Source: Pseudomonadota bacterium (GTDB lineage: Bacteria; Pseudomonadota; Gammaproteobacteria; UBA1113). Taken from it: a stretch of DNA of 64,000 nucleotides. The stretch covers positions 1 to 64,000 of the forward strand of contig JAJXVU010000004.1 of NCBI GenBank assembly GCA_021781965.1. Reading direction: 5' to 3'. The notes under the pieces were generated by a model. It saw nothing but the letters and a program-made list of their open reading frames with translations. It had not been told where the DNA came from and did not search any database. Of the stretch, positions 1 through 64,000 are shown one piece after another. Positions within the stretch are counted from its first letter, which is position 1. Each line of letters starts with the position of its first letter. The position numbers and the translations under genes were made by a program.

Positions 1-2
1 AT

Positions 3-737
3 CTTTATCATGAAAAATTACTAATGCCTCACTCTGTAAAAAATGCTGCTGCTATTATCTGCATATCAGAAACAACTAAACATGATTTAATACGCTTTTT
101 GCATGTCCCCGAAAAAAAAATTCATGTTACCTATCTTGCGCCAATTCATATTCCTTCAACTCAACCTTTATCTGCGCAATACCAAACATTTCATGACAAT
201 AGCCCATTTATTCTAGCATTAGGCACCCAAGAGCCTCGAAAGAATTACCGTCGCCTTATAAAAGCTTATTCAAAACTACCCCTTACCCTGAGAGAAGAAT
301 TTAAACTGGTTATTGTAGGCAAAAAAGGTTGGGGTAATACTCATTTAACTGCTTTAGCTCAAGAGTTAAATTTAAAAAGCTCAGTTCTTATTTACGATTA
401 TCTGCCCGAAGCTATAGTCAGTTATTTATTGCAACAAGCAACCTGCCTTGCATTTCCTTCATTATATGAAGGTTTTGGGCTGCCGCTGGTCGAAGCTATG
501 GCAATGGGTACTGCCATTATCACCTCTAATCTAGGCGCCATGGCGGAGGTAACTCAAGGCGCAGCTATTCTCATAGACCCTTACAGCATTGACAGTATTG
601 CTGAAGGGTTAAAAACTCTATTACAAAATGATAGCTTGCGACAAAGCTTGTCAGAAAAAGGATTAAAGCGCGCACAGTTTTTTAGCTGGCAGAAAACCGC
701 TAATCAATTTAGCGCTATCGTTCGCAGCCTCATTTAA
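3..737 (+). CDS. GT4 family glycosyltransferase, 5'-truncated by the window edge
   Basis: This is the C-terminal part of a GT-B fold, GT4-type glycosyltransferase that would add a sugar from a nucleotide donor to the surface polysaccharide in the cytoplasm. The reading frame is open to the first base of the window, so the ATG at 24 is internal and the N-terminal acceptor-binding domain lies outside. Seen in the protein are a typical linker (ICISETTKHDL), the donor-domain start (ILALGTQEPRKNY) and the EX7E motif of the nucleotide-sugar site (SLYEGFGLPLVEAMAMG). The stop overlaps the 3' end of the convergent manC by 4 bases. The family is clear; donor and linkage cannot be read from sequence. 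Confidence 0.9.
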   Translation, partial: LYHEKLLMPHSVKNAAAIICISETTKHDLIRFLHVPEKKIHVTYLAPIHIPSTQPLSAQYQTFHDNSPFILALGTQEPRKNYRRLIKAYSKLPLTLREEFKLVIVGKKGWGNTHLTALAQELNLKSSVLIYDYLPEAIVSYLLQQATCLAFPSLYEGFGLPLVEAMAMGTAIITSNLGAMAEVTQGAAILIDPYSIDSIAEGLKTLLQNDSLRQSLSEKGLKRAQFFSWQKTANQFSAIVRSLI

Positions 738-2185
738 ATTATTGTTTCTACTGCTGCGCGGCCATAAATATCGTCATACCGCTTAATATCATCTTCGCCT
801 AAATAATCCCCAGTCTGTACTTCTATTAATTCCAATAATCTATCGGTATTATTTGAAAGACGATGCTTTGTTTTTGATGGGATATACGTAGATTGATTTG
901 CTGTTAATTGCAATGTCTGTTCTCCATTGACAACTTCAGCTGTACCCATCGTAATAACCCAATGTTCTGCTCTACATTCATGGCTTTGTAATGACAATCT
1001 AGCCCCAGGATAAACAACAATTTTTTTTACCTTAAAGTGCGGTCCTTCCATTAAAACTTGATAACTTCCCCAAGGGCGATTGACCATAACATGGTTTAAA
1101 ATTTCGTCTCGATTTAACCCTTTGAGTTTTGATACAATTTTTTTAATTTCTTGGCTTTTATCTTTATTGGCAACTAATATTGCGTCTGCTGTTTCTACAA
1201 TTACACAATTTTCCATGCCTAAAGCTACTACTAAACGATCTTCAGAATGAATATAACAATTGCGTACATCTTCTAAAATAACGTCCCCTACTTGAACGTT
1301 AGCATTAGCATCGTGCTCATGTGCTTTTGCTTCCCACAATGATGCCCAAGACCCTACATCACTCCACCTAGTGGCTAATGGCACTACAACCGCTTTTTCA
1401 GTATGCTCCATAATGGCATAATCAATTGAATCGCTACGGCAAGAAAAAAAACTTTTTTCATCTATGCGTAAAAAATCGTCGTCCGCATGTGCTTTCTGAA
1501 AAGCATTCTCACACTCAGCTAAAATATCCGGCGCCCATTGCTTTAATTCCGCCAGGTAGTGCGCGGCCTTAAATAAGAACATACCGCTATTCCATACGTA
1601 ATCACCGCTGGCATAAAATGCTTGTGCACTCGCCATTTCTGGTTTTTCAATAAATGCTTTAACTTTATAGCCAGAAGTTTTTTCTAGAATATCTCCTAAT
1701 TGAATATGGCCATATGCGGTCTCTGGCTGTGACATAGAGATGCCAAAGGTCACCATATAATTCTCAGCGGCTAATTTTATTCCTTCAGAAATAGCCGTAC
1801 AAAAAACATTTTTATCTTCCAGTAAATGATCTGAAGGCAACACCAATAATAAAGGATCGTCATTGTTTTGCAGTGCTGCTAATGCCGCAAGAGCAATAGC
1901 GGGTGCAGTGTTGCGGCCTATAGGCTCAAGAATGATTTTTTGTGGTTGAATAAAACTTTCTCGTAATTGCTCTGCCGCTAAAAACCGGTGCTCTTGATTA
2001 CATACTACAATAGGAGCTAACGCTGCCAGACCACTCAATCGCTCTAAAGTTAACTGAAAAAGACTTTTATCTGAGGCTACAGGTAGAAATTGTTTGGGCA
2101 TCATCTCGCGTGACATAGGCCACAGGCGCGTACCACTCCCCCCAGAGAGTAAGACTGGAATAAGAGCAGGGATATTTTGAGTCAT
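734..2185 (-). CDS. manC: Mannose-1-phosphate guanylyltransferase / mannose-6-phosphate isomerase
   Basis: This bifunctional type II enzyme isomerises fructose-6-P to mannose-6-P and makes GDP-mannose from mannose-1-P and GTP. The nucleotidyltransferase signature GGSGTRLWPMSREMMPKQFLP is near the N-terminus (about residues 15-35), with FIEKP of the sugar-phosphate site near 180. The C-terminal cupin isomerase domain starts about residue 365 (RPWGSYQVL, then HECRAEHW with metal-binding His). Its 483 residues are the usual length of ManC/AlgA. A good Shine-Dalgarno (AGGAGC) precedes the ATG. In this locus it supplies the precursor that gmd, rmd and perA turn into deoxy-sugars. No phosphomannomutase gene is in the window, so manB must lie elsewhere. 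Confidence 0.95.
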   Translation of the reverse strand: MTQNIPALIPVLLSGGSGTRLWPMSREMMPKQFLPVASDKSLFQLTLERLSGLAALAPIVVCNQEHRFLAAEQLRESFIQPQKIILEPIGRNTAPAIALAALAALQNNDDPLLLVLPSDHLLEDKNVFCTAISEGIKLAAENYMVTFGISMSQPETAYGHIQLGDILEKTSGYKVKAFIEKPEMASAQAFYASGDYVWNSGMFLFKAAHYLAELKQWAPDILAECENAFQKAHADDDFLRIDEKSFFSCRSDSIDYAIMEHTEKAVVVPLATRWSDVGSWASLWEAKAHEHDANANVQVGDVILEDVRNCYIHSEDRLVVALGMENCVIVETADAILVANKDKSQEIKKIVSKLKGLNRDEILNHVMVNRPWGSYQVLMEGPHFKVKKIVVYPGARLSLQSHECRAEHWVITMGTAEVVNGEQTLQLTANQSTYIPSKTKHRLSNNTDRLLELIEVQTGDYLGEDDIKRYDDIYGRAAVETII

Positions 2186-2268
2186 AATAAGCTCCTGTGA
2201 AACTAAGGCAAATAAAGCAACAATTTTGGCTGCAAATTATACAGGAAAAGCTTCAAAAAAACAATCTT

Positions 2269-3387
2269 TTATGTGCATTTTATATCCATCTCTAAAAACA
2301 TTTTTTCGTATGCCTTAATCATTTCCTCGCTACGAAAATAATCCTCATAACGCTTCCTGGCTGCTTTGGCATATCCTGTATAATCTTTAGCATCGTGGCT
2401 CAGTTGTACCAACGCTCTACGTAATGCCGAAGCATCTTTAGCGGGCACCACCAAACCCGTTACATTCGCCTGATTGACAAAAGAAGTGCCTGTTCCTAAT
2501 TCTGTAGAAATTAACGGCTTAGCTGCCCGTAATCCTTCGACTAAACTCAGGCAATAAGCTTCGGATCGCTCGGACGCAGGAATTACCACCGCCCTACACA
2601 AATCTAACAAAGCGGATTTATCTTGTTCCTCTATTGCACCTACAAATATCACATTATTCAGCTTTTTTTGCTGCGCCATCGTTTTTAAAGCCATTTCCTC
2701 TGGGCCAGAACCCGCGATCACCACGGGTATGGTGGTATTTTCAACAGCCTCTAATAAGTAAGTTAAACCTTTATAATAACGTAACACCCCTAAAAATAAG
2801 AAAAAATCAGCCCCTACGTTGGCTTGCCAATAGGGGAGTCTTTCTGAAAATTGGTGAATTGCCAGTCCTTCCGACAAACCCAAAGGAATAACTCGGGTCT
2901 GATTTGGATAAGAACGGAGTATGGGGCTAGAGTGTAGATAAGGTGCAGAGGTCGCTACAATAACGTCAGCATGACTTAGAAACGAGCGCATCAAAGGGTT
3001 ATAAAAAATTTTTAAATATTTTTGTTTAACGATATCAGAGTGATAAGTTACAACGTATGGCTTGCTCGATCTTATGAAAAAAGCGGCCAAATCAGCAAAA
3101 GGCCATGGAAAATGGAAATTGATAATATCGTGATTGCGGCTTAATTCGTGAAACTTTAGCAAGAAGCTAATACTCATTGGGCATGAAGAAAGGGTAATAT
3201 TCGCTGGACAATAGTGGATAACAACGCCCCCTTCTTCACGACTATAGCCTTTTTTCTTTTGTGTGGTCACCAATAAGGTGCATTGATGTCCTTTTTGAAC
3301 TAACCCGGCCATTAATACACGCAAACATTCTTCCACACCGCCGCGCGATTCTGGGTAGTAGCTTTTGTAAGTAAATAATATTTTCAT
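2269..3387 (-). CDS. GT4 family glycosyltransferase
   Basis: A complete 372-residue GT-B glycosyltransferase of family GT4 that should act in the cytoplasm on the growing polysaccharide. The N-terminus has the usual glycine-rich acceptor-side motif (YYPESRGGVEECLRVL). The donor domain begins near residue 195 (FFLFLGVLRYYKGLTYLLEA), followed by VIAGSGPE and the EX7E-type motif SEAYCLSLVEG. It is transcribed with manC downstream on the same strand, separated by 83 bases. The divergent FkbM gene begins 134 bases upstream, so the intervening AT-rich stretch probably holds promoters for both directions. Sugar and linkage are not predictable. Confidence 0.9.
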   Translation of the reverse strand: MKILFTYKSYYPESRGGVEECLRVLMAGLVQKGHQCTLLVTTQKKKGYSREEGGVVIHYCPANITLSSCPMSISFLLKFHELSRNHDIINFHFPWPFADLAAFFIRSSKPYVVTYHSDIVKQKYLKIFYNPLMRSFLSHADVIVATSAPYLHSSPILRSYPNQTRVIPLGLSEGLAIHQFSERLPYWQANVGADFFLFLGVLRYYKGLTYLLEAVENTTIPVVIAGSGPEEMALKTMAQQKKLNNVIFVGAIEEQDKSALLDLCRAVVIPASERSEAYCLSLVEGLRAAKPLISTELGTGTSFVNQANVTGLVVPAKDASALRRALVQLSHDAKDYTGYAKAARKRYEDYFRSEEMIKAYEKMFLEMDIKCT

Positions 3388-3521
3388 GTTTTACATCCGA
3401 GCTTTATGGGAGATCACCCACTATACACATTTAAAGAGAAAAAGAGAATCTGCAAACATTGTCAAAAGACATATTTTGAACATTTTTTGCTGTAATTAGC
3501 AAAACTTTTTAGGGGAATTCG

Positions 3522-4607
3522 ATGGCCTTTATCTCCTATATACAAAACTTAGAGGATGTAATGCTGTGGCGCGCTTTACGTGAGTATAGTCCAGGTATAG
3601 GAGCTCAAGATCCAATTATTGATTCCGTTACTAAGGCATTTTATGACCGTGGTTGGTCTGGCATTAACATTGAACCAATGGAAACTATTTATGAAAAAAT
3701 AAATCTTAACCGCCCTCTGGGCTTTAATTTAGAGTTAGCCATAGACGCTGAGAATGGGGAGAGAATTTTTTATGATATAGGGCAGAGTAATGGTCTATCT
3801 ACTTTAGTTAAAGCTGATGCTGGCAAGCATGCTACTGCGAGCTTCAAAATTAAAGAATTTATAGTAAAAACCGTGAAATTTTCAGACATTTGCACTAAGT
3901 TTATAAAAAAAGAACAAGCTATTCACTTTTTAAAAATTGACATTGAAGGCAACGAGAAAATCATTTTGGCAAATGCCGATTTTAAAAACTACAGGCCATG
4001 GATTATCCTCATCAAAGCTACCGAACCGTTGGCTATAACGCCTTCTTTTTTCGATTGGGAACCAACTCTATTATCGGCTGATTATACTTTTGTTTATTTC
4101 GATGGATTGAACCGATTCTATATAGCCAATGAAAAATTGAAAATCCTAGGCCACCACTTTTCATCACCACCTAATATTTTTGATAATTATATTGTCTATA
4201 AAGTAGGTCAAGAATTTATTGAAGCTAAAACCCAACTGCTAGAGACCAAGGCCCAACTAATGGCAGGGCAAAGCCAATTAACTAGCTTATTAACATGCAG
4301 TTCCTGGCCATGGACAAAATTTGTGCGTAAGATTTCATTTCATGCTAGAACCGTGAAGAATAGAGTAATGAAAAAACATAGAAATCTGCCTATACTTAAG
4401 CTCCGGTGCATAGAGCACATTAATTTAAAGAAAATGCACACCTTACCTAATCGGCATGGCTGGCAAGGTGAACCGGGATTATGTAAAAAACTTATTCCAC
4501 CTAAATACGCTTTTAAAATACGTAATAAACATAGGAAAATATTTAACACAATGGGATACTCATTAAAACCCTATGTGTTATCTAGGCAAAAAGCTCATAA
4601 AATCTAG
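3522..4607 (+). CDS. FkbM-type methyltransferase with defective-looking SAM motif
   Basis: Residues 1-230 resemble the FkbM family, SAM-dependent O-methyltransferases that often decorate sugars of surface glycans. Seen are the family's opening (ISYIQNLEDVMLWRAL), GAQDPIIDSV, the middle motif FLKIDIEGNEK and RPWIILIKATEP. Two features are odd. The residues that normally precede GAQDP (FYIDVGA in relatives, holding the acidic SAM contact) are shortened to SPGIGAQDP, and the usual Glu of the VVEAT-like motif is Lys. Residues 230-361 are a basic, partly coiled-coil tail (KTQLLETKAQLMAGQSQL). Catalysis may be impaired. The gene starts the plus-strand operon and is followed by a 357-base gap. Confidence 0.75.
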   Translation: MAFISYIQNLEDVMLWRALREYSPGIGAQDPIIDSVTKAFYDRGWSGINIEPMETIYEKINLNRPLGFNLELAIDAENGERIFYDIGQSNGLSTLVKADAGKHATASFKIKEFIVKTVKFSDICTKFIKKEQAIHFLKIDIEGNEKIILANADFKNYRPWIILIKATEPLAITPSFFDWEPTLLSADYTFVYFDGLNRFYIANEKLKILGHHFSSPPNIFDNYIVYKVGQEFIEAKTQLLETKAQLMAGQSQLTSLLTCSSWPWTKFVRKISFHARTVKNRVMKKHRNLPILKLRCIEHINLKKMHTLPNRHGWQGEPGLCKKLIPPKYAFKIRNKHRKIFNTMGYSLKPYVLSRQKAHKI

Positions 4608-4964
4608 ATTCTTTTTTAGCAACTTATCCCTATTGCATCCAGCGCTATCTTATTATATAATTATAGTTTATGAATAGACATAAACTAACCTCAATTTGGG
4701 ATAAGAAAATATAGTAACCCATTGAAAATACAGGAAATTTAGCGGGTTTTCGCTGCTTTCATATTTATCCTTGTAAAATTACCCCTATTTTTAGTTTAAA
4801 ATAGATGCTATTTTTGTTTTGCGGGTATCCTCTGGAGTGTCTATAAGCATATATGACTAAGGGGGCATGGCGCAGGAAACAACATCTAAAAATTCATTAA
4901 AGTATAGATGCGCGTAGTAGGTGCTCATTCACTTCGTTTTTTTAAAGATTTAAGGGAGAAGAAA
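4608..4964. other. Intergenic stretch between FkbM gene and small ORF
   Basis: This AT-rich stretch separates the FkbM-like gene from a short ORF. The upstream gene has lost parts of its SAM motif and the downstream ORF looks like the tail of a similar protein, so this could be eroded coding sequence. I found no convincing reading frame, hairpin terminator or repeat in it. The ATG at 4908 opens a slightly longer version of the next ORF but lacks a ribosome-binding site. Confidence 0.4.
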
Positions 4965-5345
4965 ATGCCAAAAGCAAAACCTTCCATAACGCAATTGAAG
5001 TTTAGATTATTTCACTTTAAATCATCCCGCACCCAAACTCAAGAAGAGGCCAGAAATAACCCGTACCCCCTACTCAAACGAGCTAAGCGCTATTTTTCTC
5101 AAAGAATTTTAAAAAAAATACTGAACGCTTGCAAAGACTACATCCGTTCTAAACCTTGGCTAAAATCTATTTTGTTAACCCATTCTGTTCGCTTGGAATA
5201 CATACTAAGACGCATTAATTTAACTCTAATTGCAACGCATCCCACAACTACTTCAGAAAAAAGTATCACTTCATTTCAAGAGCTGACTCCACGAGCACAA
5301 GAAATTTATACTAAGCTAGTAGTACATTTTTTAGGAAAACAATAA
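4965..5345 (+). CDS. Small basic protein, possibly a remnant of a glycan-modifying enzyme
   Basis: A 126-residue basic protein of unknown function. I chose the ATG at 4965 because a strong ribosome-binding site (AAGGGAGAA) sits just upstream; an in-frame ATG at 4908 lacks one. No catalytic domain is visible. The end (ELTPRAQEIYTKLVVHFLGKQ) resembles, from memory, the LSPRARQIYADLKAA-type tail at the C-terminus of many FkbM methyltransferases and glycosyltransferases of O-antigen loci. The basic middle resembles the linker that precedes it. It may therefore be the surviving tail of a larger gene now translated alone, or an adaptor. It sits 4 bases before the large glycosyltransferase gene and is probably co-translated with it. 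Confidence 0.55.
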   Translation: MPKAKPSITQLKFRLFHFKSSRTQTQEEARNNPYPLLKRAKRYFSQRILKKILNACKDYIRSKPWLKSILLTHSVRLEYILRRINLTLIATHPTTTSEKSITSFQELTPRAQEIYTKLVVHFLGKQ

Positions 5346-5349
5346 AACA

Positions 5350-8300
5350 ATGCGTATCTTAATTGATCTACAAGGAGCTCAAACAAATAGTAAACATAGA
5401 GGTATTGGCCGTTACTCGCTGGCTTTAACCCGAGCTATTATTGAAAACCGTGGTCAACATGAAATTATTCTAACACTAAATGGCCTATTTTCAACCACAG
5501 TTGCCCCCCTAAAAGCAATATTTGCTGATTTATTACCTAAGGAAAACATTGTTGTTTGGTATGGCCCTAGTCACGTCAATTATGGAGATCCTAATAATGC
5601 ATGGCGTAGGAATGCCGGTGAACTTATACGCGAATCTTTTTTTAATTATCTTAATCCCGATGTTATTCTTTTAACCAGTTTATTTGAAGGACAACAAGAA
5701 GACGCCATTACTTCTATCGGTAGATTAGCCACCTCAGCTAAAACTGTGACAATCTTATATGATTTAATCCCTCTACTCTATCCCAAAGAATATTTAACAA
5801 CACCCTCATCCCATATATGTTATATGGATAAGATAAATTCACTGAACAGATCCGATTTACTACTGAGTATTTCTAACAGTTCAACTAAGATAGGTATGGA
5901 TAAACTTAATATAAAGAATATTGTTACCATATCTTCTGCTACAGACCCCTTTTTCAGACCGCTTTCCTTAAGCGAGTCAGAAAAATCTGTACTTAAAGCG
6001 CGTTATAATATAACGAAAAAGATAGTACTATATTCTCCCGGTGGATTTGACGCACGTAAAAATTTGGACGGCTTAATAAGCGGATATAATGCATTACCTG
6101 AACAATTGAAGAATGAATACCAGCTTGTTATTACCGGCTTTTTAACACCTGAGATAAAAAAAACATTAAGCATTCTAGCCCAAAAAGCTGGCTTAAAAAG
6201 CAATCAATTTATCTTAACCGACTATGTCTCAGAAAATGAGTTGGTGTATTTATATAATGTTGCTGACATCTATGTATTTCCTTCTAAATATGAGGGATTT
6301 GGGTTATCTGTATTAGAAGCAATGTGCTGTGGTACACTAACCATCGGGTCTAACATTGATAGTGTAGCAGAAATTATTGACAATAAAGATGCTCTGTTTG
6401 ATCCGAATCAAAATAGTTCCATTACTCAAAAATTACAGCAAGCAATAGAAGATAATGCTTTTATAGAAAAAGCAAAAAATATAGCCCAAGAAAAAATAAA
6501 AAATTTCTCTTGGGACATCACTGCTAAAAAAGCACTGCGGGCGCTGGAGTCTTTGCCACTATCCCCCCCGAACACCTTAACTTCTATGATAGATATAATC
6601 ATTGAGAAAGTGCCTTGTAAAAACACATCTATGACGCCATCAAAAAGAGACTTAATGTTAATTGCAGAGTGTATTGATAAGAATTTACAGCAAATATTTT
6701 CTTTAAAACAAAAAATTCAAAAATTAACTTGGAGAATAGAAGGCCCATTTGATACTTCTTATAGCCTAGCACTCTTAAATAGAGAAACAGCAAGAGCGTT
6801 AAACAAACTTGGGCACAATATTATTTTATATTCAACAGAAGGAAATGGGGATTTCCCCCCCAACCAGGATTTTTTGAAAAAAAACCCCGATTTGGAACAA
6901 ATGCACTTGCGCACTAAAACCTCAAAGATTTGCGAAATAGACATTGTTACGCGTAACTTATACCCCCCCAGAACAACAATGATGCGGGGAAGTTTTAATA
7001 TGTTTCATCATTATGCTTGGGAAGAATCTGGATTCCCTCATCAGTGGGTCTCTGATTTTAATTGCCATCTTAATGCTTTAACTTGTCTCTCTAAACATGT
7101 CTTAAAAATACTAATCGATAATGGCGTATCTATTCCCATGCTAGTATCTGGCTGCGGTGTAGATCATTGGGAAAGTATTATTCCTGTACCTCCGCCAAAA
7201 TTCAAAGCAAAAAATTTTAAGTTTTTACACGTTTCGTCCTGTTTTCCCAGGAAAGGTGTCGATTTGCTTTTAACTGCATATGGCCGCGCTTTTACAAAAG
7301 AGGATGATGTATCCCTTATTATAAAAACATTTCCTAACCCGCATAATAATGTTTTTATAAACCTAGAAGAACAGAGGGCCAAGAACAGTCATTTTCCGGA
7401 TGTTATTGTTATCAACACAGATCTCTCCAGCGCAGAGCTGAAAGGATTATATGAATTATGTGATGTTTTGGTAGCACCCAGTAAAGCGGAAGGATTTGGG
7501 CTTCCGCTTGCTGAAGCAATGTTAAGTGGATTACCTGTTATAACCACAGCATGGGGAGGGCAATTAGACTTTTGTGATGAGGAAAATTCTTGGCTTATCG
7601 ATTATGAATTTGAAAGAGCAGAGACCCACTTTAACTTATTTGCCTCCGTTTGGGCAAGGGTTGATTTAGATCAATTAAGTAAAGCCCTAAAAGTTGCAAT
7701 GAATACGCCAAAGCAAGTTCTTATTAATAAAGCAAAAATTGGCAGAAATAAATTGCTAGAAAAATTCAAATGGACTGATATTGCCCTCAGACTCTCTAGT
7801 GCTGTATTTAAAGTAAAAACTCTTGCCTACAAACCAACATTAAGGTTAGGCTGGATTACAACTTGGAATTCAAAATGTGGCATTGCTACGTATTCAGAAC
7901 ACCTAAGTGCAAAAATGAATAAAACGGAGCTGGTTATTTTTGCTCCTAAAAATGAAATGGCTATTAGCCCTGATAGACCCAATTGCGTTCGTAACTGGAC
8001 TTTAGGAAAAGAAAAAAATAATTTTTCTAACATAGATTATTATATTAGAAATAACCAATTAAACACGGTAGTTATTCAATTTAATTTTGGCTTTTTTAAC
8101 CATAAAGAACTCGCTGAGTTTATAAAAGAGCAGCATTCATTCGGAACCTGTATCGTAATAACCCTTCACTCGACAATTGGGTTTAATAAAGAGAATTTTA
8201 CACTAGAAGAAATGATGCCTGCTTTACAGTTATGCGATAGAGTCTTGGTCCATACAATAGGTGACCTTAATCGTTTGAAGAAAATAGGTCTCATCGACAA

Positions 8301-8970
8301 TGTTGCTTTATTACCCCATGGGATTATTCACAATGAAAAAAGAGTATTACCCACCAATAAAATCCCAATAGTTTCCTCCTATGGGTTTTGCTTACCTCAA
8401 AAAGGATTGCTTGAATTAGTTCAAGCTATTGCTAGCTTAAAAGAAAAAAAGATTCTGGTACAGCTTAAATTGATTAATGCTGAATACCCTATTAATGAGT
8501 CCTCTAAGTTAATTGCAAAGATTAAAAAATTAATACAGGATCTTAATGTAAGTGATTTGGTTGAAATGAATAATAATTTTTTAACTGATAGGGAGAGCTT
8601 ACAATTATTGAGCACAGCAGATTTATTAATTTTCCCCTACAAAGATACAAAAGAATCTGCTAGTGGCGCTGTTCGGTATGGAATGTCTTCTGGTATCCCT
8701 GTCGCAGTAACTCCTATAGAAATATTTAGTGAGCTAGAAGGTGCTACATTTAAACTAAGCGGCCAAAGTGCAGAAGACATTGCCAAGGGAATAGAAGAAT
8801 ACTTACAACACATTTCAACACAATCACCTTTAGCCATAGCTACAGCTGCCTTAGCCAAAAATTGGTGTTTACAGCATAATTATAGTACTATAGGCCTCCG
8901 ATTAGAAGGGCTATGCATGGCTCTGTTAACACAAAAATATTTGAATTCAAAAAATCTTATTGGAGCATAA
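5350..8970 (+). CDS. Three-domain GT4 glycosyltransferase (1206 residues)
   Basis: One polypeptide with three successive GT-B/GT4 modules, expected to polymerise or build a repeating unit of the polysaccharide. Module 1 (about 1-395) has GIGRYSLALTRAI near its start and the EX7E motif SKYEGFGLSVLEAM. Module 2 (about 455-810) has DTSYSLALLNRETARAL and SKAEGFGLPLAEAM. Module 3 (about 825-1206) starts LRLGWITTWNSKCGIATYS and has a divergent site (KESASGAVRYGMSSGIPVAV) in which the canonical glutamates are less clear. Multi-domain transferases of this type (for example WbdA of E. coli O9a) assemble homopolymers exported by Wzm/Wzt, which matches this locus. It precedes gmd by 6 bases. Confidence 0.9.
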   Translation: MRILIDLQGAQTNSKHRGIGRYSLALTRAIIENRGQHEIILTLNGLFSTTVAPLKAIFADLLPKENIVVWYGPSHVNYGDPNNAWRRNAGELIRESFFNYLNPDVILLTSLFEGQQEDAITSIGRLATSAKTVTILYDLIPLLYPKEYLTTPSSHICYMDKINSLNRSDLLLSISNSSTKIGMDKLNIKNIVTISSATDPFFRPLSLSESEKSVLKARYNITKKIVLYSPGGFDARKNLDGLISGYNALPEQLKNEYQLVITGFLTPEIKKTLSILAQKAGLKSNQFILTDYVSENELVYLYNVADIYVFPSKYEGFGLSVLEAMCCGTLTIGSNIDSVAEIIDNKDALFDPNQNSSITQKLQQAIEDNAFIEKAKNIAQEKIKNFSWDITAKKALRALESLPLSPPNTLTSMIDIIIEKVPCKNTSMTPSKRDLMLIAECIDKNLQQIFSLKQKIQKLTWRIEGPFDTSYSLALLNRETARALNKLGHNIILYSTEGNGDFPPNQDFLKKNPDLEQMHLRTKTSKICEIDIVTRNLYPPRTTMMRGSFNMFHHYAWEESGFPHQWVSDFNCHLNALTCLSKHVLKILIDNGVSIPMLVSGCGVDHWESIIPVPPPKFKAKNFKFLHVSSCFPRKGVDLLLTAYGRAFTKEDDVSLIIKTFPNPHNNVFINLEEQRAKNSHFPDVIVINTDLSSAELKGLYELCDVLVAPSKAEGFGLPLAEAMLSGLPVITTAWGGQLDFCDEENSWLIDYEFERAETHFNLFASVWARVDLDQLSKALKVAMNTPKQVLINKAKIGRNKLLEKFKWTDIALRLSSAVFKVKTLAYKPTLRLGWITTWNSKCGIATYSEHLSAKMNKTELVIFAPKNEMAISPDRPNCVRNWTLGKEKNNFSNIDYYIRNNQLNTVVIQFNFGFFNHKELAEFIKEQHSFGTCIVITLHSTIGFNKENFTLEEMMPALQLCDRVLVHTIGDLNRLKKIGLIDNVALLPHGIIHNEKRVLPTNKIPIVSSYGFCLPQKGLLELVQAIASLKEKKILVQLKLINAEYPINESSKLIAKIKKLIQDLNVSDLVEMNNNFLTDRESLQLLSTADLLIFPYKDTKESASGAVRYGMSSGIPVAVTPIEIFSELEGATFKLSGQSAEDIAKGIEEYLQHISTQSPLAIATAALAKNWCLQHNYSTIGLRLEGLCMALLTQKYLNSKNLIGA

Positions 8971-8976
8971 AATTAA

Positions 8977-10011
8977 ATGAAAATAGCTATTATCACTGGA
9001 ATCACTGGCCAAGATGGTGCTTATTTAGCACAACTATTGTTAGAAAAAAACTATTCTGTCTATGGTACCTATCGTCGCAGTGCATCTACTAATTTTTGGA
9101 GAATCGAAGAGTTAGGCATAAAAAAACACCCTAATCTACATTTAGTAGAATACGATTTAACAGACATGGGCGCCAGTATACGGTTGCTAGAAACAACCAA
9201 AGCAACCGAAGTCTATAATCTAGCAGCTCAGAGTTTCGTTGGTGTTTCTTTTAACCAGCCTCAGACTACTGCGCAAATTACAGGATTAGGGCCATTGAAT
9301 TTATTAGAAGCTATTCGTATCGTTAATCCTAAGATCCGTTTTTATCAAGCCTCTACTTCCGAAATGTTCGGGAAAGTTCAAACCATTCCCCAGCATGAGC
9401 AAACGCCTTTTTATCCACGCAGCCCTTATGGAGTGGCTAAACTATACGCCCATTGGATGACTATTAATTATCGAGAATCATATGATATTTTTGGTGTCAG
9501 TGGTATTTTATTTAATCATGAGTCACCTTTACGCGGTCAAGAATTTGTAACACGTAAGATTACCAATAGCATTGCTCAAATCAAATTAGGTCAATTAGAT
9601 GTATTGGAACTAGGCAATCTAGATGCTAAACGAGACTGGGGTTTTGCCAAAGATTATGTAGAAGGGATGTATTTAATGCTACAAGCTACTGAAGCAGATA
9701 CGTATGTTTTGGCAACAAATCGTACGGAAACTGTACGCGATTTTGTAACTTTATCTTGTCAAGCAGCCGATATTACTATTGAATGGCAAGGCCAAAAAGA
9801 ACATGAAGCTGCTATAGATAAGCAAACAGGAAAAACCATCGTGAAAGTAAATCCTCAGTTTTACCGCCCGGCTGAAGTCGAGTTACTTATTGGAGATCCT
9901 AGCAAAGCTCGAGAAAAACTAAATTGGGCACCTAAAACGACTTTAGAAGAATTATGCTATATGATGGTAGAAAGCGATTTGCGTCGAAATAAACAAGGAT
10001 GCTCTTTTTAA
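8977..10011 (+). CDS. gmd: GDP-mannose 4,6-dehydratase
   Basis: Converts GDP-D-mannose to GDP-4-dehydro-6-deoxy-D-mannose using bound NADP. It is an extended short-chain dehydrogenase. The Rossmann motif [14 protein letters not shown] is at the N-terminus, the RRSAS NADP-phosphate contact is near residue 36, and the active site STSEMFG plus YGVAK (Tyr-x3-Lys) are in the middle. NHESPLRG and the motif following are typical of Gmd. Length (344) is normal. Its product is the branch point for rmd, which directly abuts this gene, and for perA on the opposite strand, so the organism can make both GDP-D-rhamnose and GDP-perosamine. Confidence 0.95.
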
Positions 10012-10866
10012 ATGCGTATTTTAGTAACTGGCCTAGCCGGTTTTACAGGCTATTATATTAAACAAGTACTAGAAGCCCGTGCAGACACCGTTATTGGTCT
10101 AAAAAGCGATCTAACTAATATATCACTTTTAGCTGATGAAATTAAACTCGTTAATCCAGATGCAGTGATACACCTTGCTGGCATTTCCTTTATTGCGCAT
10201 AACACTGCCGTAGATTTCTACACTGTTAATTTGTTAGGCACATATAATCTATTACATTGTCTATCTATATATGCACCCAATATAAAAAGTATTTTGTTAG
10301 CAAGCAGTGCCAATATTTATGGTAATAGTACAGAAGGCGTATTAACAGAAATCACACCGCCAAATCCTGCAAATGATTATGCCATTAGTAAATGGGCTAT
10401 GGAAAAAATGGCTCTATTATGGCTGAATCGATTGCCACTTTTTATTGTTCGCCCATTTAACTATACCGGCATAAGGCAAAACGAACAATTTCTGCTCCCT
10501 AAAATTGTAGCACATTTTGTTCGCAAACAAAAAACAATTGAACTTGGAAATCTAGATATTACACGAGAATTTAATGATGTCAGAACCATTGCAGAAATTT
10601 ATGCTGATTTACTAAATAGGGCCCCGATTGGTGAAACAATCAACATTTGTACAGGCGAAGGACATTCCATTCGAGAAATTATTTCTCTTTGTGAAGAAAT
10701 AGTTGGATATAGTATACAAGTTAAGACCTCACAAAATTTAATACGTAGTAGTGAAATACAATCCCTAATTGGCGATCCAACAAAATTAAAAAGTTTTATC
10801 GGCAATATTAGTCCTAAAACTATAACTGACACCTTGCAATGGATGCTTAATCACCCTCAAACTTAA
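10012..10866 (+). CDS. rmd: GDP-6-deoxy-4-keto-D-mannose reductase (GDP-D-rhamnose forming)
   Basis: A short NAD(P)-dependent reductase expected to reduce the gmd product to GDP-D-rhamnose. The Rossmann motif is GLAGFTGYYI at residues 7-16, the catalytic residues are in SSANIYG and YAISK, and the substrate-side motif RPFNYTGIRQ is typical of Rmd rather than of fucose synthase. At 284 residues it is slightly short but complete. Its ATG follows the gmd stop without any gap, so translation is coupled. The 3' end overlaps the convergent glycosyltransferase gene by 20 bases. Distinction from a GDP-talose-forming reductase rests on family resemblance only. Confidence 0.85.
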   Translation: MRILVTGLAGFTGYYIKQVLEARADTVIGLKSDLTNISLLADEIKLVNPDAVIHLAGISFIAHNTAVDFYTVNLLGTYNLLHCLSIYAPNIKSILLASSANIYGNSTEGVLTEITPPNPANDYAISKWAMEKMALLWLNRLPLFIVRPFNYTGIRQNEQFLLPKIVAHFVRKQKTIELGNLDITREFNDVRTIAEIYADLLNRAPIGETINICTGEGHSIREIISLCEEIVGYSIQVKTSQNLIRSSEIQSLIGDPTKLKSFIGNISPKTITDTLQWMLNHPQT

Positions 10867-12163
10867 TATTATCGGCTTCAAATATAGATAATGGTTCTAA
10901 TGTGTCTTTTAAGTTAATTAATCGCTCACTACTACCCCACTCGTGCATCATCTTAACAAAAAATTGGCTTGCCTCAATAAGGGACTTCGCTTTATTAACA
11001 GCAAAAACCATTTCTATTAGTTTTTCAGCATAGTTTTCTGGAGTAAATGTTTGAATAGCCCACTGTTGTGCGACCAGCCCTAAACGTTGTCTTTTTTCAG
11101 TATTTTCATAAAACCAGTGCAGCGTTTCTGAAATAGCATTCATTTCATTATTGGGGTCAACCTTTTTAACGTAGTCATCGGGCAATTCAGCATAAAACCC
11201 AGCATCGGTCACCATAATAGGTTTAGCATAAAGCATCCCTTCAATAGCAGAAGCTGAAGCCGCCTCTAAAACAGGCCATCTTAGGCAACTGATGGCATCG
11301 CTTTCTATTATAGTCTGTTTTAAAGTAACATCATCCACTTCCCCCAAAATTTTCAAATCCACTTGATACTGCTTTGCCAAGGTATATAATTTCTCTTTCA
11401 TTTCTAAATCAATAAAGCCAACTATAATATAGGCCATATGTTCACGTAATATGGGATCTAACCCTATAGATTCAATTATTTTGTCAATCCGCTTATTCAT
11501 ATTAACATGCCCAATAGTCAACAACTTAAATTTACTATCTTTATTATCAACCATCTTTGTAGAAACAATATCCTGTTTTTTATCATAGTAAGGTAATGGA
11601 GTCACATATACTGGCCCAGGACAAGATGATAAGACGCGCTCAATCTCCCAATGACTGTGTGTAATAACTCCAGCGGCCATTGAACAGATCCATTCGGTCA
11701 TAGGAGAATGGATGCGCATTCCTTCTATGAAGTCCTGTGAGCTTGTATAGGAAAGAAAAAACAAGTTATCATTTCCAAACCATGCTTGAAATAACTGCTT
11801 TGCCTCTTTAGCATGAAACTTAGCATAAGCACAAAAAAGATTTGCAACAAAGAAGTCATGTAAACAAACTATTCCTGATAATTTTGGTAACCATTCTAGG
11901 CTCCCCTGATGAAAAGGATAATTATCCCCCACTTGATAAATAATTCCGTCTACATCTTCTAAATTATTTTTTACAGCTTCAAAGTCATTCCATTCTAGTG
12001 CCCCTGTAAAAATATCATATATCGGATCATCAAAAAAAGATGGGGCCTCTGTCCGGATAATTTGTACCGCATGCCCTTTCTCATACAATGCATCAATCAC
12101 CAAGGCCGTGGCGCGAGCAATAGCAGATATTTTGACAATGGGCGTAAATATAGCCAATTTCAT
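10847..12163 (-). CDS. GT4-like glycosyltransferase
   Basis: A 438-residue GT-B type glycosyltransferase, last gene of a ten-gene minus-strand operon. The N-terminus (MKLAIFTPIVKISAIARAT) is the usual first beta strand and acceptor loop. The donor domain starts near residue 215 (FKLLTIGHVNMNKRIDKII), and SAIEGMLYAKPIMVTD replaces the usual EX7E region. I chose the ATG at 12163 because it overlaps the stop of the upstream gene in an ATGA arrangement. An upstream in-frame codon at 12214 would bury 17 residues in that gene. The acceptor half contains a conserved-looking HDFFVANLFC segment whose role I cannot assign. Confidence 0.8.
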   Translation of the reverse strand: MKLAIFTPIVKISAIARATALVIDALYEKGHAVQIIRTEAPSFFDDPIYDIFTGALEWNDFEAVKNNLEDVDGIIYQVGDNYPFHQGSLEWLPKLSGIVCLHDFFVANLFCAYAKFHAKEAKQLFQAWFGNDNLFFLSYTSSQDFIEGMRIHSPMTEWICSMAAGVITHSHWEIERVLSSCPGPVYVTPLPYYDKKQDIVSTKMVDNKDSKFKLLTIGHVNMNKRIDKIIESIGLDPILREHMAYIIVGFIDLEMKEKLYTLAKQYQVDLKILGEVDDVTLKQTIIESDAISCLRWPVLEAASASAIEGMLYAKPIMVTDAGFYAELPDDYVKKVDPNNEMNAISETLHWFYENTEKRQRLGLVAQQWAIQTFTPENYAEKLIEMVFAVNKAKSLIEASQFFVKMMHEWGSSERLINLKDTLEPLSIFEADNIKFEGD

Positions 12164-13197
12164 TTTAGCAAAATCTCCACCGTTTTTTCCCAATTGATTT
12201 CCAAATCTAACCAAAGTTCTCTGGCAGCCATTCCATAGTTTTTAACTCGGCTATTTGACTCAAATGCAGCGGACATAGCAACAGCAAGTGCTGTTGGGTT
12301 GGGTTCTACTACCCAACCGGTTTCCTGATTTTTAGCCAGTTTCAAGATTCCCCCACTATCTGTAGTTGCAAGCAATGCTTTTCCAGCCAGCACAGCTTCC
12401 ATGGCAACATAGCCCAATGAATCTTCATCAAAAGGTATATAGGCGACCGCTTTTGCATTATTAACATAATCGGCATAATGCTCACGAGGTAAAAAACGAA
12501 GATCTAGTACCACACGATCGCCAAGCCCTAACTGAGACACTTTATTTTCCAATAAACTGGCATCTTCTCGGCTATCCGGCGGCCCTGCGATGATAAGTTT
12601 TACATTTTTATCTGCATATTTCATCGCTTCTAATAATAAAATTTGGCGTTTCATTGTATTGATTCGCCCGCCTGCAAAAATATAATCGCCTAACTCCCCA
12701 CCAGAAAATAATTCGGGATCATTAATGGGAGGAAGTAAAACCTCTGCTTTAAATTGATTATATTTTAAAAGTCGCTTTTGTGTTATTTCTGAATTTGTAA
12801 ACACGCTTCTACTTTCATGAAAGGCGTTATTATCCGCTGCCTTTATTAGGGCGATTAATTCATCCTTCTCTTGAAGTCCGCATAAGTTGGATTGACCTGC
12901 ATCATATAAATCATAGGCTTGTCTATATTGGTGCAACAGCCATAATGTTTTATGAGGATGTTGTATTAAATAGGCAGGAAATTTCAGTGCTATTACTCTA
13001 TCTACCTCATAAAGCTGAAGTGTTCTAGCCATCATCATTTGCGAAGGAATTCGTGTTGCTGGCTCCCATTGGAAGGGAACCCGCAAGGTCTCCGCTTCAT
13101 GCCCTGACAGGATAATATTTTTTTCTAGATTTTTGGCTAATTCTTCTGCTCCACCCCAGATAAAAGGCGCCATATTATTTACAATTAATACTCTCAT
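12160..13197 (-). CDS. GT4 glycosyltransferase, paralogue of the gene upstream
   Basis: A 345-residue GT4 enzyme. The start (MRVLIVNNMAPFIWGGAEELA) is set by an ATGA overlap with the preceding stop codon; a codon at 13227 is in frame but lies inside the neighbour. The donor-domain start is FAGGRINTMKRQILLLEAM, and the site corresponding to EX7E is DEDSLGYVAMEAVLAGKALL. It is clearly homologous to the gene just upstream: both have the HP(H/N)K-LW-(L/I)H, FTNS, PPI and FDEDS-GY segments at the same places. The pair looks like a tandem duplication that may add two consecutive, similar residues. Confidence 0.88.
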   Translation of the reverse strand: MRVLIVNNMAPFIWGGAEELAKNLEKNIILSGHEAETLRVPFQWEPATRIPSQMMMARTLQLYEVDRVIALKFPAYLIQHPHKTLWLLHQYRQAYDLYDAGQSNLCGLQEKDELIALIKAADNNAFHESRSVFTNSEITQKRLLKYNQFKAEVLLPPINDPELFSGGELGDYIFAGGRINTMKRQILLLEAMKYADKNVKLIIAGPPDSREDASLLENKVSQLGLGDRVVLDLRFLPREHYADYVNNAKAVAYIPFDEDSLGYVAMEAVLAGKALLATTDSGGILKLAKNQETGWVVEPNPTALAVAMSAAFESNSRVKNYGMAARELWLDLEINWEKTVEILLK

Positions 13198-14228
13198 GCC
13201 AATAATCTCTTTAATACATGTTCCCAATTAATATTCAACTCTTGCAAGCGCTGTTTAGCCTTTTGCCCCATTTCTATTGTTTTCGCACGATCTTTATATA
13301 GTTTATCCAATGCTTCTGCTAATGCTTTAGGATTTGGCTCTACTACAAACCCATTCAAGCCATTATCAACTAATTCAACAACGCCACCAGAGTCTGTTGT
13401 GGTTAAAATAGCTTTAGCTGCATGGCTGGCTTCTATACTGGGATAGCCATAAGAATCTTCATCAAAAGGTAAATACGCGGCTGCCAGACAGTTGGCTAAA
13501 TAGTCTGCTTTTTCCTCTTCAGTGATCCAACGATTTTCTAAAATAACCTTTTTTTCTAACCCTAAGCGAGCAATCCGTTCTCGCAATTCTAAGACATAAG
13601 CTGCGCTCATACTGGTACCACATATGCGCAAATGAACAGGAGTCGTCACATAATGCATGGCCTCAATTAATAAGTGCTGGCGTTTATGGTGTTCTAAACG
13701 ACAAATATACACAATCTCATTATTATAAGTGTTACAATAAAACCGCTCTGAGTTAAAAATAGGTGGATAGAGTATTTCACTCTTAATGCTATTAAATTTT
13801 TCTAACCGGCTTTGCACTAATGCAGAATTCGTAAAAATTTTCTGAGCTTCTTGCAAAGCAGCATAATCTGCCTCATACAATAAATCTCGAAGCCCACGAT
13901 GAGAGGCATCATCCGGAAATCCTCTGTAAGGAGTATCCCATAAATCATAGAAACTACGTATATGATGTATAAACCATAAAATTTTATTGGGGTGTGGAAT
14001 CAAATGCGACTGAGGCCTAAAACAAATAATTTTATCGGCGGCACTTAAATCTATCCAACGATAGGCATACATTTGTTTAAAAAGAAGCGCTGGTGTATGT
14101 AGCTCTGGAATGTAGACCTTTTCAACTTGATGGCCATTTTCTTCTAAAATCAGTGCTAACCAATCGACAATATTTCTAGCTCCACCGTGAACGAAAGGGA
14201 GAAATGAAGAACATAGCGCTATTCTCAT
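13194..14228 (-). CDS. GT4 glycosyltransferase, first of a tandem paralogue pair
   Basis: A 344-residue GT4 enzyme acting in the cytoplasm on the polysaccharide. The N-terminus MRIALCSSFLPFVHGGARNIV is a normal GT-B start. The donor domain opens with VYICRLEHHKRQHLLIEAM and carries FDEDSYGYPSIEASHAAKAIL at the nucleotide-sugar site, then TTDSGGVVELVDNGLNGFVV. It shares the whole layout with the next gene, which begins inside its stop codon (ATGA). The sulfotransferase gene ends 3 bases upstream of its ATG, so the four genes are one translationally coupled block. Confidence 0.88.
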   Translation of the reverse strand: MRIALCSSFLPFVHGGARNIVDWLALILEENGHQVEKVYIPELHTPALLFKQMYAYRWIDLSAADKIICFRPQSHLIPHPNKILWFIHHIRSFYDLWDTPYRGFPDDASHRGLRDLLYEADYAALQEAQKIFTNSALVQSRLEKFNSIKSEILYPPIFNSERFYCNTYNNEIVYICRLEHHKRQHLLIEAMHYVTTPVHLRICGTSMSAAYVLELRERIARLGLEKKVILENRWITEEEKADYLANCLAAAYLPFDEDSYGYPSIEASHAAKAILTTTDSGGVVELVDNGLNGFVVEPNPKALAEALDKLYKDRAKTIEMGQKAKQRLQELNINWEHVLKRLLA

Positions 14229-14231
14229 TAT

Positions 14232-15011
14232 TTATTCACCCAACATATGCTGGCAGCGTTGATAAAATAAAGTTCTAGCTTTATCATACAAAATTAGATC
14301 ATATTCATTCAAATCCTTCAATCTTTGCCTTCCTTTTTCATCTAGGGTATTGTCATATTGTAGAGAGACATTCTCTGATTTTAATAATGGTGCCTTCTGT
14401 ACGCCGAAAAACAACTTATTCAGAAGTTGAATAGACTTATCAAATTCTTCCGTTATGCCAAACCAATAAAAATCCTTTTTTAATATGTCGTATGCCCTTT
14501 CAAGCTTAAGCATGCCATTTTTACCAGTAACCGCTAAACGCCTAGACATCAAATTATGAATATGACCGTATACCCAAGGATCTTCAGATAACGCATATTC
14601 CTGGAACGACATTTCTTGCACCGTCTTTATAGCATAAAATTCTTCAGGCTTTAAAACTTGCAACCACTCTGAAGTGAGATTTTTAGGATTCTTCCAGGAC
14701 GCATATAGTGAAAAACATCTATCCAGTGGATGTCGTAAAAAAGTAAGATAGTATCCTTGTATGCGATCTTTTTTACAGTCACTATACGCTATATGCCCAC
14801 TATATAACCGTTTTGAGCAATCTCCAAAAAAATTTGTTACTTCCCCACCAAAATACGGCCCTGCGATTAAGTCTTTTTGCAAAATCAAAGATTGAAGGTA
14901 CGCTTGAAAAGTAGTACCCGCTGTTTTTTCTAAATGTACAAAAATAATAGGCTTTTTTAATCTTTTTATTAAAGGCTTTCTTGATATTTTATTTAAGAGT
15001 TTTCTAAACAT
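14232..15011 (-). CDS. Sulfotransferase of the heparan 2-O-sulfotransferase-like family
   Basis: A 259-residue protein with the two PAPS-binding signatures of carbohydrate sulfotransferases. The 5'-phosphosulfate loop is FVHLEKTAGTTFQAYL near residue 25, and the 3'-phosphate motif LTFLRHPLDRCFSLYASW is near 90. It lacks a signal peptide, so it should act in the cytoplasm, adding sulfate from PAPS to a sugar during assembly. It lies between the GDP-perosamine genes and three GT4 genes. PAPS-making genes (cysDNC) are not in the window. Sulfated O-chains are uncommon in gammaproteobacteria. The alternative is a family member with another nucleophile or acceptor. Confidence 0.8.
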   Translation of the reverse strand: MFRKLLNKISRKPLIKRLKKPIIFVHLEKTAGTTFQAYLQSLILQKDLIAGPYFGGEVTNFFGDCSKRLYSGHIAYSDCKKDRIQGYYLTFLRHPLDRCFSLYASWKNPKNLTSEWLQVLKPEEFYAIKTVQEMSFQEYALSEDPWVYGHIHNLMSRRLAVTGKNGMLKLERAYDILKKDFYWFGITEEFDKSIQLLNKLFFGVQKAPLLKSENVSLQYDNTLDEKGRQRLKDLNEYDLILYDKARTLFYQRCQHMLGE

Positions 15012-15030
15012 GGCATATATACCCTTATAC

Positions 15031-16137
15031 TTAGACGATTTGCTTTAAACAATTCGCAATGTACGCAACATCTTCTTGCGTAACGTCCAAATGAGTAGGT
15101 AAATTAATACCCTTGCCAGCCCAAGAATCTGCAACGGGGTAAAGCGCATTGCTTTCATAGGGCGGTAGCCTATGTAGAGGATAGAAGACGGGCCTAGTCT
15201 CAATTCCTTGCCCATCAAGAAATTGAATAATCTCATCGCGCGATGTTTCACTCCCGTTTTTCAAAAAAATAGTATACATCCAATAAACCTGTTTTACCAG
15301 GCTCATTGATTGTGGCAAAATAAGCTTATCCTCTAAATTTGCTAATGCTTCATTATACCACTTGGCTAAATTTTCTCTTGCCAATAGCGCTGATTCAACT
15401 TCTTCCATTTGTGCTAGTCCTATAGCAGCTTGAATGTTAGTCATTCTATAATTATAGCCTATCACAGGAAACCAGTAACGCCGATTAGGATCCATCCCTT
15501 GCCCACGAAACAGTCTAAGTTTAGCGGCTAATGTGTCATCATTCGTTGTTATCATTCCACCTTCACCCGTTGTTATAATTTTATTACCAAAAAAACTAAA
15601 GATCGCACACTGGCCAAATCCCCCGACTTTTTTTCCTAAAATTTCTGCACCATGCGCTTCAGCGGCATCTTCTACAACCCAGAGGTTATGCTTTTGCGCT
15701 ATTTCTTGAATTGCAGCCATCTCAGCGGGATAACCATAAAGATGAACAGGAATAATGCCTCGTGTTTTCGGCGTTATTTTATCTTGTATCTTTTGTGGGT
15801 CAAGATTGAGCGTTCCTGGACATACATCAACCAATACCGGCGTTGCTCCACAATACCGAACCGCATTTGCCGTAGCAATATAAGTCACATCTGGCACAAT
15901 GACTTCATCCCCCGGCTGTAAATCTAAACCTACCAAAGCAAGATGTAATGCTGTTGTACCGTTGTTGGTTGCAACAGCATGTTTCACGCCACAAAAAGAG
16001 GCAAATGCTTCTTCAAAAGCACTGATATATTTTCCACTTGACGATATCCAATTGCTATCGATGCAATCTAAAACATATTTACGCTCATTCCCCGCTAATT
16101 TGGGTTTAGCTACAAAAATTCTTTCTCTCATGCTCAT
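15031..16137 (-). CDS. perA: GDP-perosamine synthase (DegT/DnrJ/EryC1 aminotransferase)
   Basis: A PLP-dependent sugar aminotransferase that would convert GDP-4-keto-6-deoxymannose plus glutamate to GDP-perosamine. The internal-aldimine lysine is K186 in FFGNKIITTGEGG, a wording typical of PerA. The PLP-ring residues are in EDAAEAHGA near 156, the phosphate-side motif is NNGTTALHLAL near 58, and RMTNIQAAIG is present. Its 368 residues match the family. It starts in an ATGA overlap with perB. Gmd in the same locus makes the exact substrate, which favours PerA over a UDP-sugar aminotransferase. Confidence 0.88.
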   Translation of the reverse strand: MSMRERIFVAKPKLAGNERKYVLDCIDSNWISSSGKYISAFEEAFASFCGVKHAVATNNGTTALHLALVGLDLQPGDEVIVPDVTYIATANAVRYCGATPVLVDVCPGTLNLDPQKIQDKITPKTRGIIPVHLYGYPAEMAAIQEIAQKHNLWVVEDAAEAHGAEILGKKVGGFGQCAIFSFFGNKIITTGEGGMITTNDDTLAAKLRLFRGQGMDPNRRYWFPVIGYNYRMTNIQAAIGLAQMEEVESALLARENLAKWYNEALANLEDKLILPQSMSLVKQVYWMYTIFLKNGSETSRDEIIQFLDGQGIETRPVFYPLHRLPPYESNALYPVADSWAGKGINLPTHLDVTQEDVAYIANCLKQIV

Positions 16138-16772
16138 TTTATATTACCTTTATGTTTGATCATTTTCGCTGGTACTCCCACGACGATATTTTCATCTGCA
16201 ATATCTGAGATAACAACGCCACCAGCACCAATAGTGACATTCTTTCCTATGTTCACTCCCGGAATAATGCAACAGCCGCTACCTAAAAAGCTATAATCCC
16301 CTACTATCACGTTGCCCGCTAACGAACTTTGTGGCGCAATATGTACTAATTTACCCACATAGCAATCATGATCAACCGTAGCACCCGTGTTAATAATAGT
16401 AAAATCTTTTATTATGGTATCTGCATTTATAACAACGCCTGCCATAATCGCTATACCAATACCTAAACGCGCCGTAGAAGAAATAACAGCGTGTGGACTA
16501 ATTGCATTCACCATTTCATAACCATTCGACAAAACTTTCGCAGCTAATTCTTCCCTTAATTTGTTTGATCCCACTGCAATAAAAGCTCGCCTATAGCCTT
16601 GCTGATATAAGCCAACTAAGTGCTTATCCCCCTTTAATACAGAAAAACCGAGACAACGATCAGGACTATCTTCAGTGCCGATACAATAGGCTATGGATTC
16701 GCCCATAGCTTGTAATAACTCAATACAAACTTTCGCATGCCCACCTGCGCCAATGATAATAATCTCTTGCAT
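16134..16772 (-). CDS. perB: Sugar-nucleotide N-acyltransferase (PerB/NeuD/PglD family)
   Basis: A 212-residue acyltransferase with an N-terminal Rossmann-like sugar-nucleotide domain (IIIIGAGGHAKVCIELL) and a C-terminal left-handed beta helix of hexapeptide repeats from about residue 90. VDHDCYVG holds the catalytic histidine, and VVGVPAKMI is the usual exit motif. With perA immediately downstream and overlapping, the likely reaction is N-acetylation of GDP-perosamine. The symbol rests on that context, because NeuD and PglD share the fold. Confidence 0.8.
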   Translation of the reverse strand: MQEIIIIGAGGHAKVCIELLQAMGESIAYCIGTEDSPDRCLGFSVLKGDKHLVGLYQQGYRRAFIAVGSNKLREELAAKVLSNGYEMVNAISPHAVISSTARLGIGIAIMAGVVINADTIIKDFTIINTGATVDHDCYVGKLVHIAPQSSLAGNVIVGDYSFLGSGCCIIPGVNIGKNVTIGAGGVVISDIADENIVVGVPAKMIKHKGNIK

Positions 16773-16796
16773 TTTATTCCCGTATCATTAAATTCA

Positions 16797-17216
16797 TCAT
16801 TCGCCCTTTCTTCTCTCGCTAATCATCTTCCGTAAATGCTCAAGTTCAATATGAACAGCGCCTTGTAAAGACCCTATCTCTAAGAGCATAAATTCAAACC
16901 GCTTCTCTAAAGTATTAAGACTTTCTTCAATACGTTCCTGACTGGTTCGTAATTCTTGTTGAAAATCACTTAGAAAATATAGCCTCAACCTAAAGAAAAT
17001 AGGTTTTAGGATCGGTTTAAATAAATGGTATCCTTTTTTAGCCACCCAACGGGAAATCCCTTTACAATATTTTCCTATTGTTCCTTTATTGAACAATAAA
17101 GTTTTTTGTTCAGTTCTTCCGTTTAAAACAGGTTGCTCTTCCATTATGGATAAACTTTTAGCAGCAGCGGAAAATGCCACTTTAATATTTACTTTTTTTC
17201 TACAGATTGTATTCAT
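16797..17216 (-). CDS. Small coiled-coil protein of unknown function
   Basis: A 139-residue protein I do not recognise. It has a good ribosome-binding site (GAGGTTAAA before ATG). The basic middle (about 50-85, with LFKPILKPIFFRLRLYFL) may bind the membrane surface amphipathically. Residues 85-135 form a predicted coiled coil (QQELRTSQERIEESLNTLEKRFEFM). Similar basic-plus-coiled stretches occur as linkers between glycosyltransferase or methyltransferase domains of O-antigen loci, so it may be a detached linker or a scaffold. It lies 24 bases upstream of perB in the minus-strand operon. Confidence 0.6.
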   Translation of the reverse strand: MNTICRKKVNIKVAFSAAAKSLSIMEEQPVLNGRTEQKTLLFNKGTIGKYCKGISRWVAKKGYHLFKPILKPIFFRLRLYFLSDFQQELRTSQERIEESLNTLEKRFEFMLLEIGSLQGAVHIELEHLRKMISERRKGE

Positions 17217-17280
17217 TTTAACCTCAAAAAATACTTAAATTCATAAATTTTTTATACTATGATATGAATCGTGTGTAACT

Positions 17281-18930
17281 TTAGCCTATTATAACAGGTT
17301 CCCATTGCTTAGTATTTAAATCTAGTTTGCACAAATTGGTAATTCCGTGTTTCTTAACGTACGTCAATACACGTACATCATAATCACTATTATTAGGGTT
17401 AGAAAAATTCCAGTCTGGGGGGTTAAATGACGCTATTCCATTAATAGTCGGAATTTGTATCTGTTCCGCTATCATCATTGCTGTTACATTATGGGGGTAT
17501 ATCTTCACAATATCGCTACTTTTAGAATTTTGTTCCGCCCAACCTGAAACATAAAATGCCTCACATTCTTTTGGTGGCAAGCCATTTGGCAATGAGACTT
17601 TGTTTAGCTCTGCATTTCGATTTAAATTTAAATAGGGCTGATTTATTTCTTCACCAATCATTAAAGCACATAGTAAAAAAAGAATAGGTGCTGTTAGTTG
17701 TTGTGTCGATAAATAACGTATCGCAATAATAGTGATGGGAAAAGCAAGAAAAAGTTGGTATGTTAAGATTGCATTCAGAGCCTTCGCTCCCGGAAATAAA
17801 TGGTAAATAAAGAACCAGGCGCTATGGTTCGCTATATTTAATGTAAATGCCCATGTTATAAACGTAGCAAAAATAAAAGCACAATCAATTGTATTTTCTT
17901 TTGTTCTTATTTTTATGGTGTAAATACAGCCGCATACAAAAAGAAAGAATAAGATAAACGGAAATCCTGTGCTATAGTATTCACCATCATTGAACGAATA
18001 ATGCAGCGCGGAAAGGACAGAGTTATAGATGGTCCCCCACATGAAATTAGTTTTACCTACTTGAAGAATTGCCACTAAAGGAGTTGTATTACTTCTAACC
18101 TGAGCATAATTACGCACGCCCACTTCCAGAGATTTTGGTAGATATACTGATATGAAAGGTAACAAGAAAAGTAAAGAAATAACTACAACAAAAAGGATAG
18201 ACCAATAATTATCCCGAATTTTGTTTTTTACCTCTATTATCTTTTGTTTTCCGCCCAACAGCAACAACATTATAGAAAAAGTAAATAAGAAAAAAAGAAA
18301 GAACCATGCCATATAAAAACAAGTTAAGCACCATGCTCCGAAAAATAATCCAGAAAAAGCCCCTTTTTTTCGAAATTGCGGCAGATCATTCTCCCACAGC
18401 GCTTTTGTGGCTGCCCATATAAGCATAAACAAGGTTGGAGCAAATGCAACGGTGGCTAACTGCAATCGTGAACTATGTAAAATCATACCATTACTTAAAG
18501 TAAACAGCAGAGCAATAAACAATGCCCAATAGAATGTAAAAGAGAAATATCTTCTAGATAATAAAAACATCCCAATAAAACCAAAAGACTTTATTACCAG
18601 GGCCGCCAAATCGCTTGCAATAAAAGGATCCAGCCCTGAAAATCTAAATATAGAATAAGGAATACCAATCAAAAAATAGCCGTCTGTCTGCGCAATGGTT
18701 TTTGTATAAGGGAAAAAATAATTAATATATGACCACTGTTCTATACCTAAAAACACATGATACCAATGCTCAAGAATAGTTGTCATAATGACAGCGTCAT
18801 AAGCGTCCCCAGGTAACAAGGTAAAATGGTTAGAGAATTCATATCTGTCTATAATCAATAAAGAAATAGCTAACACAGAAAAGATTAAAAATAATTTCCA
18901 TATAAAATCTAGTTTTCTATTTACTGCCAT
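17281..18930 (-). CDS. GT-C type membrane glycosyltransferase
   Basis: A 549-residue integral membrane protein with about 11-12 hydrophobic segments and a short soluble C-terminus, typical of GT-C enzymes that use polyprenyl-phosphate sugars on the periplasmic face. An acidic site follows the first membrane segment (LLPGDAYDAVIMTTILEH), as in GT-C folds. I chose the ATG at 18930 (MAVNRKLDF) because TAGGGG lies upstream, and a start at 18981 would overlap the neighbour. The two genes just upstream encode a small flippase and a GT2 lipid-sugar synthase. The three therefore look like a complete donor-synthesis, flipping and transfer module. Confidence 0.8.
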   Translation of the reverse strand: MAVNRKLDFIWKLFLIFSVLAISLLIIDRYEFSNHFTLLPGDAYDAVIMTTILEHWYHVFLGIEQWSYINYFFPYTKTIAQTDGYFLIGIPYSIFRFSGLDPFIASDLAALVIKSFGFIGMFLLSRRYFSFTFYWALFIALLFTLSNGMILHSSRLQLATVAFAPTLFMLIWAATKALWENDLPQFRKKGAFSGLFFGAWCLTCFYMAWFFLFFLFTFSIMLLLLGGKQKIIEVKNKIRDNYWSILFVVVISLLFLLPFISVYLPKSLEVGVRNYAQVRSNTTPLVAILQVGKTNFMWGTIYNSVLSALHYSFNDGEYYSTGFPFILFFLFVCGCIYTIKIRTKENTIDCAFIFATFITWAFTLNIANHSAWFFIYHLFPGAKALNAILTYQLFLAFPITIIAIRYLSTQQLTAPILFLLCALMIGEEINQPYLNLNRNAELNKVSLPNGLPPKECEAFYVSGWAEQNSKSSDIVKIYPHNVTAMMIAEQIQIPTINGIASFNPPDWNFSNPNNSDYDVRVLTYVKKHGITNLCKLDLNTKQWEPVIIG

Positions 18931-18937
18931 AATACCC

Positions 18938-19297
18938 CTATCTATCAATTCCGTACACTGAAATCCAAACACCCAACGCAATAAATCCAGCCCCTATAAA
19001 ATTATTCCATCGTATACTTTCACCTAAAAAAAAGTGCGCTAAAATAGGCACTATAAAAAAAGCTAATGCGACGAAAGGGTAAGCTATCTGTAACGAGCTG
19101 GTTTTTAAAACAAATATCCACATTAACGTGGCAATAAAATATACGAAAAAAGCTAATAATAATTTCAGATTTAATATGCTATGCAATATACCCGCACTAG
19201 AAAAATCAAAATCTTTAGCGGCTATCTTAAATAAAATTTGCCCGACAGACAAAGCAATAACGGTTAAAATCGTAAAAATTACCTGCAGAAAAGGCAT
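18938..19297 (-). CDS. Small four-helix EamA/SMR-type transporter, probable lipid-sugar flippase
   Basis: A 119-residue protein made of four membrane helices (IFTILTVIALSVGQILFKIA; LLLAFFVYFIATLMWIFVL; IAYPFVALAFFIVPILAHFFL; FIGAGFIALGVWISVYG), the layout of ArnE/ArnF and small multidrug-resistance proteins. Its position between a GT2 polyprenyl-phosphate sugar synthase and a GT-C transferase suggests that it moves the undecaprenyl-linked sugar across the inner membrane, probably as a dimer. ArnE/ArnF work this way for aminoarabinose. A role in drug export cannot be excluded but is less likely here. Confidence 0.8.
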   Translation of the reverse strand: MPFLQVIFTILTVIALSVGQILFKIAAKDFDFSSAGILHSILNLKLLLAFFVYFIATLMWIFVLKTSSLQIAYPFVALAFFIVPILAHFFLGESIRWNNFIGAGFIALGVWISVYGIDR

Positions 19298-19310
19298 AAC
19301 TTCTCCTTAT

Positions 19311-20285
19311 TCATTTATCTTTAATGGTATTCAAATGTAGTGGTCGTCTGGGAACCGAGGCTATATCATATGCTAAAAATGCCAAGATTAACTGAAAGCC
19401 TAATATCAATGGTAGTACAGATAGCATTACTGTTCCTAAGGGGGTTATTATTCCACTATGCGAAGAAAATAACCAATGATATAGCCCAAAGACAAATCCA
19501 AATATTAACATGCAGCCCCCCAAAGGAAGCTCAAATGAAGCCAAAGACATATCTCTTAAATAATAATTATAGAAAATTCTTTTACATAAATTTTTTAAAT
19601 GCTTAAATAAGAATTCACCTATAATCTTAGAAATTTTCAAATGACTCATTTCATTACCATATTTTGCATCCATCGGTATATCAATTACAACGGCCCGCAA
19701 AATATTAAGCTGAAAAAGCATATCCGTCTCAAAAAAGTAACGTTGGCTTATTTTATCGTACTGCAAGTGTCGCGCAATATCACTATGTATAGCTGTGTAG
19801 CCGTTAGTAGGGTCAAATAAATCCCAATATCCAGATGAAAGTTTAGTCATAAAAGAAAGCGCTGCATTACCTAATAGCCGTGCTTTAGGCATGGCTTGTA
19901 TTTTTCTAAGATCAAAAAAACGGTTTCCTTTAGTATAATCTGCTTGGCCATTTATAATAGGAGCAACAAAATCTAAAATTAAGCGCGGATCCATTTGCCC
20001 ATCACCATCTAATTTAATCATAATATCCATTTCTTCGGCAATTGCGGCTTTATAGCCTTCAATCACCGCTCCGCCAACACCTTTATTTTCTATATTTCGA
20101 ATGATAGTAATTCGCTTATCTTTGCAGTTCTCAGCAACAAAATCACCTGAATGATCTGGACAATTATCATCAATAATATAGATGCGGCTAATTTCCATAC
20201 CAATTTGATCAATAACCCCCAGAATATGTTCTTTGACTCTATAACAGGGGATAACGACAGCTATTCTAATTGTTGGATGGGTCAT
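19311..20285 (-). CDS. GT2 polyprenyl-phosphate glycosyltransferase (DPM1/GtrB/ArnC type)
   Basis: A 324-residue GT2 enzyme that should transfer a sugar from a nucleotide donor to undecaprenyl phosphate at the cytoplasmic face. Residues 1-235 are the GT-A domain: VVIPCYRVKEHI, IIDDNCPDHSG, then the metal-binding KLDGDGQMDP (DxD) and the later FFETDMLFQL. Two membrane helices follow at about 250-270 and 285-310, as in GtrB and ArnC. It is the first gene of the ten-gene minus-strand operon. The sugar is not predictable; with GDP-mannose and GDP-perosamine made next door, those are candidates. Confidence 0.88.
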   Translation of the reverse strand: MTHPTIRIAVVIPCYRVKEHILGVIDQIGMEISRIYIIDDNCPDHSGDFVAENCKDKRITIIRNIENKGVGGAVIEGYKAAIAEEMDIMIKLDGDGQMDPRLILDFVAPIINGQADYTKGNRFFDLRKIQAMPKARLLGNAALSFMTKLSSGYWDLFDPTNGYTAIHSDIARHLQYDKISQRYFFETDMLFQLNILRAVVIDIPMDAKYGNEMSHLKISKIIGEFLFKHLKNLCKRIFYNYYLRDMSLASFELPLGGCMLIFGFVFGLYHWLFSSHSGIITPLGTVMLSVLPLILGFQLILAFLAYDIASVPRRPLHLNTIKDK

Positions 20286-20757
20286 TTATGCAAAACCTTT
20301 TTAACTATCTAAATTTTATCACATATTTAGGGCCCATATCAAATAATGTAACCCTTTGAAATAAATGAAAGTTTCTTTAGGCGGTAAAGCTTACTGTCGA
20401 CTTCATTCCCTTTCTTATCACGGTTTTACGCACTAATTTTCATTAAGTTTATATAAGGCCCTAAGGATGGTTGTGTCATTCACCATTCTTTCTCTATATA
20501 TTTTGGTGGGCGCCCTTGGAGCTGAGCTAGAATAATACATTTTATTATCAATTCAGTTGATACAATTTCTATATTATATTTGTTGGTCTTTTGCTCCCAG
20601 GAGGCTAAAAAAGGGTCTGGCTACTCCAGTGTTGAGATTAATTATCTCGTGGGATAGTATAAATTTTTATTAAGGTCTGTTGACATTATTGCCTTCTAGA
20701 CTTTTCTGTTATACTAAGCTCTTGACAATTTGCTTATTACTTAAAACTTGGGACAAA
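20286..20757. promoter_or_regulatory. Divergent intergenic region with extended -10 promoter
   Basis: This gap separates the minus-strand polyprenyl-sugar operon from the plus-strand arabinose-type operon and must carry promoters for both. On the plus strand, TGT-TATACT at 20707-20715 fits an extended -10 box about 43 bases before the ATG at 20758. The TTGACA at 20680 is 24 bases away and so is not its -35. I saw no gene, repeat or clear terminator in the remainder. Confidence 0.45.
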
Positions 20758-22725
20758 ATGATAATGAATGTTAAACTATTTAATAGAACCAGTATATGGG
20801 TAGCACTCTTTTTTATAGTTGCTATTGTACTTGTTTTTGCAAGTCGATCCACCATTCTTTTAGACAATTTTGAAACAGGCGATGCCGCTGCAAACACACT
20901 ACTGATTCTTGATGCGAAGTCATTTCATTTGTGGGTAGGTAACTACTCCCGCATTGGGTTCAACCACCCTGGCCCAGCAATTTTATATGTTCTTGCAGCG
21001 GGTGAAGTATTGTTTTATGACTTAACCAATTTAGTTAAAGTACCTTTTTCTGGTCAACTAATTGCAGGCGTATTTTATAATGCATTTTGGATTTGTCTGC
21101 TAGGAAGCCTTTTTTTTCGCATGCTTTCATCTAAAACCTCAGCCACCTTAAGTTTTGTTGTATTTCTTTTTACAGTTTCGCTACTGAACCACCAATTTTT
21201 TACTTCTATTTGGTTCCCTTTCTTATATTTCTTTCCATTTGCAGTTGCTTTACTTTCTCTGGCAAGATTAGCTGAAGGTAAAACAGACTCAATGATATTT
21301 CTAGCACTTTCTTGCGGTTTTCTTATTAATGGGCATGTATGTTTCGTACCAGTATTAGGCATTATGTTTCTTGGAATTATAATCTATAATTTTATTTATA
21401 ATCACGACAGGCCTGAGTTGCGAATTTTTAGTTTCGTGTTTCTAGAAGAAAACAAGAAAAAGATTTTACTGTTTGCTGGCATTATTTTTATCTTCTTAAT
21501 CCCATTGATGATTACTACTATAAAAGAGTTTCCTGGTCCTATCCCACAATATATTCATTTTGGATCTCGTCATGCTGCAAATAACTTAATTCAATCTACT
21601 AATTATATTAGTACGTATTGGGGCGGCGTAGCCGCGATGCTTATTGGTATATTAGCATGTTGCTCTTTATTTTCTCAGCAAGATAAAAATAATCATTGGC
21701 TGCATGGTGTAGCCGCTGCTATATTATCTGCAACGGCTGCAGCTCTTTTCTATGCTAAATTTGGTGTAGATATGCTGGACATGCAATATATTGAGTACTT
21801 TTATTATGCAGCACCCGCCTTGCTTGCTGCAGCATTAACATCCACGCTATTTCAATACTCACAATTTAAAATACCTAAATTTATTTTTATCTTGCTAACC
21901 ATAGCAACTATACTTGGATTTTTTTATCAAATTAATGAAGGCCCTTATAAAGCGCCAACATCCAAAGAAAATTATGTTACAGATATTTATAACCAACTTA
22001 AAATACGAAAAAATAATCAACGAATTGTCCTGGACTTGGATAACTTAAGGGCTTGGGAAAAAGTCTGGGAAACCATTGTAGGCACAGAGGCTTATGCAAA
22101 AAGAACTGGCGACGATCTATTCTGCATTAATAAAAATTGGCACATCTTATTTACCAAGTATGCTCAGTGTAGCGCTGCAGAGCTTCGTTCTGGAAATCGC
22201 TATACTGTCACTGTCAAGGACAACTCAAAACAAACATTGTCTAAAGAAGATTTTCAAGCGGGCGGATTATTATTTATTCACTATGAGCCTCCCGTATTAA
22301 ATAGGCTTGGATATATTTCTATTCGAGATAACCCGAAAATTTTTAATAGTTATATCTTGGATAAAGGCTGGTCAACAACTGAATCAGATCTTGTTTGGTC
22401 AATAGGACACAACGCAAGTCTTAACCTAAACATTGCCCAAAGTGCCAAAGCAAAGTTAATCCATATTGATTTAGGGGCATTTTTACCTGATCAAAAGCAC
22501 CAACAAACCATTAAAATATTGATAGAGGGAAATGAAGTAAGCTCAGCCAATTTTACCTGGGATAATAATAGAAAAACAGTCGTAGTGCCGCTACAGGAGA
22601 AATCTGGAAATTTACATCTTACCATCCTAATTGAACACCCCCTATCTCCAAACCTCTTTGGGCCTTCACAAGATACGCGAGAGTTAGGAGTTTCTCTTTA
22701 CGGCCTCCAAGTAATCGAAAAATAA
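20758..22725 (+). CDS. GT-C type membrane glycosyltransferase with NHPGP motif
   Basis: A 655-residue membrane protein with about ten helices up to residue 410 and a soluble C-terminal domain of about 230 residues, probably periplasmic. After helix 1 comes an acidic loop (NFETGDAAANTLLILDA), then NYSRIGFNHPGPAILYVL. To my recollection, (F/W)xHPGP is a conserved motif of a GT-C-like family frequent in actinobacteria. A TTG at 20680 opens the frame further upstream, but the ATG at 20758 gives a clean N-terminus. It heads the operon that encodes the DprE1/DprE2-like enzymes, so a polyprenyl-phosphate arabinofuranose donor is a reasonable guess. Confidence 0.75.
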   Translation: MIMNVKLFNRTSIWVALFFIVAIVLVFASRSTILLDNFETGDAAANTLLILDAKSFHLWVGNYSRIGFNHPGPAILYVLAAGEVLFYDLTNLVKVPFSGQLIAGVFYNAFWICLLGSLFFRMLSSKTSATLSFVVFLFTVSLLNHQFFTSIWFPFLYFFPFAVALLSLARLAEGKTDSMIFLALSCGFLINGHVCFVPVLGIMFLGIIIYNFIYNHDRPELRIFSFVFLEENKKKILLFAGIIFIFLIPLMITTIKEFPGPIPQYIHFGSRHAANNLIQSTNYISTYWGGVAAMLIGILACCSLFSQQDKNNHWLHGVAAAILSATAAALFYAKFGVDMLDMQYIEYFYYAAPALLAAALTSTLFQYSQFKIPKFIFILLTIATILGFFYQINEGPYKAPTSKENYVTDIYNQLKIRKNNQRIVLDLDNLRAWEKVWETIVGTEAYAKRTGDDLFCINKNWHILFTKYAQCSAAELRSGNRYTVTVKDNSKQTLSKEDFQAGGLLFIHYEPPVLNRLGYISIRDNPKIFNSYILDKGWSTTESDLVWSIGHNASLNLNIAQSAKAKLIHIDLGAFLPDQKHQQTIKILIEGNEVSSANFTWDNNRKTVVVPLQEKSGNLHLTILIEHPLSPNLFGPSQDTRELGVSLYGLQVIEK

Positions 22726-22895
22726 ATAGAAAAGTTCCCTGCTTTATAGGGAAAATCCCAATCAAGCATATTTTGGTCATTTTTTGCACATTGATGCATA
22801 TACACGCCTCCGCTCTCTATGATATAATTCTATACACTTTTATATGCCCTAAAAGATAATGGCAAAAAACACCCCCATTTGTGAGATTTTGAACG

Positions 22896-24329
22896 ATGAA
22901 CACAATACCCTTAATTGTTGATCTAGACGGCACACTCATCCATACTGACATGTTACACGAATCTATGATCAGCGCTTTCCGTGAAAAACCACTGGTTAAT
23001 ACACTGAAAATGCCTCATTGGCTATCTAGAGGTAAAGCCTTTCTAAAACAACGGTTAGCCCAAAGTTCCAGCTTTAATGCCGCTTCTTTACCCTATAATA
23101 AAGGATTTTTAAGCTGGTTAAAGCAGCAGCATGCACAGGGACGTAAACTAATACTCTGTACTGCCTCCGATTATGTAATTGCTTCAGCAATCGCTGCATA
23201 CCTGAATATTTTTGACGAAGTCATGGCCAGCGATGGCTCTACTAATTTAGCACACAAACATAAAGCTGAAGCATTAACACGACGCTTTGGGCTTCATGGT
23301 TTTGATTACGCAGGAAATTCACGCGCTGATCTTCCAGTATGGTCTCAAGCCAGACACGCTATATTTGTGAATACACCCACTAAAATTATAAAAAAAGCAA
23401 GCGCTACCTGTAAAACAGAAAAAGTGTTTTCTTTCCCGTCTATAGAAACAAGTTCTTGGCAGCATACATTGCGTACCCATCAATGGTTGAAAAACATTCT
23501 CCTCTTTATACCTTTATTAGCCGCCCATAAAATGACTGACCTTCACGCATGGTCAGCACTTTTTTTTGCATTTATTTCTTTTAGCCTCTGTGCATCAGCA
23601 GTCTACATTGCTAATGATTTACTGGATTTAGACAATGACCGTCAGCACCCGCGTAAACATAAACGTCCTTTTGCCTCTGGGAAAGTTCCCATTTGGCTCG
23701 GGTTTATTTTATCGCCTTGCTTGTTACTCGCCAGTATTGCTTTCGGTACAATAGCTGGAACTACATTCATAATTTGCCTTGTCGCATATTTTATTCTAAC
23801 TTGCGCCTACTCTTTACGCTTGAAACGTTTGGTTATTGTAGATTGCCTTACGCTAGCAATTCTTTATACGCTGCGTATCATCGCCGGCGCAGCTGCTGTA
23901 GAAATAACTCTCTCTTTTTGGCTGCTTGCTTTTTCTATATTCTTATTTTTATCTTTGGCTTTTGTTAAACGCTACGCTGAACTATGGTCACAAAAATTAA
24001 TGCATCAAGAAAAATTGCATGGCCGTGGCTATCACACCACCGATGCCCCCCTTATACAAATCTTTGGTATCAGTGCAGCTTATGTCAGCGTACTAGTATT
24101 AGCTCTGTATATTAACAGTGATGCAGTTAGATTCTTATATCGCACTCCAGATGTCATTTGGGGGGTGGTACCCTTACTATTATTTTGGACTAACTGGATG
24201 TGGTTACGTGCACATCGAGGTGAAATGCACGATGATCCACTTGTTTTTGCTGTTAAAGATAAAGCCAGTTTACTGACGGGATTTCTCTTCGTGCTAGTCC
24301 TTGTTTTAGGCACGGTAAGATGGTCATGA
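22896..24329 (+). CDS. HAD phosphatase fused to UbiA prenyltransferase (polyprenyl-P phosphoribosyltransferase type)
   Basis: A 477-residue two-domain protein. Residues 1-180 form a HAD phosphatase with motif I VDLDGTLIHTD, motif II LCTAS, the motif III lysine in HKHKAEAL and an acidic motif IV (GNSRADLPVW). Residues 190-477 form a UbiA-family membrane domain with about eight helices, the prenyl-diphosphate motif NDLLDLDNDRQHPRKHKRPF and a second Asp-rich loop near VKRYAEL. That wording matches decaprenyl-phosphate phosphoribosyltransferase (Rv3806c type), which joins PRPP to a polyprenyl phosphate. The HAD domain could remove the 5-phosphate. It is translationally coupled to the DprE1-like gene downstream. 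Confidence 0.88.
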   Translation: MNTIPLIVDLDGTLIHTDMLHESMISAFREKPLVNTLKMPHWLSRGKAFLKQRLAQSSSFNAASLPYNKGFLSWLKQQHAQGRKLILCTASDYVIASAIAAYLNIFDEVMASDGSTNLAHKHKAEALTRRFGLHGFDYAGNSRADLPVWSQARHAIFVNTPTKIIKKASATCKTEKVFSFPSIETSSWQHTLRTHQWLKNILLFIPLLAAHKMTDLHAWSALFFAFISFSLCASAVYIANDLLDLDNDRQHPRKHKRPFASGKVPIWLGFILSPCLLLASIAFGTIAGTTFIICLVAYFILTCAYSLRLKRLVIVDCLTLAILYTLRIIAGAAAVEITLSFWLLAFSIFLFLSLAFVKRYAELWSQKLMHQEKLHGRGYHTTDAPLIQIFGISAAYVSVLVLALYINSDAVRFLYRTPDVIWGVVPLLLFWTNWMWLRAHRGEMHDDPLVFAVKDKASLLTGFLFVLVLVLGTVRWS

Positions 24330-25618
24330 CAAAAGTATATTCCTGGGGTCGCTTAAATGCATTTGAACATGAGGTAATTGACTTATCTACTTCCCTATTG
24401 CCCCATGCATTAAAACATCCAAAATCTGGACTGGCATATGGCATGGGTCGTAGTTACGGTGATGTCTGCCTCAATCCAGATGGCATTTTATGGAATGCAC
24501 GTACGCTGAATCATTTCAAACATTTTGATGCACAAACAGGAATTTTAAGTTGTGAGGCAGGCGTATTAATAGCAGATATTCAACGGCTGATGGTTCCTAA
24601 AGGGTGGATGTTGGCCGTTACTCCGGGAACGCAATCGATAACCGTTGGCGGTGCTATTGCCAATGATATCCATGGTAAAAATCATCATCGTTACGGCTCG
24701 TTTGGCGATCATGTTTTAGCCTTCGATTTATTGCGTACCGATGGCACATCTATTCATTGCCGCCCGCAAGAACAAAGCGATTGGTTTACAGCCACTGTGG
24801 GTGGCATGGGATTAACCGGCATTATTACTACTGTACATTTACAACTACGCACCGTACCGGGCCCTTGGTTTAATAGTGAAACGCTTGTCTATCAGTCATT
24901 AGAAGAATTTTTTGAACTCGCCGACGGTTCTGAAGATAATTGGGAATATACCGTCTCTTGGATAGATTGTTTTTCCAAGCACAAAGGGCGCGGTCTGTTC
25001 ATGCGCGCTAACCACCACCAAGATGATCGTTTTATATCTCAAAAAAAGAAATTAAAAATACCCTTTACACCGCCTTTTTCTTTAATTAATCGGTATTCTT
25101 TACCTCTTTTCAATGCATTGTACTATTATTTAAACGCCGCAAATTCTGGCAAAAAAATATCTCATTATGAATCTTTCCTGTATCCTCTAGATCATATCTC
25201 CGAATGGAACCGTCTTTATGGACCTAAAGGTTTTTTTCAATATCAATGCGTACTGCCGCGCTCTACGGGTGTAGAAACTGTCAAAAGTATATTAAATGAA
25301 ATTGCTCGTTCTGGAGAAGGTTCTTTCTTAAATGTGTTAAAGACTTTTGGCGATCGAAAAGCGCCAGGCATGATGAGTTTTCCACAATCCGGTGTTACCT
25401 TAGCGCTTGATTTTCCAAATAAAGGAATCCGTACATTGCAATTATTGACCAGGCTTGATAGCATCGTGCGAGAAGCAGAAGGGCGCCTATATATGGCCAA
25501 AGATGCGCGTATGCCTAAAGACTTGTTCTACTCAGGCTATCCGCGTTTAGCAGAATTTTTACAATATCGCGATCCAGGCATTAGTTCAGCCCTATCGCGA
25601 CGCTTAATAGGGGATTAA
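24320..25618 (+). CDS. dprE1: DprE1-like FAD oxidase (polyprenyl-phosphoryl-ribofuranose 2-oxidase)
   Basis: Oxidises the 2-OH of polyprenyl-phosphoryl-beta-D-ribose to the keto sugar, first half of the epimerisation to D-arabinose. It is a VAO-type flavoprotein. The FAD domain shows YGMGRSYGDVCLNPDG near 42 and VGGAIANDIHGKNHHRYGSFG near 115. The substrate domain shows QYQCVLPRSTG, FLNVLKTFG and YMAKDAR, matching DprE1 regions that hold the catalytic Lys. The position of the M. tuberculosis drug-target Cys387 (NICVDFP) aligns with Ala here (TLALDFP). It overlaps the HAD-UbiA gene; the ATG at 24326, making an ATGA overlap, is an equally good start. Confidence 0.88.
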   Translation: MVMTKVYSWGRLNAFEHEVIDLSTSLLPHALKHPKSGLAYGMGRSYGDVCLNPDGILWNARTLNHFKHFDAQTGILSCEAGVLIADIQRLMVPKGWMLAVTPGTQSITVGGAIANDIHGKNHHRYGSFGDHVLAFDLLRTDGTSIHCRPQEQSDWFTATVGGMGLTGIITTVHLQLRTVPGPWFNSETLVYQSLEEFFELADGSEDNWEYTVSWIDCFSKHKGRGLFMRANHHQDDRFISQKKKLKIPFTPPFSLINRYSLPLFNALYYYLNAANSGKKISHYESFLYPLDHISEWNRLYGPKGFFQYQCVLPRSTGVETVKSILNEIARSGEGSFLNVLKTFGDRKAPGMMSFPQSGVTLALDFPNKGIRTLQLLTRLDSIVREAEGRLYMAKDARMPKDLFYSGYPRLAEFLQYRDPGISSALSRRLIGD

Positions 25619-25622
25619 TCAT

Positions 25623-26375
25623 TTGACTAATAAAACTAGAATCGTTATCGTGGGAGCTACTTCAGGCATTGCTGAACATTGTGCGCGTCTTTGGGTTTTG
25701 GAGAAAGAGGTAGAATTAATCTTAATTGGGCGTAACCAGAAGAAAATGCAAGCTATCGCTGACGATTTGCGGGTACGTGGTCCACACGCAGAAATCCAAG
25801 TAATTGAGGCAAATTTTACTGATCCTAAAACCATTGCTTCATTAGCCGATACTATCGCCAGCCAAGGCAAAATAGATCGCGTCCTGATTGCACACGGTGT
25901 TTTGCCCAAACAAGAAGAATGCCAGCAGAACTTAACTGTGTGTTACAACACATTGATGATCAACGCAATTTCACCTATTTTATTTGCCGAAGCTTTTATA
26001 AGTCATTTGGAAAAAAGTAATCATGGCACATTGGCTATTATCGGTTCAGTAGCCGGCGATAGAGGGCGAAAATCTATTTATACTTATGGTTCTACCAAGG
26101 CTTTAGTTGAGCATTATGTGAAAGGTTTACAACACCGTTTGGCACGCTCATCGATAAAAATTGTTCTCATTAAACCGGGGCCTACAGATACTGCCATGAC
26201 TGCACACCTCAAAGCAAACGGGGCCAAGTTAGCTGATGTGGATATGGTTGCCGCAGAGTGTGTACGCGCCATAGCTTGCGGTAAACCGTTCATCTACACC
26301 CCTGCTAAATGGCGTTTGATTATGGGGATCATTAGGCATTTACCCAATTTTATCTTTAAGAAATTAGATATTTAA
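25623..26375 (+). CDS. dprE2: DprE2-like short-chain reductase (keto-ribofuranose to arabinofuranose)
   Basis: A 250-residue classical SDR that would reduce the DprE1 product to polyprenyl-phosphoryl-D-arabinofuranose. The Rossmann motif is VGATSGIAEHCARLW, NAG is replaced by AHG (VLIAHGVLP), and the active site is GSVAGDRGRKSIYTYGSTKA (Ser, Tyr-x3-Lys), where GDRGR is the DprE2 hallmark. The start is a TTG, supported by AGGGG about ten bases upstream and by tight spacing (4 bases) from the DprE1-like stop. The C-terminus (MGIIRHLPNFIFKKL) is amphipathic, as in DprE2. Confidence 0.88.
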   Translation: MTNKTRIVIVGATSGIAEHCARLWVLEKEVELILIGRNQKKMQAIADDLRVRGPHAEIQVIEANFTDPKTIASLADTIASQGKIDRVLIAHGVLPKQEECQQNLTVCYNTLMINAISPILFAEAFISHLEKSNHGTLAIIGSVAGDRGRKSIYTYGSTKALVEHYVKGLQHRLARSSIKIVLIKPGPTDTAMTAHLKANGAKLADVDMVAAECVRAIACGKPFIYTPAKWRLIMGIIRHLPNFIFKKLDI

Positions 26376-26396
26376 TATTTACCTTAGGTGAAATGT

Positions 26397-27335
26397 ATGG
26401 AAAATAAAAAAATAGTCATTCCTGGCGGCGCAGGCTTAGTAGGTCAAAATTTAGTTGCTCAATTTAAAAAATCAGGCTATCGAAATTTAGTGGTTATTGA
26501 TAAACATAAAGCTAATCTGGCCATATTAAGAAAGTTGCATTCAGATATTGTTATAGAACAAGCTGATTTAGCAGAACCAGGTCAGTGGGAAGCACATTTT
26601 AAAGATGCCGATACAGTGATTATGTTACAAGCACAAATTGGCGCACCTACACTTAACCCTTTTGTACGCAATAACATAGAAACGACAAAACGTATCTTAG
26701 AGCTGATTAAACAATACAATGTACCTTATACCGTACACATCAGTTCATCTGTGGTAGAGTCCATTGCGGATGATTACTATACACAAACCAAAAAACAGCA
26801 AGAAGATTTGGTATTAGCCAGCGGTATATCTTGTATTATTCTACGCCCTACACTGATGTTCGGCTGGTTCGATCGTAAGCATTTAGGCTGGTTATCGCGG
26901 CTGATGAGAAGGATCCCCATATTTCCTATCCCTGGGAATGGTCGTTTCATGCGCCAACCCTTATATGCCAATGACTTTTGCCGTATTATCGTTAGCTGTG
27001 TGCAGAGTAAAATGCGAGATAAAGTGTTCAATATCACGGGCTTAGAAAAAATAGATTACATTGATATGATTCGAACAATAAAAAAGGAGGTCAATGCCAA
27101 AACCATAATTCTCTCTATTCCATACCATTTGTTTTATATTTTATTAAAAGTTTGGGCTTTGTTTGACAAGAACCCACCCTTTACCGCGCAACAGCTAAAA
27201 GCATTAGTTGCTCATGATGAATTTGAAGTGATAGATTGGCCACATATTTTTAATGTAGAATCCACACCGTTTCAGCAAGCCATTCATGAGACCTTCAATG
27301 ACCCTATTTATTCTAAAATTGTAATGGAGTTTTAA
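26397..27335 (+). CDS. NAD-dependent sugar epimerase/dehydratase
   Basis: A 312-residue extended SDR. The N-terminal cofactor motif is GGAGLVGQNLVAQF, an unusual TVIMLQAQIG occupies the place of the LAA motif, SSSVVES is the Ser region, and Tyr-x3-Lys is YTQTKKQ. The substrate end has RPTLMFGWFDRKH. I chose the ATG at 26397 because AGGTG lies 6 bases upstream; a GTG at 26388 is in frame. The substrate is unknown. Next to a UGM-like flavoprotein and a GtrA flippase it probably modifies a nucleotide or lipid-linked sugar. Confidence 0.8.
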   Translation: MENKKIVIPGGAGLVGQNLVAQFKKSGYRNLVVIDKHKANLAILRKLHSDIVIEQADLAEPGQWEAHFKDADTVIMLQAQIGAPTLNPFVRNNIETTKRILELIKQYNVPYTVHISSSVVESIADDYYTQTKKQQEDLVLASGISCIILRPTLMFGWFDRKHLGWLSRLMRRIPIFPIPGNGRFMRQPLYANDFCRIIVSCVQSKMRDKVFNITGLEKIDYIDMIRTIKKEVNAKTIILSIPYHLFYILLKVWALFDKNPPFTAQQLKALVAHDEFEVIDWPHIFNVESTPFQQAIHETFNDPIYSKIVMEF

Positions 27336-27337
27336 GC

Positions 27338-28651
27338 GTGGATAAGAAACGTATCGCCATATTAGGTGCTGGCCCCATGGGTTTAGCAGTTGCTTATCAA
27401 CTAGTGTTAGATGGCCATCAACCGGTTATCTTTGAAGCTGATGATCGCGTCGGTGGGATGACCGCCATGTTTGACTTTAATGGCTTAATGATTGAGCGAT
27501 ATTACCATTTTCATTGTACTTCGGATAAGGACTTCTTGCAAATGCTTCAGGAATTGGGTATAGCCGATAAAATGCGGTGGGTTGAGACTAGAATGGGTTA
27601 TTGGTATCAGGGACAATTACAAGACTGGGGTAATCCTTTAGCCTTACTCAAATTTAAGGGTCTTGGCCTAATAGCCAAAATTCGTTATGGTCTACATGCT
27701 TTTTTATCAACGAAACGTAAAGATTGGCGGCCTTTAGATGGTTTAGAAGCCACTACTTGGATTAAACGCTGGATTGGCAAAGAAGCTTTCGACGTATTAT
27801 GGCACCGTTTATTTGAATATAAATTTTATCATTTCTCTCACAACTTATCAGCAGCATGGATTTGGAGTCGAATCCGCCGTATAGGCCGATCGCGCTATAA
27901 TCTTTTTCATGAGAAACTAGGGCACCTGGAAGGCGGTTCCAGCACTTTACTCAATGCCATGAAATCTTATATAGAAACACACGGGGGAGAATTTCGTTTA
28001 AATCATTGTGTATCGGAAGTTTGCATTGAAAATGGTGAAATTAAGGGCATAAAAGTAAAAGAAAGCTTCGAAAGTTTCGACACAGTTATCAGCACTATTC
28101 CATTACCCTACATCCCCAAAATAGTTCCTACTTTGCCTCAGGCACTATTGAATCAATACCACTCTATTAAAAACATCGCCGTGGTTTGTGTTATTGCAAA
28201 ATTAAAAAAGTCAGTATCGAATAATTTCTGGGTTAACATTAATGATGAAAGAATGGACATTCCAGGCTTGGTAGAATATAGTAATTTACGCCCTTTAGAA
28301 CACTCTATTGTTTATGTCCCGTTTTACATGCCCGCAGAGCATCCAAAGTTTTCAGATGAAAATAATGTGTTTATTGATAAAGTGCGTCTCTATTTAAAAA
28401 TGATTAACCCTGAACTCACAAATGATGACTTTATTGATATACGTGCTAGCCGCTACCGTTATGCACAACCTATTTGTCCGCCGCAGTATCTAACCTCTTT
28501 GCCTTCCTATAAATTACCCATCAAAAATCTTTGGATTGCTGACACTTCTTACTACTATCCTGAAGATCGCGGCATCTCTGAAAGTATTGGCTTTGGCAGG
28601 AAGATGGCTATAGAATGTGTTAGTACCTTTTTAGAAAGGAATAGCAGATGA
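27338..28651 (+). CDS. FAD-dependent oxidoreductase of the UDP-galactopyranose mutase / protoporphyrinogen oxidase-like superfamily
   Basis: A 437-residue flavoprotein with the FAD dinucleotide motif ILGAGPMGLAVAYQLVLDG and the following FEADDRVGGM, then ERYYHFHCTSD. VISTIPLP precedes the C-terminal half, and the FAD-closing motif NLWIADTSYYYPEDRGISE is near the end. Relatives occur in many polysaccharide loci, often beside an epimerase and a GtrA protein, without a proven reaction. A ring-contracting mutase or a sugar oxidase are options. The start is GTG with GGAG upstream. Its stop overlaps the gtrA-like start (ATGA). Confidence 0.75.
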   Translation: MDKKRIAILGAGPMGLAVAYQLVLDGHQPVIFEADDRVGGMTAMFDFNGLMIERYYHFHCTSDKDFLQMLQELGIADKMRWVETRMGYWYQGQLQDWGNPLALLKFKGLGLIAKIRYGLHAFLSTKRKDWRPLDGLEATTWIKRWIGKEAFDVLWHRLFEYKFYHFSHNLSAAWIWSRIRRIGRSRYNLFHEKLGHLEGGSSTLLNAMKSYIETHGGEFRLNHCVSEVCIENGEIKGIKVKESFESFDTVISTIPLPYIPKIVPTLPQALLNQYHSIKNIAVVCVIAKLKKSVSNNFWVNINDERMDIPGLVEYSNLRPLEHSIVYVPFYMPAEHPKFSDENNVFIDKVRLYLKMINPELTNDDFIDIRASRYRYAQPICPPQYLTSLPSYKLPIKNLWIADTSYYYPEDRGISESIGFGRKMAIECVSTFLERNSR

Positions 28652-29049
28652 TCTCTGATTTTATTTCCCCACAATTTTTAAAATTTATTTTCTGCGGAAG
28701 CATCGCTGCTCTCGTTAATTTTGGCTCACGGTTTATCTTCAATCTATGGTTTAGTTTTGCGGTTGCTATTGTTTTTGCTTATATCTGTGGAATGATAACG
28801 GCTTTCATATTAGCAAAATGGTTTGTATTTAAAAATAGCCACTTACCTCTACAGCATTCCGCTCTACGCTTTTTAATTATCAATCTATTAGCTGTTGTGC
28901 AAACCCTTGGGATTAGCTTAGGGCTAGCGTTTTATCTTTTACCCATGCTAGGTGTCACCGTTTTTATAAAAGAAATCGCTCACATTGTAGGGATTATTAC
29001 GCCACTTTTTTCAAGCTATATAGGGCATAAACGCTGGTCTTTTTCTTAA
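28648..29049 (+). CDS. GtrA-family membrane protein, probable lipid-linked sugar flippase
   Basis: A 133-residue protein with four membrane helices, basic residues between them, and the GtrA layout (FLKFIFCGSIAALVNFGSRF at the start, IGHKRWSF at the end). GtrA proteins flip undecaprenyl-phosphate sugars for O-antigen modification. In mycobacteria a GtrA-family protein (Rv3789) sits beside dprE1 and has been linked to arabinose-lipid metabolism. That parallel supports a role for this gene with the DprE1/DprE2-like pair a few genes upstream. It overlaps the preceding flavoprotein gene by 4 bases. Confidence 0.85.
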   Translation: MISDFISPQFLKFIFCGSIAALVNFGSRFIFNLWFSFAVAIVFAYICGMITAFILAKWFVFKNSHLPLQHSALRFLIINLLAVVQTLGISLGLAFYLLPMLGVTVFIKEIAHIVGIITPLFSSYIGHKRWSFS

Positions 29050-29057
29050 GAGCTTCC

Positions 29058-29087
29058 TTGCCCTATTTCCCGCACCCATGTTACAAT
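29058..29087 (+). promoter_or_regulatory. Sigma-70 extended -10 promoter for wzm-wzt
   Basis: TTGCCC at 29058-29063 and TACAAT at 29082-29087 are 18 bases apart, with TG at 29079-29080 giving an extended -10. The wzm TTG start follows after 46 bases. The box sequence and spacing resemble the promoter in front of the parB-like gene at 32106-32135. Confidence 0.55.
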
Positions 29088-29133
29088 TCTCCTCAATAAC
29101 AATCCCCAATTAAGAACTAAACTGAGGTTTTTT

Positions 29134-29964
29134 TTGAACACCAACATAGCAACAGCCCCCCTCCCACGTACCTTCCACCTGCGCCCGGCAATCACCGATC
29201 TACGGCAAGGTTTAGCTGCCTGGCGTATTTGGTGGAGCTTGGGTTGGCAAGACATACGCCTACGTTACCGCCGATCACAGCTAGGGCCCTTTTGGATCAC
29301 GCTTAGCACCGCCATTATGATTTACAGCATGGGGTTCTTATACGCCAAGTTATTCAAGATCGATTTGTCCACTTATTATCCTTATTTGGCTACGGGCTTA
29401 ATTACTTGGACCTTCATCTCTACAATTATCCTCGAAGCTAACGAAGCTTTCGTTGAAAATACCGGCTTCATACGCCAAACTTGCCTACCTTTTTCCATTT
29501 ATATTTTGCGTTTGTTAACTCGTAATTTTATAGTTTTAGTGCATAACATTTTACCTGTTTTGCCGATTTTGATTTATTATAAAATCGCTCCTACTTCTGC
29601 TGGTGTATTTTATTTGCTCTTCGGTTTAATTTTATTTTTGAGTATAGGCTATAGTTTTGGTCTGCTACTGGCTATGTTGGGCAGTCGTTTTCGTGACATG
29701 AAACCCATTGTAGCAAGCCTTGTACAAGTCTGTTTCTTATTAACGCCTATATTATGGCAACATTCTATGCTATCGCCTAAATTACAAGCATTGATGAACT
29801 TCAACCCTTTTTATCAATTAATACAACTATTACGCGCACCTATGTTAGGACAGATCCCTTCGGCAAATACCTTAACCTATTGCATCATATTAGCAATAGT
29901 GGGATTAGTTTTAATGGTCATTGTTTTGGCCAGATGTCGCCACCGTATTGCGTTTTGGGTGTAG
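29134..29964 (+). CDS. wzm: ABC-2 type polysaccharide export permease
   Basis: A 276-residue inner-membrane permease that with Wzt exports the finished polysaccharide. After an amphipathic N-terminus (WWSLGWQDIRLRYRRSQLGPFW, typical of Wzm/KpsM) come six membrane helices, with the family motif FNPFYQLIQLLRAPMLG near the end. The start is a TTG with GAGG six bases upstream. It is followed by wzt 5 bases later. Together with the D-rhamnose and GT4 genes this indicates an ABC-transporter-dependent, not Wzx/Wzy-dependent, O-chain. Confidence 0.92.
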   Translation: MNTNIATAPLPRTFHLRPAITDLRQGLAAWRIWWSLGWQDIRLRYRRSQLGPFWITLSTAIMIYSMGFLYAKLFKIDLSTYYPYLATGLITWTFISTIILEANEAFVENTGFIRQTCLPFSIYILRLLTRNFIVLVHNILPVLPILIYYKIAPTSAGVFYLLFGLILFLSIGYSFGLLLAMLGSRFRDMKPIVASLVQVCFLLTPILWQHSMLSPKLQALMNFNPFYQLIQLLRAPMLGQIPSANTLTYCIILAIVGLVLMVIVLARCRHRIAFWV

Positions 29965-29969
29965 TCACT

Positions 29970-30728
29970 ATGTCAACTATTAAGTTATCTCATGTTACTT
30001 TAGATTTTCCTGTTTATGGAGCCAATACCCGTTCCTTGAAGAAGAGTTTGGTATCCTTGGTCACAGGTGGTAGCATAAAACAAGAAAGCAACAGCGTTAC
30101 CTTCGTACGAGCCTTAGAAAACGTTTGTCTGGAATTATCGTCGGGCGATACACTGGCTTTAATTGGCCACAATGGCGCAGGCAAAAGTACCTTATTACGC
30201 GTTTTAGCAAAAGTCTATACGCCCGCTATCGGTAGAGTAAAAATTAAAGGCCGCATTTCTTCTTTATTAGATTTAAGTTTAGGTATTGATGCAGAGTCCA
30301 CGGGTTATGAAAATATTGTATTAAGTGGTTTATTACGTGGCATGTCCAAGAAAGACATTGAGGCTAACAAAAAAAACATCGCCGAATTCAGTGAATTAGG
30401 CGAATATTTAGCTATGCCTGTACGCACTTACTCTAGCGGTATGCAGTTACGCCTTGCCTTTAGTATTGCCACTAGTTTTTCGCCAGAAATTTTGTTGTTA
30501 GATGAGGTTATGGGCGTAGGCGACTCTTCTTTCATGGAGAAATCAAAACAACGCATGACACAATTGGTCGCTGAATCCGATATCGTCGTTTTTTCCTCCC
30601 ATTCTAATGATCTAGTTCGTAAGTTTTGTAAAAAAGCGTTATGGCTGGATAAAGGGCATGTCAAAGCATTTGGCCTAGTCGATGATGTTTTGAAAGCCTA
30701 TGATGCCGCTAACCCTACCGCAGCTTAA
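29970..30728 (+). CDS. wzt: Polysaccharide export ABC transporter ATP-binding protein
   Basis: A 252-residue ATPase that energises Wzm. Walker A is GHNGAGKSTLL near residue 72, the signature is YSSGMQLRLAF, and Walker B is ILLLDEVMGVGD. It ends soon after the nucleotide-binding domain, so it lacks the C-terminal carbohydrate-binding domain that recognises capped chains in E. coli O9a. The chain is therefore probably exported without terminal-cap recognition, as in KpsT or Klebsiella O2a systems. I chose the ATG at 29970; the longer frame from 29880 lies inside wzm. The partial parB copy begins at its stop codon. Confidence 0.93.
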   Translation: MSTIKLSHVTLDFPVYGANTRSLKKSLVSLVTGGSIKQESNSVTFVRALENVCLELSSGDTLALIGHNGAGKSTLLRVLAKVYTPAIGRVKIKGRISSLLDLSLGIDAESTGYENIVLSGLLRGMSKKDIEANKKNIAEFSELGEYLAMPVRTYSSGMQLRLAFSIATSFSPEILLLDEVMGVGDSSFMEKSKQRMTQLVAESDIVVFSSHSNDLVRKFCKKALWLDKGHVKAFGLVDDVLKAYDAANPTAA

Positions 30729-30893
30729 ACTCCATGACTAAAAAGTAGAACTACAACAGCGGCCTATAGAAGCCTACAGCGCGGCTGCTTTCAACCGCGA
30801 CATCATTTAGACCGAAGCCTTAGCGGAATTGGCGCAATCCATACGGCAAATGGGGGGGTATTACAGCCCATCTTTGTTAGAACGTTAGCTAAA
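30726..30893 (+). pseudogene. Decayed duplicate of the parB-like gene 5' end
   Basis: About 165 bases align almost end to end with the first part of the intact parB-like gene at 32193, from the last bases before its ATG to about codon 55. Shared runs include AGTAGAACTACAACAGC and CAACCGCGACATCATTT. A base loss in the A-run after the start creates a TAG at the fifth codon, and further indels and a TAG after ACATCATT break the frame. It begins exactly at the wzt stop and ends where an IS256-type remnant begins. It is not translated as ParB. Confidence 0.85.
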
Positions 30894-30995
30894 CAGCGTC
30901 TGCTTGAGCTTGATGAGAAATGGGGCAGCAAATATCCTATGGTATTACGTTTCTGGCAGACTAAATGGGACGGGCTAACGGCCTTTACGCTTATT
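30894..30995 (+). mobile_element. IS256-family transposase remnant
   Basis: In frame from 30894 the translation contains LDEKWGSKYPMVLRFWQTKW followed by DGLTAFT. This matches the late part of IS256/Mutator-type transposases (L-xx-F-xx-KW-xx-KYP-x5-W-xx-NW-x5-F). Only about 30 codons survive. There are no visible inverted ends or target duplication, so it is a dead fragment. The last codons of the opposite-strand FkbM gene are written over it. Confidence 0.7.
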
Positions 30996-31862
30996 AACTC
31001 TATTTAACTTTAATAATCTATAGTTTATCGTGGCTTTGAATCGCCTAATCAACTCAATAACACGCCACGCTTTAGAACATCTTATTTCGGCAAATATGTT
31101 TTCATATGTGCTGATGCGATCTTGAAGCACTCTATTCTCAACCAGAAAACTTTCTTTAGACACGCTATTCTCAACGAGAAGACTTTGTAGATAATCAATT
31201 CGCCGTAAAGAAAAAAGAGATAGCTTATCCGATTTTATAAAATAGGCATTTACATGTGAGGAAATGTCGTAAATATAGTTAAGCTGAGATAACGCGCTGC
31301 GTATTGCATCAAAAGATAAATGTCCTACTTCAATGCAAATAACATCTGGCAATACTTCACACCCTTGCATCCCTTCGATGACAGATAATTCATGTCCTTC
31401 AACATCTAGAACAAAAAGATCTACTTGTGTTACGTTTTCTTTGTTAATAAAATCAGTCCATGTACATAATGGCACTTGCACTTCTTGAAAAGTACAACCC
31501 ATTTCTTGTAATGCTGCTTTATGATCTATGGTGTGCGTCAATGAGCCATTGCCAAAGTTCTTCCCCAATACAGGATGATCAACAGCCTTAAAAGTAGCTT
31601 CGCCAATTTTATTGGATAAGGCAAAATTTAAATTTCTTGAAAGAGGGCGATTCTGACATAACCGCTCATAAATCCAAGGCACCGGTTCAATATTATAACC
31701 TTTCCATCCCATTGATTCTTCAAATGCCTTGCAAGAACATTCTGTTAAACCATCGAATGCACCACATTCCACAAATGTACCTTTAATCCCCTTATTCGGG
31801 AAATAACGCTCGAAAATAAATTGATCGACAGGGGGTTCAAACTGTCCATAGAAATTTTTCAT
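30975..31862 (-). CDS. FkbM-type methyltransferase
   Basis: A 295-residue protein. Residues 1-205 are an intact FkbM SAM-dependent methyltransferase domain: motif I is GTFVECGAFDGLTECS near 33, followed by WKGYNIEPVPWIYERL, DLFVLDVEGHELSVIEGM and PDVICIEVGHL. Residues 210-295 form a heptad-rich segment (VENSVSKESFLVENRVLQDR) and a basic tail. The final residues (VNKRKGR) are encoded by the IS256 remnant, so the natural C-terminus seems to have been replaced. It stands alone between the decayed and intact parB copies and probably methylates a sugar of the neighbouring glycan. Confidence 0.85.
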   Translation of the reverse strand: MKNFYGQFEPPVDQFIFERYFPNKGIKGTFVECGAFDGLTECSCKAFEESMGWKGYNIEPVPWIYERLCQNRPLSRNLNFALSNKIGEATFKAVDHPVLGKNFGNGSLTHTIDHKAALQEMGCTFQEVQVPLCTWTDFINKENVTQVDLFVLDVEGHELSVIEGMQGCEVLPDVICIEVGHLSFDAIRSALSQLNYIYDISSHVNAYFIKSDKLSLFSLRRIDYLQSLLVENSVSKESFLVENRVLQDRISTYENIFAEIRCSKAWRVIELIRRFKATINYRLLKLNRVNKRKGR

Positions 31863-32192
31863 ATTACTTAGTCCTAATTATCGTTATTTATTGTACACAT
31901 CTTAACGCCATAAAGTCAAATCATAAAGCTCTCCTCCTAATAATAATAATTGTTATATTCAAGGTGCGAAAAAAAGCGGGGCTATTTTAGAGAATTAATA
32001 TAGCATAAAGCAGGAAGAATAGTGTGCAAAAATAATTCAAACATTTCGAGCACAACCGCTCTTTCTGTCTAAATTAGGCTATTCTTCATATTATAATAAA
32101 AAACCTTGCCTCTAACCCCATCACCATGCTATGATTCTGTTCAAGATTAATCCCATATATAAATTACCAGAGACTTTCTCCCCCTAAACCCC
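31863..32192. other. Intergenic stretch upstream of parB-like gene
   Basis: AT-rich spacer between two divergent genes. It contains the parB-like promoter listed separately and presumably a promoter for the minus-strand FkbM gene. A run of AAT/TAA triplets (CCTAATAATAATAATTG near 31940) is the only other visible structure. Confidence 0.4.
32106..32135 (+). promoter_or_regulatory. Sigma-70 extended -10 promoter of parB-like gene
   Basis: TTGCCT at 32106-32111 and TATGAT at 32130-32135 are 18 bases apart, with TG at 32127-32128. The ATG follows 57 bases after the -10. CCATGNTA and ATTCT around the -10 are shared with the wzm promoter. Confidence 0.55.
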
Positions 32193-32984
32193 ATGGCTAA
32201 AAAAGTAGAACTACAACAGCTGCCTATAGAAGCATTGCAGCGCGGCCGTTTTCAACCGCGACATCATTTTGACGCCGAGGCCTTAGCGGAATTGGCTCAA
32301 TCTATACGACAAATGGGCGGATTATTACAGCCCATCGTTGTTAGGACATTAGCGCATAACCGCTATGAAATCATCGCGGGCGAACGTCGTTGGCGCGCAT
32401 GTCAACTTGCCGAATTAGCTACAGTCAGTTGCTTAGTGGGTGAATACAGCGATGAGCAAGCACTGCAGGCCGCCATTGTTGAAAATATCAATCGCAGCGA
32501 TTTAAATTTAATTGAAGAAGCCAAAGCCTATTTACGGTTACAAGAAGATTTTGTCTACACACACGATGAAATCGGCGCTTTGGTAGGAAAATCACGCGCT
32601 GCTATTAGCAATTTATTGCGTTTATTAAAACTAGATAATCGCATACAACAGTATCTTATTGAGGGTAACTTAAGCGAAGGCCATGGTAAATTACTGGCGG
32701 GTCTTTCTCCAGATGAACAATATCCATTAGCACATCAATGTGTAGAGAATGATTTAAGCGTACGACAATTGGAACGCTTGATTAAACTAGGTAAAAAAGA
32801 AAATCCTGCGGCTCCGCGTAAAGATCCGAACATTGCTCGCTTAGAAAATACCCTTGCCGAACAAGTAGGTTCACCTGTTGCAGTAGATTACGATGAAAGC
32901 GGCCGAGGCGCTCTACGAATTCAGTTTCAAAATTTGGAAATTTTAGACGGTATTTTGCAGCGCTTAGGTGTAGGGGAAAAATAA
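32193..32984 (+). CDS. ParB/Spo0J family partition-type protein
   Basis: A 263-residue ParB-like DNA-binding CTPase. The N-terminal domain carries the conserved RGRFQPRHHFDAEALAELA, then GLLQPIVVR, and the CTP-binding motif IIAGERRWRAC (GERRxRA). The central helix-turn-helix is THDEIGALVGKSRAAISNLL. The C-terminal part is a dimerisation region. It lies alone, with no parA beside it, convergent with the dot genes. A lone ParB paralogue may act in chromosome partition, nucleoid occlusion or regulation; the usual parAB pair near oriC is not in view. Its own promoter is visible. Confidence 0.9.
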   Translation: MAKKVELQQLPIEALQRGRFQPRHHFDAEALAELAQSIRQMGGLLQPIVVRTLAHNRYEIIAGERRWRACQLAELATVSCLVGEYSDEQALQAAIVENINRSDLNLIEEAKAYLRLQEDFVYTHDEIGALVGKSRAAISNLLRLLKLDNRIQQYLIEGNLSEGHGKLLAGLSPDEQYPLAHQCVENDLSVRQLERLIKLGKKENPAAPRKDPNIARLENTLAEQVGSPVAVDYDESGRGALRIQFQNLEILDGILQRLGVGEK

Positions 32985-32999
32985 ATTACTTCTTATTCT

Positions 33000-33090
33000 G
33001 TAACTACTCGCGCCTTGTAGTAAGAAAAACGTATATTGGATAGATTAGAGTGTATTTTCTCTTTCCGCGCCCTTTCGGTCGCGGCTCGGT
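33000..33090 (+). repeat. Dispersed repeat family A, copy 1
   Basis: About 90 bases beginning GTAACTACTCGCGCCTTGTA and ending in a small stem CCGCG...CGCGG followed by GCTCGGTT. Near-identical copies start at 58968 and 59064, with diverged ones at 46401, 48308 and 57168. It lies in the gap between the convergent parB-like and dotF genes. A second perfect stem, GCCCGC/GCGGGC, follows at about 33110-33127. Confidence 0.85.
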
Positions 33091-33140
33091 TGCAAACGGA
33101 TGAACCGAGCCCGCCTTGTAGCGGGCCCACAAACAAAGCC

Positions 33141-34238
33141 TTACTGTGCCACCATGCCGTATTCAATCTGCATGCCATTACTCAGCGTTACAATACCATT
33201 GATAGGATCGATGTTTTTAACAGTGCTATTGAGTGCTTCTACGCGATCACCTTGAGTAACCGTAATAATACGACCATTGCTATCCGCAATCCACGCACGA
33301 CCCGGAATAATTGCTTGTACATAATACACTAACCGTGTCTTACTTACATTACTCTCTGCACTGCTGCGTGGCATAGCAGATAGCGGTTCTGCTGCCATTG
33401 ATGTGGCCTGTCTTTTCAGAGGCGGTGGCGAGGTTTGTGTCATTTGCTTTACTTGTGCTTGCAATTGCGCTACGACTTTTTCTAAATTTTTCGCGCGCGC
33501 CGCGGTAGCTTCGCTCTGAGCGGTAACTTGTTGCAATTTAAGGGTGAGAGTTTGATTTTCTTGATTCAGTGTTTCTACTTGTATAGACAGATTAGATTCA
33601 TCTGGCACGTTGGATTGCGTAGCCGGTGTAGTTTCAGAAGTAGGGGCTGTTGTTGCCGTTACTTGCGTATTGCTCGTTGTCGTCGCTTGCGTATTGCTAC
33701 TGGGTGATGGTGTGTTGTTGTCAGTATTCAACCAATCTCCATTAGCAGTATTGTCTGGGACTGTATTGTCTGGGGTTGTATTGGCGACACTGTCCGTAGC
33801 AGCATTCTGTTGTTGTGTCGTAGCAGCATTTTGCTGTGGCACAGCAGCATTCTGTTGTGGCATGGTGGCATCTTCTTTACTGCTTGCAGCTGACACTGGC
33901 GCGGCGGCTGGTTTAACTTTAGCAATGTCCTTCGGAGCTGTAGCGGTAGGAATGGCAGTCATTGCGGGTGCTTTACCATGAGGTATCATCAGATAGTAAC
34001 CTGCAATCAGTAAAACAGCTACACCCACCCCTATGAGTATTTTCTTGGTAGGCAGCGGCTTCTTTTCCGATGCAGCACCGGGCCGTTCATTATTCCATAC
34101 TTTAGTTTCCGTATCTTCTACGACTTCTTCTTCACCCACAAATTCTTCTTCAGCGGACGCATCGTGCTCACCAAAATCAAAATTTTCACTGTCATCGAAA
34201 TGATATTCTTCTTCATCGTGATGGTTTAGATCGCTCAT
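33141..34238 (-). CDS. dotF: Dot/Icm type IVB secretion protein DotF/IcmG
   Basis: A 365-residue inner-membrane component of the Dot/Icm apparatus, which moves effector proteins into host cells. The N-terminus is very acidic (1-55), one membrane helix lies at about 67-85, and a long Gln/Asn/Thr-rich spacer plus coiled coil (about 200-250) follows. The IcmG-type C-terminal domain contains YYVQAIIPGRAWIADSNGR and GDRVEALNSTVKNIDPINGI. It is larger than L. pneumophila IcmG because of the spacer, where PQQNAA-like words repeat. It is the third gene of a dotH-dotG-dotF block, 15 bases after dotG. The next genes of the Legionella order (icmC, icmD) are absent. Confidence 0.88.
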   Translation of the reverse strand: MSDLNHHDEEEYHFDDSENFDFGEHDASAEEEFVGEEEVVEDTETKVWNNERPGAASEKKPLPTKKILIGVGVAVLLIAGYYLMIPHGKAPAMTAIPTATAPKDIAKVKPAAAPVSAASSKEDATMPQQNAAVPQQNAATTQQQNAATDSVANTTPDNTVPDNTANGDWLNTDNNTPSPSSNTQATTTSNTQVTATTAPTSETTPATQSNVPDESNLSIQVETLNQENQTLTLKLQQVTAQSEATAARAKNLEKVVAQLQAQVKQMTQTSPPPLKRQATSMAAEPLSAMPRSSAESNVSKTRLVYYVQAIIPGRAWIADSNGRIITVTQGDRVEALNSTVKNIDPINGIVTLSNGMQIEYGMVAQ

Positions 34239-34253
34239 ATCATCATCCTATTG

Positions 34254-35624
34254 TTATTGCCTATTCTGTGCATCAAGCACAGGTTGGACTAATTGATTTT
34301 GGGCTTGCTCTATAGGCAGTACGTTGGTTGTACCTGCGTTCTCGGCAGCCAATTGATCTTGTACGTTCTTAGCCGCAACGGCTTGTATAATGCCTGTTGG
34401 GGGAGCAGAGGAATTCGCGGAGACATCTGTCAAAAATAAAATACCTAAACCCACCCCCGCATTTACGGTGATGGTATTTTGACGATTGAAAGTATCTCCT
34501 AATTGTTGGCCCCAATTCTGTCCTACTGTTCCAAGACCAGAAGCTACTTCTCGTTTTGGACTCGCCTCTGGGTACGTGGTAAAGGTGCCACCATCTGAAT
34601 TCTGCGAAACGCTAGAACCGGCTTGTAGTGCGGCATTACCATAACCGTTTAAGAAAGATGAAGCAAACAAAGAACCGTAGCGCAATAAATAATGGTGATC
34701 CACATCGCTGGCTAAAGCAGTGCGTGCCGTATTGGGATCGATAGCAACAGCAGAAATTGAAAGGCTGCGCTCTAAACCTGCAAAACTCATGACCGAAAAA
34801 CGCACCACTACTGCTTCACCACCATTGCTACCCGGTAAATTTTTAGTAGTACTCAAATCGCCCAATAACTTCGCGCCTTTATACGGGCCCAAGACAACGG
34901 TGGCCATGACCGGGCCTGGCTCATCAGAATTAATTGCTGTGTCCAACACTGCAAATTGAATATCTCCTGCTTTAATTAGAACGGGCGCCGTACTGCTTGG
35001 TGTGCTAACAGTTGTAGCACCACGTGGGGCCAAACCTGCTGCAGCAAGTTGCTCGTCACTCATACCAACTTCATAGGCTTGCGTAGGAGATTGCCCCCAT
35101 GCTTGCAATAGCTGTTGCGCTTGTGCGCGCATAGCGCCACTTTTATCCATTGCTGTTTGTTGGATTTGTTGAGCCGTAGCTTGTTGGATTTCTTGATTTT
35201 GCTCTGCAACCTGCGCTTGCAATGCGGCAATCTGCGGATCTACTTGAGGATCTACTTGAGGATTCGTTTGATCTGGAGCTGCAGATCCAGATTGCACGGA
35301 TGGCTGTGCCGGCGTAGGATTTTGATAGGTTAGGCTAGGAATAGCGCTACCGCCGGTTTTTTCGGCTTGTTGAATACGCTGTTGATTCAATTGCTGTTGC
35401 AATTGCGCGTACTCAGGGGTAGTACTATTTAAACCTGGCGCTGTTTTTTGTATAGGCGCGCTGGCCAAACCAGTATCAGCTGTATTTTGTTGTGCGGGCG
35501 CTCTGATCAAACGAATGATCCCGACTAAAATAGCTAAGCCTATTATAACCATCGTAATGATGATAATGCTACGTGTTCTAAAATTGGAAAACAATTGTGA
35601 AATATTATCTAAGCGGCTGGCCAT
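34254..35624 (-). CDS. dotG: Dot/Icm core protein DotG/IcmE, short form
   Basis: A 456-residue VirB10-like core component that spans from the inner membrane to the outer-membrane ring. A helix at about 19-37 (IIIITMVIIGLAILVGII) anchors it. Residues 60-190 are a Gln/Pro/Ala-rich periplasmic linker. The C-terminal TrbI/VirB10-type domain (about 215-415) has IKAGDIQFAVLDTAINSD, VVLGPYKGAKLLGD and the region HHYLLRYGSLFASSFLNGYG, which should form the outer ring. Legionella DotG is about twice as long because of tandem short repeats between linker and ring; these are missing here. The start overlaps the dotH stop by one base (TAATG). Confidence 0.92.
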   Translation of the reverse strand: MASRLDNISQLFSNFRTRSIIIITMVIIGLAILVGIIRLIRAPAQQNTADTGLASAPIQKTAPGLNSTTPEYAQLQQQLNQQRIQQAEKTGGSAIPSLTYQNPTPAQPSVQSGSAAPDQTNPQVDPQVDPQIAALQAQVAEQNQEIQQATAQQIQQTAMDKSGAMRAQAQQLLQAWGQSPTQAYEVGMSDEQLAAAGLAPRGATTVSTPSSTAPVLIKAGDIQFAVLDTAINSDEPGPVMATVVLGPYKGAKLLGDLSTTKNLPGSNGGEAVVVRFSVMSFAGLERSLSISAVAIDPNTARTALASDVDHHYLLRYGSLFASSFLNGYGNAALQAGSSVSQNSDGGTFTTYPEASPKREVASGLGTVGQNWGQQLGDTFNRQNTITVNAGVGLGILFLTDVSANSSAPPTGIIQAVAAKNVQDQLAAENAGTTNVLPIEQAQNQLVQPVLDAQNRQ

Positions 35625-36778
35625 TATGACAACCCCTCTATTTTGACAGATACAATTTGCCCATGCCGCATTAACAATACCAACGGCGATGGCTGTAATT
35701 TATAGGCATTCATACCATCTGCGCTGGACATTTTAGCAACCCATGCTGGTGATAGCAGCACATAATCGCTACGCAGATAAAGCTCATTACCTACCATCCA
35801 GACTTGTGCAAAATCATTTTCTGTTTTTAAGCGGCGGCCATTCATCGGTGCTATTCCATTTAAAACATTTAACAGTTGATTATCTGCAGGAGCAGGTAAA
35901 TCATCACCTATAGCTACTGTCGCTTGTGGCCCTTGACCAGGCACACGCATGTCCACTCTATAATCTACTACACGTTGCCCAGGAACCAAAGTTAACATCA
36001 CAGGGGTATTTAAATTTTTAAGATTCACCGCTAAATTACCATAACTGTAGTCTTGGCGTGCTTGCACCATGAGCGTATTCCCTTTTTTATCCCAGCTAAT
36101 ATTAAATGCAGTAGGGTCACCCAAATCAAAAGAGTCTATAGGCCATGGCGCACCCGTGCTGTCAATAAACACCAAAGAAGAAACAAAACCTTTAGACAAA
36201 CGAACCACTGGTGGCACAGCACCGGGGGCTAGATCGATATTCAACGAAGTAGATGTGGGTGCAGGTGGCGCTTTATATGGCGCAGCAGCTTGCGCACGCT
36301 GAGTTTGATCCAACATATTACGCAACGTATTGATTTGCTCGGGATTAAGCGGAAATGCATCTTGTGTTATGGAACGAAACGCGCCCGCATTGGCTAAGGC
36401 CTCATTGTCATCCGCAGGAACCCAAGAATTGGCGGGCGGCATAGTCGTTGTTGTGGGTGCTGGATTGGCGGCCGTATTGTTAGACGTAGCCGTACTGCTG
36501 TTTTGCGCTTGCCCATTCATAAATTCTTCTAGGCTTTGATCCTGTTCATTATCACTTTGTGTGGTACTAGTAGGAGCAGGCGCATTGGCGCTCACTGTAG
36601 GATCCTGCCCTGGCGCAGCGGGATTACTCTTTTGTGGCGTACTTATTTGCGTTTGTTTCTGCGCATCGGAGACAAAACTACGCGCAGTACTCAGCCCTAA
36701 TAGATCGGCGCTGCTTTCTTCAGCACGAATCCCTAGGCACATGAGTAACAAGCTTAATGCTACAAACAGTTTCCTCAA
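35624..36778 (-). CDS. dotH: Dot/Icm outer-membrane ring protein DotH/IcmK
   Basis: A 384-residue periplasmic/outer-membrane ring protein of the Dot/Icm system. A signal peptide is clear (MRKLFVALSLLLMCLGIRAEE). Residues 35-140 are a Pro/Thr/Gln-rich low-complexity region. The conserved DotH domain starts about 175 (LNIDLAPGAVPPVVRLSKGF) and includes SSLVFIDSTGAPWPI and the C-terminal RLKTENDFAQVWMVGNELYL segment. DotH normally works with the lipoproteins DotC and DotD, which are not here. The gene opens the dot block and is followed without gap by dotG. The upstream 188 bases should hold the promoter. Confidence 0.92.
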   Translation of the reverse strand: MRKLFVALSLLLMCLGIRAEESSADLLGLSTARSFVSDAQKQTQISTPQKSNPAAPGQDPTVSANAPAPTSTTQSDNEQDQSLEEFMNGQAQNSSTATSNNTAANPAPTTTTMPPANSWVPADDNEALANAGAFRSITQDAFPLNPEQINTLRNMLDQTQRAQAAAPYKAPPAPTSTSLNIDLAPGAVPPVVRLSKGFVSSLVFIDSTGAPWPIDSFDLGDPTAFNISWDKKGNTLMVQARQDYSYGNLAVNLKNLNTPVMLTLVPGQRVVDYRVDMRVPGQGPQATVAIGDDLPAPADNQLLNVLNGIAPMNGRRLKTENDFAQVWMVGNELYLRSDYVLLSPAWVAKMSSADGMNAYKLQPSPLVLLMRHGQIVSVKIEGLS

Positions 36779-36966
36779 TCGATTGTTCCTTAAATATACA
36801 ACTCTGGGCCCGGGTGATTAGTCTACAGAAATACACCACTAGCTGTAGTGTTATAAACCAGCTTCTCACCACTATATCATTGATATGGATTATAATATCA
36901 TTTAGATGTAAAACATAGGTCTAGTGCCATCCTTGGCTACTTTTTGGCAAGAAAACAACAAAGAAT

Positions 36967-37185
36967 CTAGTCTTTTGTCAACTGATTACCAATATAGCCG
37001 CCCACTACGGCACCCCCGATGGTAGCTGCCGTATTACCAGCACCGCTACCAAATTGACTGCCTATAACGCCACCGGCTACAGCACCGCCAACCGTCCCCA
37101 CGTCTTGCTTAGTGATGTTGCCATCACAGCCGACTAGACTGAGTGCCATCAGGCTGACTCCAATCGTTAAAGCTACTTTTTTCAT
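36967..37185 (-). CDS. Small glycine-zipper lipoprotein
   Basis: A 72-residue lipoprotein. A type II signal peptide ends in a lipobox (LSLVGC, Cys about residue 20). The mature part is a glycine-zipper 2TM domain (VGGAVAGGVIGSQFG and IGGAVVGGYIGNQL), as in the 17-kDa antigen/OsmB-like proteins. I chose the ATG at 37185 because AAGGGGG precedes it; the frame opens further upstream without a ribosome-binding site. It sits upstream of and co-oriented with dotH, 188 bases away. It probably inserts in the outer membrane, and a link to the Dot ring is only contextual. Confidence 0.8.
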   Translation of the reverse strand: MKKVALTIGVSLMALSLVGCDGNITKQDVGTVGGAVAGGVIGSQFGSGAGNTAATIGGAVVGGYIGNQLTKD

Positions 37186-37647
37186 GAGAAACCCCCTTGC
37201 TACTACTATCAATAGTAGCAAAAATATACAGTTCTATAAGGGATCTGTTTAGGGAAAGCTTAACTCAGCGTATTTTTTTGAAAAGAAAGAAAATTTATAT
37301 CGTTTTGAGGATATAGTGACATGTCTTTATATATGGGATTAACGAAAAAAAGAAAGCCTTGATATGCAATTAATTGAAAAATAACAAATTATTTTGTTAA
37401 GTCCGTGTTGGTGAGCCGACCGCTGCATAGGCGGTCGGTTCTTTTACCTCCGCTAATCCCTTTAGCTACCTGTAAGCGTAGCAAAAAATTATTAAGGAAA
37501 TATTAGGGATTGCACGAAAATAAGAAATTTCTTAAAAATAATGGAAATATCTATGTTATATGGGGTTCTTCGAATGAGCGCTCAGATTAAATTGCCCTAA
37601 GCGATAGCCTTTTTCTGATTATTTCGCTTCAACCGTATATCTAGCTT
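37186..37647. other. Intergenic stretch with orphan terminator-like hairpin
   Basis: No protein gene is visible. The notable structure is a hairpin at about 37411-37438, CCGACCGC/GCGGTCGG with a six-base loop followed by TTCTTTT on the plus strand, which looks like a rho-independent terminator. No plus-strand gene precedes it, so it may end a small RNA starting near 37300, or be a palindromic repeat. Confidence 0.4.
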
Positions 37648-38283
37648 TTATTCACTAACTAAACTCAGTATCGTGAAGGATAGCGAAAGAGTCGCTATCA
37701 AGAAGAATAGTGCACTCGGGATATAGCTAACAATCCTTTTTGTTTTTACAGAAGTAACCTGTGCTAACTTGTATTTTAAGCGATGACTGAAAATAGCCGC
37801 AGATGAATTGGCGGCTAAACCACATAGATTAAAAGCCAAACCTAAGAAAAAGAATATTTTTATATTTCTGTGATCAGTAGGTACAAACTGTGGCAACAGG
37901 GTAATAAAAAATAATAGAATTTTAGGATTGGTAATATTTAAAGTAATCCCCGACAATAATGTACTGGTTTTACTTTTAATAATTTTCTTCGCTGTTAGTA
38001 CTTTTTGGTTGGGTAATGCTTTATAAGCAAGATATAGCAAATACAAAGCACCCAATATTCTTAAACCAGAATAGACCACGGGAGAAGCTAGAATTAACGT
38101 CGCTAAGCCTAATGCTGTTATCACTACATAAATGAAAGTCCCTAACTCAACTCCCAATGCAGCCAATACGCCTGCGCGTTTGCCATGATCTATAGACGTA
38201 TTGATGCAATACATCATCGCCGGACCAGGCGTTAAAGCCATGGTTACAGCGACTAGGGCAAAGTAGAATAGATAATCATACAT
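37648..38283 (-). CDS. LysE/RhtB family amino-acid exporter
   Basis: A 211-residue inner-membrane exporter of the LysE/RhtB family with six helices. The family start is present (VAVTMALTPGPAMMYCINTS, with GP in helix 1), as is GVELGTFIYVVITALGL. The middle loop is charged and is followed by ITLNITNPKILLFFITLLPQF, a conserved RhtB motif. Such proteins export homoserine, threonine, leucine or related compounds. The substrate is not predictable. No LysR-type regulator is adjacent. It is a single gene between the dot block and the ATPase gene. Confidence 0.9.
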   Translation of the reverse strand: MYDYLFYFALVAVTMALTPGPAMMYCINTSIDHGKRAGVLAALGVELGTFIYVVITALGLATLILASPVVYSGLRILGALYLLYLAYKALPNQKVLTAKKIIKSKTSTLLSGITLNITNPKILLFFITLLPQFVPTDHRNIKIFFFLGLAFNLCGLAANSSAAIFSHRLKYKLAQVTSVKTKRIVSYIPSALFFLIATLSLSFTILSLVSE

Positions 38284-38353
38284 GGTGGGCTCTTTTATTT
38301 GTAAGAATGAACACAGATATTATCGCATAATTTAATAACTATTGTAAGATACT

Positions 38354-39544
38354 TTATATGAACAAATCTTCAATAGCCGTGGTAAAGAAAGTTTCCAAGG
38401 GCATCCCTTGGCCGCCTATTTGCAATAATTTATACGGTTTAAATGCTTGATTAAATGCCGCCATAGCTGAAATTTTTTCAGTTACATTACTTTTTACCTC
38501 TAAAGCCACAACCTTATCGCCTTTCTGCAGCACAAAATCCACTTCCGCATTGCCCTCACGCCAATAATAAACTTGAATAGATGTGCCTATGGCTTGATTA
38601 ATTAAATGCCCGCCCACAGCAGATTCAACCCACTGTCCCCAATAAGCAGGGTTTTGTGTGACTTCACTAAAACTATAATTGTTTTGCACACTTAAAAGAG
38701 TATTGTTATAAACCTGGAATTTTGGACTAGAACCACGTTTACGTACTTCTTGCCCCGCGTATTTTTCCAAACCACACAACATGTTAACTTGATTGAGTAA
38801 TCTCAAATAATGCGACAACGTTGTGGTATTGCCAGCATCTTGTAGTTGCCCCAACATCTTTTGGTAAGATAATATTTTTCCTGAGTAATGGCAACCAACC
38901 TGAAATAAACGTCGTAGCAAAGCGGGTTTATCGATGCGCACCATCAATAAAATATCGTATGCCAGAGTCGGTTCAATTAAAGACTCCCTTACATATTTCA
39001 CCCAACGGTCAATATCATTTACGAAGTCTACAGCCCCGGGATAACCACCAAAATAAATATAGTGTGGTAAATCCCAATCAAAGGCTTCTCGCATTTCGCG
39101 AAAGCTCCAATGTGTAGCATGAATAACTTCAAATCGCCCCATTAAACTTTCAGTTAAACCCTGTTGCAATAATAAAGGTGCTGAGCCCAAAATGACAACC
39201 TTGAGCGTACTCCCCCGTCGACTATCTTCATCCCATAGCAGCTTAACAAGTCTAGACCAATCGGCAATTCTTTGAATTTCATCCACGATCAATACAGTAT
39301 CTTGTGTATTTGTGGCCGCCATTTGTCGCGCCACGTCCCATTGTTGTAATAACCAAGTCGGGGCATCTAACGTAAGTTCATCGGCACTGACATAATGTGC
39401 TCGCCCTGGAAATAAGGGTAATATTTGCTGAGTTAGCGTCGTTTTCCCCACTTGCCTAGGGCCTGCTAACACTTGGATGAAGCGTCTAGGTTCTGCTAAA
39501 CGTGACATAAGTTTTTGAAAAATATCTCTTTTATAAGTTTCCAC
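38354..39544 (-). CDS. AAA-type ATPase with DUF4143 domain
   Basis: A protein of about 396 residues with an AAA_14 P-loop domain (Walker A GPRQVGKTTLTQQ, Walker B VLIVDEIQRI). A DUF4143 C-terminus holds a PD-(D/E)xK-like nuclease signature (NAEVDFVLQKGD then VALEVKSN). These proteins are widespread in accessory regions and their function is unproven; a toxin-antitoxin or defence role has been suggested. I prefer the GTG at 39544 because AGGA lies 7 bases upstream. The TTG at 39568 also opens the frame but lies inside the inverted-repeat array. That array suggests autoregulation. Confidence 0.88.
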   Translation of the reverse strand: METYKRDIFQKLMSRLAEPRRFIQVLAGPRQVGKTTLTQQILPLFPGRAHYVSADELTLDAPTWLLQQWDVARQMAATNTQDTVLIVDEIQRIADWSRLVKLLWDEDSRRGSTLKVVILGSAPLLLQQGLTESLMGRFEVIHATHWSFREMREAFDWDLPHYIYFGGYPGAVDFVNDIDRWVKYVRESLIEPTLAYDILLMVRIDKPALLRRLFQVGCHYSGKILSYQKMLGQLQDAGNTTTLSHYLRLLNQVNMLCGLEKYAGQEVRKRGSSPKFQVYNNTLLSVQNNYSFSEVTQNPAYWGQWVESAVGGHLINQAIGTSIQVYYWREGNAEVDFVLQKGDKVVALEVKSNVTEKISAMAAFNQAFKPYKLLQIGGQGMPLETFFTTAIEDLFI

Positions 39545-39560
39545 GGGAAGATCCTGTAAA

Positions 39561-39649
39561 TTACTCAACGTATTGAGTAATTTTACTCAATACGTTGAGT
39601 AAAATCAAGAGGTAGATTGAGTAATTTTACTCAGTGTTGAGTATAATTA
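39561..39649. repeat. TTACTCAA inverted-repeat array, probable operator
   Basis: TTACTCAACGTATTGAGTAA at 39561-39580 is followed two bases later by its exact reverse complement at 39583-39602. Each unit is itself nearly palindromic (TTACTCA...TGAGTAA). A third, imperfect unit (TTGAGTAATTTTACTCA, then GTTGAGTA) lies at about 39618-39641. The array sits immediately upstream of the ATPase gene start and looks like a set of protein-binding sites, or a strong hairpin in its leader. Confidence 0.75.
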
Positions 39650-39687
39650 TAGAAAAAACTTATATCTCACTGAATTATAACAAAATA

Positions 39688-39718
39688 GTAACTTGGCAGA
39701 CACCGTCTGCCAAGTTAC
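39688..39718. repeat. Perfect 14-bp hairpin
   Basis: GTAACTTGGCAGAC and its exact reverse complement are separated by ACC. It lies between the operator-like array and the end of the HEPN-like gene. No clean T-run follows on the plus strand. On the minus strand the sequence after it is only moderately T-rich, so a terminator role is doubtful. A protein site or small mobile palindrome is possible. Confidence 0.7.
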
Positions 39719-39844
39719 AAATAACATTCGCTTTAGCTGATGTGGCAATGTCAAGACTGTTGGCTGAAAAGTTAATTAGTCATTTAACTTAATAGCACAC
39801 TAAGTGTAATCTATAGAATGATATTATGTGTTTTTATTGTTTAA

Positions 39845-40621
39845 TTAAAAAACATCTGGTAGATAAATACCCCTGACTACTCTGCTTGGGATAGGATCTT
39901 TAAACTTTTGATTCAAAATGAATAATATTTTAGCAATCCCTGTTCTAAATTTATTAATTGTCTTAATCATTTCGCTATATGAAAAAGCTTGTGTATCGAG
40001 TCCTTCATGTTTAAAATCATTATTTATTTTTTTTAGAAAACAAAAATCGATCCATATTGATGCTGGAGATTGATTCATCTTATACCCAACCATTCTATGA
40101 AACCAGTCATTTAGTTTAGTATCTAATCGCGATTCTTTTTCATCGAAAATAGGAACATCGCTCCTTTTATTGTATATAAGGGCTTTTCTTGTAATATAGT
40201 TTTCTATAGCGATAATACCATGAGTAATACAGCTTAATAATGCAGCCCCATCGTTCATTTTAATAGATTGCTCTCTTTCTTCTAATGCTTTTTTATAAGA
40301 ACTATGATAAGGAAGTATATTGAATTGACCTGGTTCAGATAGTTTTTTAGTAATTACTCCTTTTTCTTGCATCGAAATTTCAACATTCGGATATGGGCTA
40401 TGCCATTCATAACCTAAAATATTTTCCACAAATGGAATAGCTTTTAGATATCTAGTTTTTTCAATCAAAAACTTCCATTTTTCACCATTACTCTCAAAAA
40501 AATACTTGATTTCATCATTGGATATGTTTCTTAGTTCCTTCCGTGAATGATCTGAAAATTTAGTCATATCGTATATAAGACATTCTGCTTGTTTAGCAGA
40601 AATCATTGGTTTTTCTCTCAT
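39845..40621 (-). CDS. HEPN-like protein with degenerate RNase motif
   Basis: A 258-residue helical protein with no clear named family. The C-terminal half (about 125-240) looks like a HEPN domain: a helix with GIIAIENYITR, a spacer, then LKKINNDFKHEGLDTQAF followed by a final long helix. In catalytic HEPN RNases the motif reads RNxxxxH; here the Arg position is Asn (N200) while H205 is kept, so RNase activity may be lost or changed. I chose the ATG at 40621 because AAAGGTGA lies just upstream. A truncated XRE-antitoxin ORF ends 32 bases upstream on the same strand, which suggests a former toxin-antitoxin or abortive-infection unit. Confidence 0.6.
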   Translation of the reverse strand: MREKPMISAKQAECLIYDMTKFSDHSRKELRNISNDEIKYFFESNGEKWKFLIEKTRYLKAIPFVENILGYEWHSPYPNVEISMQEKGVITKKLSEPGQFNILPYHSSYKKALEEREQSIKMNDGAALLSCITHGIIAIENYITRKALIYNKRSDVPIFDEKESRLDTKLNDWFHRMVGYKMNQSPASIWIDFCFLKKINNDFKHEGLDTQAFSYSEMIKTINKFRTGIAKILFILNQKFKDPIPSRVVRGIYLPDVF

Positions 40622-40653
40622 GAATATCACCTTTTTTAAATGCTCTTCCAAAT

Positions 40654-40827
40654 CTAGTAACCAATTGCTTTTACTGCTTCTACTTGAGCCTTTTCAGCTA
40701 TTTGTCTAGCTCGTACTAAAGTGGTTAACAAAGAAAACTCTCCTTCAAGCTCGTCGTAAGCTTTCTTTACACCTGATCGCTTTAGTGCTTTTTCAACTAA
40801 CTCTCGATGTTTATTATTTGCTTTCAT
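40654..40827 (-). pseudogene. Truncated XRE/HigA-like antitoxin remnant
   Basis: A 57-residue ORF with an excellent ribosome-binding site (TAAGGAGAAAAT then ATG). Its words VKKAYDELEGEFSLLTTLVRARQIA follow the N-terminal pattern of HigA/XRE antitoxins (V-x-AYDxLExEFxLxxxLIxAR). The helix-turn-helix that should come next is replaced by EKAQVEAVKAIGY and a stop. It may be a broken antitoxin, or a peptide still translated and coupled to the HEPN-like gene. No HigB/RelE toxin lies upstream; a genomic palindromic repeat occupies that place. Confidence 0.6.
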
Positions 40828-40878
40828 ATTTTCTCCTTATAAAGAATTGTGGCACTGATATACCTCATCTTTTTACCC

Positions 40879-40990
40879 CTGGATTGCTTTGCAGCTCTCA
40901 TCTTATTCTGCGCCATTCAACCCTTTCGCCGCTATCACCAAACATAGTCTCTATTATAAATCCGTTACTCACTTGTGCGCAATGACGAAA
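40879..40990. repeat. CTGGATTGC...GCAATGACG repeat, copy with insert
   Basis: CTGGATTGCTTTGC at about 40879-40892 and TGCGCAATGACGAAAG at about 40975-40990 are the two halves of the palindromic element also present at 43963-44013. About 80 unrelated bases lie between them. The rest of the stretch up to 41140 shows no gene. Confidence 0.5.
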
Positions 40991-41294
40991 GCAGAGAATT
41001 CATTGCTAACGTAGCTATTTCATAAGCGGTTTGTGCAACTAAAACTTTTCATTGTTATCATCGCACTAAGTGACGGAAAAAACAAAAAAACTCTCCTAAA
41101 GCTTTCTTTTTTTATTTTCTTTTGCTATGATGGTGATTGTGTGGTAGTGAATATCACGCACAAGGAGCAACCCTGAATCTGTCTGGAAATTTCGTATGGC
41201 TCAAGGTTGCAGTAGCTAAGTAGCGCCCCTCTGGCAAGCTGAACACAAGCCAAAGGGACTAACTTGAACCTTACCTAAATAAGGAAACAAGGTG

Positions 41295-41459
41295 ATGAAA
41301 ATTATATCACATCGTTTTTCTCTCGCCCACCATAAATCGGGCCAAAATGTAAACACAAATCCAGGCTCAGCCTATTTTTTGACTAAAAAGAAGTTCTTTT
41401 TGGTCTTAAATCGCTTTAAACGCCGGATTGTGGCGTCTGTAGAAGCCCGCGCTTCTTAG
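41295..41459 (+). CDS. Small basic 54-residue ORF inside the structured transcript
   Basis: This ORF has a ribosome-binding site (AAGGAAACAAGGTG before ATG). It encodes a basic peptide beginning MKIISHRFSLAHHKSGQNVN, with KKKFFLVLNRFKRR in the second half. I do not recognise it. Its last codons and stop form the 3' arm of the terminator stem, an arrangement seen both in very compact mRNAs and when a chance ORF overlaps an RNA gene. It could be a leader peptide, a phage-derived small protein or spurious. Confidence 0.4.
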   Translation: MKIISHRFSLAHHKSGQNVNTNPGSAYFLTKKKFFLVLNRFKRRIVASVEARAS

Positions 41460-41466
41460 TTTTTTT
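41441..41466 (+). terminator. Rho-independent terminator
   Basis: AGAAGC 41441-41446 pairs with GCTTCT 41451-41456 around a CCGC loop, followed after two bases by a run of seven T from 41460. It ends the structured transcript and overlaps the stop of the small ORF. Confidence 0.75.
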
Positions 41467-41537
41467 CAGTGACTGCGTACAGCACTTTATGCCTACGCAT
41501 GTACTATCTGGATATTAAACCAAGGAGAAAACTAGAG

Positions 41538-41633
41538 ATGGGTTTTTTAAGACGCGCATATTGCGTACCTTATGGTGGGCGCGGTCCACCATTTAAAAAT
41601 TTTTATGCACTCATTGCTACTAATGTGCAATAG
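41538..41633 (+). CDS. 31-residue small ORF upstream of csrA
   Basis: Begins MGFLRRAYCVPYGGRGPPFK after an ideal Shine-Dalgarno (AAGGAG, 10 bases before the ATG). The ORF is short and I do not recognise the peptide. The DNA contains GGTGGGCGCGGTCCACC, a GGTGG/CCACC stem that could sit in an mRNA leader. It lies about 110 bases upstream of the csrA start and could be a leader peptide or a co-transcribed small protein. Confidence 0.35.
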   Translation: MGFLRRAYCVPYGGRGPPFKNFYALIATNVQ

Positions 41634-41741
41634 ATATAGAAAATTTACTTTCAAACACTAACTGCTCAATGAGAATATGAGAAGTAGACTATGTTTTTAT
41701 CTTTTTTTATTGAGTGGCTACGCAATAGGAGAAAACAGAAA

Positions 41742-41924
41742 ATGTTAGTTTTAACACGACGTATAGGTGAGAACATTGTTATAGACGATGATATTATCAT
41801 TCGAGTATTGGATATAGGTGGGCAAGTGAAGCTGGGCATTGAAGCACCGGAAAGCGTGACGGTGCATAGGGAGGAAATCTATGAAAAAATCCAATCGGGA
41901 CGGCGGCTAGACTCAATGGACTAG
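41742..41924 (+). CDS. csrA: Carbon storage regulator CsrA
   Basis: A 60-residue RNA-binding global regulator that binds GGA motifs near ribosome-binding sites. The canonical start [18 protein letters not shown] and the segment [20 protein letters not shown] (with VHREEIY, the RNA-contacting C-terminal strand) are intact. The ATG at 41742 is supported by AGGAG upstream; the longer frame from 41691 is not plausible. In Legionellales, extra csrA copies are common on mobile islands, and the surrounding accessory genes suggest that this is one, but it could be the main copy. GGA-rich leader sequence suggests autoregulation. Confidence 0.95.
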
Positions 41925-41950
41925 TGTTACTATTTTTGACATGCAAAACC

Positions 41951-41979
41951 AAAAAGCCTCGCGGATGTGGGGCTTTTAT
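41951..41979 (+). terminator. Probable csrA terminator
   Basis: AAAAAGCCTCGC pairs imperfectly with GTGGGGCTTTT around GGAT, ending in TTTTATT. It lies 27 bases after the csrA stop and uses the same AAAAGCC...GGCTTTT theme as the groEL terminator. Confidence 0.65.
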
Positions 41980-42037
41980 TGGTATCTATTAGCCAATAGA
42001 TCTTGAAAAAAAATCAAATACATACTAATATGCAGCA

Positions 42038-43069
42038 ATGAAATATTATTACGCAATTTTTAAAAAGACTGCTGAAGCAATTGAAGTTACATTCCCAGAT
42101 TTAGACGGTTGTGTTACTTTTGGCGACACTTGGGAAGAAGCACTCGAAAATGCAAAAAACGTTTTGGCTGGATGGTTAGCTCTCGCAGATAAAATTTATA
42201 AAAAAGAACCATCAAAACATGACGAGCTTGTTCATTTATCAGGAGAACTTGTTCCTATTGTTGTTAATACAAAGCACTGCAGTTCATGCACGTGTAAAGT
42301 AAGCAAAAAAACGGTGCCTAAAGAAGAAGAGGAAAAATATCGTTCCTGGGTAACTGTTTCACTTATTAACAAAATAAGCGAGTTTCAGCATCGCCTTTCA
42401 GAAATTGTTACGGCTTGTGATGAAACAATGAATTTATTTAAACTGGGGTATATTGATTCTGTTATCCAAAAAAGTAATGGGGAAAATTATCGTTTAGTCT
42501 GCTATAGTTTCTCTTCATTCTCAAGTGTTGTTTTAACGCTCAAAGATTCGGTTACCACATCTCTTGAAGAATGTTTCCCAAAAATTAAAATAAAAAAATT
42601 ATTTAAATGTAAACACATGAGGTTTATACTTGATAGCCGCAATGCAATCACTCATGATGGAAACTCAATAATCAATGGATGTTTAAATGGGTTATATTTT
42701 GTAGGCTCTAATATTATAAGACGACTAGATAACAATAAGGAACTCATAGAGATTAAGGCCCCTATCACCGATATTCGAACGTTATGTTTAGAATTTGCCT
42801 TAGACTATTGTATGTGTATTCATCAACTTTTTGCGGAGGCGGTTAAAAATGGATATAAAGATAGAAAAGGCGACATTAGCGAACTTAAACAAGCTATTAA
42901 TGAATCAAATATAACCCCACCCTATATCCGATCTATTGAGTTTGATTGGGAAGAAATGGCGAAAATAGTAAATAATACTGAGCCGAAAACTGTTGAAAAT
43001 ATCATGCATAATTTAAGCGAAGTAATTGACTACTGTAAGCTAAAAACACAAGAAACGGCAGCATTATGA
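42038..43069 (+). CDS. HicB-like antitoxin domain fused to HEPN-like domain
   Basis: A 343-residue protein with two parts. Residues 1-75 are a HicB-like partial RNase-H-fold domain (MKYYYAIFKKTAEAIEVTFP, DLDGCVTFGDTWEEALENAK), which in HicAB systems neutralises the HicA RNase. A Cys/Lys linker follows (HCSSCTCKVSKKT). Residues 105-330 are helical and hold LDSRNAITHDG (R201, N202, H206), which fits the catalytic Rx4-6H motif of HEPN ribonucleases. No hicA gene is adjacent. The combination suggests a self-contained antitoxin-toxin or defence effector. The 3' end overlaps the convergent next gene by 6 bases. Confidence 0.65.
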   Translation: MKYYYAIFKKTAEAIEVTFPDLDGCVTFGDTWEEALENAKNVLAGWLALADKIYKKEPSKHDELVHLSGELVPIVVNTKHCSSCTCKVSKKTVPKEEEEKYRSWVTVSLINKISEFQHRLSEIVTACDETMNLFKLGYIDSVIQKSNGENYRLVCYSFSSFSSVVLTLKDSVTTSLEECFPKIKIKKLFKCKHMRFILDSRNAITHDGNSIINGCLNGLYFVGSNIIRRLDNNKELIEIKAPITDIRTLCLEFALDYCMCIHQLFAEAVKNGYKDRKGDISELKQAINESNITPPYIRSIEFDWEEMAKIVNNTEPKTVENIMHNLSEVIDYCKLKTQETAAL

Positions 43070-43906
43070 AATCAAAGTGCTCAATTTTTTAATAGCACTT
43101 TTAATAAAGTCGGGGTAATATGGCTGAATTATATGTTCAATTTTATGCCAGAGCAACAATAATATAACAATAATCAGCCCTGTTACCCACTTCAACCAAT
43201 GCTCGTATATCTTTTTGCCCACAGATTTTAGCATAATAGAAATATTACTTTTAAACCTTAGCCATTTTAACGAGATTTTTTTTGATGCAGAATAACACGT
43301 AAGCTTTGTTTTTAAGCTGGCTATTTGTCTTGAGAATAGTCCGAGAAAAGCTCTATCTTTATTGTCAGTAAGATCATATCTTTCCTCTGGAAACCAACTT
43401 TTTCTACTGTCACAATCAATATTGTCTAACATCTGCATACAGTCTGCTTTCCAAGTTTTATACGCTTCAAAATCAAAAGCGCTAAATGAAACAGCATTAT
43501 GCAATGACAGTTTTTTTATAATTTCTGTTCTTCTCTGTAGGTCTATTTTATCTTCAGACATATCTTCAACAGGAATATATTCTAAATAAAATTTTTGAGG
43601 GAAATTCTTTATGTTCTCAAATACGCGTGCCTCTATCCTTTTATTCTCTTTATCAAAATATATATAAATGATAGGGTCCACTCCTTTTTTTGAAGGAACG
43701 GATCTATCACGAGAAAAACCATTAGACTCAACAGGAAGAAAATTAATAGTCGATAGTACTGATTTATCATATTCTTGATATTTCAAAAAAAGTTGTTCTC
43801 CACTGCTTATAAGTTTTTCTATATTTTTTACCGCTTCATTTGGTTTTATTTTTAATAAAAACACATTACATGCTGCTAACTCTTTTAAACATGCTTTACT
43901 TATCAT
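43064..43906 (-). CDS. Unknown protein with C-terminal membrane helix
   Basis: A 280-residue protein I do not recognise. Residues 1-225 are soluble, charged and predicted helical with some strands, with no known catalytic motif visible. One strong membrane helix (WVTGLIIVILLLLWHKIEHI) lies at about 240-260, followed by a short tail, so it is tail-anchored. It converges on and overlaps the HicB-HEPN gene by 6 bases. Convergent overlap with an RNase-like gene and low GC suggest an accessory gene; membrane-anchored partners are common in defence pairs, but that is only a guess. Confidence 0.6.
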   Translation of the reverse strand: MISKACLKELAACNVFLLKIKPNEAVKNIEKLISSGEQLFLKYQEYDKSVLSTINFLPVESNGFSRDRSVPSKKGVDPIIYIYFDKENKRIEARVFENIKNFPQKFYLEYIPVEDMSEDKIDLQRRTEIIKKLSLHNAVSFSAFDFEAYKTWKADCMQMLDNIDCDSRKSWFPEERYDLTDNKDRAFLGLFSRQIASLKTKLTCYSASKKISLKWLRFKSNISIMLKSVGKKIYEHWLKWVTGLIIVILLLLWHKIEHIIQPYYPDFIKSAIKKLSTLIS

Positions 43907-43962
43907 AATTGTTTCTCTTATATTTTTATAAAATTTTTTGCATTTTTACAACCAGTATTTTT

Positions 43963-44013
43963 ACTGGATTGCCACGCCTTGTTCGCTACACTCACTGGCT
44001 CGCAATGACGAAC
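43963..44013. repeat. CTGGATTGCC...GCAATGACGA palindromic repeat
   Basis: ACTGGATTGCCACG at the left and GGCTCGCAATGACGAACG at the right are inverted (ATTGC/GCAAT core) around TTCGCTACACTCACT. This type of interspersed element, reading CGTCATTGCGAGC...GCAATCCAG, is common in Rickettsia-like and some Legionellales genomes. Related pieces occur at 40879-40990 and 50085-50125. Confidence 0.65.
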
Positions 44014-44067
44014 GGGTAGATGTGTGTTATCAAAAACTATTTCAACGGCACAGATAATTACAAGACC

Positions 44068-44096
44068 AAAAAAAAGCCCCGCATCAGCGAGGCTTT
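44068..44096 (-). terminator. groESL terminator
   Basis: Read on the minus strand, AAGCCTCGC and GCGGGGCTT form a nine-pair stem (one T-G pair) around TGAT, followed by a run of eight T. It lies 56 bases after the groEL stop. Confidence 0.85.
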
Positions 44097-44103
44097 TAAA
44101 GAA

Positions 44104-44128
44104 GGGCGGCTCGCGAGCCGCCCCTACA
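44104..44128. repeat. GGGCGGCTCGCGAGCCGCCC palindrome (family B)
   Basis: A perfect 20-base palindrome followed by CTACAG. The same element, with one base changed, is at 58606-58634. It lies between groEL and its terminator and would also be transcribed as a strong hairpin. Confidence 0.8.
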
Positions 44129-44151
44129 GAGCACAGAGCGAAACGGCTGAC

Positions 44152-45807
44152 TTACATCATGCCGCCCATACCGCCCATGCCACCCATACCGCCCATGCCG
44201 CCCATATCGCCAGCACCTGCAGTTTCTTTTTCTTTTACTTCAGTCACGATGCATTCCGTCGTTAGCACTAAGCCAGCGATAGAAGCTGCGTTTTGCAAAG
44301 CACTGCGTGTAACTTTAGTAGGATCGATAATCCCAGCTTCCACCATATCGGAGAACTCGCCTGTGGCTGCATTGTAACCAGTATTATCTTTAGAAGCGAT
44401 AACCTTATCCAAGATTATAGCGGCTTCATAACCAGCGTTGCTGACAATTTGACGCAACGGAGAAGTCATTGCACGTTTGGCAATGGCTATACCGATGTTT
44501 TGATCGTCATTAGCGCCTTTCAAATCAGCCAAAGATTGCATAGCACGGATCAAAGCAACACCACCGCCAGGGACAATCCCTTCTTCGACTGCGGCACGGG
44601 TTGCATGTAGAGCGTCTTCCACGCGTGCTTTCTTCTCTTTCATTTCAACTTCGGTTGCAGCACCGACTTTAATCACAGCCACACCACCAGACAATTTGGC
44701 AACACGTTCTTGTAATTTTTCACGGTCGTAATCGGAAGTAGTTTCTTCGATTTGCGCACGAATTTGATCGACTCGAGCTTTAATATCCACTGGATTACCG
44801 GAACCGGAGATAAGCGTCGTTTCATCTTTAGTGATGATGATCTTCTTAGCCGTACCTAGATCAGTCAAAGTAACAGATTCTAAGGTGCGACCTGTTTCTT
44901 CGGAAATCACTGTACCGGATGTTAAGATAGCAAGATCTTGCAACATTGCTTTACGACGATCACCAAATCCAGGAGCCTTCACCGCAGCAACTTTCAAAAT
45001 ACCGCGTATATTATTGACCACTAAAGTAGCCAAGGCTTCGCCTTCCACATCTTCAGCAATTAACAACAAGGAACGGCCCGCTTTAGCAACAGCTTCCAAG
45101 GTAGGCAACATATCGCGTATGTTACTGATCTTCTTATCTGTCATCATGATGTAAGGATTGTCTAATTCTACACTCATGTTTTGTTGGTTGGTTACGAAAT
45201 AAGGAGACACATAACCGCGATCAAATTGCATGCCTTCGACGACGGACAATTCGATTTGGAAGGATTGACCTTCTTCAACCGTAATAACGCCTTCTTTACC
45301 CACTTTTTCCATTGCATTGGCAATAGCTTCACCGATTTCAGGATCGCCATTGGCGGACACTGTACCGACGTTTTTAATTTGTGCCTTGGTCGTGCAAGCT
45401 TGTGATAATTTTTTCAAAGCCTCGACCGCTTTCACTACACACAGATCAATGCCGCGTTTGATTTCCATTGCGTTACGGCCAGCGTGTACCCCTTTCAAGC
45501 CTTCGTTGACCATGTTAGCAGCCAATACTGTCGCTGTGGTGGTACCATCGCCTGCAACATCAGAAGTTTGGGATGCCACTTCTTTCACCATTTGTGCACC
45601 CATGTTTTCGAACGGGTCTCTTAATTCAATATCTTTCGCTACGGATACACCATCTTTAGTGAAGGTAGGAGCACCGAATTTTTTTTCCATGCCGACTAGA
45701 CGACCTGCAGGACCTAAAGTTACCTTAACGGCATCTGCTAAAATATTAACGCCGCGTGCAAGTACAGCACGGGCACTATCACCAAACTGAATTTCTTTTG
45801 CAACCAT
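44152..45807 (-). CDS. groEL: Chaperonin GroEL (60 kDa)
   Basis: The 551-residue subunit of the ATP-dependent folding chamber that works with GroES in the cytoplasm. Conserved motifs include VTLGPAGR near the N-terminus, [23 protein letters not shown] (ATP site), [10 protein letters not shown] and the C-terminal Gly-Met tail (repeated GGM ending in MM). [15 protein letters not shown] differs slightly from the usual LGPKGRNVVLDKSFG, a modest divergence near the nucleotide site. It follows groES by 40 bases in one operon under a heat-shock promoter. Confidence 0.98.
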
Positions 45808-45847
45808 TTTACTTTTCCTCGATTGTATTTAACATTAAAAATTATGA

Positions 45848-46150
45848 TTAGGCCTCGATGACCGCCATGATGTCGTCTTCACGCATCACTATCAAGGTTT
45901 CTCCATTGATTTCGACTTCGGTACCGGCATATTTGCCAAACAATACCTTGTCACCAATTCGTACGAGTAATTCTTGTACGCTACCGCTATCCAAGACTCG
46001 ACCGCCACCTAGAGCGACCACTATACCCATCATGGGCTTCTCAGTTGCTGTATCTGGGATCACGATGCCGCCAGCCGTTTTGCGTTCTTCTTCTAGACGA
46101 CGGACGACTACACGGTCACGTAATGGGCGAATATTTGTTTTTGCACTCAT
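45848..46150 (-). CDS. groES: Co-chaperonin GroES (10 kDa)
   Basis: The 100-residue lid of the GroEL chamber. It starts with [20 protein letters not shown], followed by the mobile loop [14 protein letters not shown] that contacts GroEL, then [20 protein letters not shown] and a conserved end [15 protein letters not shown]. Upstream is a sigma-32-type promoter, so the operon should be heat induced. Gene order groES-groEL with dsbD divergent is close to that in enterobacteria. Confidence 0.98.
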
Positions 46151-46263
46151 TGTATTTAACCTCTTTAAAAATATCTAAGTCACTGTTGGGACACTGTATG
46201 GCAAACCTAGGGCTGCCATATTCCTTTTGCCATCTGGGAAATACCAGTGGCGACTTCCTCTAA

Positions 46264-46291
46264 GTATGGGCGTATCCCTAAAATTCAAGGG
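46264..46291 (-). promoter_or_regulatory. Sigma-32 (heat-shock) promoter of groESL
   Basis: Read on the minus strand, CCCTTGAA (46291-46284) and CCCATAC (46270-46264) are spaced by 13 bases. This matches the sigma-32 consensus CCCTTGAA-N13-15-CCCATNT. It lies about 115 bases before the groES ATG. Confidence 0.8.
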
Positions 46292-46400
46292 TTTTTAGGG
46301 TTTTTATAAGAGTTTGTGCTAAGATAAGTCATAATCCGGTCTACATGAGCGACTAAATGTACAGATTTAGATCAGCATGCCCTTTTTTATACTTTTTCCA

Positions 46401-46490
46401 TAACTACTCGCGCCTTATAGTAAGAAAGCGCATATTATGTGCATTAGAGTATATCTCAACCATCCGATCCCTAATGGTCGCGGCTCGGTT
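46401..46490 (+). repeat. Dispersed repeat family A, diverged copy
   Basis: TAACTACTCGCGCCTTATAG, then GCATTAGAGTATATCTC and GGTCGCGGCTCGGTT, follow the family pattern at the same spacing. It ends about 40 bases before the dsbD start and fills much of the groES-dsbD gap, where only the groES promoter is otherwise visible. Confidence 0.75.
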
Positions 46491-46527
46491 TATCCATTTA
46501 AACAAAGCCGCGGCCGTTAGGGAATGG

Positions 46528-48300
46528 ATGGGGAGAGTAGTTACCTTTTTTCTCTTGTTAGTTCTGGTCAGCAGCCGCGCCGCAGCCACTCCATCATTCG
46601 ATCTGGGTCCACTTCCCGTAGATAGGGCCTTTCAGCTGTCTTTGAGTGTCAATTCCGATAAAACGTTACGCACGACCTGGGTCATGCAGAAGGGTTATTA
46701 TCTATACCGTGATCGCTTCCATTTCACCTTGCTGGACGCAAAATCCATTAACATCAATCCAGAGGACTGGCCACCAAGCAAGCAGCATTACAGCGACATA
46801 TTGGGTCATTACAGTACTTACCAAGATAACTTAGTATTAACTTTACTGCTCAGCATGGCAGCTACACAAAGTACTATACAGATCCAATACCAAGGCTGCT
46901 CCGAAGCGAACTTTTGTTATCCCCCACAAACGCAAAGCTTCAACATCAATTTTGCTACGGGAGAGGTGCAAAAAACCATTGCGCCCGTAATTGAAACCAA
47001 TAAAGATATGAGCGTAGAGGCAAACTCCGCCTTAGGGCAAGCGCGGGGACCTACCCCTACGAGAGCAGAATATATATTATTGACTTATTTAGGTTTAGGA
47101 CTTTTACTTGCTTTCACGCCGTGTGTATTACCTTTGCTACCCATTCTATCTGGCCTTATTTTAGGTCACAGCACTACGCTTAAAACCAAGCGCGCATTGT
47201 TATTATCTATTGCTTACGTCCTGGGCATGTGTGTCACCTATACGCTCGCCGGTTTATTATTTTCCTTATTAGGCTTAAGTTTACAAAGCACTTTACAAAC
47301 GCCGTGGATGATCGGATTTTTAAGCCTATTATTTGTAGTCTTGGCTGTGTGTCTGTTTACAGGACACGACCTGCGTTTACCACAAAAATGGACGCATACG
47401 ATGACGCAATTAAGCGAACATCAACCCCGTGGCCACTTTTTTGGAGTAGCGCTTATAGGCGCCCTATCGGCATTAATCGTATCGCCTTGTGTGAGCGCGC
47501 CTTTAGTAGGCGCATTGGCTTATATCAGCCAAACACACAATCTGTGGTTAGGCGGTGCCGCTTTATTTTGCTTGAGTCTAGGCATGGGTTTACCCTTGAT
47601 AGTCTTTAACACCTTTGGTGCGCATTATATTCCCAAGACAGGTCCGTGGATGTTGGGTGTTAAAAAATGTTTTGCTTTTATCTTTTTGGGCATGGCCATT
47701 TGGCTATTTTCACGCTTATTACCTGCATTTATAGTATTATTCCTGTGGGGCGTACTGCTGCTATTAATCGCTTATAGCAGCGACTTACTCAATCGTGCGC
47801 AAAATAAGAAGTTCAGCTTTAGGTTACGGCAAACTCTAGGCACCGTGTGTGCTATTTATGGCATATTGTTAATCGTAGGCGCTAGTTTGGGTCATAGCAA
47901 CATCTGGTTACCCTTACAAGCAACATCAATAGAAAGTAAATTAAATTTTACAACCGTCACTACAATCGACGCTTTAGATACCGCGATTCAAAATATCGAT
48001 GGCAAACCGGTGCTCATCGATTTTTATGCCGATTGGTGTTTGTCTTGTAAAGAGTTAGATCGTGAGTTCTATAAACCTCAAGTAACGCCATTGCTGCAAC
48101 AATTTCATTTGGTGCGCGTCGATATGACTCGCCCTAGCACTGATATCAATGCCATTCTAAAGCGTTGGAACGTCATAGCACCACCTACGTTGATCATGCT
48201 CAACGCACAGGGGCAAATGTTAATACAGCCTATAGTCGGTGCTGTTAATAACACCGTATTGCAAGAAAAATTGCAACTGGCATTGGCGAAGCAGAGGTAA
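46528..48300 (+). CDS. dsbD: Thiol:disulfide interchange protein DsbD
   Basis: A 590-residue inner-membrane protein that passes electrons from cytoplasmic thioredoxin to periplasmic DsbC/DsbG and cytochrome maturation. A signal peptide (VVTFFLLLVLVSSRAAA) leads to the alpha domain with the Cys pair YQGCSEANFCYPP. The eight-helix beta domain has LAFTPCVLPLLPILSG and LIVSPCVSAPLVGAL. The C-terminal thioredoxin-like gamma domain has ADWCLSCKELD. I chose the ATG at 46528 because the signal peptide begins there; the frame runs further back through a dispersed repeat and is not credible. TrxA, its electron donor, is also in this window. Confidence 0.95.
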   Translation: MGRVVTFFLLLVLVSSRAAATPSFDLGPLPVDRAFQLSLSVNSDKTLRTTWVMQKGYYLYRDRFHFTLLDAKSININPEDWPPSKQHYSDILGHYSTYQDNLVLTLLLSMAATQSTIQIQYQGCSEANFCYPPQTQSFNINFATGEVQKTIAPVIETNKDMSVEANSALGQARGPTPTRAEYILLTYLGLGLLLAFTPCVLPLLPILSGLILGHSTTLKTKRALLLSIAYVLGMCVTYTLAGLLFSLLGLSLQSTLQTPWMIGFLSLLFVVLAVCLFTGHDLRLPQKWTHTMTQLSEHQPRGHFFGVALIGALSALIVSPCVSAPLVGALAYISQTHNLWLGGAALFCLSLGMGLPLIVFNTFGAHYIPKTGPWMLGVKKCFAFIFLGMAIWLFSRLLPAFIVLFLWGVLLLLIAYSSDLLNRAQNKKFSFRLRQTLGTVCAIYGILLIVGASLGHSNIWLPLQATSIESKLNFTTVTTIDALDTAIQNIDGKPVLIDFYADWCLSCKELDREFYKPQVTPLLQQFHLVRVDMTRPSTDINAILKRWNVIAPPTLIMLNAQGQMLIQPIVGAVNNTVLQEKLQLALAKQR

Positions 48301-48307
48301 AGTTTTC

Positions 48308-48388
48308 GTAACTACTCGCGTCTTATTGGAAGAAAATTTCATATTGGGGCATTAGAGCATATCTCGCTATCCGCTCCCTCCTCTTCCC
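48308..48388 (+). repeat. Dispersed repeat family A, diverged copy
   Basis: GTAACTACTCGCGTCTTATT, then GGGGCATTAGAGCATATCTC and CCGCTCCCTC, follow the family layout. It lies just after the dsbD stop, so dsbD is flanked on both sides by copies in the same orientation. Confidence 0.7.
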
Positions 48389-48456
48389 TTTTTTTAAAAG
48401 ACATGTTTTAATAACAATATCTGCCGGAAAAGTAAACTTAAAACAAGGACTTCCAT

Positions 48457-50034
48457 ATGATTAAAAAACTTTCAAATCTGCAATTAATTCTCATTTCCAC
48501 AGGCGGCATGATAGGTTCTGGTTGGTTATTCTCACCATTTTACGGGTATCAAACAGCAGGCATAGGCGTATTGTATTCTTGGATCATTACCGCGGTCATC
48601 ACTTTGATCATTGGTCTGTCTTTTGCGCAGATCTGCACGGCTTTTCCTATAGTCGGCGGCATCTATCGCTTCATGAGTTTAACCCACCCCAAAAGCATGG
48701 GCAGTATCTTTTTAATTTTAGGTTGGCTAAGTTATGTGGTGTATTTACCTTTAGAGGCCCAGGCCGTAGTACAATACATAGGTTTTTGGGAGCCCTCGCT
48801 ACTGGTCAGTGTCGCCAATAAAGTTGAATTATCGACTAGGGGCATCGCGCTCGCCTTGTTTATCATCTTGAGCATCACAGCCTTTAATACCTTAGTGATC
48901 ACCCGCGTCGCTAGAGTGAATAGCATCGTCAGCTTTTGGAAAATCTTAATCCCGCTCATGGTAGCACTGATCCTGATCTCCAGTTTTGGCCACTTTCATT
49001 CACTCACATCCATCTCCAATAAAGTTAACTTTTCTTTCGAGAATATCCTATTGGCTGTCACTAGCAGTGGTTTAGCTTTCGCTTTTTCAGGTTTTCAAAA
49101 CGGGCTGATACTGGCTAATCAGGTTAAAGATCCAATCAAAGCGTTACCCTATTCATTATTTGCACCCATACTGGTAGGTTTGGTTTTGTATGGCTTACTG
49201 TCTTTAAGTTATTTGCTGTGTTTAGACAATCAGTATCAACTGTCCTTAACCGGCACAGCGGCACCGTTGTTAGCCTTAGTAGCTCTATTCGGCTTGAACT
49301 GGTTATTCACACTATTGTTTATCGATGCGGTAGTAGCTCCCTTAGGAACCACCAATGTGTACATCGCCGTCACTTCGCGGATCTTGTACAGTGTAGGTAA
49401 AGAGATATTCCCAGAAAGTTTCTTGACCAGACTTAACAAATATGGCGCCCCGGCTATTGCATTGTGGATCAACGGCTTTGTAGGTATCATATTCCTATTC
49501 CCATTTCCCACATGGAAAGAGCTCGTTAACTTTTTATCATCGGTCGTCGTATTTGCTTATCTAGCAGGCCCGGTAAGCGTGATGGTATTACATCGTAAAC
49601 AACCACAACTATTATACAAATTTAATTTGTTCTATCCCACCCTAATCGGCTGTTTAGGCTTTATCTGCTGCACTTGGTTGATCTATTGGTCTGGCTTTAC
49701 CAATCTAGTCTATCTGTTTATTACCCTTGTTTTAATCGTCGCCGGCTATTATGCCTTTAATGCTAAAAAAGAGACTTTTTATGCTACATTGATTAAAAAT
49801 TGGTATTTGCTAATTTATCTCGCCTGTATTGTTTTGGTTTCATTTTTGCGTTCTAAGGCGCTCATTCCCTTTCCCGCAGATAATCTTATCATCGCGGCTA
49901 TAGGTTTGATCTTTGCCTATATTTTTAGGAAGAACAGTTTGTCTTCTGAGAATTTAGAGCAAAATATTATAAAGATCCGTGAAGAAATCGATTTTGATAA
50001 CACAATACAGCTCGATGTCATTACAAACAAGTAA
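48457..50034 (+). CDS. APC superfamily amino-acid permease
   Basis: A 525-residue transporter with 12-14 helices. The APC signature in helix 1 is LILISTGGMIGSGWLFSPFY (GxIGSGW), followed by CTAFPIVGGIYRFM. Helix 6 carries ALSFAFSGFQNGL-like residues (GLAFAFSGFQNGLILANQVK). A hydrophilic C-terminus of about 40 residues is present. Similar APC permeases import amino acids in intracellular Legionellales, which depend on host amino acids. The substrate is not predictable. It stands alone, with a good start MIKKLSNLQLIL preceded by AAGGAC. Confidence 0.9.
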   Translation: MIKKLSNLQLILISTGGMIGSGWLFSPFYGYQTAGIGVLYSWIITAVITLIIGLSFAQICTAFPIVGGIYRFMSLTHPKSMGSIFLILGWLSYVVYLPLEAQAVVQYIGFWEPSLLVSVANKVELSTRGIALALFIILSITAFNTLVITRVARVNSIVSFWKILIPLMVALILISSFGHFHSLTSISNKVNFSFENILLAVTSSGLAFAFSGFQNGLILANQVKDPIKALPYSLFAPILVGLVLYGLLSLSYLLCLDNQYQLSLTGTAAPLLALVALFGLNWLFTLLFIDAVVAPLGTTNVYIAVTSRILYSVGKEIFPESFLTRLNKYGAPAIALWINGFVGIIFLFPFPTWKELVNFLSSVVVFAYLAGPVSVMVLHRKQPQLLYKFNLFYPTLIGCLGFICCTWLIYWSGFTNLVYLFITLVLIVAGYYAFNAKKETFYATLIKNWYLLIYLACIVLVSFLRSKALIPFPADNLIIAAIGLIFAYIFRKNSLSSENLEQNIIKIREEIDFDNTIQLDVITNK

Positions 50035-50084
50035 GTAACTCTGACTTAGAACAAAAATTGTGCCCAGTAACATTTACAAAATGA

Positions 50085-50125
50085 TTGCGTTGCCAAAACA
50101 AAACGCGCACAGTGTGGCAATCCAG
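50085..50125. repeat. Partial CTGGATTGCC-type repeat
   Basis: Read on the minus strand it contains ACTGGATTGCCACACTGTGC, matching the left arm of the element at 43963. An inverted ATTGCGTTGCCA/TGTGGCAAT pairing closes the stretch. It occupies the gap between the permease and methyltransferase genes. Confidence 0.45.
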
Positions 50126-50161
50126 TAAGACGAACCAAGCCGCGAATGAGGACTAAAGAAC

Positions 50162-50926
50162 ATGAAACCATTATGGAAGAATACGCCTGATAAAATGGGT
50201 CAATTGATCCCTACTCTAAATCAACAAGGATTTATGACGACTGTCCTCGATCCATACACAAATGTATTTATAAGATCTTTATCTGGAAGTAAAGATCCAG
50301 TATTAGAGATAGGCACGGCCTATGGTATCGCTACATTAGCAATGTTGAACAATAACATCAACGTAATTGCCAATGATCTAGAAAAACAACATTTAGATAT
50401 CCTGAAAGATAATGTTCCAGAAGAACGTTCTCATTTGATTGAATATCGTTCTGGTGATTTTAGAAATTTAGCTATTGCTAATAATAGCTTAGCAGGGATC
50501 CTCACTATACGTGTACTCCATTTTTTCTCGGGCGATATTATTGAAAAATCTTTACAGCAATTTTATCAATGGCTAAAGCCCGGGGGTCAATTGTGCTTAG
50601 TCGTTGATAGTCCTTATATGAAACATTTGAATAGACTTCTTCCTATATTTGAACAAAGATTAGCTCAAGGAGAAGAATGGCCGGGACATTTTGATAACTA
50701 TCACGACCTTCTCGATGTTAAATATAAAGATAAATTACCCGATTTTATGAATCTACAAAGCATTGAAACTCTAAAGCGTGCAACAGAAAAACAAGGATTT
50801 CAGGTAAAAAAAATAGGCTTTTGCGAACGACCAGATTACCCAGATGATGTCAGATTAGATGGACGAGAGAATGTCGGTATTATCTGTATTAAACCTAACA
50901 CTCTATCGTCTGAGGTACAACCTTAA
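50162..50926 (+). CDS. Class I SAM-dependent methyltransferase
   Basis: A 254-residue cytosolic methyltransferase. Motif I is VLEIGTAYGIATLAML at about 48-62, motif II is NVIANDLEKQHLDIL, and GILTIRVLHFFSGD stands in the motif IV region. The post-motif LKPGGQLCLVVDSPY is typical. The C-terminal part (GQLIPT at the start, FCERPDYP near the end) gives no substrate clue. Small-molecule substrates are most likely. It is a single-gene unit with no clear ribosome-binding site; GGACTAAAGAAC precedes the ATG. Confidence 0.85.
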   Translation: MKPLWKNTPDKMGQLIPTLNQQGFMTTVLDPYTNVFIRSLSGSKDPVLEIGTAYGIATLAMLNNNINVIANDLEKQHLDILKDNVPEERSHLIEYRSGDFRNLAIANNSLAGILTIRVLHFFSGDIIEKSLQQFYQWLKPGGQLCLVVDSPYMKHLNRLLPIFEQRLAQGEEWPGHFDNYHDLLDVKYKDKLPDFMNLQSIETLKRATEKQGFQVKKIGFCERPDYPDDVRLDGRENVGIICIKPNTLSSEVQP

Positions 50927-51096
50927 TTTGTCATGATAATCTGAGATTACACCCCAGAATAGCGGCAAGTATTTTACCAAAAAATTATAAATGTCATTAA
51001 AATTAATTAGTTACATATATCTAAATTTTATGATACAGTTGTAATCAGATTTCATTGGTATGTAAAATATTTTCATTTACAGAGCTCAATTATTCT

Positions 51097-52017
51097 CTAA
51101 CACGTGCCATCTTGCGAACAAGGCGATTCGTGCCCACCCTTTTCAACCTGTAGGGTAACGTGATGTATACTAAATTTTTCCAATAACTCATCGTTAATAT
51201 GGTGAAATTCTTCATCACTTAAACCCTTATTCGGCATCACCAAATGCGCCGTTAGCGCTACCTCACGCGTACTCAAGCCCCAGATATGCAAGTCGTGTAC
51301 GGCTTCTACCCCTGGTAAAGCTTTTAGAAAAACATTCACCTTTTCTGGTTCTATATGTTTGGGTGCTGCATCTAATAATAAACGTAAAGATTGTCGCAAC
51401 AGATCCCAAGTACCGATTACAATCACAGCGACGATGACTAGGCCGATCAGCGGATCTAAACGCACCCAGCCGGTGTAATAGACAACGATACCTGTAACCA
51501 ACACACCAAAAGCCAACAGAGCATCGGCCATTAAATGCAAAAAAGCACCTTTTATATTTAGGTCGTTGGTTCCTTTAGCAAATAACATCGCCGTGCTAGC
51601 GTTGACGATGATACCAATTCCCGCCACAACGATAACTGTGATTTCGTTAACCGAATTGGGGTGTATTAATTTGGCTATAGACTCATAGGCGATAATAGCG
51701 GAAGCCGCTACCAGTAAAAAAGCATTGAGCAAAGAAGCAAGCACACTGCTGCGTTTATAACCATAGCTGTAGCGATCTTTTGCCGGTTGTACCATTAACC
51801 AACTCGCGCCCCAAGCCAATAACAAGCCCAAAACATCGCCTAGATTATGACCTGCATCGGCCAATAAGCCCATAGAATCCGCGTAAATGGCGTAACCTGC
51901 TTCAATAAGGGTAAATAAGAAGTTTGCCCCTACCGCAATGGCAAAGGAAAGATTAATTTTGCTGTAGGCGGAATCTACATTATGATGGTGATGATCATGC
52001 GAGTGTGTGTGAGCCAT
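51097..52017 (-). CDS. Cation diffusion facilitator (Zn/Co/Cd exporter)
   Basis: A 306-residue CDF proton antiporter of the ZitB/CzcD type in the inner membrane. It has a His-rich N-terminus (HTHSHDHHHH) and six helices. The metal site has D and H in LLADAGHNLGD (helix 2) and HLMADALLAFG (helix 5). A C-terminal regulatory domain (HDLHIWGLSTREVALTAHLV, with metal-binding His) is present. It probably lowers cytoplasmic zinc, useful against host metal poisoning. It is transcribed as a single gene. The start overlaps nothing, and the convergent downstream gene ends well away. Confidence 0.93.
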   Translation of the reverse strand: MAHTHSHDHHHHNVDSAYSKINLSFAIAVGANFLFTLIEAGYAIYADSMGLLADAGHNLGDVLGLLLAWGASWLMVQPAKDRYSYGYKRSSVLASLLNAFLLVAASAIIAYESIAKLIHPNSVNEITVIVVAGIGIIVNASTAMLFAKGTNDLNIKGAFLHLMADALLAFGVLVTGIVVYYTGWVRLDPLIGLVIVAVIVIGTWDLLRQSLRLLLDAAPKHIEPEKVNVFLKALPGVEAVHDLHIWGLSTREVALTAHLVMPNKGLSDEEFHHINDELLEKFSIHHVTLQVEKGGHESPCSQDGTC

Positions 52018-52048
52018 AAGAACCTCAATATTTTAGACCTTAGTTATT

Positions 52049-53746
52049 TTACACTTTTTTTTGACATAAATACACGCGCCCTAACACAGGTTGACCTTTT
52101 TGTTCGCGCAGCGTTACCCGTTGATCTAGCATTAAATGCCAGCCAGCCGCAGCCAAGACTTTGATTATATAGGCTTTAGGATGCTGATACCGCCCCGTAG
52201 TGGCTAACTGGAAGGTATCCTCCCCATCAGGACCTTCTTCGCAGCTAAAGGCAAGCCAGCCTGGAGTTTTGGCCTGGGTAAAAGCCTCTGCCAACAGTAA
52301 AGATAAATCGCCAAAATAGATAAACACGTCGGCGGCAATCAATACATCGGCATAAAAAGCACGTGTCTTTAAAATATCCAGCAGATCGCCTTCTATCAAT
52401 TCATGGTAGATCTTTTTATTGCGCGCTATAGTCAACATCCCGGGCGATAAGTCGATGCCTATTAAGTGGGCACCACTCGCTTGCAAGCACTCGCCACACA
52501 ACCCCGTACCACAGCCCATGTCGATTACAGTGGCATTCTCAATGGATTGCAACGGTTCTTTTAACAAAGCGCACAATAGTTCCGGCGCTTTATAGTGTAA
52601 ACTCTCCAATAGATCTTCATCAAAGCGCTCAGCATAACGGTCAAATAAAGTTTGAATATATTGCACTGGCGGGCGTGGTGGTACATAAGCTCCCGACACC
52701 GCTGCTAAACGAAAATTAAAAATCTCATTATCTGGCGCATACTTTACCGCTTGCTGCAAATGATATAAGGCCGTTTGTGTTAAGTTCTGTTTTAATAGAC
52801 AAGTAGCATAATTATAATGTGCATCCGCATTCGCGGGCAATAATGCTGTTGCCGTTTGAAAATGTTCACACGCCATACCATACTCTTCTTTATCCATGAA
52901 AATAACACCTAAGTTAAAATGCGCGTTAAAGTTAGCTTCATCTAATTGTAAGACCAGGCTATAATGCTTGATGGCTAATCTATAGTTCTTATCCAGCAAA
53001 TAAATAGCCGCTAAATTCATATGCGTCATGGCATCATCGGCATCTATCGTTAAAATTTGTTTATATAGCATAGTGGCTTTGTCTTTAGCAGCCATTTTTA
53101 GATGGGTTGCTGCCAAATTGGTTAAAATGGGAATGTACTGAGTATCGCCTTCTAAACCCTGCTCATAATATTGTACGGCTTGTGTGAATAGATTATCTTC
53201 TAACGCAAAATTGCCTAAATGATAACAGGCCAAAACATTGTGCGGGTCTATATTATGTACTATTTTAAAATGATTCTTTGCTGCTAAGAAATTATTTTGT
53301 TTAAAATAGAATACAGCTAGATGATTATATGCTGCCACATAATCTGGTTTTAGCTCTATGGCTTTTTGATAATGCGCTAAGGCCTCATCATTTCTGTGCA
53401 ATTGCACATATAAGTTGGCTAGATTATGATGAGCCTCTGCATAATCGGGTTGCAACGTTAAAGCTTGTTGATAATGTTGTAGCGCCAACTGTGGCTGCGC
53501 TAATAATTTATACGTATTGGCCAAATGGACTTGAACTTGAGGATGAAATGGCGCACATTTTTCTGCTTGCAAGAAATAGATTAAAGCATTGTTATGATCG
53601 TTTTCTTGAATCAGCAGCATGGCCAATAGAACCAAAGCCTCAAATTCATCGGGATTGTCTGCTAAAACGGCTTGATAGATTTTTTTAGCGGCAGTTAAGT
53701 CACCTTGTTGGTGTAGCAACAAGGCTGCAGATAAATCTTTATTCAT
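52049..53746 (-). CDS. TPR-repeat protein with C-terminal methyltransferase domain
   Basis: A 565-residue protein. About ten tetratricopeptide repeats span residues 5-350 (for example ALQHYQQALTLQPDYAEAHH and NLANLYVQLHRNDEALAHYQ). A class I methyltransferase domain starts near 405: motif I is VIDMGCGTGLCGECL, followed by LIGIDLSPGMLTIAR and VLIAADVFIYFGDL. The repeats likely bind a protein partner that is the methyl acceptor; similar TPR-methyltransferases occur in several proteobacteria without proven targets. I chose the ATG at 53746; a TTG six codons upstream also opens the frame. Confidence 0.85.
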   Translation of the reverse strand: MNKDLSAALLLHQQGDLTAAKKIYQAVLADNPDEFEALVLLAMLLIQENDHNNALIYFLQAEKCAPFHPQVQVHLANTYKLLAQPQLALQHYQQALTLQPDYAEAHHNLANLYVQLHRNDEALAHYQKAIELKPDYVAAYNHLAVFYFKQNNFLAAKNHFKIVHNIDPHNVLACYHLGNFALEDNLFTQAVQYYEQGLEGDTQYIPILTNLAATHLKMAAKDKATMLYKQILTIDADDAMTHMNLAAIYLLDKNYRLAIKHYSLVLQLDEANFNAHFNLGVIFMDKEEYGMACEHFQTATALLPANADAHYNYATCLLKQNLTQTALYHLQQAVKYAPDNEIFNFRLAAVSGAYVPPRPPVQYIQTLFDRYAERFDEDLLESLHYKAPELLCALLKEPLQSIENATVIDMGCGTGLCGECLQASGAHLIGIDLSPGMLTIARNKKIYHELIEGDLLDILKTRAFYADVLIAADVFIYFGDLSLLLAEAFTQAKTPGWLAFSCEEGPDGEDTFQLATTGRYQHPKAYIIKVLAAAGWHLMLDQRVTLREQKGQPVLGRVYLCQKKV

Positions 53747-53778
53747 ATGAAGTTGTTCTCTCAATATGCAAATCCGTT

Positions 53779-53857
53779 CGTAGGGGCACCCCCCGTGGTT
53801 GCCCTCCCAGAGCAGGCACAGGGGCCTGTCCCTACGGCTTTTCTCGCATCTTCAGGG
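53779..53857. repeat. GTAGGGGCA...CCCTAC palindromic repeat (family D), copy 1
   Basis: CGTAGGGG at the left pairs with CCCTACGG near 53834, with GGCACAGGGGCCTGTCC inside. TCTCGCATCTTCAGGGG follows and resembles the right arm of the copy at 56851. The element fills the gap upstream of the TPR gene and runs into the rdgB stop. Confidence 0.6.
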
Positions 53858-54451
53858 GTTTAAATAAGTTAACAACTTTGCAACCGCCACAGCCCGGTGA
53901 CTGATCTTATTTTTTTCTGACAAGGATAATTGCGCCACAGTGCATTTTTGTGTAGGCAAATAAAACAATGGATCAAAACCAAAGCCACCGACGCCAGAGG
54001 GTTGCTCTAAAATAATGCCTTCTAAATAACCCTCAGCAATGAGCGGTATAGGATCCAATGGATGTTGCATTAAAACGATAGCGCAATGATAACAGCCCTG
54101 ACGTTGATCGTTAGGCACCGCCGCCATTTGTTGTAATAACGCTTGCACCTTGTCTTCATCGCTGGCATCAGCCCCTGCGATACGTGCTGAATAAATGCCT
54201 GGGCCGCCATTTAAAGCAGCAACGGATAATCCAGAATCATCGGCTAAAGCGGGTAATCCCGAACGCATACAAGCGTGCCGCGCTTTAATAAGCGCATTTT
54301 CAATAAAACTTAAACCCGTTTCTTCAACGGATTCTATACCCAATGAAGCTTGGGAAATGAGCTCTATGCCCAAGGGTGCTAACAAAGGTTGAAATTCTTC
54401 TATTTTGCCTTGATTATTGCTTGCTAAAATTAGACGCGATAAAACCTTCAT
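53852..54451 (-). CDS. rdgB: XTP/dITP diphosphatase RdgB (HAM1)
   Basis: A 199-residue enzyme that hydrolyses non-canonical purine nucleotides (dITP, XTP) to monophosphates and so keeps DNA free of hypoxanthine and xanthine. Seen are the N-terminal LILASNNQGKIEEFQPLL, the metal-binding ETGLSFIENALIKARHA, LPALADDSGLSVAALNGGPG and GVGGFGFDPLFYLP. Length is normal. It begins 4 bases after the stop of the reductase gene upstream, so the two are co-transcribed. Confidence 0.97.
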   Translation of the reverse strand: MKVLSRLILASNNQGKIEEFQPLLAPLGIELISQASLGIESVEETGLSFIENALIKARHACMRSGLPALADDSGLSVAALNGGPGIYSARIAGADASDEDKVQALLQQMAAVPNDQRQGCYHCAIVLMQHPLDPIPLIAEGYLEGIILEQPSGVGGFGFDPLFYLPTQKCTVAQLSLSEKNKISHRAVAVAKLLTYLNP

Positions 54452-54455
54452 AGCG

Positions 54456-55463
54456 TTATTTTCCTAATAACATATCGGAATACATAAAATCACGTTTCAA
54501 GCCATGTTTTTCAAATAAGCGTAATGCGGCAAAAACCATATCAGGCGGACCACTTGCATACACTTGGAAATTACTGAGATCCGCATGTTGCTTTACCACA
54601 TACTCGTAAATATAACCCACATCCCCAGACCAAGTACCCGCATCGGGCGCAGATAACATTGCATGATAATGAATAAAAGGATAACGCTCAGCCCATTCCA
54701 AGGCAAGTTCATGCGCATAAAGATCTTCCCGTTTGCGAGCACCCCAGTATAAATAAATGGGGCTTTCTAGAGACAAAGATAGCGCTTCTTCTATTAAAGC
54801 TTTCATTTGTGCAAAGCCTGTTCCCGCCGCAAGTAAAATAGTAGGCACCGGCGGCTGATGGTGCAAAACACAATGGCCGTGTGCACCAGACAATAATAAT
54901 GATTTACCGTCTTCCGCTAAACTCAACATTTTTTCAGCGAAAGCATTTTCTTGCGTGTGGCGTACATGTAGTTCAATGCGCTGACTATCATCGGCAGCAT
55001 TAGCAATAGAATAGGCATGGGATTCTTCATCTTGCAATAAATAAACATATTGGCCAGAACGAAAAGGCAACGCTTCTTCTTTTTTTTGAGGATACAATTC
55101 TAATAATGAAGTATTCGGAGATAAAGCGTTATGTGCTTTTAACACATAAGCCACAGTTTGGCCGGGATCAATTTTAGGCGCTTCTACATTAGACATTTCT
55201 ATAACTAAATCGCTTTGAGGTCTCGCGCTACAAAAGAAAGTATAGCCTTCTGCTTTTTCTTCCTCGCACAATTCGTCCTCGGCACCATTGCTGTATTCTA
55301 TTTTGCCGCGCAGCACACGTCCCATACAGGTACCACAGACTGCATTTTGACAATTAAATGGAAAACTAAAACCCTGGCGTAGCGCTGCTTCTAGCACCGT
55401 TTCGCCAGGGTTGACCATCAAGATTAAGTCATTCGGTTTAATATGAACGATATAAGGAACCAA
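54456..55463 (-). CDS. 2Fe-2S ferredoxin - NAD(P)H reductase fusion
   Basis: A 335-residue electron-transfer protein. The N-terminal plant-type ferredoxin domain has the cluster cysteines in CQNAVCGTCMG and a fourth in YTFFCSA. The middle FAD domain has RSGQYVYLL and HAYSIANAA. The C-terminal NAD(P)-binding domain has TILLAAGTGFAQMKALIEEA and VYASGPPDMVFAA. Relatives are annotated as CDP-6-deoxy-delta-3,4-glucoseen reductase (AscD-like) or as reductase parts of oxygenases. With rho and rdgB as neighbours the true partner is not evident. The start is a TTG 32 bases after rho. Confidence 0.88.
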   Translation of the reverse strand: MVPYIVHIKPNDLILMVNPGETVLEAALRQGFSFPFNCQNAVCGTCMGRVLRGKIEYSNGAEDELCEEEKAEGYTFFCSARPQSDLVIEMSNVEAPKIDPGQTVAYVLKAHNALSPNTSLLELYPQKKEEALPFRSGQYVYLLQDEESHAYSIANAADDSQRIELHVRHTQENAFAEKMLSLAEDGKSLLLSGAHGHCVLHHQPPVPTILLAAGTGFAQMKALIEEALSLSLESPIYLYWGARKREDLYAHELALEWAERYPFIHYHAMLSAPDAGTWSGDVGYIYEYVVKQHADLSNFQVYASGPPDMVFAALRLFEKHGLKRDFMYSDMLLGK

Positions 55464-55495
55464 GGTAGTTACTCGCTTCTTTTTCTACAAAAGCA

Positions 55496-56752
55496 TTAGC
55501 CCTTCATTGCTTCAAAAAATTCTTCATTCGTTTTAGTTGATTTCAAACGATCCGTCAAGAATTCTATCGCTGCTACTTCATCCATAGGGTGCAATAGTTT
55601 GCGTAAAATCCACGCTTTTTGGAGTTCTTCCGGTGCCATAATTAATTCTTCACGACGCGTACCGGAACGATTAATGTTAATCGCAGGAAACACGCGTTTT
55701 TCAGCAATGCGGCGATCCAAATGCAATTCCATATTACCCGTACCCTTGAACTCTTCGTAAATGACTTCATCCATCTTCGAGCCCGTGTCTATCATGGCAG
55801 AAGCGATAATCGTTAAACTACCTCCTTCTTCGATATTACGTGCCGCACCAAAAAAGCGTTTAGGTCGTTGTAGCGCATTAGCGTCCACACCACCCGTTAA
55901 AACCTTACCTGAAGCCGGTACAACTGTATTGTAGGCGCGGGCTAAACGTGTGATGGAATCTAGTAGGATAACCACATCGCGTTTATGCTCCACCAAACGC
56001 CTTGCTTTTTCAATCACCATTTCGGCTACTTGTACGTGTCTAGCTGCTGGTTCATCAAAAGTACTGGCAACCACTTCACCGCGTACAGAACGTTCCATTT
56101 CCGTTACTTCTTCGGGACGTTCATCGATCAATAAAACAATTAAATAGCATTCGGGATGATTAGCGGCAATAGATTGTGCCAAGTTTTGCAGCAACATGGT
56201 TTTACCGGCTTTAGGCGGTGCAACAATCAATGCGCGCTGTCCTTTACCTATAGGTGCAATCAAATCGATAGCACGTGAGGTTAAATCTTCACTGCTACCA
56301 TTGCCGCGCTCCATGCGCAAGCGTTCATTTGCAAATAAAGGCGTAAGATTTTCAAATGGAATCTTGTTACGCGCCATTTCAGGTGCTTCGAAATTGATTT
56401 CATCTACTTTGAGCAGAGCAAAATAACGCTCACCCTCTTTAGGAGGCCGAATTCTGCCTGTAATGCTGTCGCCAGTACGTAAAGAAAAACGACGAATTTG
56501 GCTAGGAGATACATAAATATCATCTGGACCATGTAAATAGGATTCATCAGGATAACGTATAAAACCAAAGCCATCCGGTAAGATCTCTAATACCCCATGA
56601 CTAAAGATATCCTCACTATTTTTAGCTTTTGCCGTTAAGATGTTAAAAATAATATCTTGCTTACGAGCTCGCGCCAAATTGGTTAGATTCAGGTCTTCTG
56701 CTAAAGCCATTAATTCAGTGGGTTGCATGCGTTTTAAGTCTGTTAGGTTCAT
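55496..56752 (-). CDS. rho: Transcription termination factor Rho
   Basis: The 418-residue hexameric RNA helicase that ends transcription of untranslated RNA. The N-terminal domain begins [20 protein letters not shown]. The primary RNA-binding site includes [20 protein letters not shown]. The ATPase core has Walker [13 protein letters not shown], the Walker [14 protein letters not shown] region, the Q-loop/R-loop [20 protein letters not shown] and [11 protein letters not shown]. Length and sequence are those of a normal gammaproteobacterial Rho. trxA lies upstream on the same strand, as in E. coli. Confidence 0.98.
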
Positions 56753-56850
56753 AAATACTCACATTGATAATTGTTAACTTTGGGATATATATACTCTTCG
56801 CCTTTGCTTTTTAGGGGGTGTTGCCTACCCTAAAAACCAAATGCTATGAG

Positions 56851-56948
56851 TATACCCTTCGCATTTCAAGCTGCGAGAATGCTCGTAGAGGCACGCTCCC
56901 GTGCCTGCCCCTACGCACCGATTCGCATCTTGAAGTGTAACGGGTATA
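56851..56948. repeat. TATACCC-flanked palindromic repeat (family D), copy 2
   Basis: The outer arms TATACCC and GGGTATA are followed inward by imperfectly matched CATTTCAAG and CTTGAAGTG. An inner stem is formed by GTAGAGGCACG and CGTGCCTGCCCCTAC. The whole is a roughly 98-base MITE-like palindrome. The inner stem resembles the copy at 53779. Confidence 0.7.
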
Positions 56949-57167
56949 TGACTTTAAATTCCAATGAGCCGCATCGGCAAACAAGCTACTTGTATAGACA
57001 AGTAGTTATCTTCGTATTGCAAATTTGGGGGATTATGTGGATGGGCTCTAATCTTAAAGCTTGGAACCGCCACAGTCAGTTCATTGAAGAATAATGGTCA
57101 TATAAAACAATTTAGCACATACTCTAGAACATTGCAAGACACAATATCCTTTATCTACTCTTTTTTT

Positions 57168-57199
57168 GTAACTACTTGCTCCTAGTTTTAAGAAAAGCC
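57168..57199 (+). repeat. Dispersed repeat family A, 5' fragment
   Basis: GTAACTACTTGCTCCTAGTT followed by AAGAAAA matches the first 30 bases of the family; the remainder is missing or unrecognisable. It lies just after the trxA stop. Confidence 0.5.
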
Positions 57200-57233
57200 C
57201 ATGATCTCACATGGGCAATGACAATTCACAGCA

Positions 57234-57560
57234 TTAAACATGCTCACTCAACCATGCTTTTAAATCTGTTTGACTTAAAACCCCAGTTTTCGTTGCCACA
57301 ACATTGCCTTTTTTAATCAATAACAATGTAGGGATTTGCCGTATAGCGAATTTTGCAGGAGTTTCTGCGTGTGCATCTATATCCATTTTAACAAACTTCA
57401 CTTTGCCGGCAAATTGCTCAGCAACCTGTTCTAAAACCGGTGCCAACATACGGCAAGGGCCACACCATTCTGCCCAAAAATCAATCAGAACAGGCGTGTC
57501 AGCCTGCAGTACTTCTTGCTCAAAGTCCGCATCGGTGACATTTGATATCCAATCACTCAT
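57234..57560 (-). CDS. trxA: Thioredoxin 1
   Basis: A 108-residue cytoplasmic disulfide reductase. The active site is WAEWCGPCRMLAPVL. KVKFVKMDIDAHAETPAKFAIR and the cis-Pro motif IPTLLLIKKGNV are normal. I chose the ATG at 57560 (MSDWISNVT) because GAGGTG lies upstream and it gives the standard N-terminus. It reduces ribonucleotide reductase and other targets, and supplies electrons to DsbD, also in this window. rho follows on the same strand. Confidence 0.97.
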   Translation of the reverse strand: MSDWISNVTDADFEQEVLQADTPVLIDFWAEWCGPCRMLAPVLEQVAEQFAGKVKFVKMDIDAHAETPAKFAIRQIPTLLLIKKGNVVATKTGVLSQTDLKAWLSEHV

Positions 57561-57582
57561 AAAATTATACACCTCATTACCA

Positions 57583-57666
57583 CTAGGAACCAGCATAATA
57601 CGCCAATCCTAAAAAAACTGCAATTAATAACGCCACAGTTATTAACGAGATAATCTTAATATCCAT
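57583..57666 (-). CDS. Possible 27-residue membrane peptide
   Basis: A short ORF starting MDIKIISLITVALLIAVFLG, followed by LAYYAGS. It is almost entirely one hydrophobic helix and lies just upstream of trxA. There is no clear ribosome-binding site, so translation is uncertain. I do not recognise it. Confidence 0.3.
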   Translation of the reverse strand: MDIKIISLITVALLIAVFLGLAYYAGS

Positions 57667-57914
57667 AGCAATGGGTTTACTATGTAAAAAAAGAATTTAT
57701 TATAGTTTTTTGTTTTATCCCTATGAAAACATTGATATTTACACATTTTATTAAACGCCCTTTCTTTTTTACGGCAATTAATAGGGATTTATTATTCTTT
57801 TTTCATCTTAAACTATTGCATTACACTAAAAAGAGTGATTATACTACAAAATGCTGCTTTTTGAAGCACATGATTCCCACTAACATTTTATACGTAATTA
57901 TTGGAGGTTAAAAA

Positions 57915-58592
57915 ATGAGCGTTATACAGCTACAGAAAAAGGAATCTACTAGTGAGCAAAGTTGGTTGGTACATAATATCAAACGTTTAATGACCGCAAA
58001 AGGTCTCAATGAAGCTACGCTTGCTAAAAGAACGTCCATTCCGCAGCCTACCCTGCATAAGATTTTGTCAGGAAAAACAGCGGATCCGCGCGTATCGACC
58101 CTAAAGTTGATATCCGAATTCTTTAACATTTCACTAGATGCCGTTATTTACACCCCGCCACATGAACAATTTGATTTGGCGATCAACGGTGTTAGAAGGC
58201 AAACGAAACATATCCCTGTTATCTCATGGCAACAATGTGTAGATGCAGCTAGCTTCTTGACCACATTAGCTCCCAGCAATTGGGAAGATTGGCAAATCGC
58301 AACTGTAAAATCAGAACAAGTTGTTTCTTTAGTCAGTAAAATCAGCATGGAACCCAGATTTCCTAAGGGTACATTGTTAATGCTAGATCTAAATGCAAAA
58401 CCCGTAGATGGTGATTTAGTAGTAGTGCATTATCCTAATACGGATGAAGCAACCTTACGACAATTGTTTTTAGATGGTCCAGTTAAACGCTTAAATTCAC
58501 TGAATCAAGAACCTGACTGTGACATCTTGGATGATAAAATACGTATCTTAGGAACCATTATACAAGCAACGCGTATTTTTCACGACAATTAG
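57915..58592 (+). CDS. XRE-type repressor with S24 (LexA/CI-like) C-terminal domain
   Basis: A 225-residue DNA-binding regulator. Residues 20-75 form a helix-turn-helix of the XRE family (LNEATLAKRTSIPQPTLHKI). Residues 100-215 form an S24-like domain with VKSEQVVSLV, SMEPRFPKGTLLMLD (S144 in the position of the self-cleavage serine) and VDGDLVVVHYPNTDEATLRQL. In LexA/CI the latter holds the catalytic Lys, but here the position is Arg (R182). Self-cleavage in response to DNA damage may therefore be absent. Similar repressors are numerous in Legionellales and often control islands. GGAGG gives a strong ribosome-binding site. Confidence 0.85.
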   Translation: MSVIQLQKKESTSEQSWLVHNIKRLMTAKGLNEATLAKRTSIPQPTLHKILSGKTADPRVSTLKLISEFFNISLDAVIYTPPHEQFDLAINGVRRQTKHIPVISWQQCVDAASFLTTLAPSNWEDWQIATVKSEQVVSLVSKISMEPRFPKGTLLMLDLNAKPVDGDLVVVHYPNTDEATLRQLFLDGPVKRLNSLNQEPDCDILDDKIRILGTIIQATRIFHDN

Positions 58593-58605
58593 CCTTTTTA
58601 TGGAA

Positions 58606-58634
58606 AGGGGCGGCTCACGAGCCGCCCCTACAGC
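58606..58634. repeat. AGGGGCGGCTC/GAGCCGCCCCT palindrome (family B)
   Basis: An eleven-pair stem with a two-base centre, followed by ACAG. It is nearly identical to the palindrome at 44104. It lies between the stops of the convergent repressor and YciI genes and may help end both transcripts, though no T-run follows. Confidence 0.75.
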
Positions 58635-58644
58635 ACACACAGCT

Positions 58645-58950
58645 TCATTTAGTAAGAGTGTGTTGTTCTGAAATCTTCTGCTCCAATTCTTTGCAATGCT
58701 TTACCGGTTCAAATTCTGTGATCTTATAACTCGCTAAACCATGTTTATAGAATGGATCCTCAGTTATCAATTGAGTTGCCGTTTCTTTATCCGTTAACGC
58801 AATGATAATCCCGCCATCGCGCGGATTTTTAGGCCCGGAAGCAATGAATAAACCTTTTTCGTAATACTGATCTAGCCAGCATCTATGCGCAGTTATTTGC
58901 TTTTCTATTTCAGACAGCGGTTTTTCGTAAGTGAGTTCTATAACAAGCAT
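58645..58950 (-). CDS. YciI-like protein
   Basis: A 101-residue ferredoxin-fold protein of the YCII family. The conserved His and Asp are present (AHRCWLDQYYEKGLFIASGP, then PRDGGIIIALTDKE and EDPFYKHGL). Family members have uncertain roles, some being dehalogenase-like or sugar/antibiotic enzymes. The last 15 residues are a charged tail. It is a single gene between repeats, with TAAAAGGAACAA as a ribosome-binding site. Confidence 0.85.
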   Translation of the reverse strand: MLVIELTYEKPLSEIEKQITAHRCWLDQYYEKGLFIASGPKNPRDGGIIIALTDKETATQLITEDPFYKHGLASYKITEFEPVKHCKELEQKISEQHTLTK

Positions 58951-58967
58951 TTTATTGTTCCTTTTAT

Positions 58968-59058
58968 GTAACTACTTGCGCCTTGTAGTAAGAAAAACGT
59001 ATATTAGCTAGATTAGAGTATATTTCCTCTTTCCGCGCCCTTTCGGTCGCGGCTCGGT
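58968..59058 (+). repeat. Dispersed repeat family A, copy 4
   Basis: Almost base-for-base identical to the copy at 33000, including GTAGTAAGAAAAACGTATAT and CTCTTTCCGCGCCCTTTCGG. It forms a direct tandem pair with the next copy, five bases away. Confidence 0.88.
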
Positions 59059-59063
59059 AATAT

Positions 59064-59154
59064 GTAACTACTTGCGCCTTGTAGTAAGAAAAACTGATAT
59101 TAGAAGATTCGAGTATATTTCCTCTTTCCGCGCCCTTTCGGTCGACGCTTGGTT
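59064..59154 (+). repeat. Dispersed repeat family A, copy 5
   Basis: A direct tandem repeat of the preceding copy, with a few changes (ACTGATATTAGAAGATTCGA in the middle; TCGACGCTTGG at the end). It ends just before the stop of the FAH-like gene. Confidence 0.87.
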
Positions 59155-59175
59155 ACAAATTGATAAACCGAATAG

Positions 59176-60045
59176 TTACAACATTATATCCATTACAACC
59201 TGATTTGACAACGGCAAAGTAAAAGTCTCTGAATTGATACAAACCGTATCTGCACTTTCAATGGAAAAGTTATCTGCAAAACTATGTTTGTCCGCGCCTA
59301 AAAAAACATAATATAGATTACCAGGGATAGGGGTCACGATTTCCATAAAGAGATTAGTTATAGTATCCATACTATATAAGAACTGCGATGTTCCCGTGCT
59401 ATAATTTGCACTCCAAACGGATTTGCCATTACGCTTGATAGAAACACAGCCTTTAAAAGTGTTGGGTAAAACACCTAGACACAATTCAGGCCCTATAGCC
59501 GATGGTCGTAGCTTGGATACTGCAAATTGCTTTGTATTCTGTCTGCGCATCAGTGGATCGGATAGATCATTGCCCATAGCATAGCCTATAAGATGGGGGC
59601 TACCTTTTTCCCCTATAAAATAAACAGCTACCAACTCTGCTTCCTCACTTACGCTATGCGAATCTTTAGGCATAGTAATACACGTATTGTGTGCAAACAG
59701 AGTGAAGCCATTGCCTTTATAGAAATGCTCAGGAAATGCAGCAGGAAATTCATTCATGGCTCTATTTTTATGCGTATAGCCAAAGCCAAATACATGCACC
59801 GAAGTTAATGGTTCTAACAAAGCTGGTACCAACCAGATTAATGGCCCATCTACGCTGTTTAACAAAAAAGGTTTACTAGAAAAAGAACGTAATGTCTCCA
59901 ATATATCGTCATTTCTTCTAAAACATTCTTGTAAAATATCGCAAAATTTAGCTTGCGTTTGAAAAACATGGATTAGATCTCGATTTTGAAGATCGGTATA
60001 ACCCAGGTAAGCTTTGTTTTTATAGAGGAATTCTACTATGTTCAT
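59176..60045 (-). CDS. Fumarylacetoacetate hydrolase superfamily protein (AraD1/GguC-like)
   Basis: A 289-residue protein whose middle matches the FAH fold. SEEAELVAVYFIGEKG (metal-ligand Glu in the E-x-E pattern) is followed by GYAMGNDLSDPLMRRQNTKQ, then AVSKLRPSAIGPELCLG. These are the words of the AraD1/GguC branch, which acts on sugar-acid-like compounds. The N-terminal 75 residues are family-typical but poorly conserved. The start overlaps the EamA gene (ATGA) and it is the last gene of a three-gene operon. The exact substrate is unknown. Confidence 0.65.
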   Translation of the reverse strand: MNIVEFLYKNKAYLGYTDLQNRDLIHVFQTQAKFCDILQECFRRNDDILETLRSFSSKPFLLNSVDGPLIWLVPALLEPLTSVHVFGFGYTHKNRAMNEFPAAFPEHFYKGNGFTLFAHNTCITMPKDSHSVSEEAELVAVYFIGEKGSPHLIGYAMGNDLSDPLMRRQNTKQFAVSKLRPSAIGPELCLGVLPNTFKGCVSIKRNGKSVWSANYSTGTSQFLYSMDTITNLFMEIVTPIPGNLYYVFLGADKHSFADNFSIESADTVCINSETFTLPLSNQVVMDIML

Positions 60046-60959
60046 ACTTTTTCAACAGGCAATGTCACCCCCACCTTCTCATGCTTACTGCATAAGTAAA
60101 TACCGGCAACAATAAACACCAAACTGACTAAGTGATACGCCTGTAATTTATCATCTAAAAATAGTATGCTAAATAAACCTCCAAAGAAGGGAACTAAATG
60201 CGTGTAAATCTCTCCCTTCACCGCACCCACTTTAGCGATGCCCTTGCTCCAAAAAAGATAGGCTAGCCACGACGGACATATGACTAAATATAAGAGCCCA
60301 AGAAACAATGATAAATTAACGGTTATAGCATCAAAGCTATTTTTGCCAGTCAACAATATATACAGCGTGAAAGGGATTAAAACGATTGCACCTATAATAG
60401 AGGATATGGTTACAAACACCGTACCAGAAATGTTTTTGTCTTTTTTACGTAAGAAAGCACAATAAAGCCCCCAACTTGCAGCGGAACCTATAGCCCATAA
60501 ATCACCTTGGTTTAGATGCGCCAAATTGCCTATATCATACAAATTGCCCTGTAAGATCAGATATACCACACCCACTAAACTGAGTACTACACCAATAATA
60601 TTCGCTCTAGAGATATAATCGTTGAAAAACAGCTTACTAATCCCTAAGACCAGTATAGGTGTAGTAGATAAATAAATAGCCGCATTCAAAGGTGTAGTAT
60701 ATTGCAAACTGATGTAGAGATTCAAAGGAAATAACACTTGGCCACATACTGCTAAAAAAAAGAGAGTCCAGAATGAAGCTGTGATCTTGGGCCAGTCATT
60801 GCGCAAAGGCTTGTAATATAAAGCCAGCAGTAATAGCGCTGTAAGTAACCAGCGTAATTCAGACAGTATGATTGGCGATAACTCGCCAACCATAATATGT
60901 CCAACTATATAATTACCACCCCAGAAAGCGGCGGCAAGCGTTAATAGTAAAAAGGCCAA
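60042..60959 (-). CDS. EamA/DMT family transporter
   Basis: A 305-residue inner-membrane protein with ten helices in two EamA repeats. The first begins LAAAFWGGNYIVGHIMVGE and ELRWLLTALLLLALYY. The second begins LWAIGSAASWGLYCAFLRKK and ends FFGGLFSILFLDDKLQAYHLVS. Such carriers export metabolites or amino-acid-like compounds. It lies between an FAH-like hydrolase gene (4-base overlap) and the acyltransferase/methyltransferase-like fusion gene (11 bases upstream), so it may move the product of that small pathway. Confidence 0.9.
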   Translation of the reverse strand: MAFLLLTLAAAFWGGNYIVGHIMVGELSPIILSELRWLLTALLLLALYYKPLRNDWPKITASFWTLFFLAVCGQVLFPLNLYISLQYTTPLNAAIYLSTTPILVLGISKLFFNDYISRANIIGVVLSLVGVVYLILQGNLYDIGNLAHLNQGDLWAIGSAASWGLYCAFLRKKDKNISGTVFVTISSIIGAIVLIPFTLYILLTGKNSFDAITVNLSLFLGLLYLVICPSWLAYLFWSKGIAKVGAVKGEIYTHLVPFFGGLFSILFLDDKLQAYHLVSLVFIVAGIYLCSKHEKVGVTLPVEKV

Positions 60960-60970
60960 AATACTACTCC

Positions 60971-62533
60971 TTATATTTTTGAAAATACGACGTAATGCTG
61001 CTGTGTGCGCTTATCTACCCCATGATCATGCAATGATAGCGGGATCTGTTTAGAATAAGCAATGAGTTCATCATAATCGTAAGCCGCTTTGGTGCTAAAT
61101 AAAATCTTGCCATTCTTATTGGAAACTCTAGCGGCTTCCGCCAACAACAAGCGTAATTCATGTGTGGAGATTTTCTTAACATTATTGTTTACTACTAAAT
61201 CATACCCTGAAGACTTACCCGTAAAAACATTAATGACAGAACTTGCCAGCGGCAACGTTAAATTAAATCCCCACGGATCAGCCGTTTTTAGTCTAACGCT
61301 ATAATTACCCGTATTCTGAATGCGTTGCAAAATAATGGCAACGGCTTTTTCTGCTACAAAAACACCATCTGCTAGAATATTTTTTGACGCCGCCAAACTG
61401 AGCAATTCACCATTTTCTGGATGCATATCCAACATTTTACTTCTTTTTGTGGGCAATAAAGTCAACAACTCCTTCAATTTATCAGAGACAGTGCTGGGTG
61501 AACCTTTTTGCTCTAACTCTAATGCAGCATACGCCGTTAACCAATGACGGTTGATCTTTTCCCAATCGCTTATTTGCAAAATATCTTCTAATGAAGGTTG
61601 CAGAGCTTCCATTATAGCGGCCTTATATGGCATATATTGAATAACTTTGCCGTAAGACCCTGTAATAGAATAATCACCCACCCATGAGTTTAAAAAGCTT
61701 CTAGTTGCTACAATAGAAAACTTGCCTATGTAATCGGCATCCCAACCCACCATCGCCTCGCGCCCTACCCAAGAAAATTCTTCCAGCCGTATTGGTGGCT
61801 GCCGTGTCATGGCGACTGTTCTGGAAGCAATTGAAGGCCTACCATAAGGATCATGATCTTGACGCAATAAACAACTGCCTGGCGATAACCACACACCATC
61901 GCCGATAGTAATATTTCCCCCAGCATTAACGGATGCATTTCTTCCAAAGCGCACATACCGGCCAATCTTAATTTGTGGGATATCTTTTGCCTCTATATCC
62001 AACTGATGATCAGGATGAGGGTGACTTAAATAAGCCCCATTCTCAAAGTGTGTAGGCGAAATAACATGCTCACCTAAACCTTCTTTAATCAGCAAGGGTT
62101 CACCGGACGTGTCTATGCTAAAATGGTGCGGCGGCAGTCTTAAGCTTGTGCTCAGATCATTGAGTTTATCTTTAGCCCAATGTGTAAAGCTTATTTCATC
62201 GTGCAAAGAAGCTATGCTTTGCGACTTCTTACGCAATTCTTTTAACACAGCAACATAGTGAATAATGGGGCGAACTGTGTTTAGCTCCCCTTCGCGTTGC
62301 TGTTTTAACTGCTCCTCCAACGCACCAATGGTATGCACACTGTCTCTATAAGAATGTGGTTCCACATCGATATGATCATTAATAAAGTTTCTTTTATCCC
62401 AAAGTTCAGGCGAGTATTTTGAGGTAAATGGCACTAGATTCCGATCGATGTTTTGGTTATAGCTGTCTATAGGTAACATCCAGTCCTTACTATAATGGGC
62501 GTCGAGTTTCTTATCATGTAAATGGCTACTCAT
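60971..62533 (-). CDS. Hexapeptide-repeat protein fused to a methyltransferase-like domain
   Basis: A 520-residue protein of new-looking architecture. Residues 1-170 are unique, with a helical EEQLKQQREGELN stretch. Residues about 180-300 form a left-handed beta-helix-like region (VRFGRNASVNAGGNITIGDG, WVGREAMVGWDADYIGKF, ITGSYGKVI), as in acyltransferases. Residues 350-520 look like a decayed class I methyltransferase (MLDMHPENGELLSLAA at motif I; EAARVSNKNGKILFSTK late). I chose the ATG at 62533 because AGGAG precedes it. It is the first gene of an operon with an exporter and an FAH-like hydrolase. Function unknown. Confidence 0.65.
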   Translation of the reverse strand: MSSHLHDKKLDAHYSKDWMLPIDSYNQNIDRNLVPFTSKYSPELWDKRNFINDHIDVEPHSYRDSVHTIGALEEQLKQQREGELNTVRPIIHYVAVLKELRKKSQSIASLHDEISFTHWAKDKLNDLSTSLRLPPHHFSIDTSGEPLLIKEGLGEHVISPTHFENGAYLSHPHPDHQLDIEAKDIPQIKIGRYVRFGRNASVNAGGNITIGDGVWLSPGSCLLRQDHDPYGRPSIASRTVAMTRQPPIRLEEFSWVGREAMVGWDADYIGKFSIVATRSFLNSWVGDYSITGSYGKVIQYMPYKAAIMEALQPSLEDILQISDWEKINRHWLTAYAALELEQKGSPSTVSDKLKELLTLLPTKRSKMLDMHPENGELLSLAASKNILADGVFVAEKAVAIILQRIQNTGNYSVRLKTADPWGFNLTLPLASSVINVFTGKSSGYDLVVNNNVKKISTHELRLLLAEAARVSNKNGKILFSTKAAYDYDELIAYSKQIPLSLHDHGVDKRTQQHYVVFSKI

Positions 62534-62904
62534 ACTTGTACTCCTTAGATTCATCTTAAATCTTCTCTTTCTGGTGTGAAGCCCTTACCTTAGCCGATTT
62601 ATGCTTAGTGTTTTAATTTAAATATGGTTAAAAGATATTTTGAGCCAAAATTTCTTCTTTGTCAATCTGTTTTTTGTTTTTTTTGAATTTATTTTTGAGG
62701 AAGGTGAAGAAACTATTTTTATTCTATCGTTCGGATAGTTTCTCTAATTCATAGTCTCTGCGCGCAACCATAGCGTAGTTATCAAGCCTTTATTTTGTAT
62801 TATATTTTTAGCTGCCTTATAATATACTCGAATGATCGCTATAACTATATTATCGCAAGATTACAAGACCATTCATCAAAATCTGGATATATTTTTGCAG
62901 AAGT
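62534..62904. promoter_or_regulatory. Intergenic region with promoter for the fusion-gene operon
   Basis: On the minus strand, TTGACA (62665-62660) and CAAAAT (62642-62637) are 17 bases apart, about 104 bases before the ATG at 62533: a good -35 and a weak -10. Near 62728-62750 there is GAAACTAT...ATAGTTTC enclosing CTATC/GATAG, an AT-rich hairpin. The rest up to the pmtA-like stop shows no gene. Confidence 0.5.
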
Positions 62905-63522
62905 TTATTCTTGAGGAAGCATAGTATAAACTTCGACTTTCGCGGGTGGAACATTCACCCAAACTAATTTTTTATGCGCAAGTTGGTATTGCTGCGGATA
63001 GAAACGTGCATTGTTTCGCAGATCATACGTAAACTGAATATATCGCCCATGCGGTGTTAATACCTCAGGTATAACCGATAAAATACGCTCCGTCATTTCT
63101 TTAGATAAAGAACGCAACGGCAGTCCAGAAACAATGGTTCCTACGGGCCTATTTTCATTTTTTAAGAGTTCTGCTAAATGAGAAGCATCACCTACAATCA
63201 CCTTAATCTTGGGAAAATGTGCTCGAAAATTTTCAACTAAATCAAGCGAAGATTCAACAGCAATAATACGTTCTGGAGGAATACCACGATTTAACATCGC
63301 TTGCGTAATTGCACCCGTGCCCGCGCCCAATTCCACAATGAGTTGATTTTGAGAAAAGACGGCATAAGACGCCATTATCTTAGCCAAACGTTTTGAGCTA
63401 GGGTATATGGACCCCATTGCTTTTGGATCTTTTAGAAAAGACTTTACAAAAGCAACCTTATCATCTTGTTGGTTACGATTCAGCCAATGCTTAAATACAC
63501 TCCATTGTTTTTTTATTTTCAT
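62905..63522 (-). CDS. Phospholipid N-methyltransferase-like (PmtA/rRNA dimethylase fold)
   Basis: A 205-residue class I methyltransferase. The N-terminal FVKSFLKDPKAMGSIYPSSK followed by RLAKIMASYA is the PmtA pattern, and motif I is LIVELGAGTGAITQAML. Then come IIAVESSLDLVENFRAHFP, VIVGDASHL and IVSGLPLRSL in the position of the catalytic motif IV. PmtA converts phosphatidylethanolamine towards phosphatidylcholine at the inner membrane, important in host-associated Legionella. Ribosomal RNA dimethylation is the alternative but less likely at this length. The idi stop abuts its start. Confidence 0.75.
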   Translation of the reverse strand: MKIKKQWSVFKHWLNRNQQDDKVAFVKSFLKDPKAMGSIYPSSKRLAKIMASYAVFSQNQLIVELGAGTGAITQAMLNRGIPPERIIAVESSLDLVENFRAHFPKIKVIVGDASHLAELLKNENRPVGTIVSGLPLRSLSKEMTERILSVIPEVLTPHGRYIQFTYDLRNNARFYPQQYQLAHKKLVWVNVPPAKVEVYTMLPQE

Positions 63523-63993
63523 TTATTTTTCTCGCAAAGCATTTTCAACCCAATGCAACGCTTCCTTCAGCCAAGCTGTGTATTGTTCTGGATTGTGCTG
63601 TAAGGCTATTTTCAATTCATTTAAATCGCACCAGCGATAGTCTACAATTTCGTCAACATTGGGTTGAATCATAGCAGGTTTGCCATAACCGATTAAAACA
63701 TGATCTATTTCATTTTCTATTAGTTTTTCCTTAAGATGCGCGATATAATGAAACACACCCAGCGATTGTAAGGGCATGGTAAATCCAAATTCTTCTTGTA
63801 ACCTGCGTTCTGCGGCAGGGATAATATCTTCTCCTGGATGAGGATGACTACAGCATGTATTGGTCCATAAGCCTTGCGAATGATATTTATTCCAAGCACG
63901 TTGTTGTAATAGAATTTCCCAGCCATGAGTTGTATGATTAACAATAAAGACAGAAAAAGCTCGATGGCGTAAACCTTCAATATGCGCTGACAT
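63523..63993 (-). CDS. idi: Isopentenyl-diphosphate delta-isomerase, type I
   Basis: A 156-residue Nudix-fold enzyme that interconverts IPP and DMAPP for isoprenoid synthesis, including the undecaprenyl carrier used by the polysaccharide locus. The catalytic Cys lies in LWTNTCCSHPHPGEDI and the catalytic Glu in LIENEIDHVLIGYG. The metal-binding Nudix-like stretch is AAERRLQEEFGF. The ATG lies 8 bases from the window end and part of its ribosome-binding site is out of view. It runs directly into the methyltransferase gene, so the two share a transcript. Confidence 0.95.
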   Translation of the reverse strand: MSAHIEGLRHRAFSVFIVNHTTHGWEILLQQRAWNKYHSQGLWTNTCCSHPHPGEDIIPAAERRLQEEFGFTMPLQSLGVFHYIAHLKEKLIENEIDHVLIGYGKPAMIQPNVDEIVDYRWCDLNELKIALQHNPEQYTAWLKEALHWVENALREK

Positions 63994-64000
63994 CTTGTCG

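Follow-up and report, generated by a model that had tools for sequence, protein, structure and literature searches.

In a 64,000-nucleotide stretch of DNA from a Pseudomonadota bacterium (GCA_021781965.1, JAJXVU010000004.1, positions 1 to 64000; hereafter, the window), we describe an operon that probably makes a polyprenyl-phosphate-D-arabinofuranose (D-Araf)-type donor and brings it into the periplasm for transfer to a glycan. This is the best explanation of the locus as a whole; the core donor pathway is likely, and plain D-Araf in the final glycan is probable, qualified by two further oxidoreductases of the same operon, here called EPI and FAD (Table 1).

ORF calling placed three open reading frames on one strand (+) between positions 22896 and 26375, where a first-pass annotation of the window had reported adjacent, coupled genes for a HAD-UbiA fusion, a DprE1-like oxidase, and a DprE2-like reductase. 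Family and PDB matches agree with these assignments at levels far above those expected by chance, and all motifs quoted at that stage were found in the translations. The three genes are real, but the operon is longer than had been described: past the DprE2 homologue, the run continues through EPI, FAD (both overlooked), and a GtrA-family gene to position 29049. Because neighbors overlap or are separated by gaps of at most 12 bp up to the GtrA gene, 22896 to 29049 looks like one six-gene operon. The Dot/Icm assignment of the host holds (DotH/IcmK match, 272 bits).

Table 1. The six-gene cassette and adjoining genes, with the evidence used for each
Feature	Coordinates	Strand	Evidence
GTC2, GT-C-like multi-pass membrane protein, candidate pentofuranosyltransferase	20680..22725	+	Homologues in cassettes, hydropathy
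HAD phosphatase-UbiA phosphoribosyltransferase fusion (predicted polyprenyl-phosphate ribofuranose synthase)	22896..24329	+	Pfam, NCBIfam, PDB, residues
DprE1 homologue, predicted FAD-dependent polyprenyl-P-ribose 2'-oxidase	24320..25618	+	NCBIfam, PDB, residues, tree
DprE2 homologue, predicted SDR 2'-keto reductase	25623..26375	+	NCBIfam, PDB, residues, tree
EPI, extended SDR (NAD-dependent epimerase/dehydratase type)	26388..27335	+	Pfam, cassette conservation
FAD, PRK07233-type NAD(P)/FAD-dependent oxidoreductase	27338..28651	+	NCBIfam NF005560 (543 bits), cassette conservation
GtrA-family membrane protein, candidate polyprenyl-P-pentofuranose flippase	28648..29049	+	PF04138; cassette's last gene in most loci
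Wzm/Wzt-like ABC transporter pair (polysaccharide export)	29134..30728	+	Adjoins cassette, outside it; order kept in relatives

The product of the first gene matched the HAD (residues 7 to 148) and UbiA (residues 208 to 447) families in Pfam and the Rv3806c structure 8j8j in the PDB (E=5e-29). With NF006088, the NCBIfam family for the fusion, it scored 651 bits over residues 2 to 473 (cut-off, 351). These matches support its reading as a homologue of Rv3806c, of the HAD-UbiA polyprenyl phosphoribofuranose synthase type. With residue roles taken from the Rv3806c structure paper (PMC10994848), 12 of 13 tested UbiA positions were identical to Rv3806c; kept residues are R193, K199, Y237, N240, D241, D244, D248, K254, R257, Y305, and K310, with the N-D-x-x-D-x-x-x-D motif of loop II (N240, D241, D244, D248) and R359 and E362 of loop IV. 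The sole changed position, Gln135 (a ribose contact), is Thr here and Thr or Ser in 34/34 relatives. The spacing between loops II and IV (111 residues) equals that of ORF15 of Citrobacter youngae, a HAD-UbiA fusion that makes polyprenyl-P-Ribf and whose HAD Asp is the phosphatase residue (PMC11127046); the HAD domain of the window keeps D9 and D11 of motif I as well as D145. The first-pass suggestion that the fused HAD domain serves as the 5-phosphatase is well founded, and for C. youngae ORF15 it is already published biochemistry (PMC11127046).

Gene 2 matched DprE1 structures at E=2e-75 in the PDB search (next unrelated family, 6e-10) and gene 3 matched DprE2 best, at E=2e-26 (next, 8e-15). 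Both scored under the cut-offs of the corresponding NCBIfam equivalogs (352.7 bits against 500 for NF053785; 150.8 bits against 250 for NF053786), so we term them DprE1 and DprE2 homologues rather than equivalog members. Residues H118, K120, Q307, Q309, K341, and K394 of gene 2 are identical to DprE1 His132, Lys134, Gln334, Gln336, Lys367, and Lys418; substitutions are Cys387 to Ala (A362), Asn385 to Thr, and Tyr314 to Leu, with Ala at position 387 in 39/39 relatives and Asn at position 385 in 0/39. Gene 3 keeps the Ser-Tyr-Lys set (S142, Y155, K159). The tested catalytic residues of the three core genes are therefore intact except for a few swaps common to the proteobacterial family. In M. 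tuberculosis, Ala or Ser at DprE1 position 387 gives benzothiazinone resistance (PMC4608729); these compounds need Cys387, and since all examined proteobacterial DprE1 homologues have Ala at this site, they are predicted to be insensitive to the covalent mechanism.

Scores below the NCBIfam cut-offs would also fit gene 2 as a sugar-lactone oxidase and gene 3 as an SDR of unrelated type, both placed after a UbiA gene by chance, a reading that we consider extremely improbable, given the conserved active sites, best PDB matches to DprE1 and DprE2, and constant UbiA linkage. Phylogeny contradicts it as well. In a DprE1 tree with two outgroup rows only, the mycobacterial row on a long branch, and long-branched L116 and outgroup ORF L144 left out, gene 2, its relatives, and M. 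smegmatis DprE1 formed one group separate from the sugar-lactone oxidases (support, 100/100), and we rejected gene 2 as such an oxidase on this ground. The DprE2 tree set 39 DprE2-type rows, the mycobacterial one among them, apart from seven other SDRs encoded in the genome of the window (support, 100/99), with the position of the mycobacterial row inside the DprE2 group poorly fixed. The first-pass annotation had named, as grounds for refutation, a phylogeny that places these proteins with non-DprE lactone oxidases and unrelated SDRs; the trees show the opposite, and both assignments stand.

The three-gene core is common in Proteobacteria, as 32/138 relative genomes contain a HAD-UbiA or UbiA relative, 30/138 contain DprE1 (E 1e-30; window's own included in both counts), and DprE1 occurs in 64 plasmid records; a scan of genome contigs with the HAD-UbiA protein gave three loci only. 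D-Araf pathways are known to act on pilin in Pseudomonas paraeruginosa (PMC12369383) and on rhizobial Nod factors through noeCHOP (PMC5080398), and DprE1/E2 homologues occur in candidate systems for Araf-bearing glycans (PMC11127046). The first-pass annotation therefore overstated the rarity of the pathway: the chemistry of the three genes is already known in Gram-negatives, and EPI and FAD are the addition.

EPI and close FAD proteins were found in exactly the same 8/398 Pseudomonadota genomes, the window's own included (evenly drawn sample, each protein searched separately; E 1e-50 for EPI, 1e-60 for close FAD), with one further weak match to FAD, at 33%. Close FAD proteins (at least 46% identity) were located at 19 loci, window included, 17 of which, across alpha-, beta-, and gammaproteobacteria, carried DprE1/DprE2 in the same stretch; both numbers depend on the search, the set having been partly gathered by FAD or UbiA searches, and the 398-genome figure is less biased. 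At the remaining two loci, the contig is cut (L127) or FAD is isolated, DprE1 lying at a different place in that genome (L108, genome G041). The order UbiA-DprE1-DprE2-EPI-FAD-GtrA is identical on plasmids of Burkholderia stagnalis (NZ_CP156687), Rhizobium tumorigenes (NZ_CP117256), Rhodobacteraceae SC52 (CP049031), and Agrobacterium salinitolerans (NZ_CP074394), where the genes are annotated by generic family names only and the neighboring glycan genes differ from those of the window. Rhizobium etli has the core without EPI and FAD. When mapped onto the DprE1 tree, loci with the extended cassette were clustered, though not confined to a single clade (7 changes versus 12.6 in shuffles). Mean column identity was 65% each for EPI and FAD.

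EPI, an extended SDR, carries a YxxxK motif; its nearest PDB entries are nucleotide-sugar dehydratases/epimerases and NDUFA9-type SDRs. The solved structures nearest to FAD are phytoene desaturase, protoporphyrinogen oxidase, and amine oxidases; UDP-galactopyranose mutase found no support as an identity for FAD, as mutase structures ranked well below the first two and no GLF match was obtained (Pfam/NCBIfam). Distant FAD relatives (~30%) adjoin a DPMS-like GT2 gene at one locus (L133) and other membrane-glycan-type genes at another (L134), which hints that the FAD family is tied to polyprenyl-P-sugar chemistry. A viral contig scan with the FAD protein gave no match. In the literature searched, we found no recorded function for the EPI and FAD pair and no mention of PRK07233. 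Single-sequence AlphaFold models (mean pLDDT, 38.5 for FAD and 40.2 for GTC2) were too poor and went unused.

EPI and FAD could tailor the lipid-linked pentose and might alter the product, so that the glycan likely, though not certainly, carries D-Araf in its plain form. It is possible, if doubtful, that the end product is a different sugar, EPI and FAD carrying out a second oxidation-reduction on polyprenyl-P-pentofuranose after DprE1/E2, with further epimerization, such as at C3 (D-lyxo), or other tailoring, so that a modified sugar reaches the glycan. The shared occurrence of the pair, its place inside the pathway operon, and the high conservation of both proteins argue for this, as does ORF13 of C. 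youngae O2, a single SDR epimerase that turns Ribf into Xylf (PMC11127046). However, the PDB search gave no close solved relative of EPI or FAD that works on lipid-linked sugars, and a modification of the polyprenyl carrier or a neighboring step might be their task instead. Slightly more tentative again is the proposal that the six-gene cassette makes a lipid-linked pentofuranose beyond D-Araf (for example, by C3 inversion to D-lyxofuranose) and so represents a widespread, undescribed proteobacterial donor; D-lyxofuranose is in no solved carbohydrate structure (PMC11127046).

Within the genus (four congeners), DprE1 was found only in the window's genome and in G001, where the order FAD-GtrA-Wzm-Wzt-ParB is kept; the upstream part of G001 is masked, and UbiA is not visible there. 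G002 and G003 keep Wzm-Wzt-ParB, with the cassette absent, and the DNA upstream of Wzm differs among G001, G002, and G003. In G004 (66% complete), ParB is kept and Wzm/Wzt were not seen there. Absence of the cassette from at least two of the four congeners, together with the adjacent Wzm/Wzt genes, suggests an accessory O-polysaccharide side-chain cassette.

The GTC2 gene starts at TTG (20680) or ATG (20764), and hydropathy predicts about 8 to 10 transmembrane helices followed by a soluble C-terminal part; its motifs are an invariant GD after the first transmembrane helix and GFNHPGPA. Homologues lie inside the cassette in G001 (53%), L130 (36%), and Rhizobium sp. CB3090 (37%), after DprE2 in G001 and directly before UbiA in Rhizobium sp. 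CB3090. The G001 homologue is without the soluble C-terminal part, which recalls the CBM that the C. youngae transferase can do without (PMC11127046). No informative match was obtained for GTC2 in Pfam, NCBIfam, or the PDB, or for the product of 17281-18981 in Pfam or NCBIfam; the GT-C label that both had been given comes from their membrane topology and context. The GtrA-family protein (PF04138, 52.7 bits against a gathering score of 26.1; four hydrophobic segments) is a candidate donor flippase.

The adjacency of Wzm-Wzt favors O-polysaccharide as the acceptor. A protein acceptor such as type IV pilin is unlikely: it has a precedent in P. paraeruginosa (PMC12369383), the genome contains five pilin-like N-methylation matches, and no Wzy_C-family O-antigen ligase was found in it (92% complete), but the cassette abuts Wzm/Wzt at a variable polysaccharide locus rather than a pilin gene, and in C. 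youngae it is O-polysaccharide that is modified (PMC11127046).

From homology, catalytic residues, operon structure, and cassette conservation, we infer the following reactions in this organism. The UbiA domain would use PRPP to load phosphoribose onto a polyprenyl phosphate, presumably undecaprenyl phosphate, and the fused HAD domain would strip the 5-phosphate; DprE1 would oxidize C2 and DprE2 re-reduce it, yielding polyprenyl-P-beta-D-Araf. EPI and FAD, inherited with the cassette, most likely would work on the sugar while it is lipid-linked and not yet flipped. GtrA would then flip the donor to the periplasm, where GTC2 may transfer the pentofuranose; the most likely acceptor is an O-polysaccharide that Wzm/Wzt would export. 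The three steps of the first-pass reading are supported by homology to Rv3806c, DprE1, and DprE2; its proposal that the surface glycan, or a glycoprotein, carries D-Araf is less secure than it was put, given EPI and FAD. Points that count against our explanation are the DprE1 and DprE2 scores below cut-offs, the Gln135-to-Thr change, EPI and FAD themselves, the lack of a Wzy_C match, and a GTC2 protein without a family.

Among the closest known systems, the three-component pentofuranose system of C. youngae O1/O2 has an N-terminal HAD phosphatase likewise fused to UbiA (ORF15), whose catalytic residues and spacing match those of the window (PMC11127046), and shares with the predicted roles of the window a lipid-linked pentofuranose, a flippase, a GT-C protein (GT-C-like in the window), and side chains added to O-polysaccharide. 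It differs in having a MATE flippase and no DprE1/E2, with Ribf in O1 and Xylf (via the SDR ORF13) in O2, whereas the window has DprE1/E2, EPI, FAD, and a GtrA protein. The mycobacterial DPA pathway (Rv3806c, DprE1, DprE2) has homologous UbiA, oxidase, and reductase proteins whose active sites are kept here; in the window, however, the HAD domain replaces the separate phosphatase Rv3807c, Ala replaces Cys387, EPI and FAD are extra, the transferase is different, and the context is accessory rather than the cell-wall core. Like the window, P. paraeruginosa PA7 (PSPA7_6245-6251) and rhizobial noeCHOP represent proteobacterial pathways to a D-Araf donor that use UbiA and genes of the DprE1/E2 type; their acceptors are pilin and Nod factor, respectively, and P. 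paraeruginosa, unlike the window, has a separate non-HAD phosphatase (PMC11127046).

With the core genes of this locus, a pathway that is a drug target in mycobacteria extends to a lineage bearing Dot/Icm, where it would form an accessory cassette for a surface sugar. The longer form of the cassette singles out two conserved oxidoreductases, EPI and FAD; as the chemistry of the pathway around them is known, a comparison of the three genes with the longer set would test their role directly.

Some positions in the arabinofuranose operon depart from their mycobacterial counterparts. In the DprE1 homologue, the benzothiazinone-reactive Cys387 (mycobacterial numbering) is replaced by Ala, as in all proteobacterial DprE1 relatives examined (39/39). 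The HAD-UbiA fusion carries Thr where the mycobacterial UbiA enzyme Rv3806c has the ribose-contacting Gln135, and this position is Thr or Ser in 34 of 34 relatives, an active-site difference across the whole clade.

Divergently oriented to this operon, three genes look like a second, distinct three-component glycosylation set (see table).

Gene order across Wzm-Wzt-ParB was kept within the genus, and the DNA upstream of Wzm varied from species to species, an arrangement that may be likened to that at a serotype-switching locus. The window's own genome (92% complete) encodes an ABC-type O-polysaccharide exporter, yet a whole-genome search turned up no O-antigen ligase of the Wzy_C type. DotG and DotH/IcmK beside ParB confirmed the Dot/Icm context of the window; in one congener (G004) ParB is likewise bordered by these Dot genes, and in another (G001) by topA-side genes. 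Elsewhere in the window, one protein combines TPR repeats with a C-terminal methyltransferase domain.

Features and coordinates (window unless a locus is named)
Feature	Position	Strand	Note
GT-C-like protein	within 17281-20285	-	566 aa
Predicted ArnE/F-like small flippase	within 17281-20285	-	119 aa
DPMS-type GT2	within 17281-20285	-	
HAD-UbiA	22896-24329	+	
DprE1	24320-25618	+	
Wzm-Wzt-ParB	29134-32984		
DotG (TrbI-like), DotH/IcmK	34254-36778	-	adjoin ParB
TPR-methyltransferase protein	52052-53764	-	571 aa
Distant PRK07233 protein	L133 9433-10770		~30% identity
Distant PRK07233 protein	L134 2967-4307		~30% identity

Distant relatives of the operon's PRK07233-type FAD protein have as neighbours, at two loci outside the window (L133, L134) that lack DprE1/E2, a DPMS-type GT2 or other genes of membrane-glycan type, which suggests that this family is tied more widely to lipid-linked sugars.

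Follow-up and report, generated by a model that had tools for sequence, protein, structure and literature searches.

A HicB domain joined in frame to a complete HEPN-like protein in a gammaproteobacterial genome

According to PMC2701414, HicA and HicB are strictly found with each other as unique pairs, several fusions excepted. A survey of HicA (PMC10865869) includes fused and long HicBs, with no HEPN and no arrangement like the one described below. In HEPN domains, the motif ends helix 3 and an acidic residue is located in helix 2 (PMC3710099). One of them, Tha of Staphylococcus phage 80alpha, consists of an N-terminal part of unknown fold and a HEPN RNase that is activated by phage tail proteins (PMC11087260).

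Layout and rarity of the fusion

The analysed window, a stretch of 64,000 nt, contains an open reading frame at 42038..43069 (+), with an ATG start and 343 codons for amino acids in one unbroken frame. Coordinates, strand and length agree exactly with the preliminary description of this DNA. The product is a fusion of a HicB domain to a complete second protein. The HicB domain comprises residues 1 to about 78-79 (42038..42274, +), as delimited by a PF15919 match and by alignment with congener, phage and plasmid HicBs. It is followed by a short, cysteine-rich linker (residues 80-92, HCSSCTCKVSKKT; 42275..42313, +), which falls outside both family alignments, and by the HEPN-like protein (residues 93-343; 42314..43069, +), delimited by alignments with its relatives and by their start-codon positions. 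A promoter-like TTGAAA-N17-TAATAT at 42003..42031 (+) ends 6 bases before the ATG; it is a hint only, as the scan gives about as many matches in shuffled sequences and the match is not significant.

The database survey proposed in the preliminary description confirmed the fusion in its source genome, but yielded no second carrier in about 1,290 genomes. None was found in plasmids or phages either, nor in pattern-limited scans of genome and viral contigs. Among 79 phage HicBs, screened by length only, nearly all measure 83-155 aa, and the single one of 257 aa owes its size to an upstream extension. The fusion is thus a singleton, which limits what can be claimed for it. As had been supposed, it is apparently undescribed so far: the open-access literature on HicB and HEPN, mostly at the level of titles and abstracts, holds no account of it.

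The surroundings of the fusion have some features of their own. DNA resembling csrA, at 41691-41924, precedes the fusion by 113 bases; the host genome has six such copies and the congener G003 five. Further upstream, the region 39845-40827 (-) encodes a 57-aa ORF, by eye like a truncated XRE-type antitoxin, and then a 268-aa ORF with the motif KKINNDFKHEG, by eye also HEPN-like; neither has a convincing Pfam family. On the other side, a convergent 280-aa ORF (43064-43906, -) shares 6 bases with the end of the fusion and has a hydrophobic stretch near its C-terminus, with no convincing family.

Origin of the HicB half

The HicB-like N-terminus is real. It is matched by Pfam HicB_lk_antitox PF15919 over residues 5-49 (E 2.6e-9, above the curated cut-off, on profile positions 3-47 only of 123), by the PHROG HicB-like family over residues 1-67 (E 6.3e-13) and, weakly, by UPF0150 over residues 18-49. 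It is also 60% identical to the HicB of the congener (locus L002, 402-791), and the residues conserved among four compared HicBs are kept. The RHH-like C-terminal tail of the congener's HicB is missing, with the HEPN-like protein in its place, and the fusion does not have the C-terminal DNA-binding domain that defines HicBs of the RHH/HTH class. A comparison with the congener's gene gives a dN of 0.20 and a dS of 1.41, which, being above 1, is near saturation. These values point to a HicB sequence that stayed constrained between fusion and congener, a constraint that may mostly pre-date the fusion.

A profile of HicA gave no match anywhere in the window, nor elsewhere on its contig (C25), and neither the 113 bases that separate csrA from the fusion ORF nor the sequence downstream of the ORF showed any trace of hicA. 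The sole HicA match in the assembly is located on contig C35, beside its own PF05534-type HicB, while the fusion is the only PF15919 HicB of the assembly. The statement that no hicA is nearby is thus borne out. These data also bear on the idea that the HicB part binds a HicA, for example one carried by a phage or plasmid, with the effect of neutralising that HicA or of switching on the HEPN part. The retention of the conserved HicB residues and the presence of intact HicA-HicB pairs in phages would suit such a switch. However, the host's own HicA adjoins another type of HicB, and assembly may suffer from the missing RHH tail. We consider this role very improbable.

In the congener, a broken hicA remnant is found directly upstream of hicB (L002 about 780-1080, -). 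A stop codon interrupts it in frame close to its start; its intact C-terminal half matches PF07927 (E 1.4e-8, profile positions 20-57 of 58). This remnant, together with a HicB carrying an RHH-like tail, indicates that the genus had an RHH-class hicA-hicB module. By its appearance, the fusion derives from a hicAB module that decayed and in which a HEPN-like gene took the place of the DNA-binding tail. The HicB part is most simply read as a relic of such a module, of which the congener, with its broken hicA, shows the decaying form.

The HEPN-like half and its relatives

Over its full length, the C-terminal part has homologues that exist as stand-alone proteins of 231-246 aa. Searching 369 genomes of the class revealed relatives of 246 and 231 aa, which have no HicB. 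Others are encoded on a plasmid of Acinetobacter pittii and on a viral contig, and a profile search added copies in Guyparkeria, Nitrincola, Methylobacter, a gammaproteobacterial MAG, Halomonas (broken) and a second Acinetobacter. The copies of Halomonas (L026 about 5990-6450) and Cupriavidus (L124 3896-4478) are split across frames. On viral contig L030, another small ORF near the HEPN-like gene (7737-8327, -) encodes an RNDLFH motif.

An in-frame GTG at 42314-42316 (V93) aligns with the start codons of these relatives. As the stand-alone proteins start at this position, the entire HEPN-like gene has been captured in the fusion, and the GTG is possibly a relic of the relatives' start codon or an internal start. 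A decaying hicB might also have been joined to an incoming HEPN-like gene by chance, leaving the HicB part without a role; in this neutral scenario, translation from the internal GTG may still supply the HEPN-like part. The fusion being a singleton, the conservation of the relatives' start-codon position as GTG and the already broken hicA of the congener would all agree with it. Yet no break interrupts the frame, and the HicB block is well conserved: its dN is far smaller than its dS, a signal that may mostly pre-date the fusion. Inspection of the sequence also revealed no good ribosome-binding site before GTG 42314. A neutral fusion seems rather unlikely to us.

The alignment of the fusion with seven relatives, which are 17-29% identical to it, shows that the R, N, A, T, H, D and G of RNAxTHDG are invariant in all eight sequences, as is a K-D pair upstream. 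In the fusion, this putative Rx4H catalytic motif reads RNAITHDG (R201-G208; 42638..42661, +). R201-NAIT-H206 is the sole Rx4-6H in the protein, where about 0.7 matches are expected from the composition; the motif alone is not significant, and its invariance in the relatives is, judged from the alignment, more than chance. Remote relatives in Rhizobium and Methylobacterium have a Lys in place of the motif His and may thus be inactive. The stand-alone RNAxTHDG family has no convincing match to any Pfam, NCBIfam or PADLOC family, and the PDB sequence hits for its profile are designed helical proteins.

It is likely, from the predicted structure and the alignment, that this part of the protein is a HEPN domain. 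An AlphaFold model of the full chain has confident C-terminal helices, with ten-residue block means of about 69-96 over residues 111-270. The HicB part reaches a pLDDT of about 30-50 in this model, a low value attributed to misalignment in the mixed HicB and HEPN alignments. For the isolated C-terminal domain, the mean pLDDT is 79 and the pTM 0.76. In the full-chain model, R201-H206 are situated in helix 194-207, closing the third core helix, and the invariant D170 (codon at 42545..42547, +) lies within helix 149-176, which corresponds to HEPN helix 2 and is followed by a helical insert. Both the conserved Rx4-6H and the placement of motif and acidic residue known from HEPN proteins are found in this model. 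In the model of the isolated domain, helix 3 stops earlier, just before the RNAITHDG motif.

Foldseek against the PDB returned no match at E <= 0.001. The HEPN chain 8xeh_B superimposes on the full model with a Z of 6.8 (113 residues, rmsd 3.5), but unrelated helical bundles tie with it, and it is absent from the structure hits listed for the isolated C-terminal domain. Curated HEPN profiles of Pfam, NCBIfam, PHROGs and PADLOC gave no match, the PADLOC Cas13a hit at E 0.015 being non-significant, and an hhalign comparison of the HEPN-like family with the HEPN phage-defence protein Tha was negative. The proposed comparison of the C-terminal part with HEPN folds has returned a HEPN-like helix layout but no significant match in the structure search, and the assignment of an RNxxxH-type HEPN motif is backed by the invariance of the motif and the order of the helices, not by a retrieved fold.

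The HicB profile detected no HicB beside any stand-alone relative tested, so that, going by these neighbourhoods, the family does not need HicB for its control. The Acinetobacter pittii plasmid relative adjoins RelE/NadS and YafO toxin genes. Two others (L023 and L024) sit in cassette-like arrays, with attC-like ends judged by eye, without an attC model. The degenerate copy on the Cupriavidus plasmid adjoins TIR and SIR2 genes. These contexts are mobile or defence-like. Among more remote relatives, those of Rhizobium are placed behind a cytosine methyltransferase and an ATPase, and those of Paraburkholderia near Vsr, methyltransferase, Eco29kI, PIN and SIR2 genes.

In genome G461 (L029 1132-2361, -), a remote relative (RNIVVHKG; hhalign probability 95%) is located 105 bp downstream of a HicB. 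The GC content differs strongly between both genes (34% for the HEPN-like gene vs 59% for HicB), which suggests that the HEPN-like gene was inserted beside a resident hicB. The neighbourhoods of its plasmid relatives L127-L131 revealed no HicB. A widespread HicB-HEPN pair was considered and rejected, given this GC mismatch and the plasmid relatives without HicB; the G461 case, the single other adjacency, is treated as chance.

Proposed function and comparison with known systems

The preliminary description had suggested that the protein may be a self-inhibited RNase, with HicB acting as the antitoxin of the HEPN part. The presence of a HicB and an RNxxxH-type domain in one chain without HicA stands, but the role given to HicB is not supported, as the stand-alone relatives lack it and HicB is simplest as a hicAB relic. 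In such a cis toxin-antitoxin, HicB would fold over the HEPN active site until a phage product, a protease or a ligand releases it. The combination of an antitoxin-type and an RNase-type domain in one chain without a partner argues for it, as do the single-chain precedents CapRel-SJ46, EzeT and fused HicA-HicB (PMC10865869, PMC4826407). Against this, the relatives manage without HicB, and HicB is known as the antitoxin of HicA, in a pair reported as strictly unique apart from some fusions (PMC2701414); a relic origin of the HicB part is also simpler. Self-inhibition is possible, but because of the stand-alone relatives it is not favoured, and we regard it as rather improbable. The same doubt applies to antitoxin swapping between unrelated RNase toxins by domain fusion, in which a HicB freed from HicA would have found a new use, sensing for or inhibiting in cis an RNase with another fold, the HEPN part.

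The best explanation, to which we give about an even chance, is an RNase of the HEPN type that belongs to a mobile effector family, is active only under certain conditions and has recruited a HicB domain as a regulator or assembly part. The HEPN-type ribonuclease gene of a small mobile effector family would have landed beside a decaying hicAB module; hicA would have disappeared, and the HEPN-like gene, in its entirety and in frame, would have taken the place of hicB's DNA-binding tail. We infer that this gene fusion probably yields an RNase that forms homodimers, with a predicted active site at R201/H206. As in other stand-alone HEPN effectors, its activity would be absent or weak until stress or infection sets in. 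The HEPN-like part occupies the position of HicB's dimerising RHH tail. The kept HicB domain would probably serve as a regulatory, sensing or assembly module and not as a dedicated antitoxin.

Compared with described hicAB modules, the fusion has the same kind of HicB N-terminal domain as Class 4 (PMC10865869), in which hicA is followed by a hicB with a C-terminal RHH domain, the layout also seen in the congener's L002. It differs from this class in having no HicA in the window and a 250-aa HEPN-like protein instead of the RHH tail. In the fused HicA-HicB of Classes 11-13 and the long HicBs of Classes 7-8 (PMC10865869), HicB is likewise part of a larger single chain, but these classes, unlike the fusion, contain HicA or adjoin hicA. 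Class 8 long HicB (342-356 aa) was rejected as an assignment, its HicB fold being C-terminal (PMC10865869).

Among HEPN proteins, the integron cassette HEPN (PDB 3jrt; PMC3710099) is gammaproteobacterial, mobile and single-gene with a catalytic motif, and some relatives of the fusion are cassette-like; 3jrt was absent from the PDB-chain sequence searches and from the structure hits listed. Tha (PMC11087260) is, like the fusion, a single gene with an Rx4H (RNSIMH in Tha), but there is no detectable sequence relationship, and the N-terminal part of Tha is not HicB. The HEPN of Legionella HEPN-MNT (8xeh; PMC11586414) also has an Rx4H, and its bundle overlap (Z 6.8) is within helical-bundle noise; in contrast to it, the fusion has no MNT partner and no tyrosine after the motif (RNAITHDG vs RX4HXY). 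Proteins of the stand-alone RNAxTHDG family are candidates for mobile RNases or anti-phage effectors. HicA-HicB is reported as a closed pair that other toxins do not enter (PMC2701414); a HicB on another type of RNase would show the re-use of an antitoxin module.
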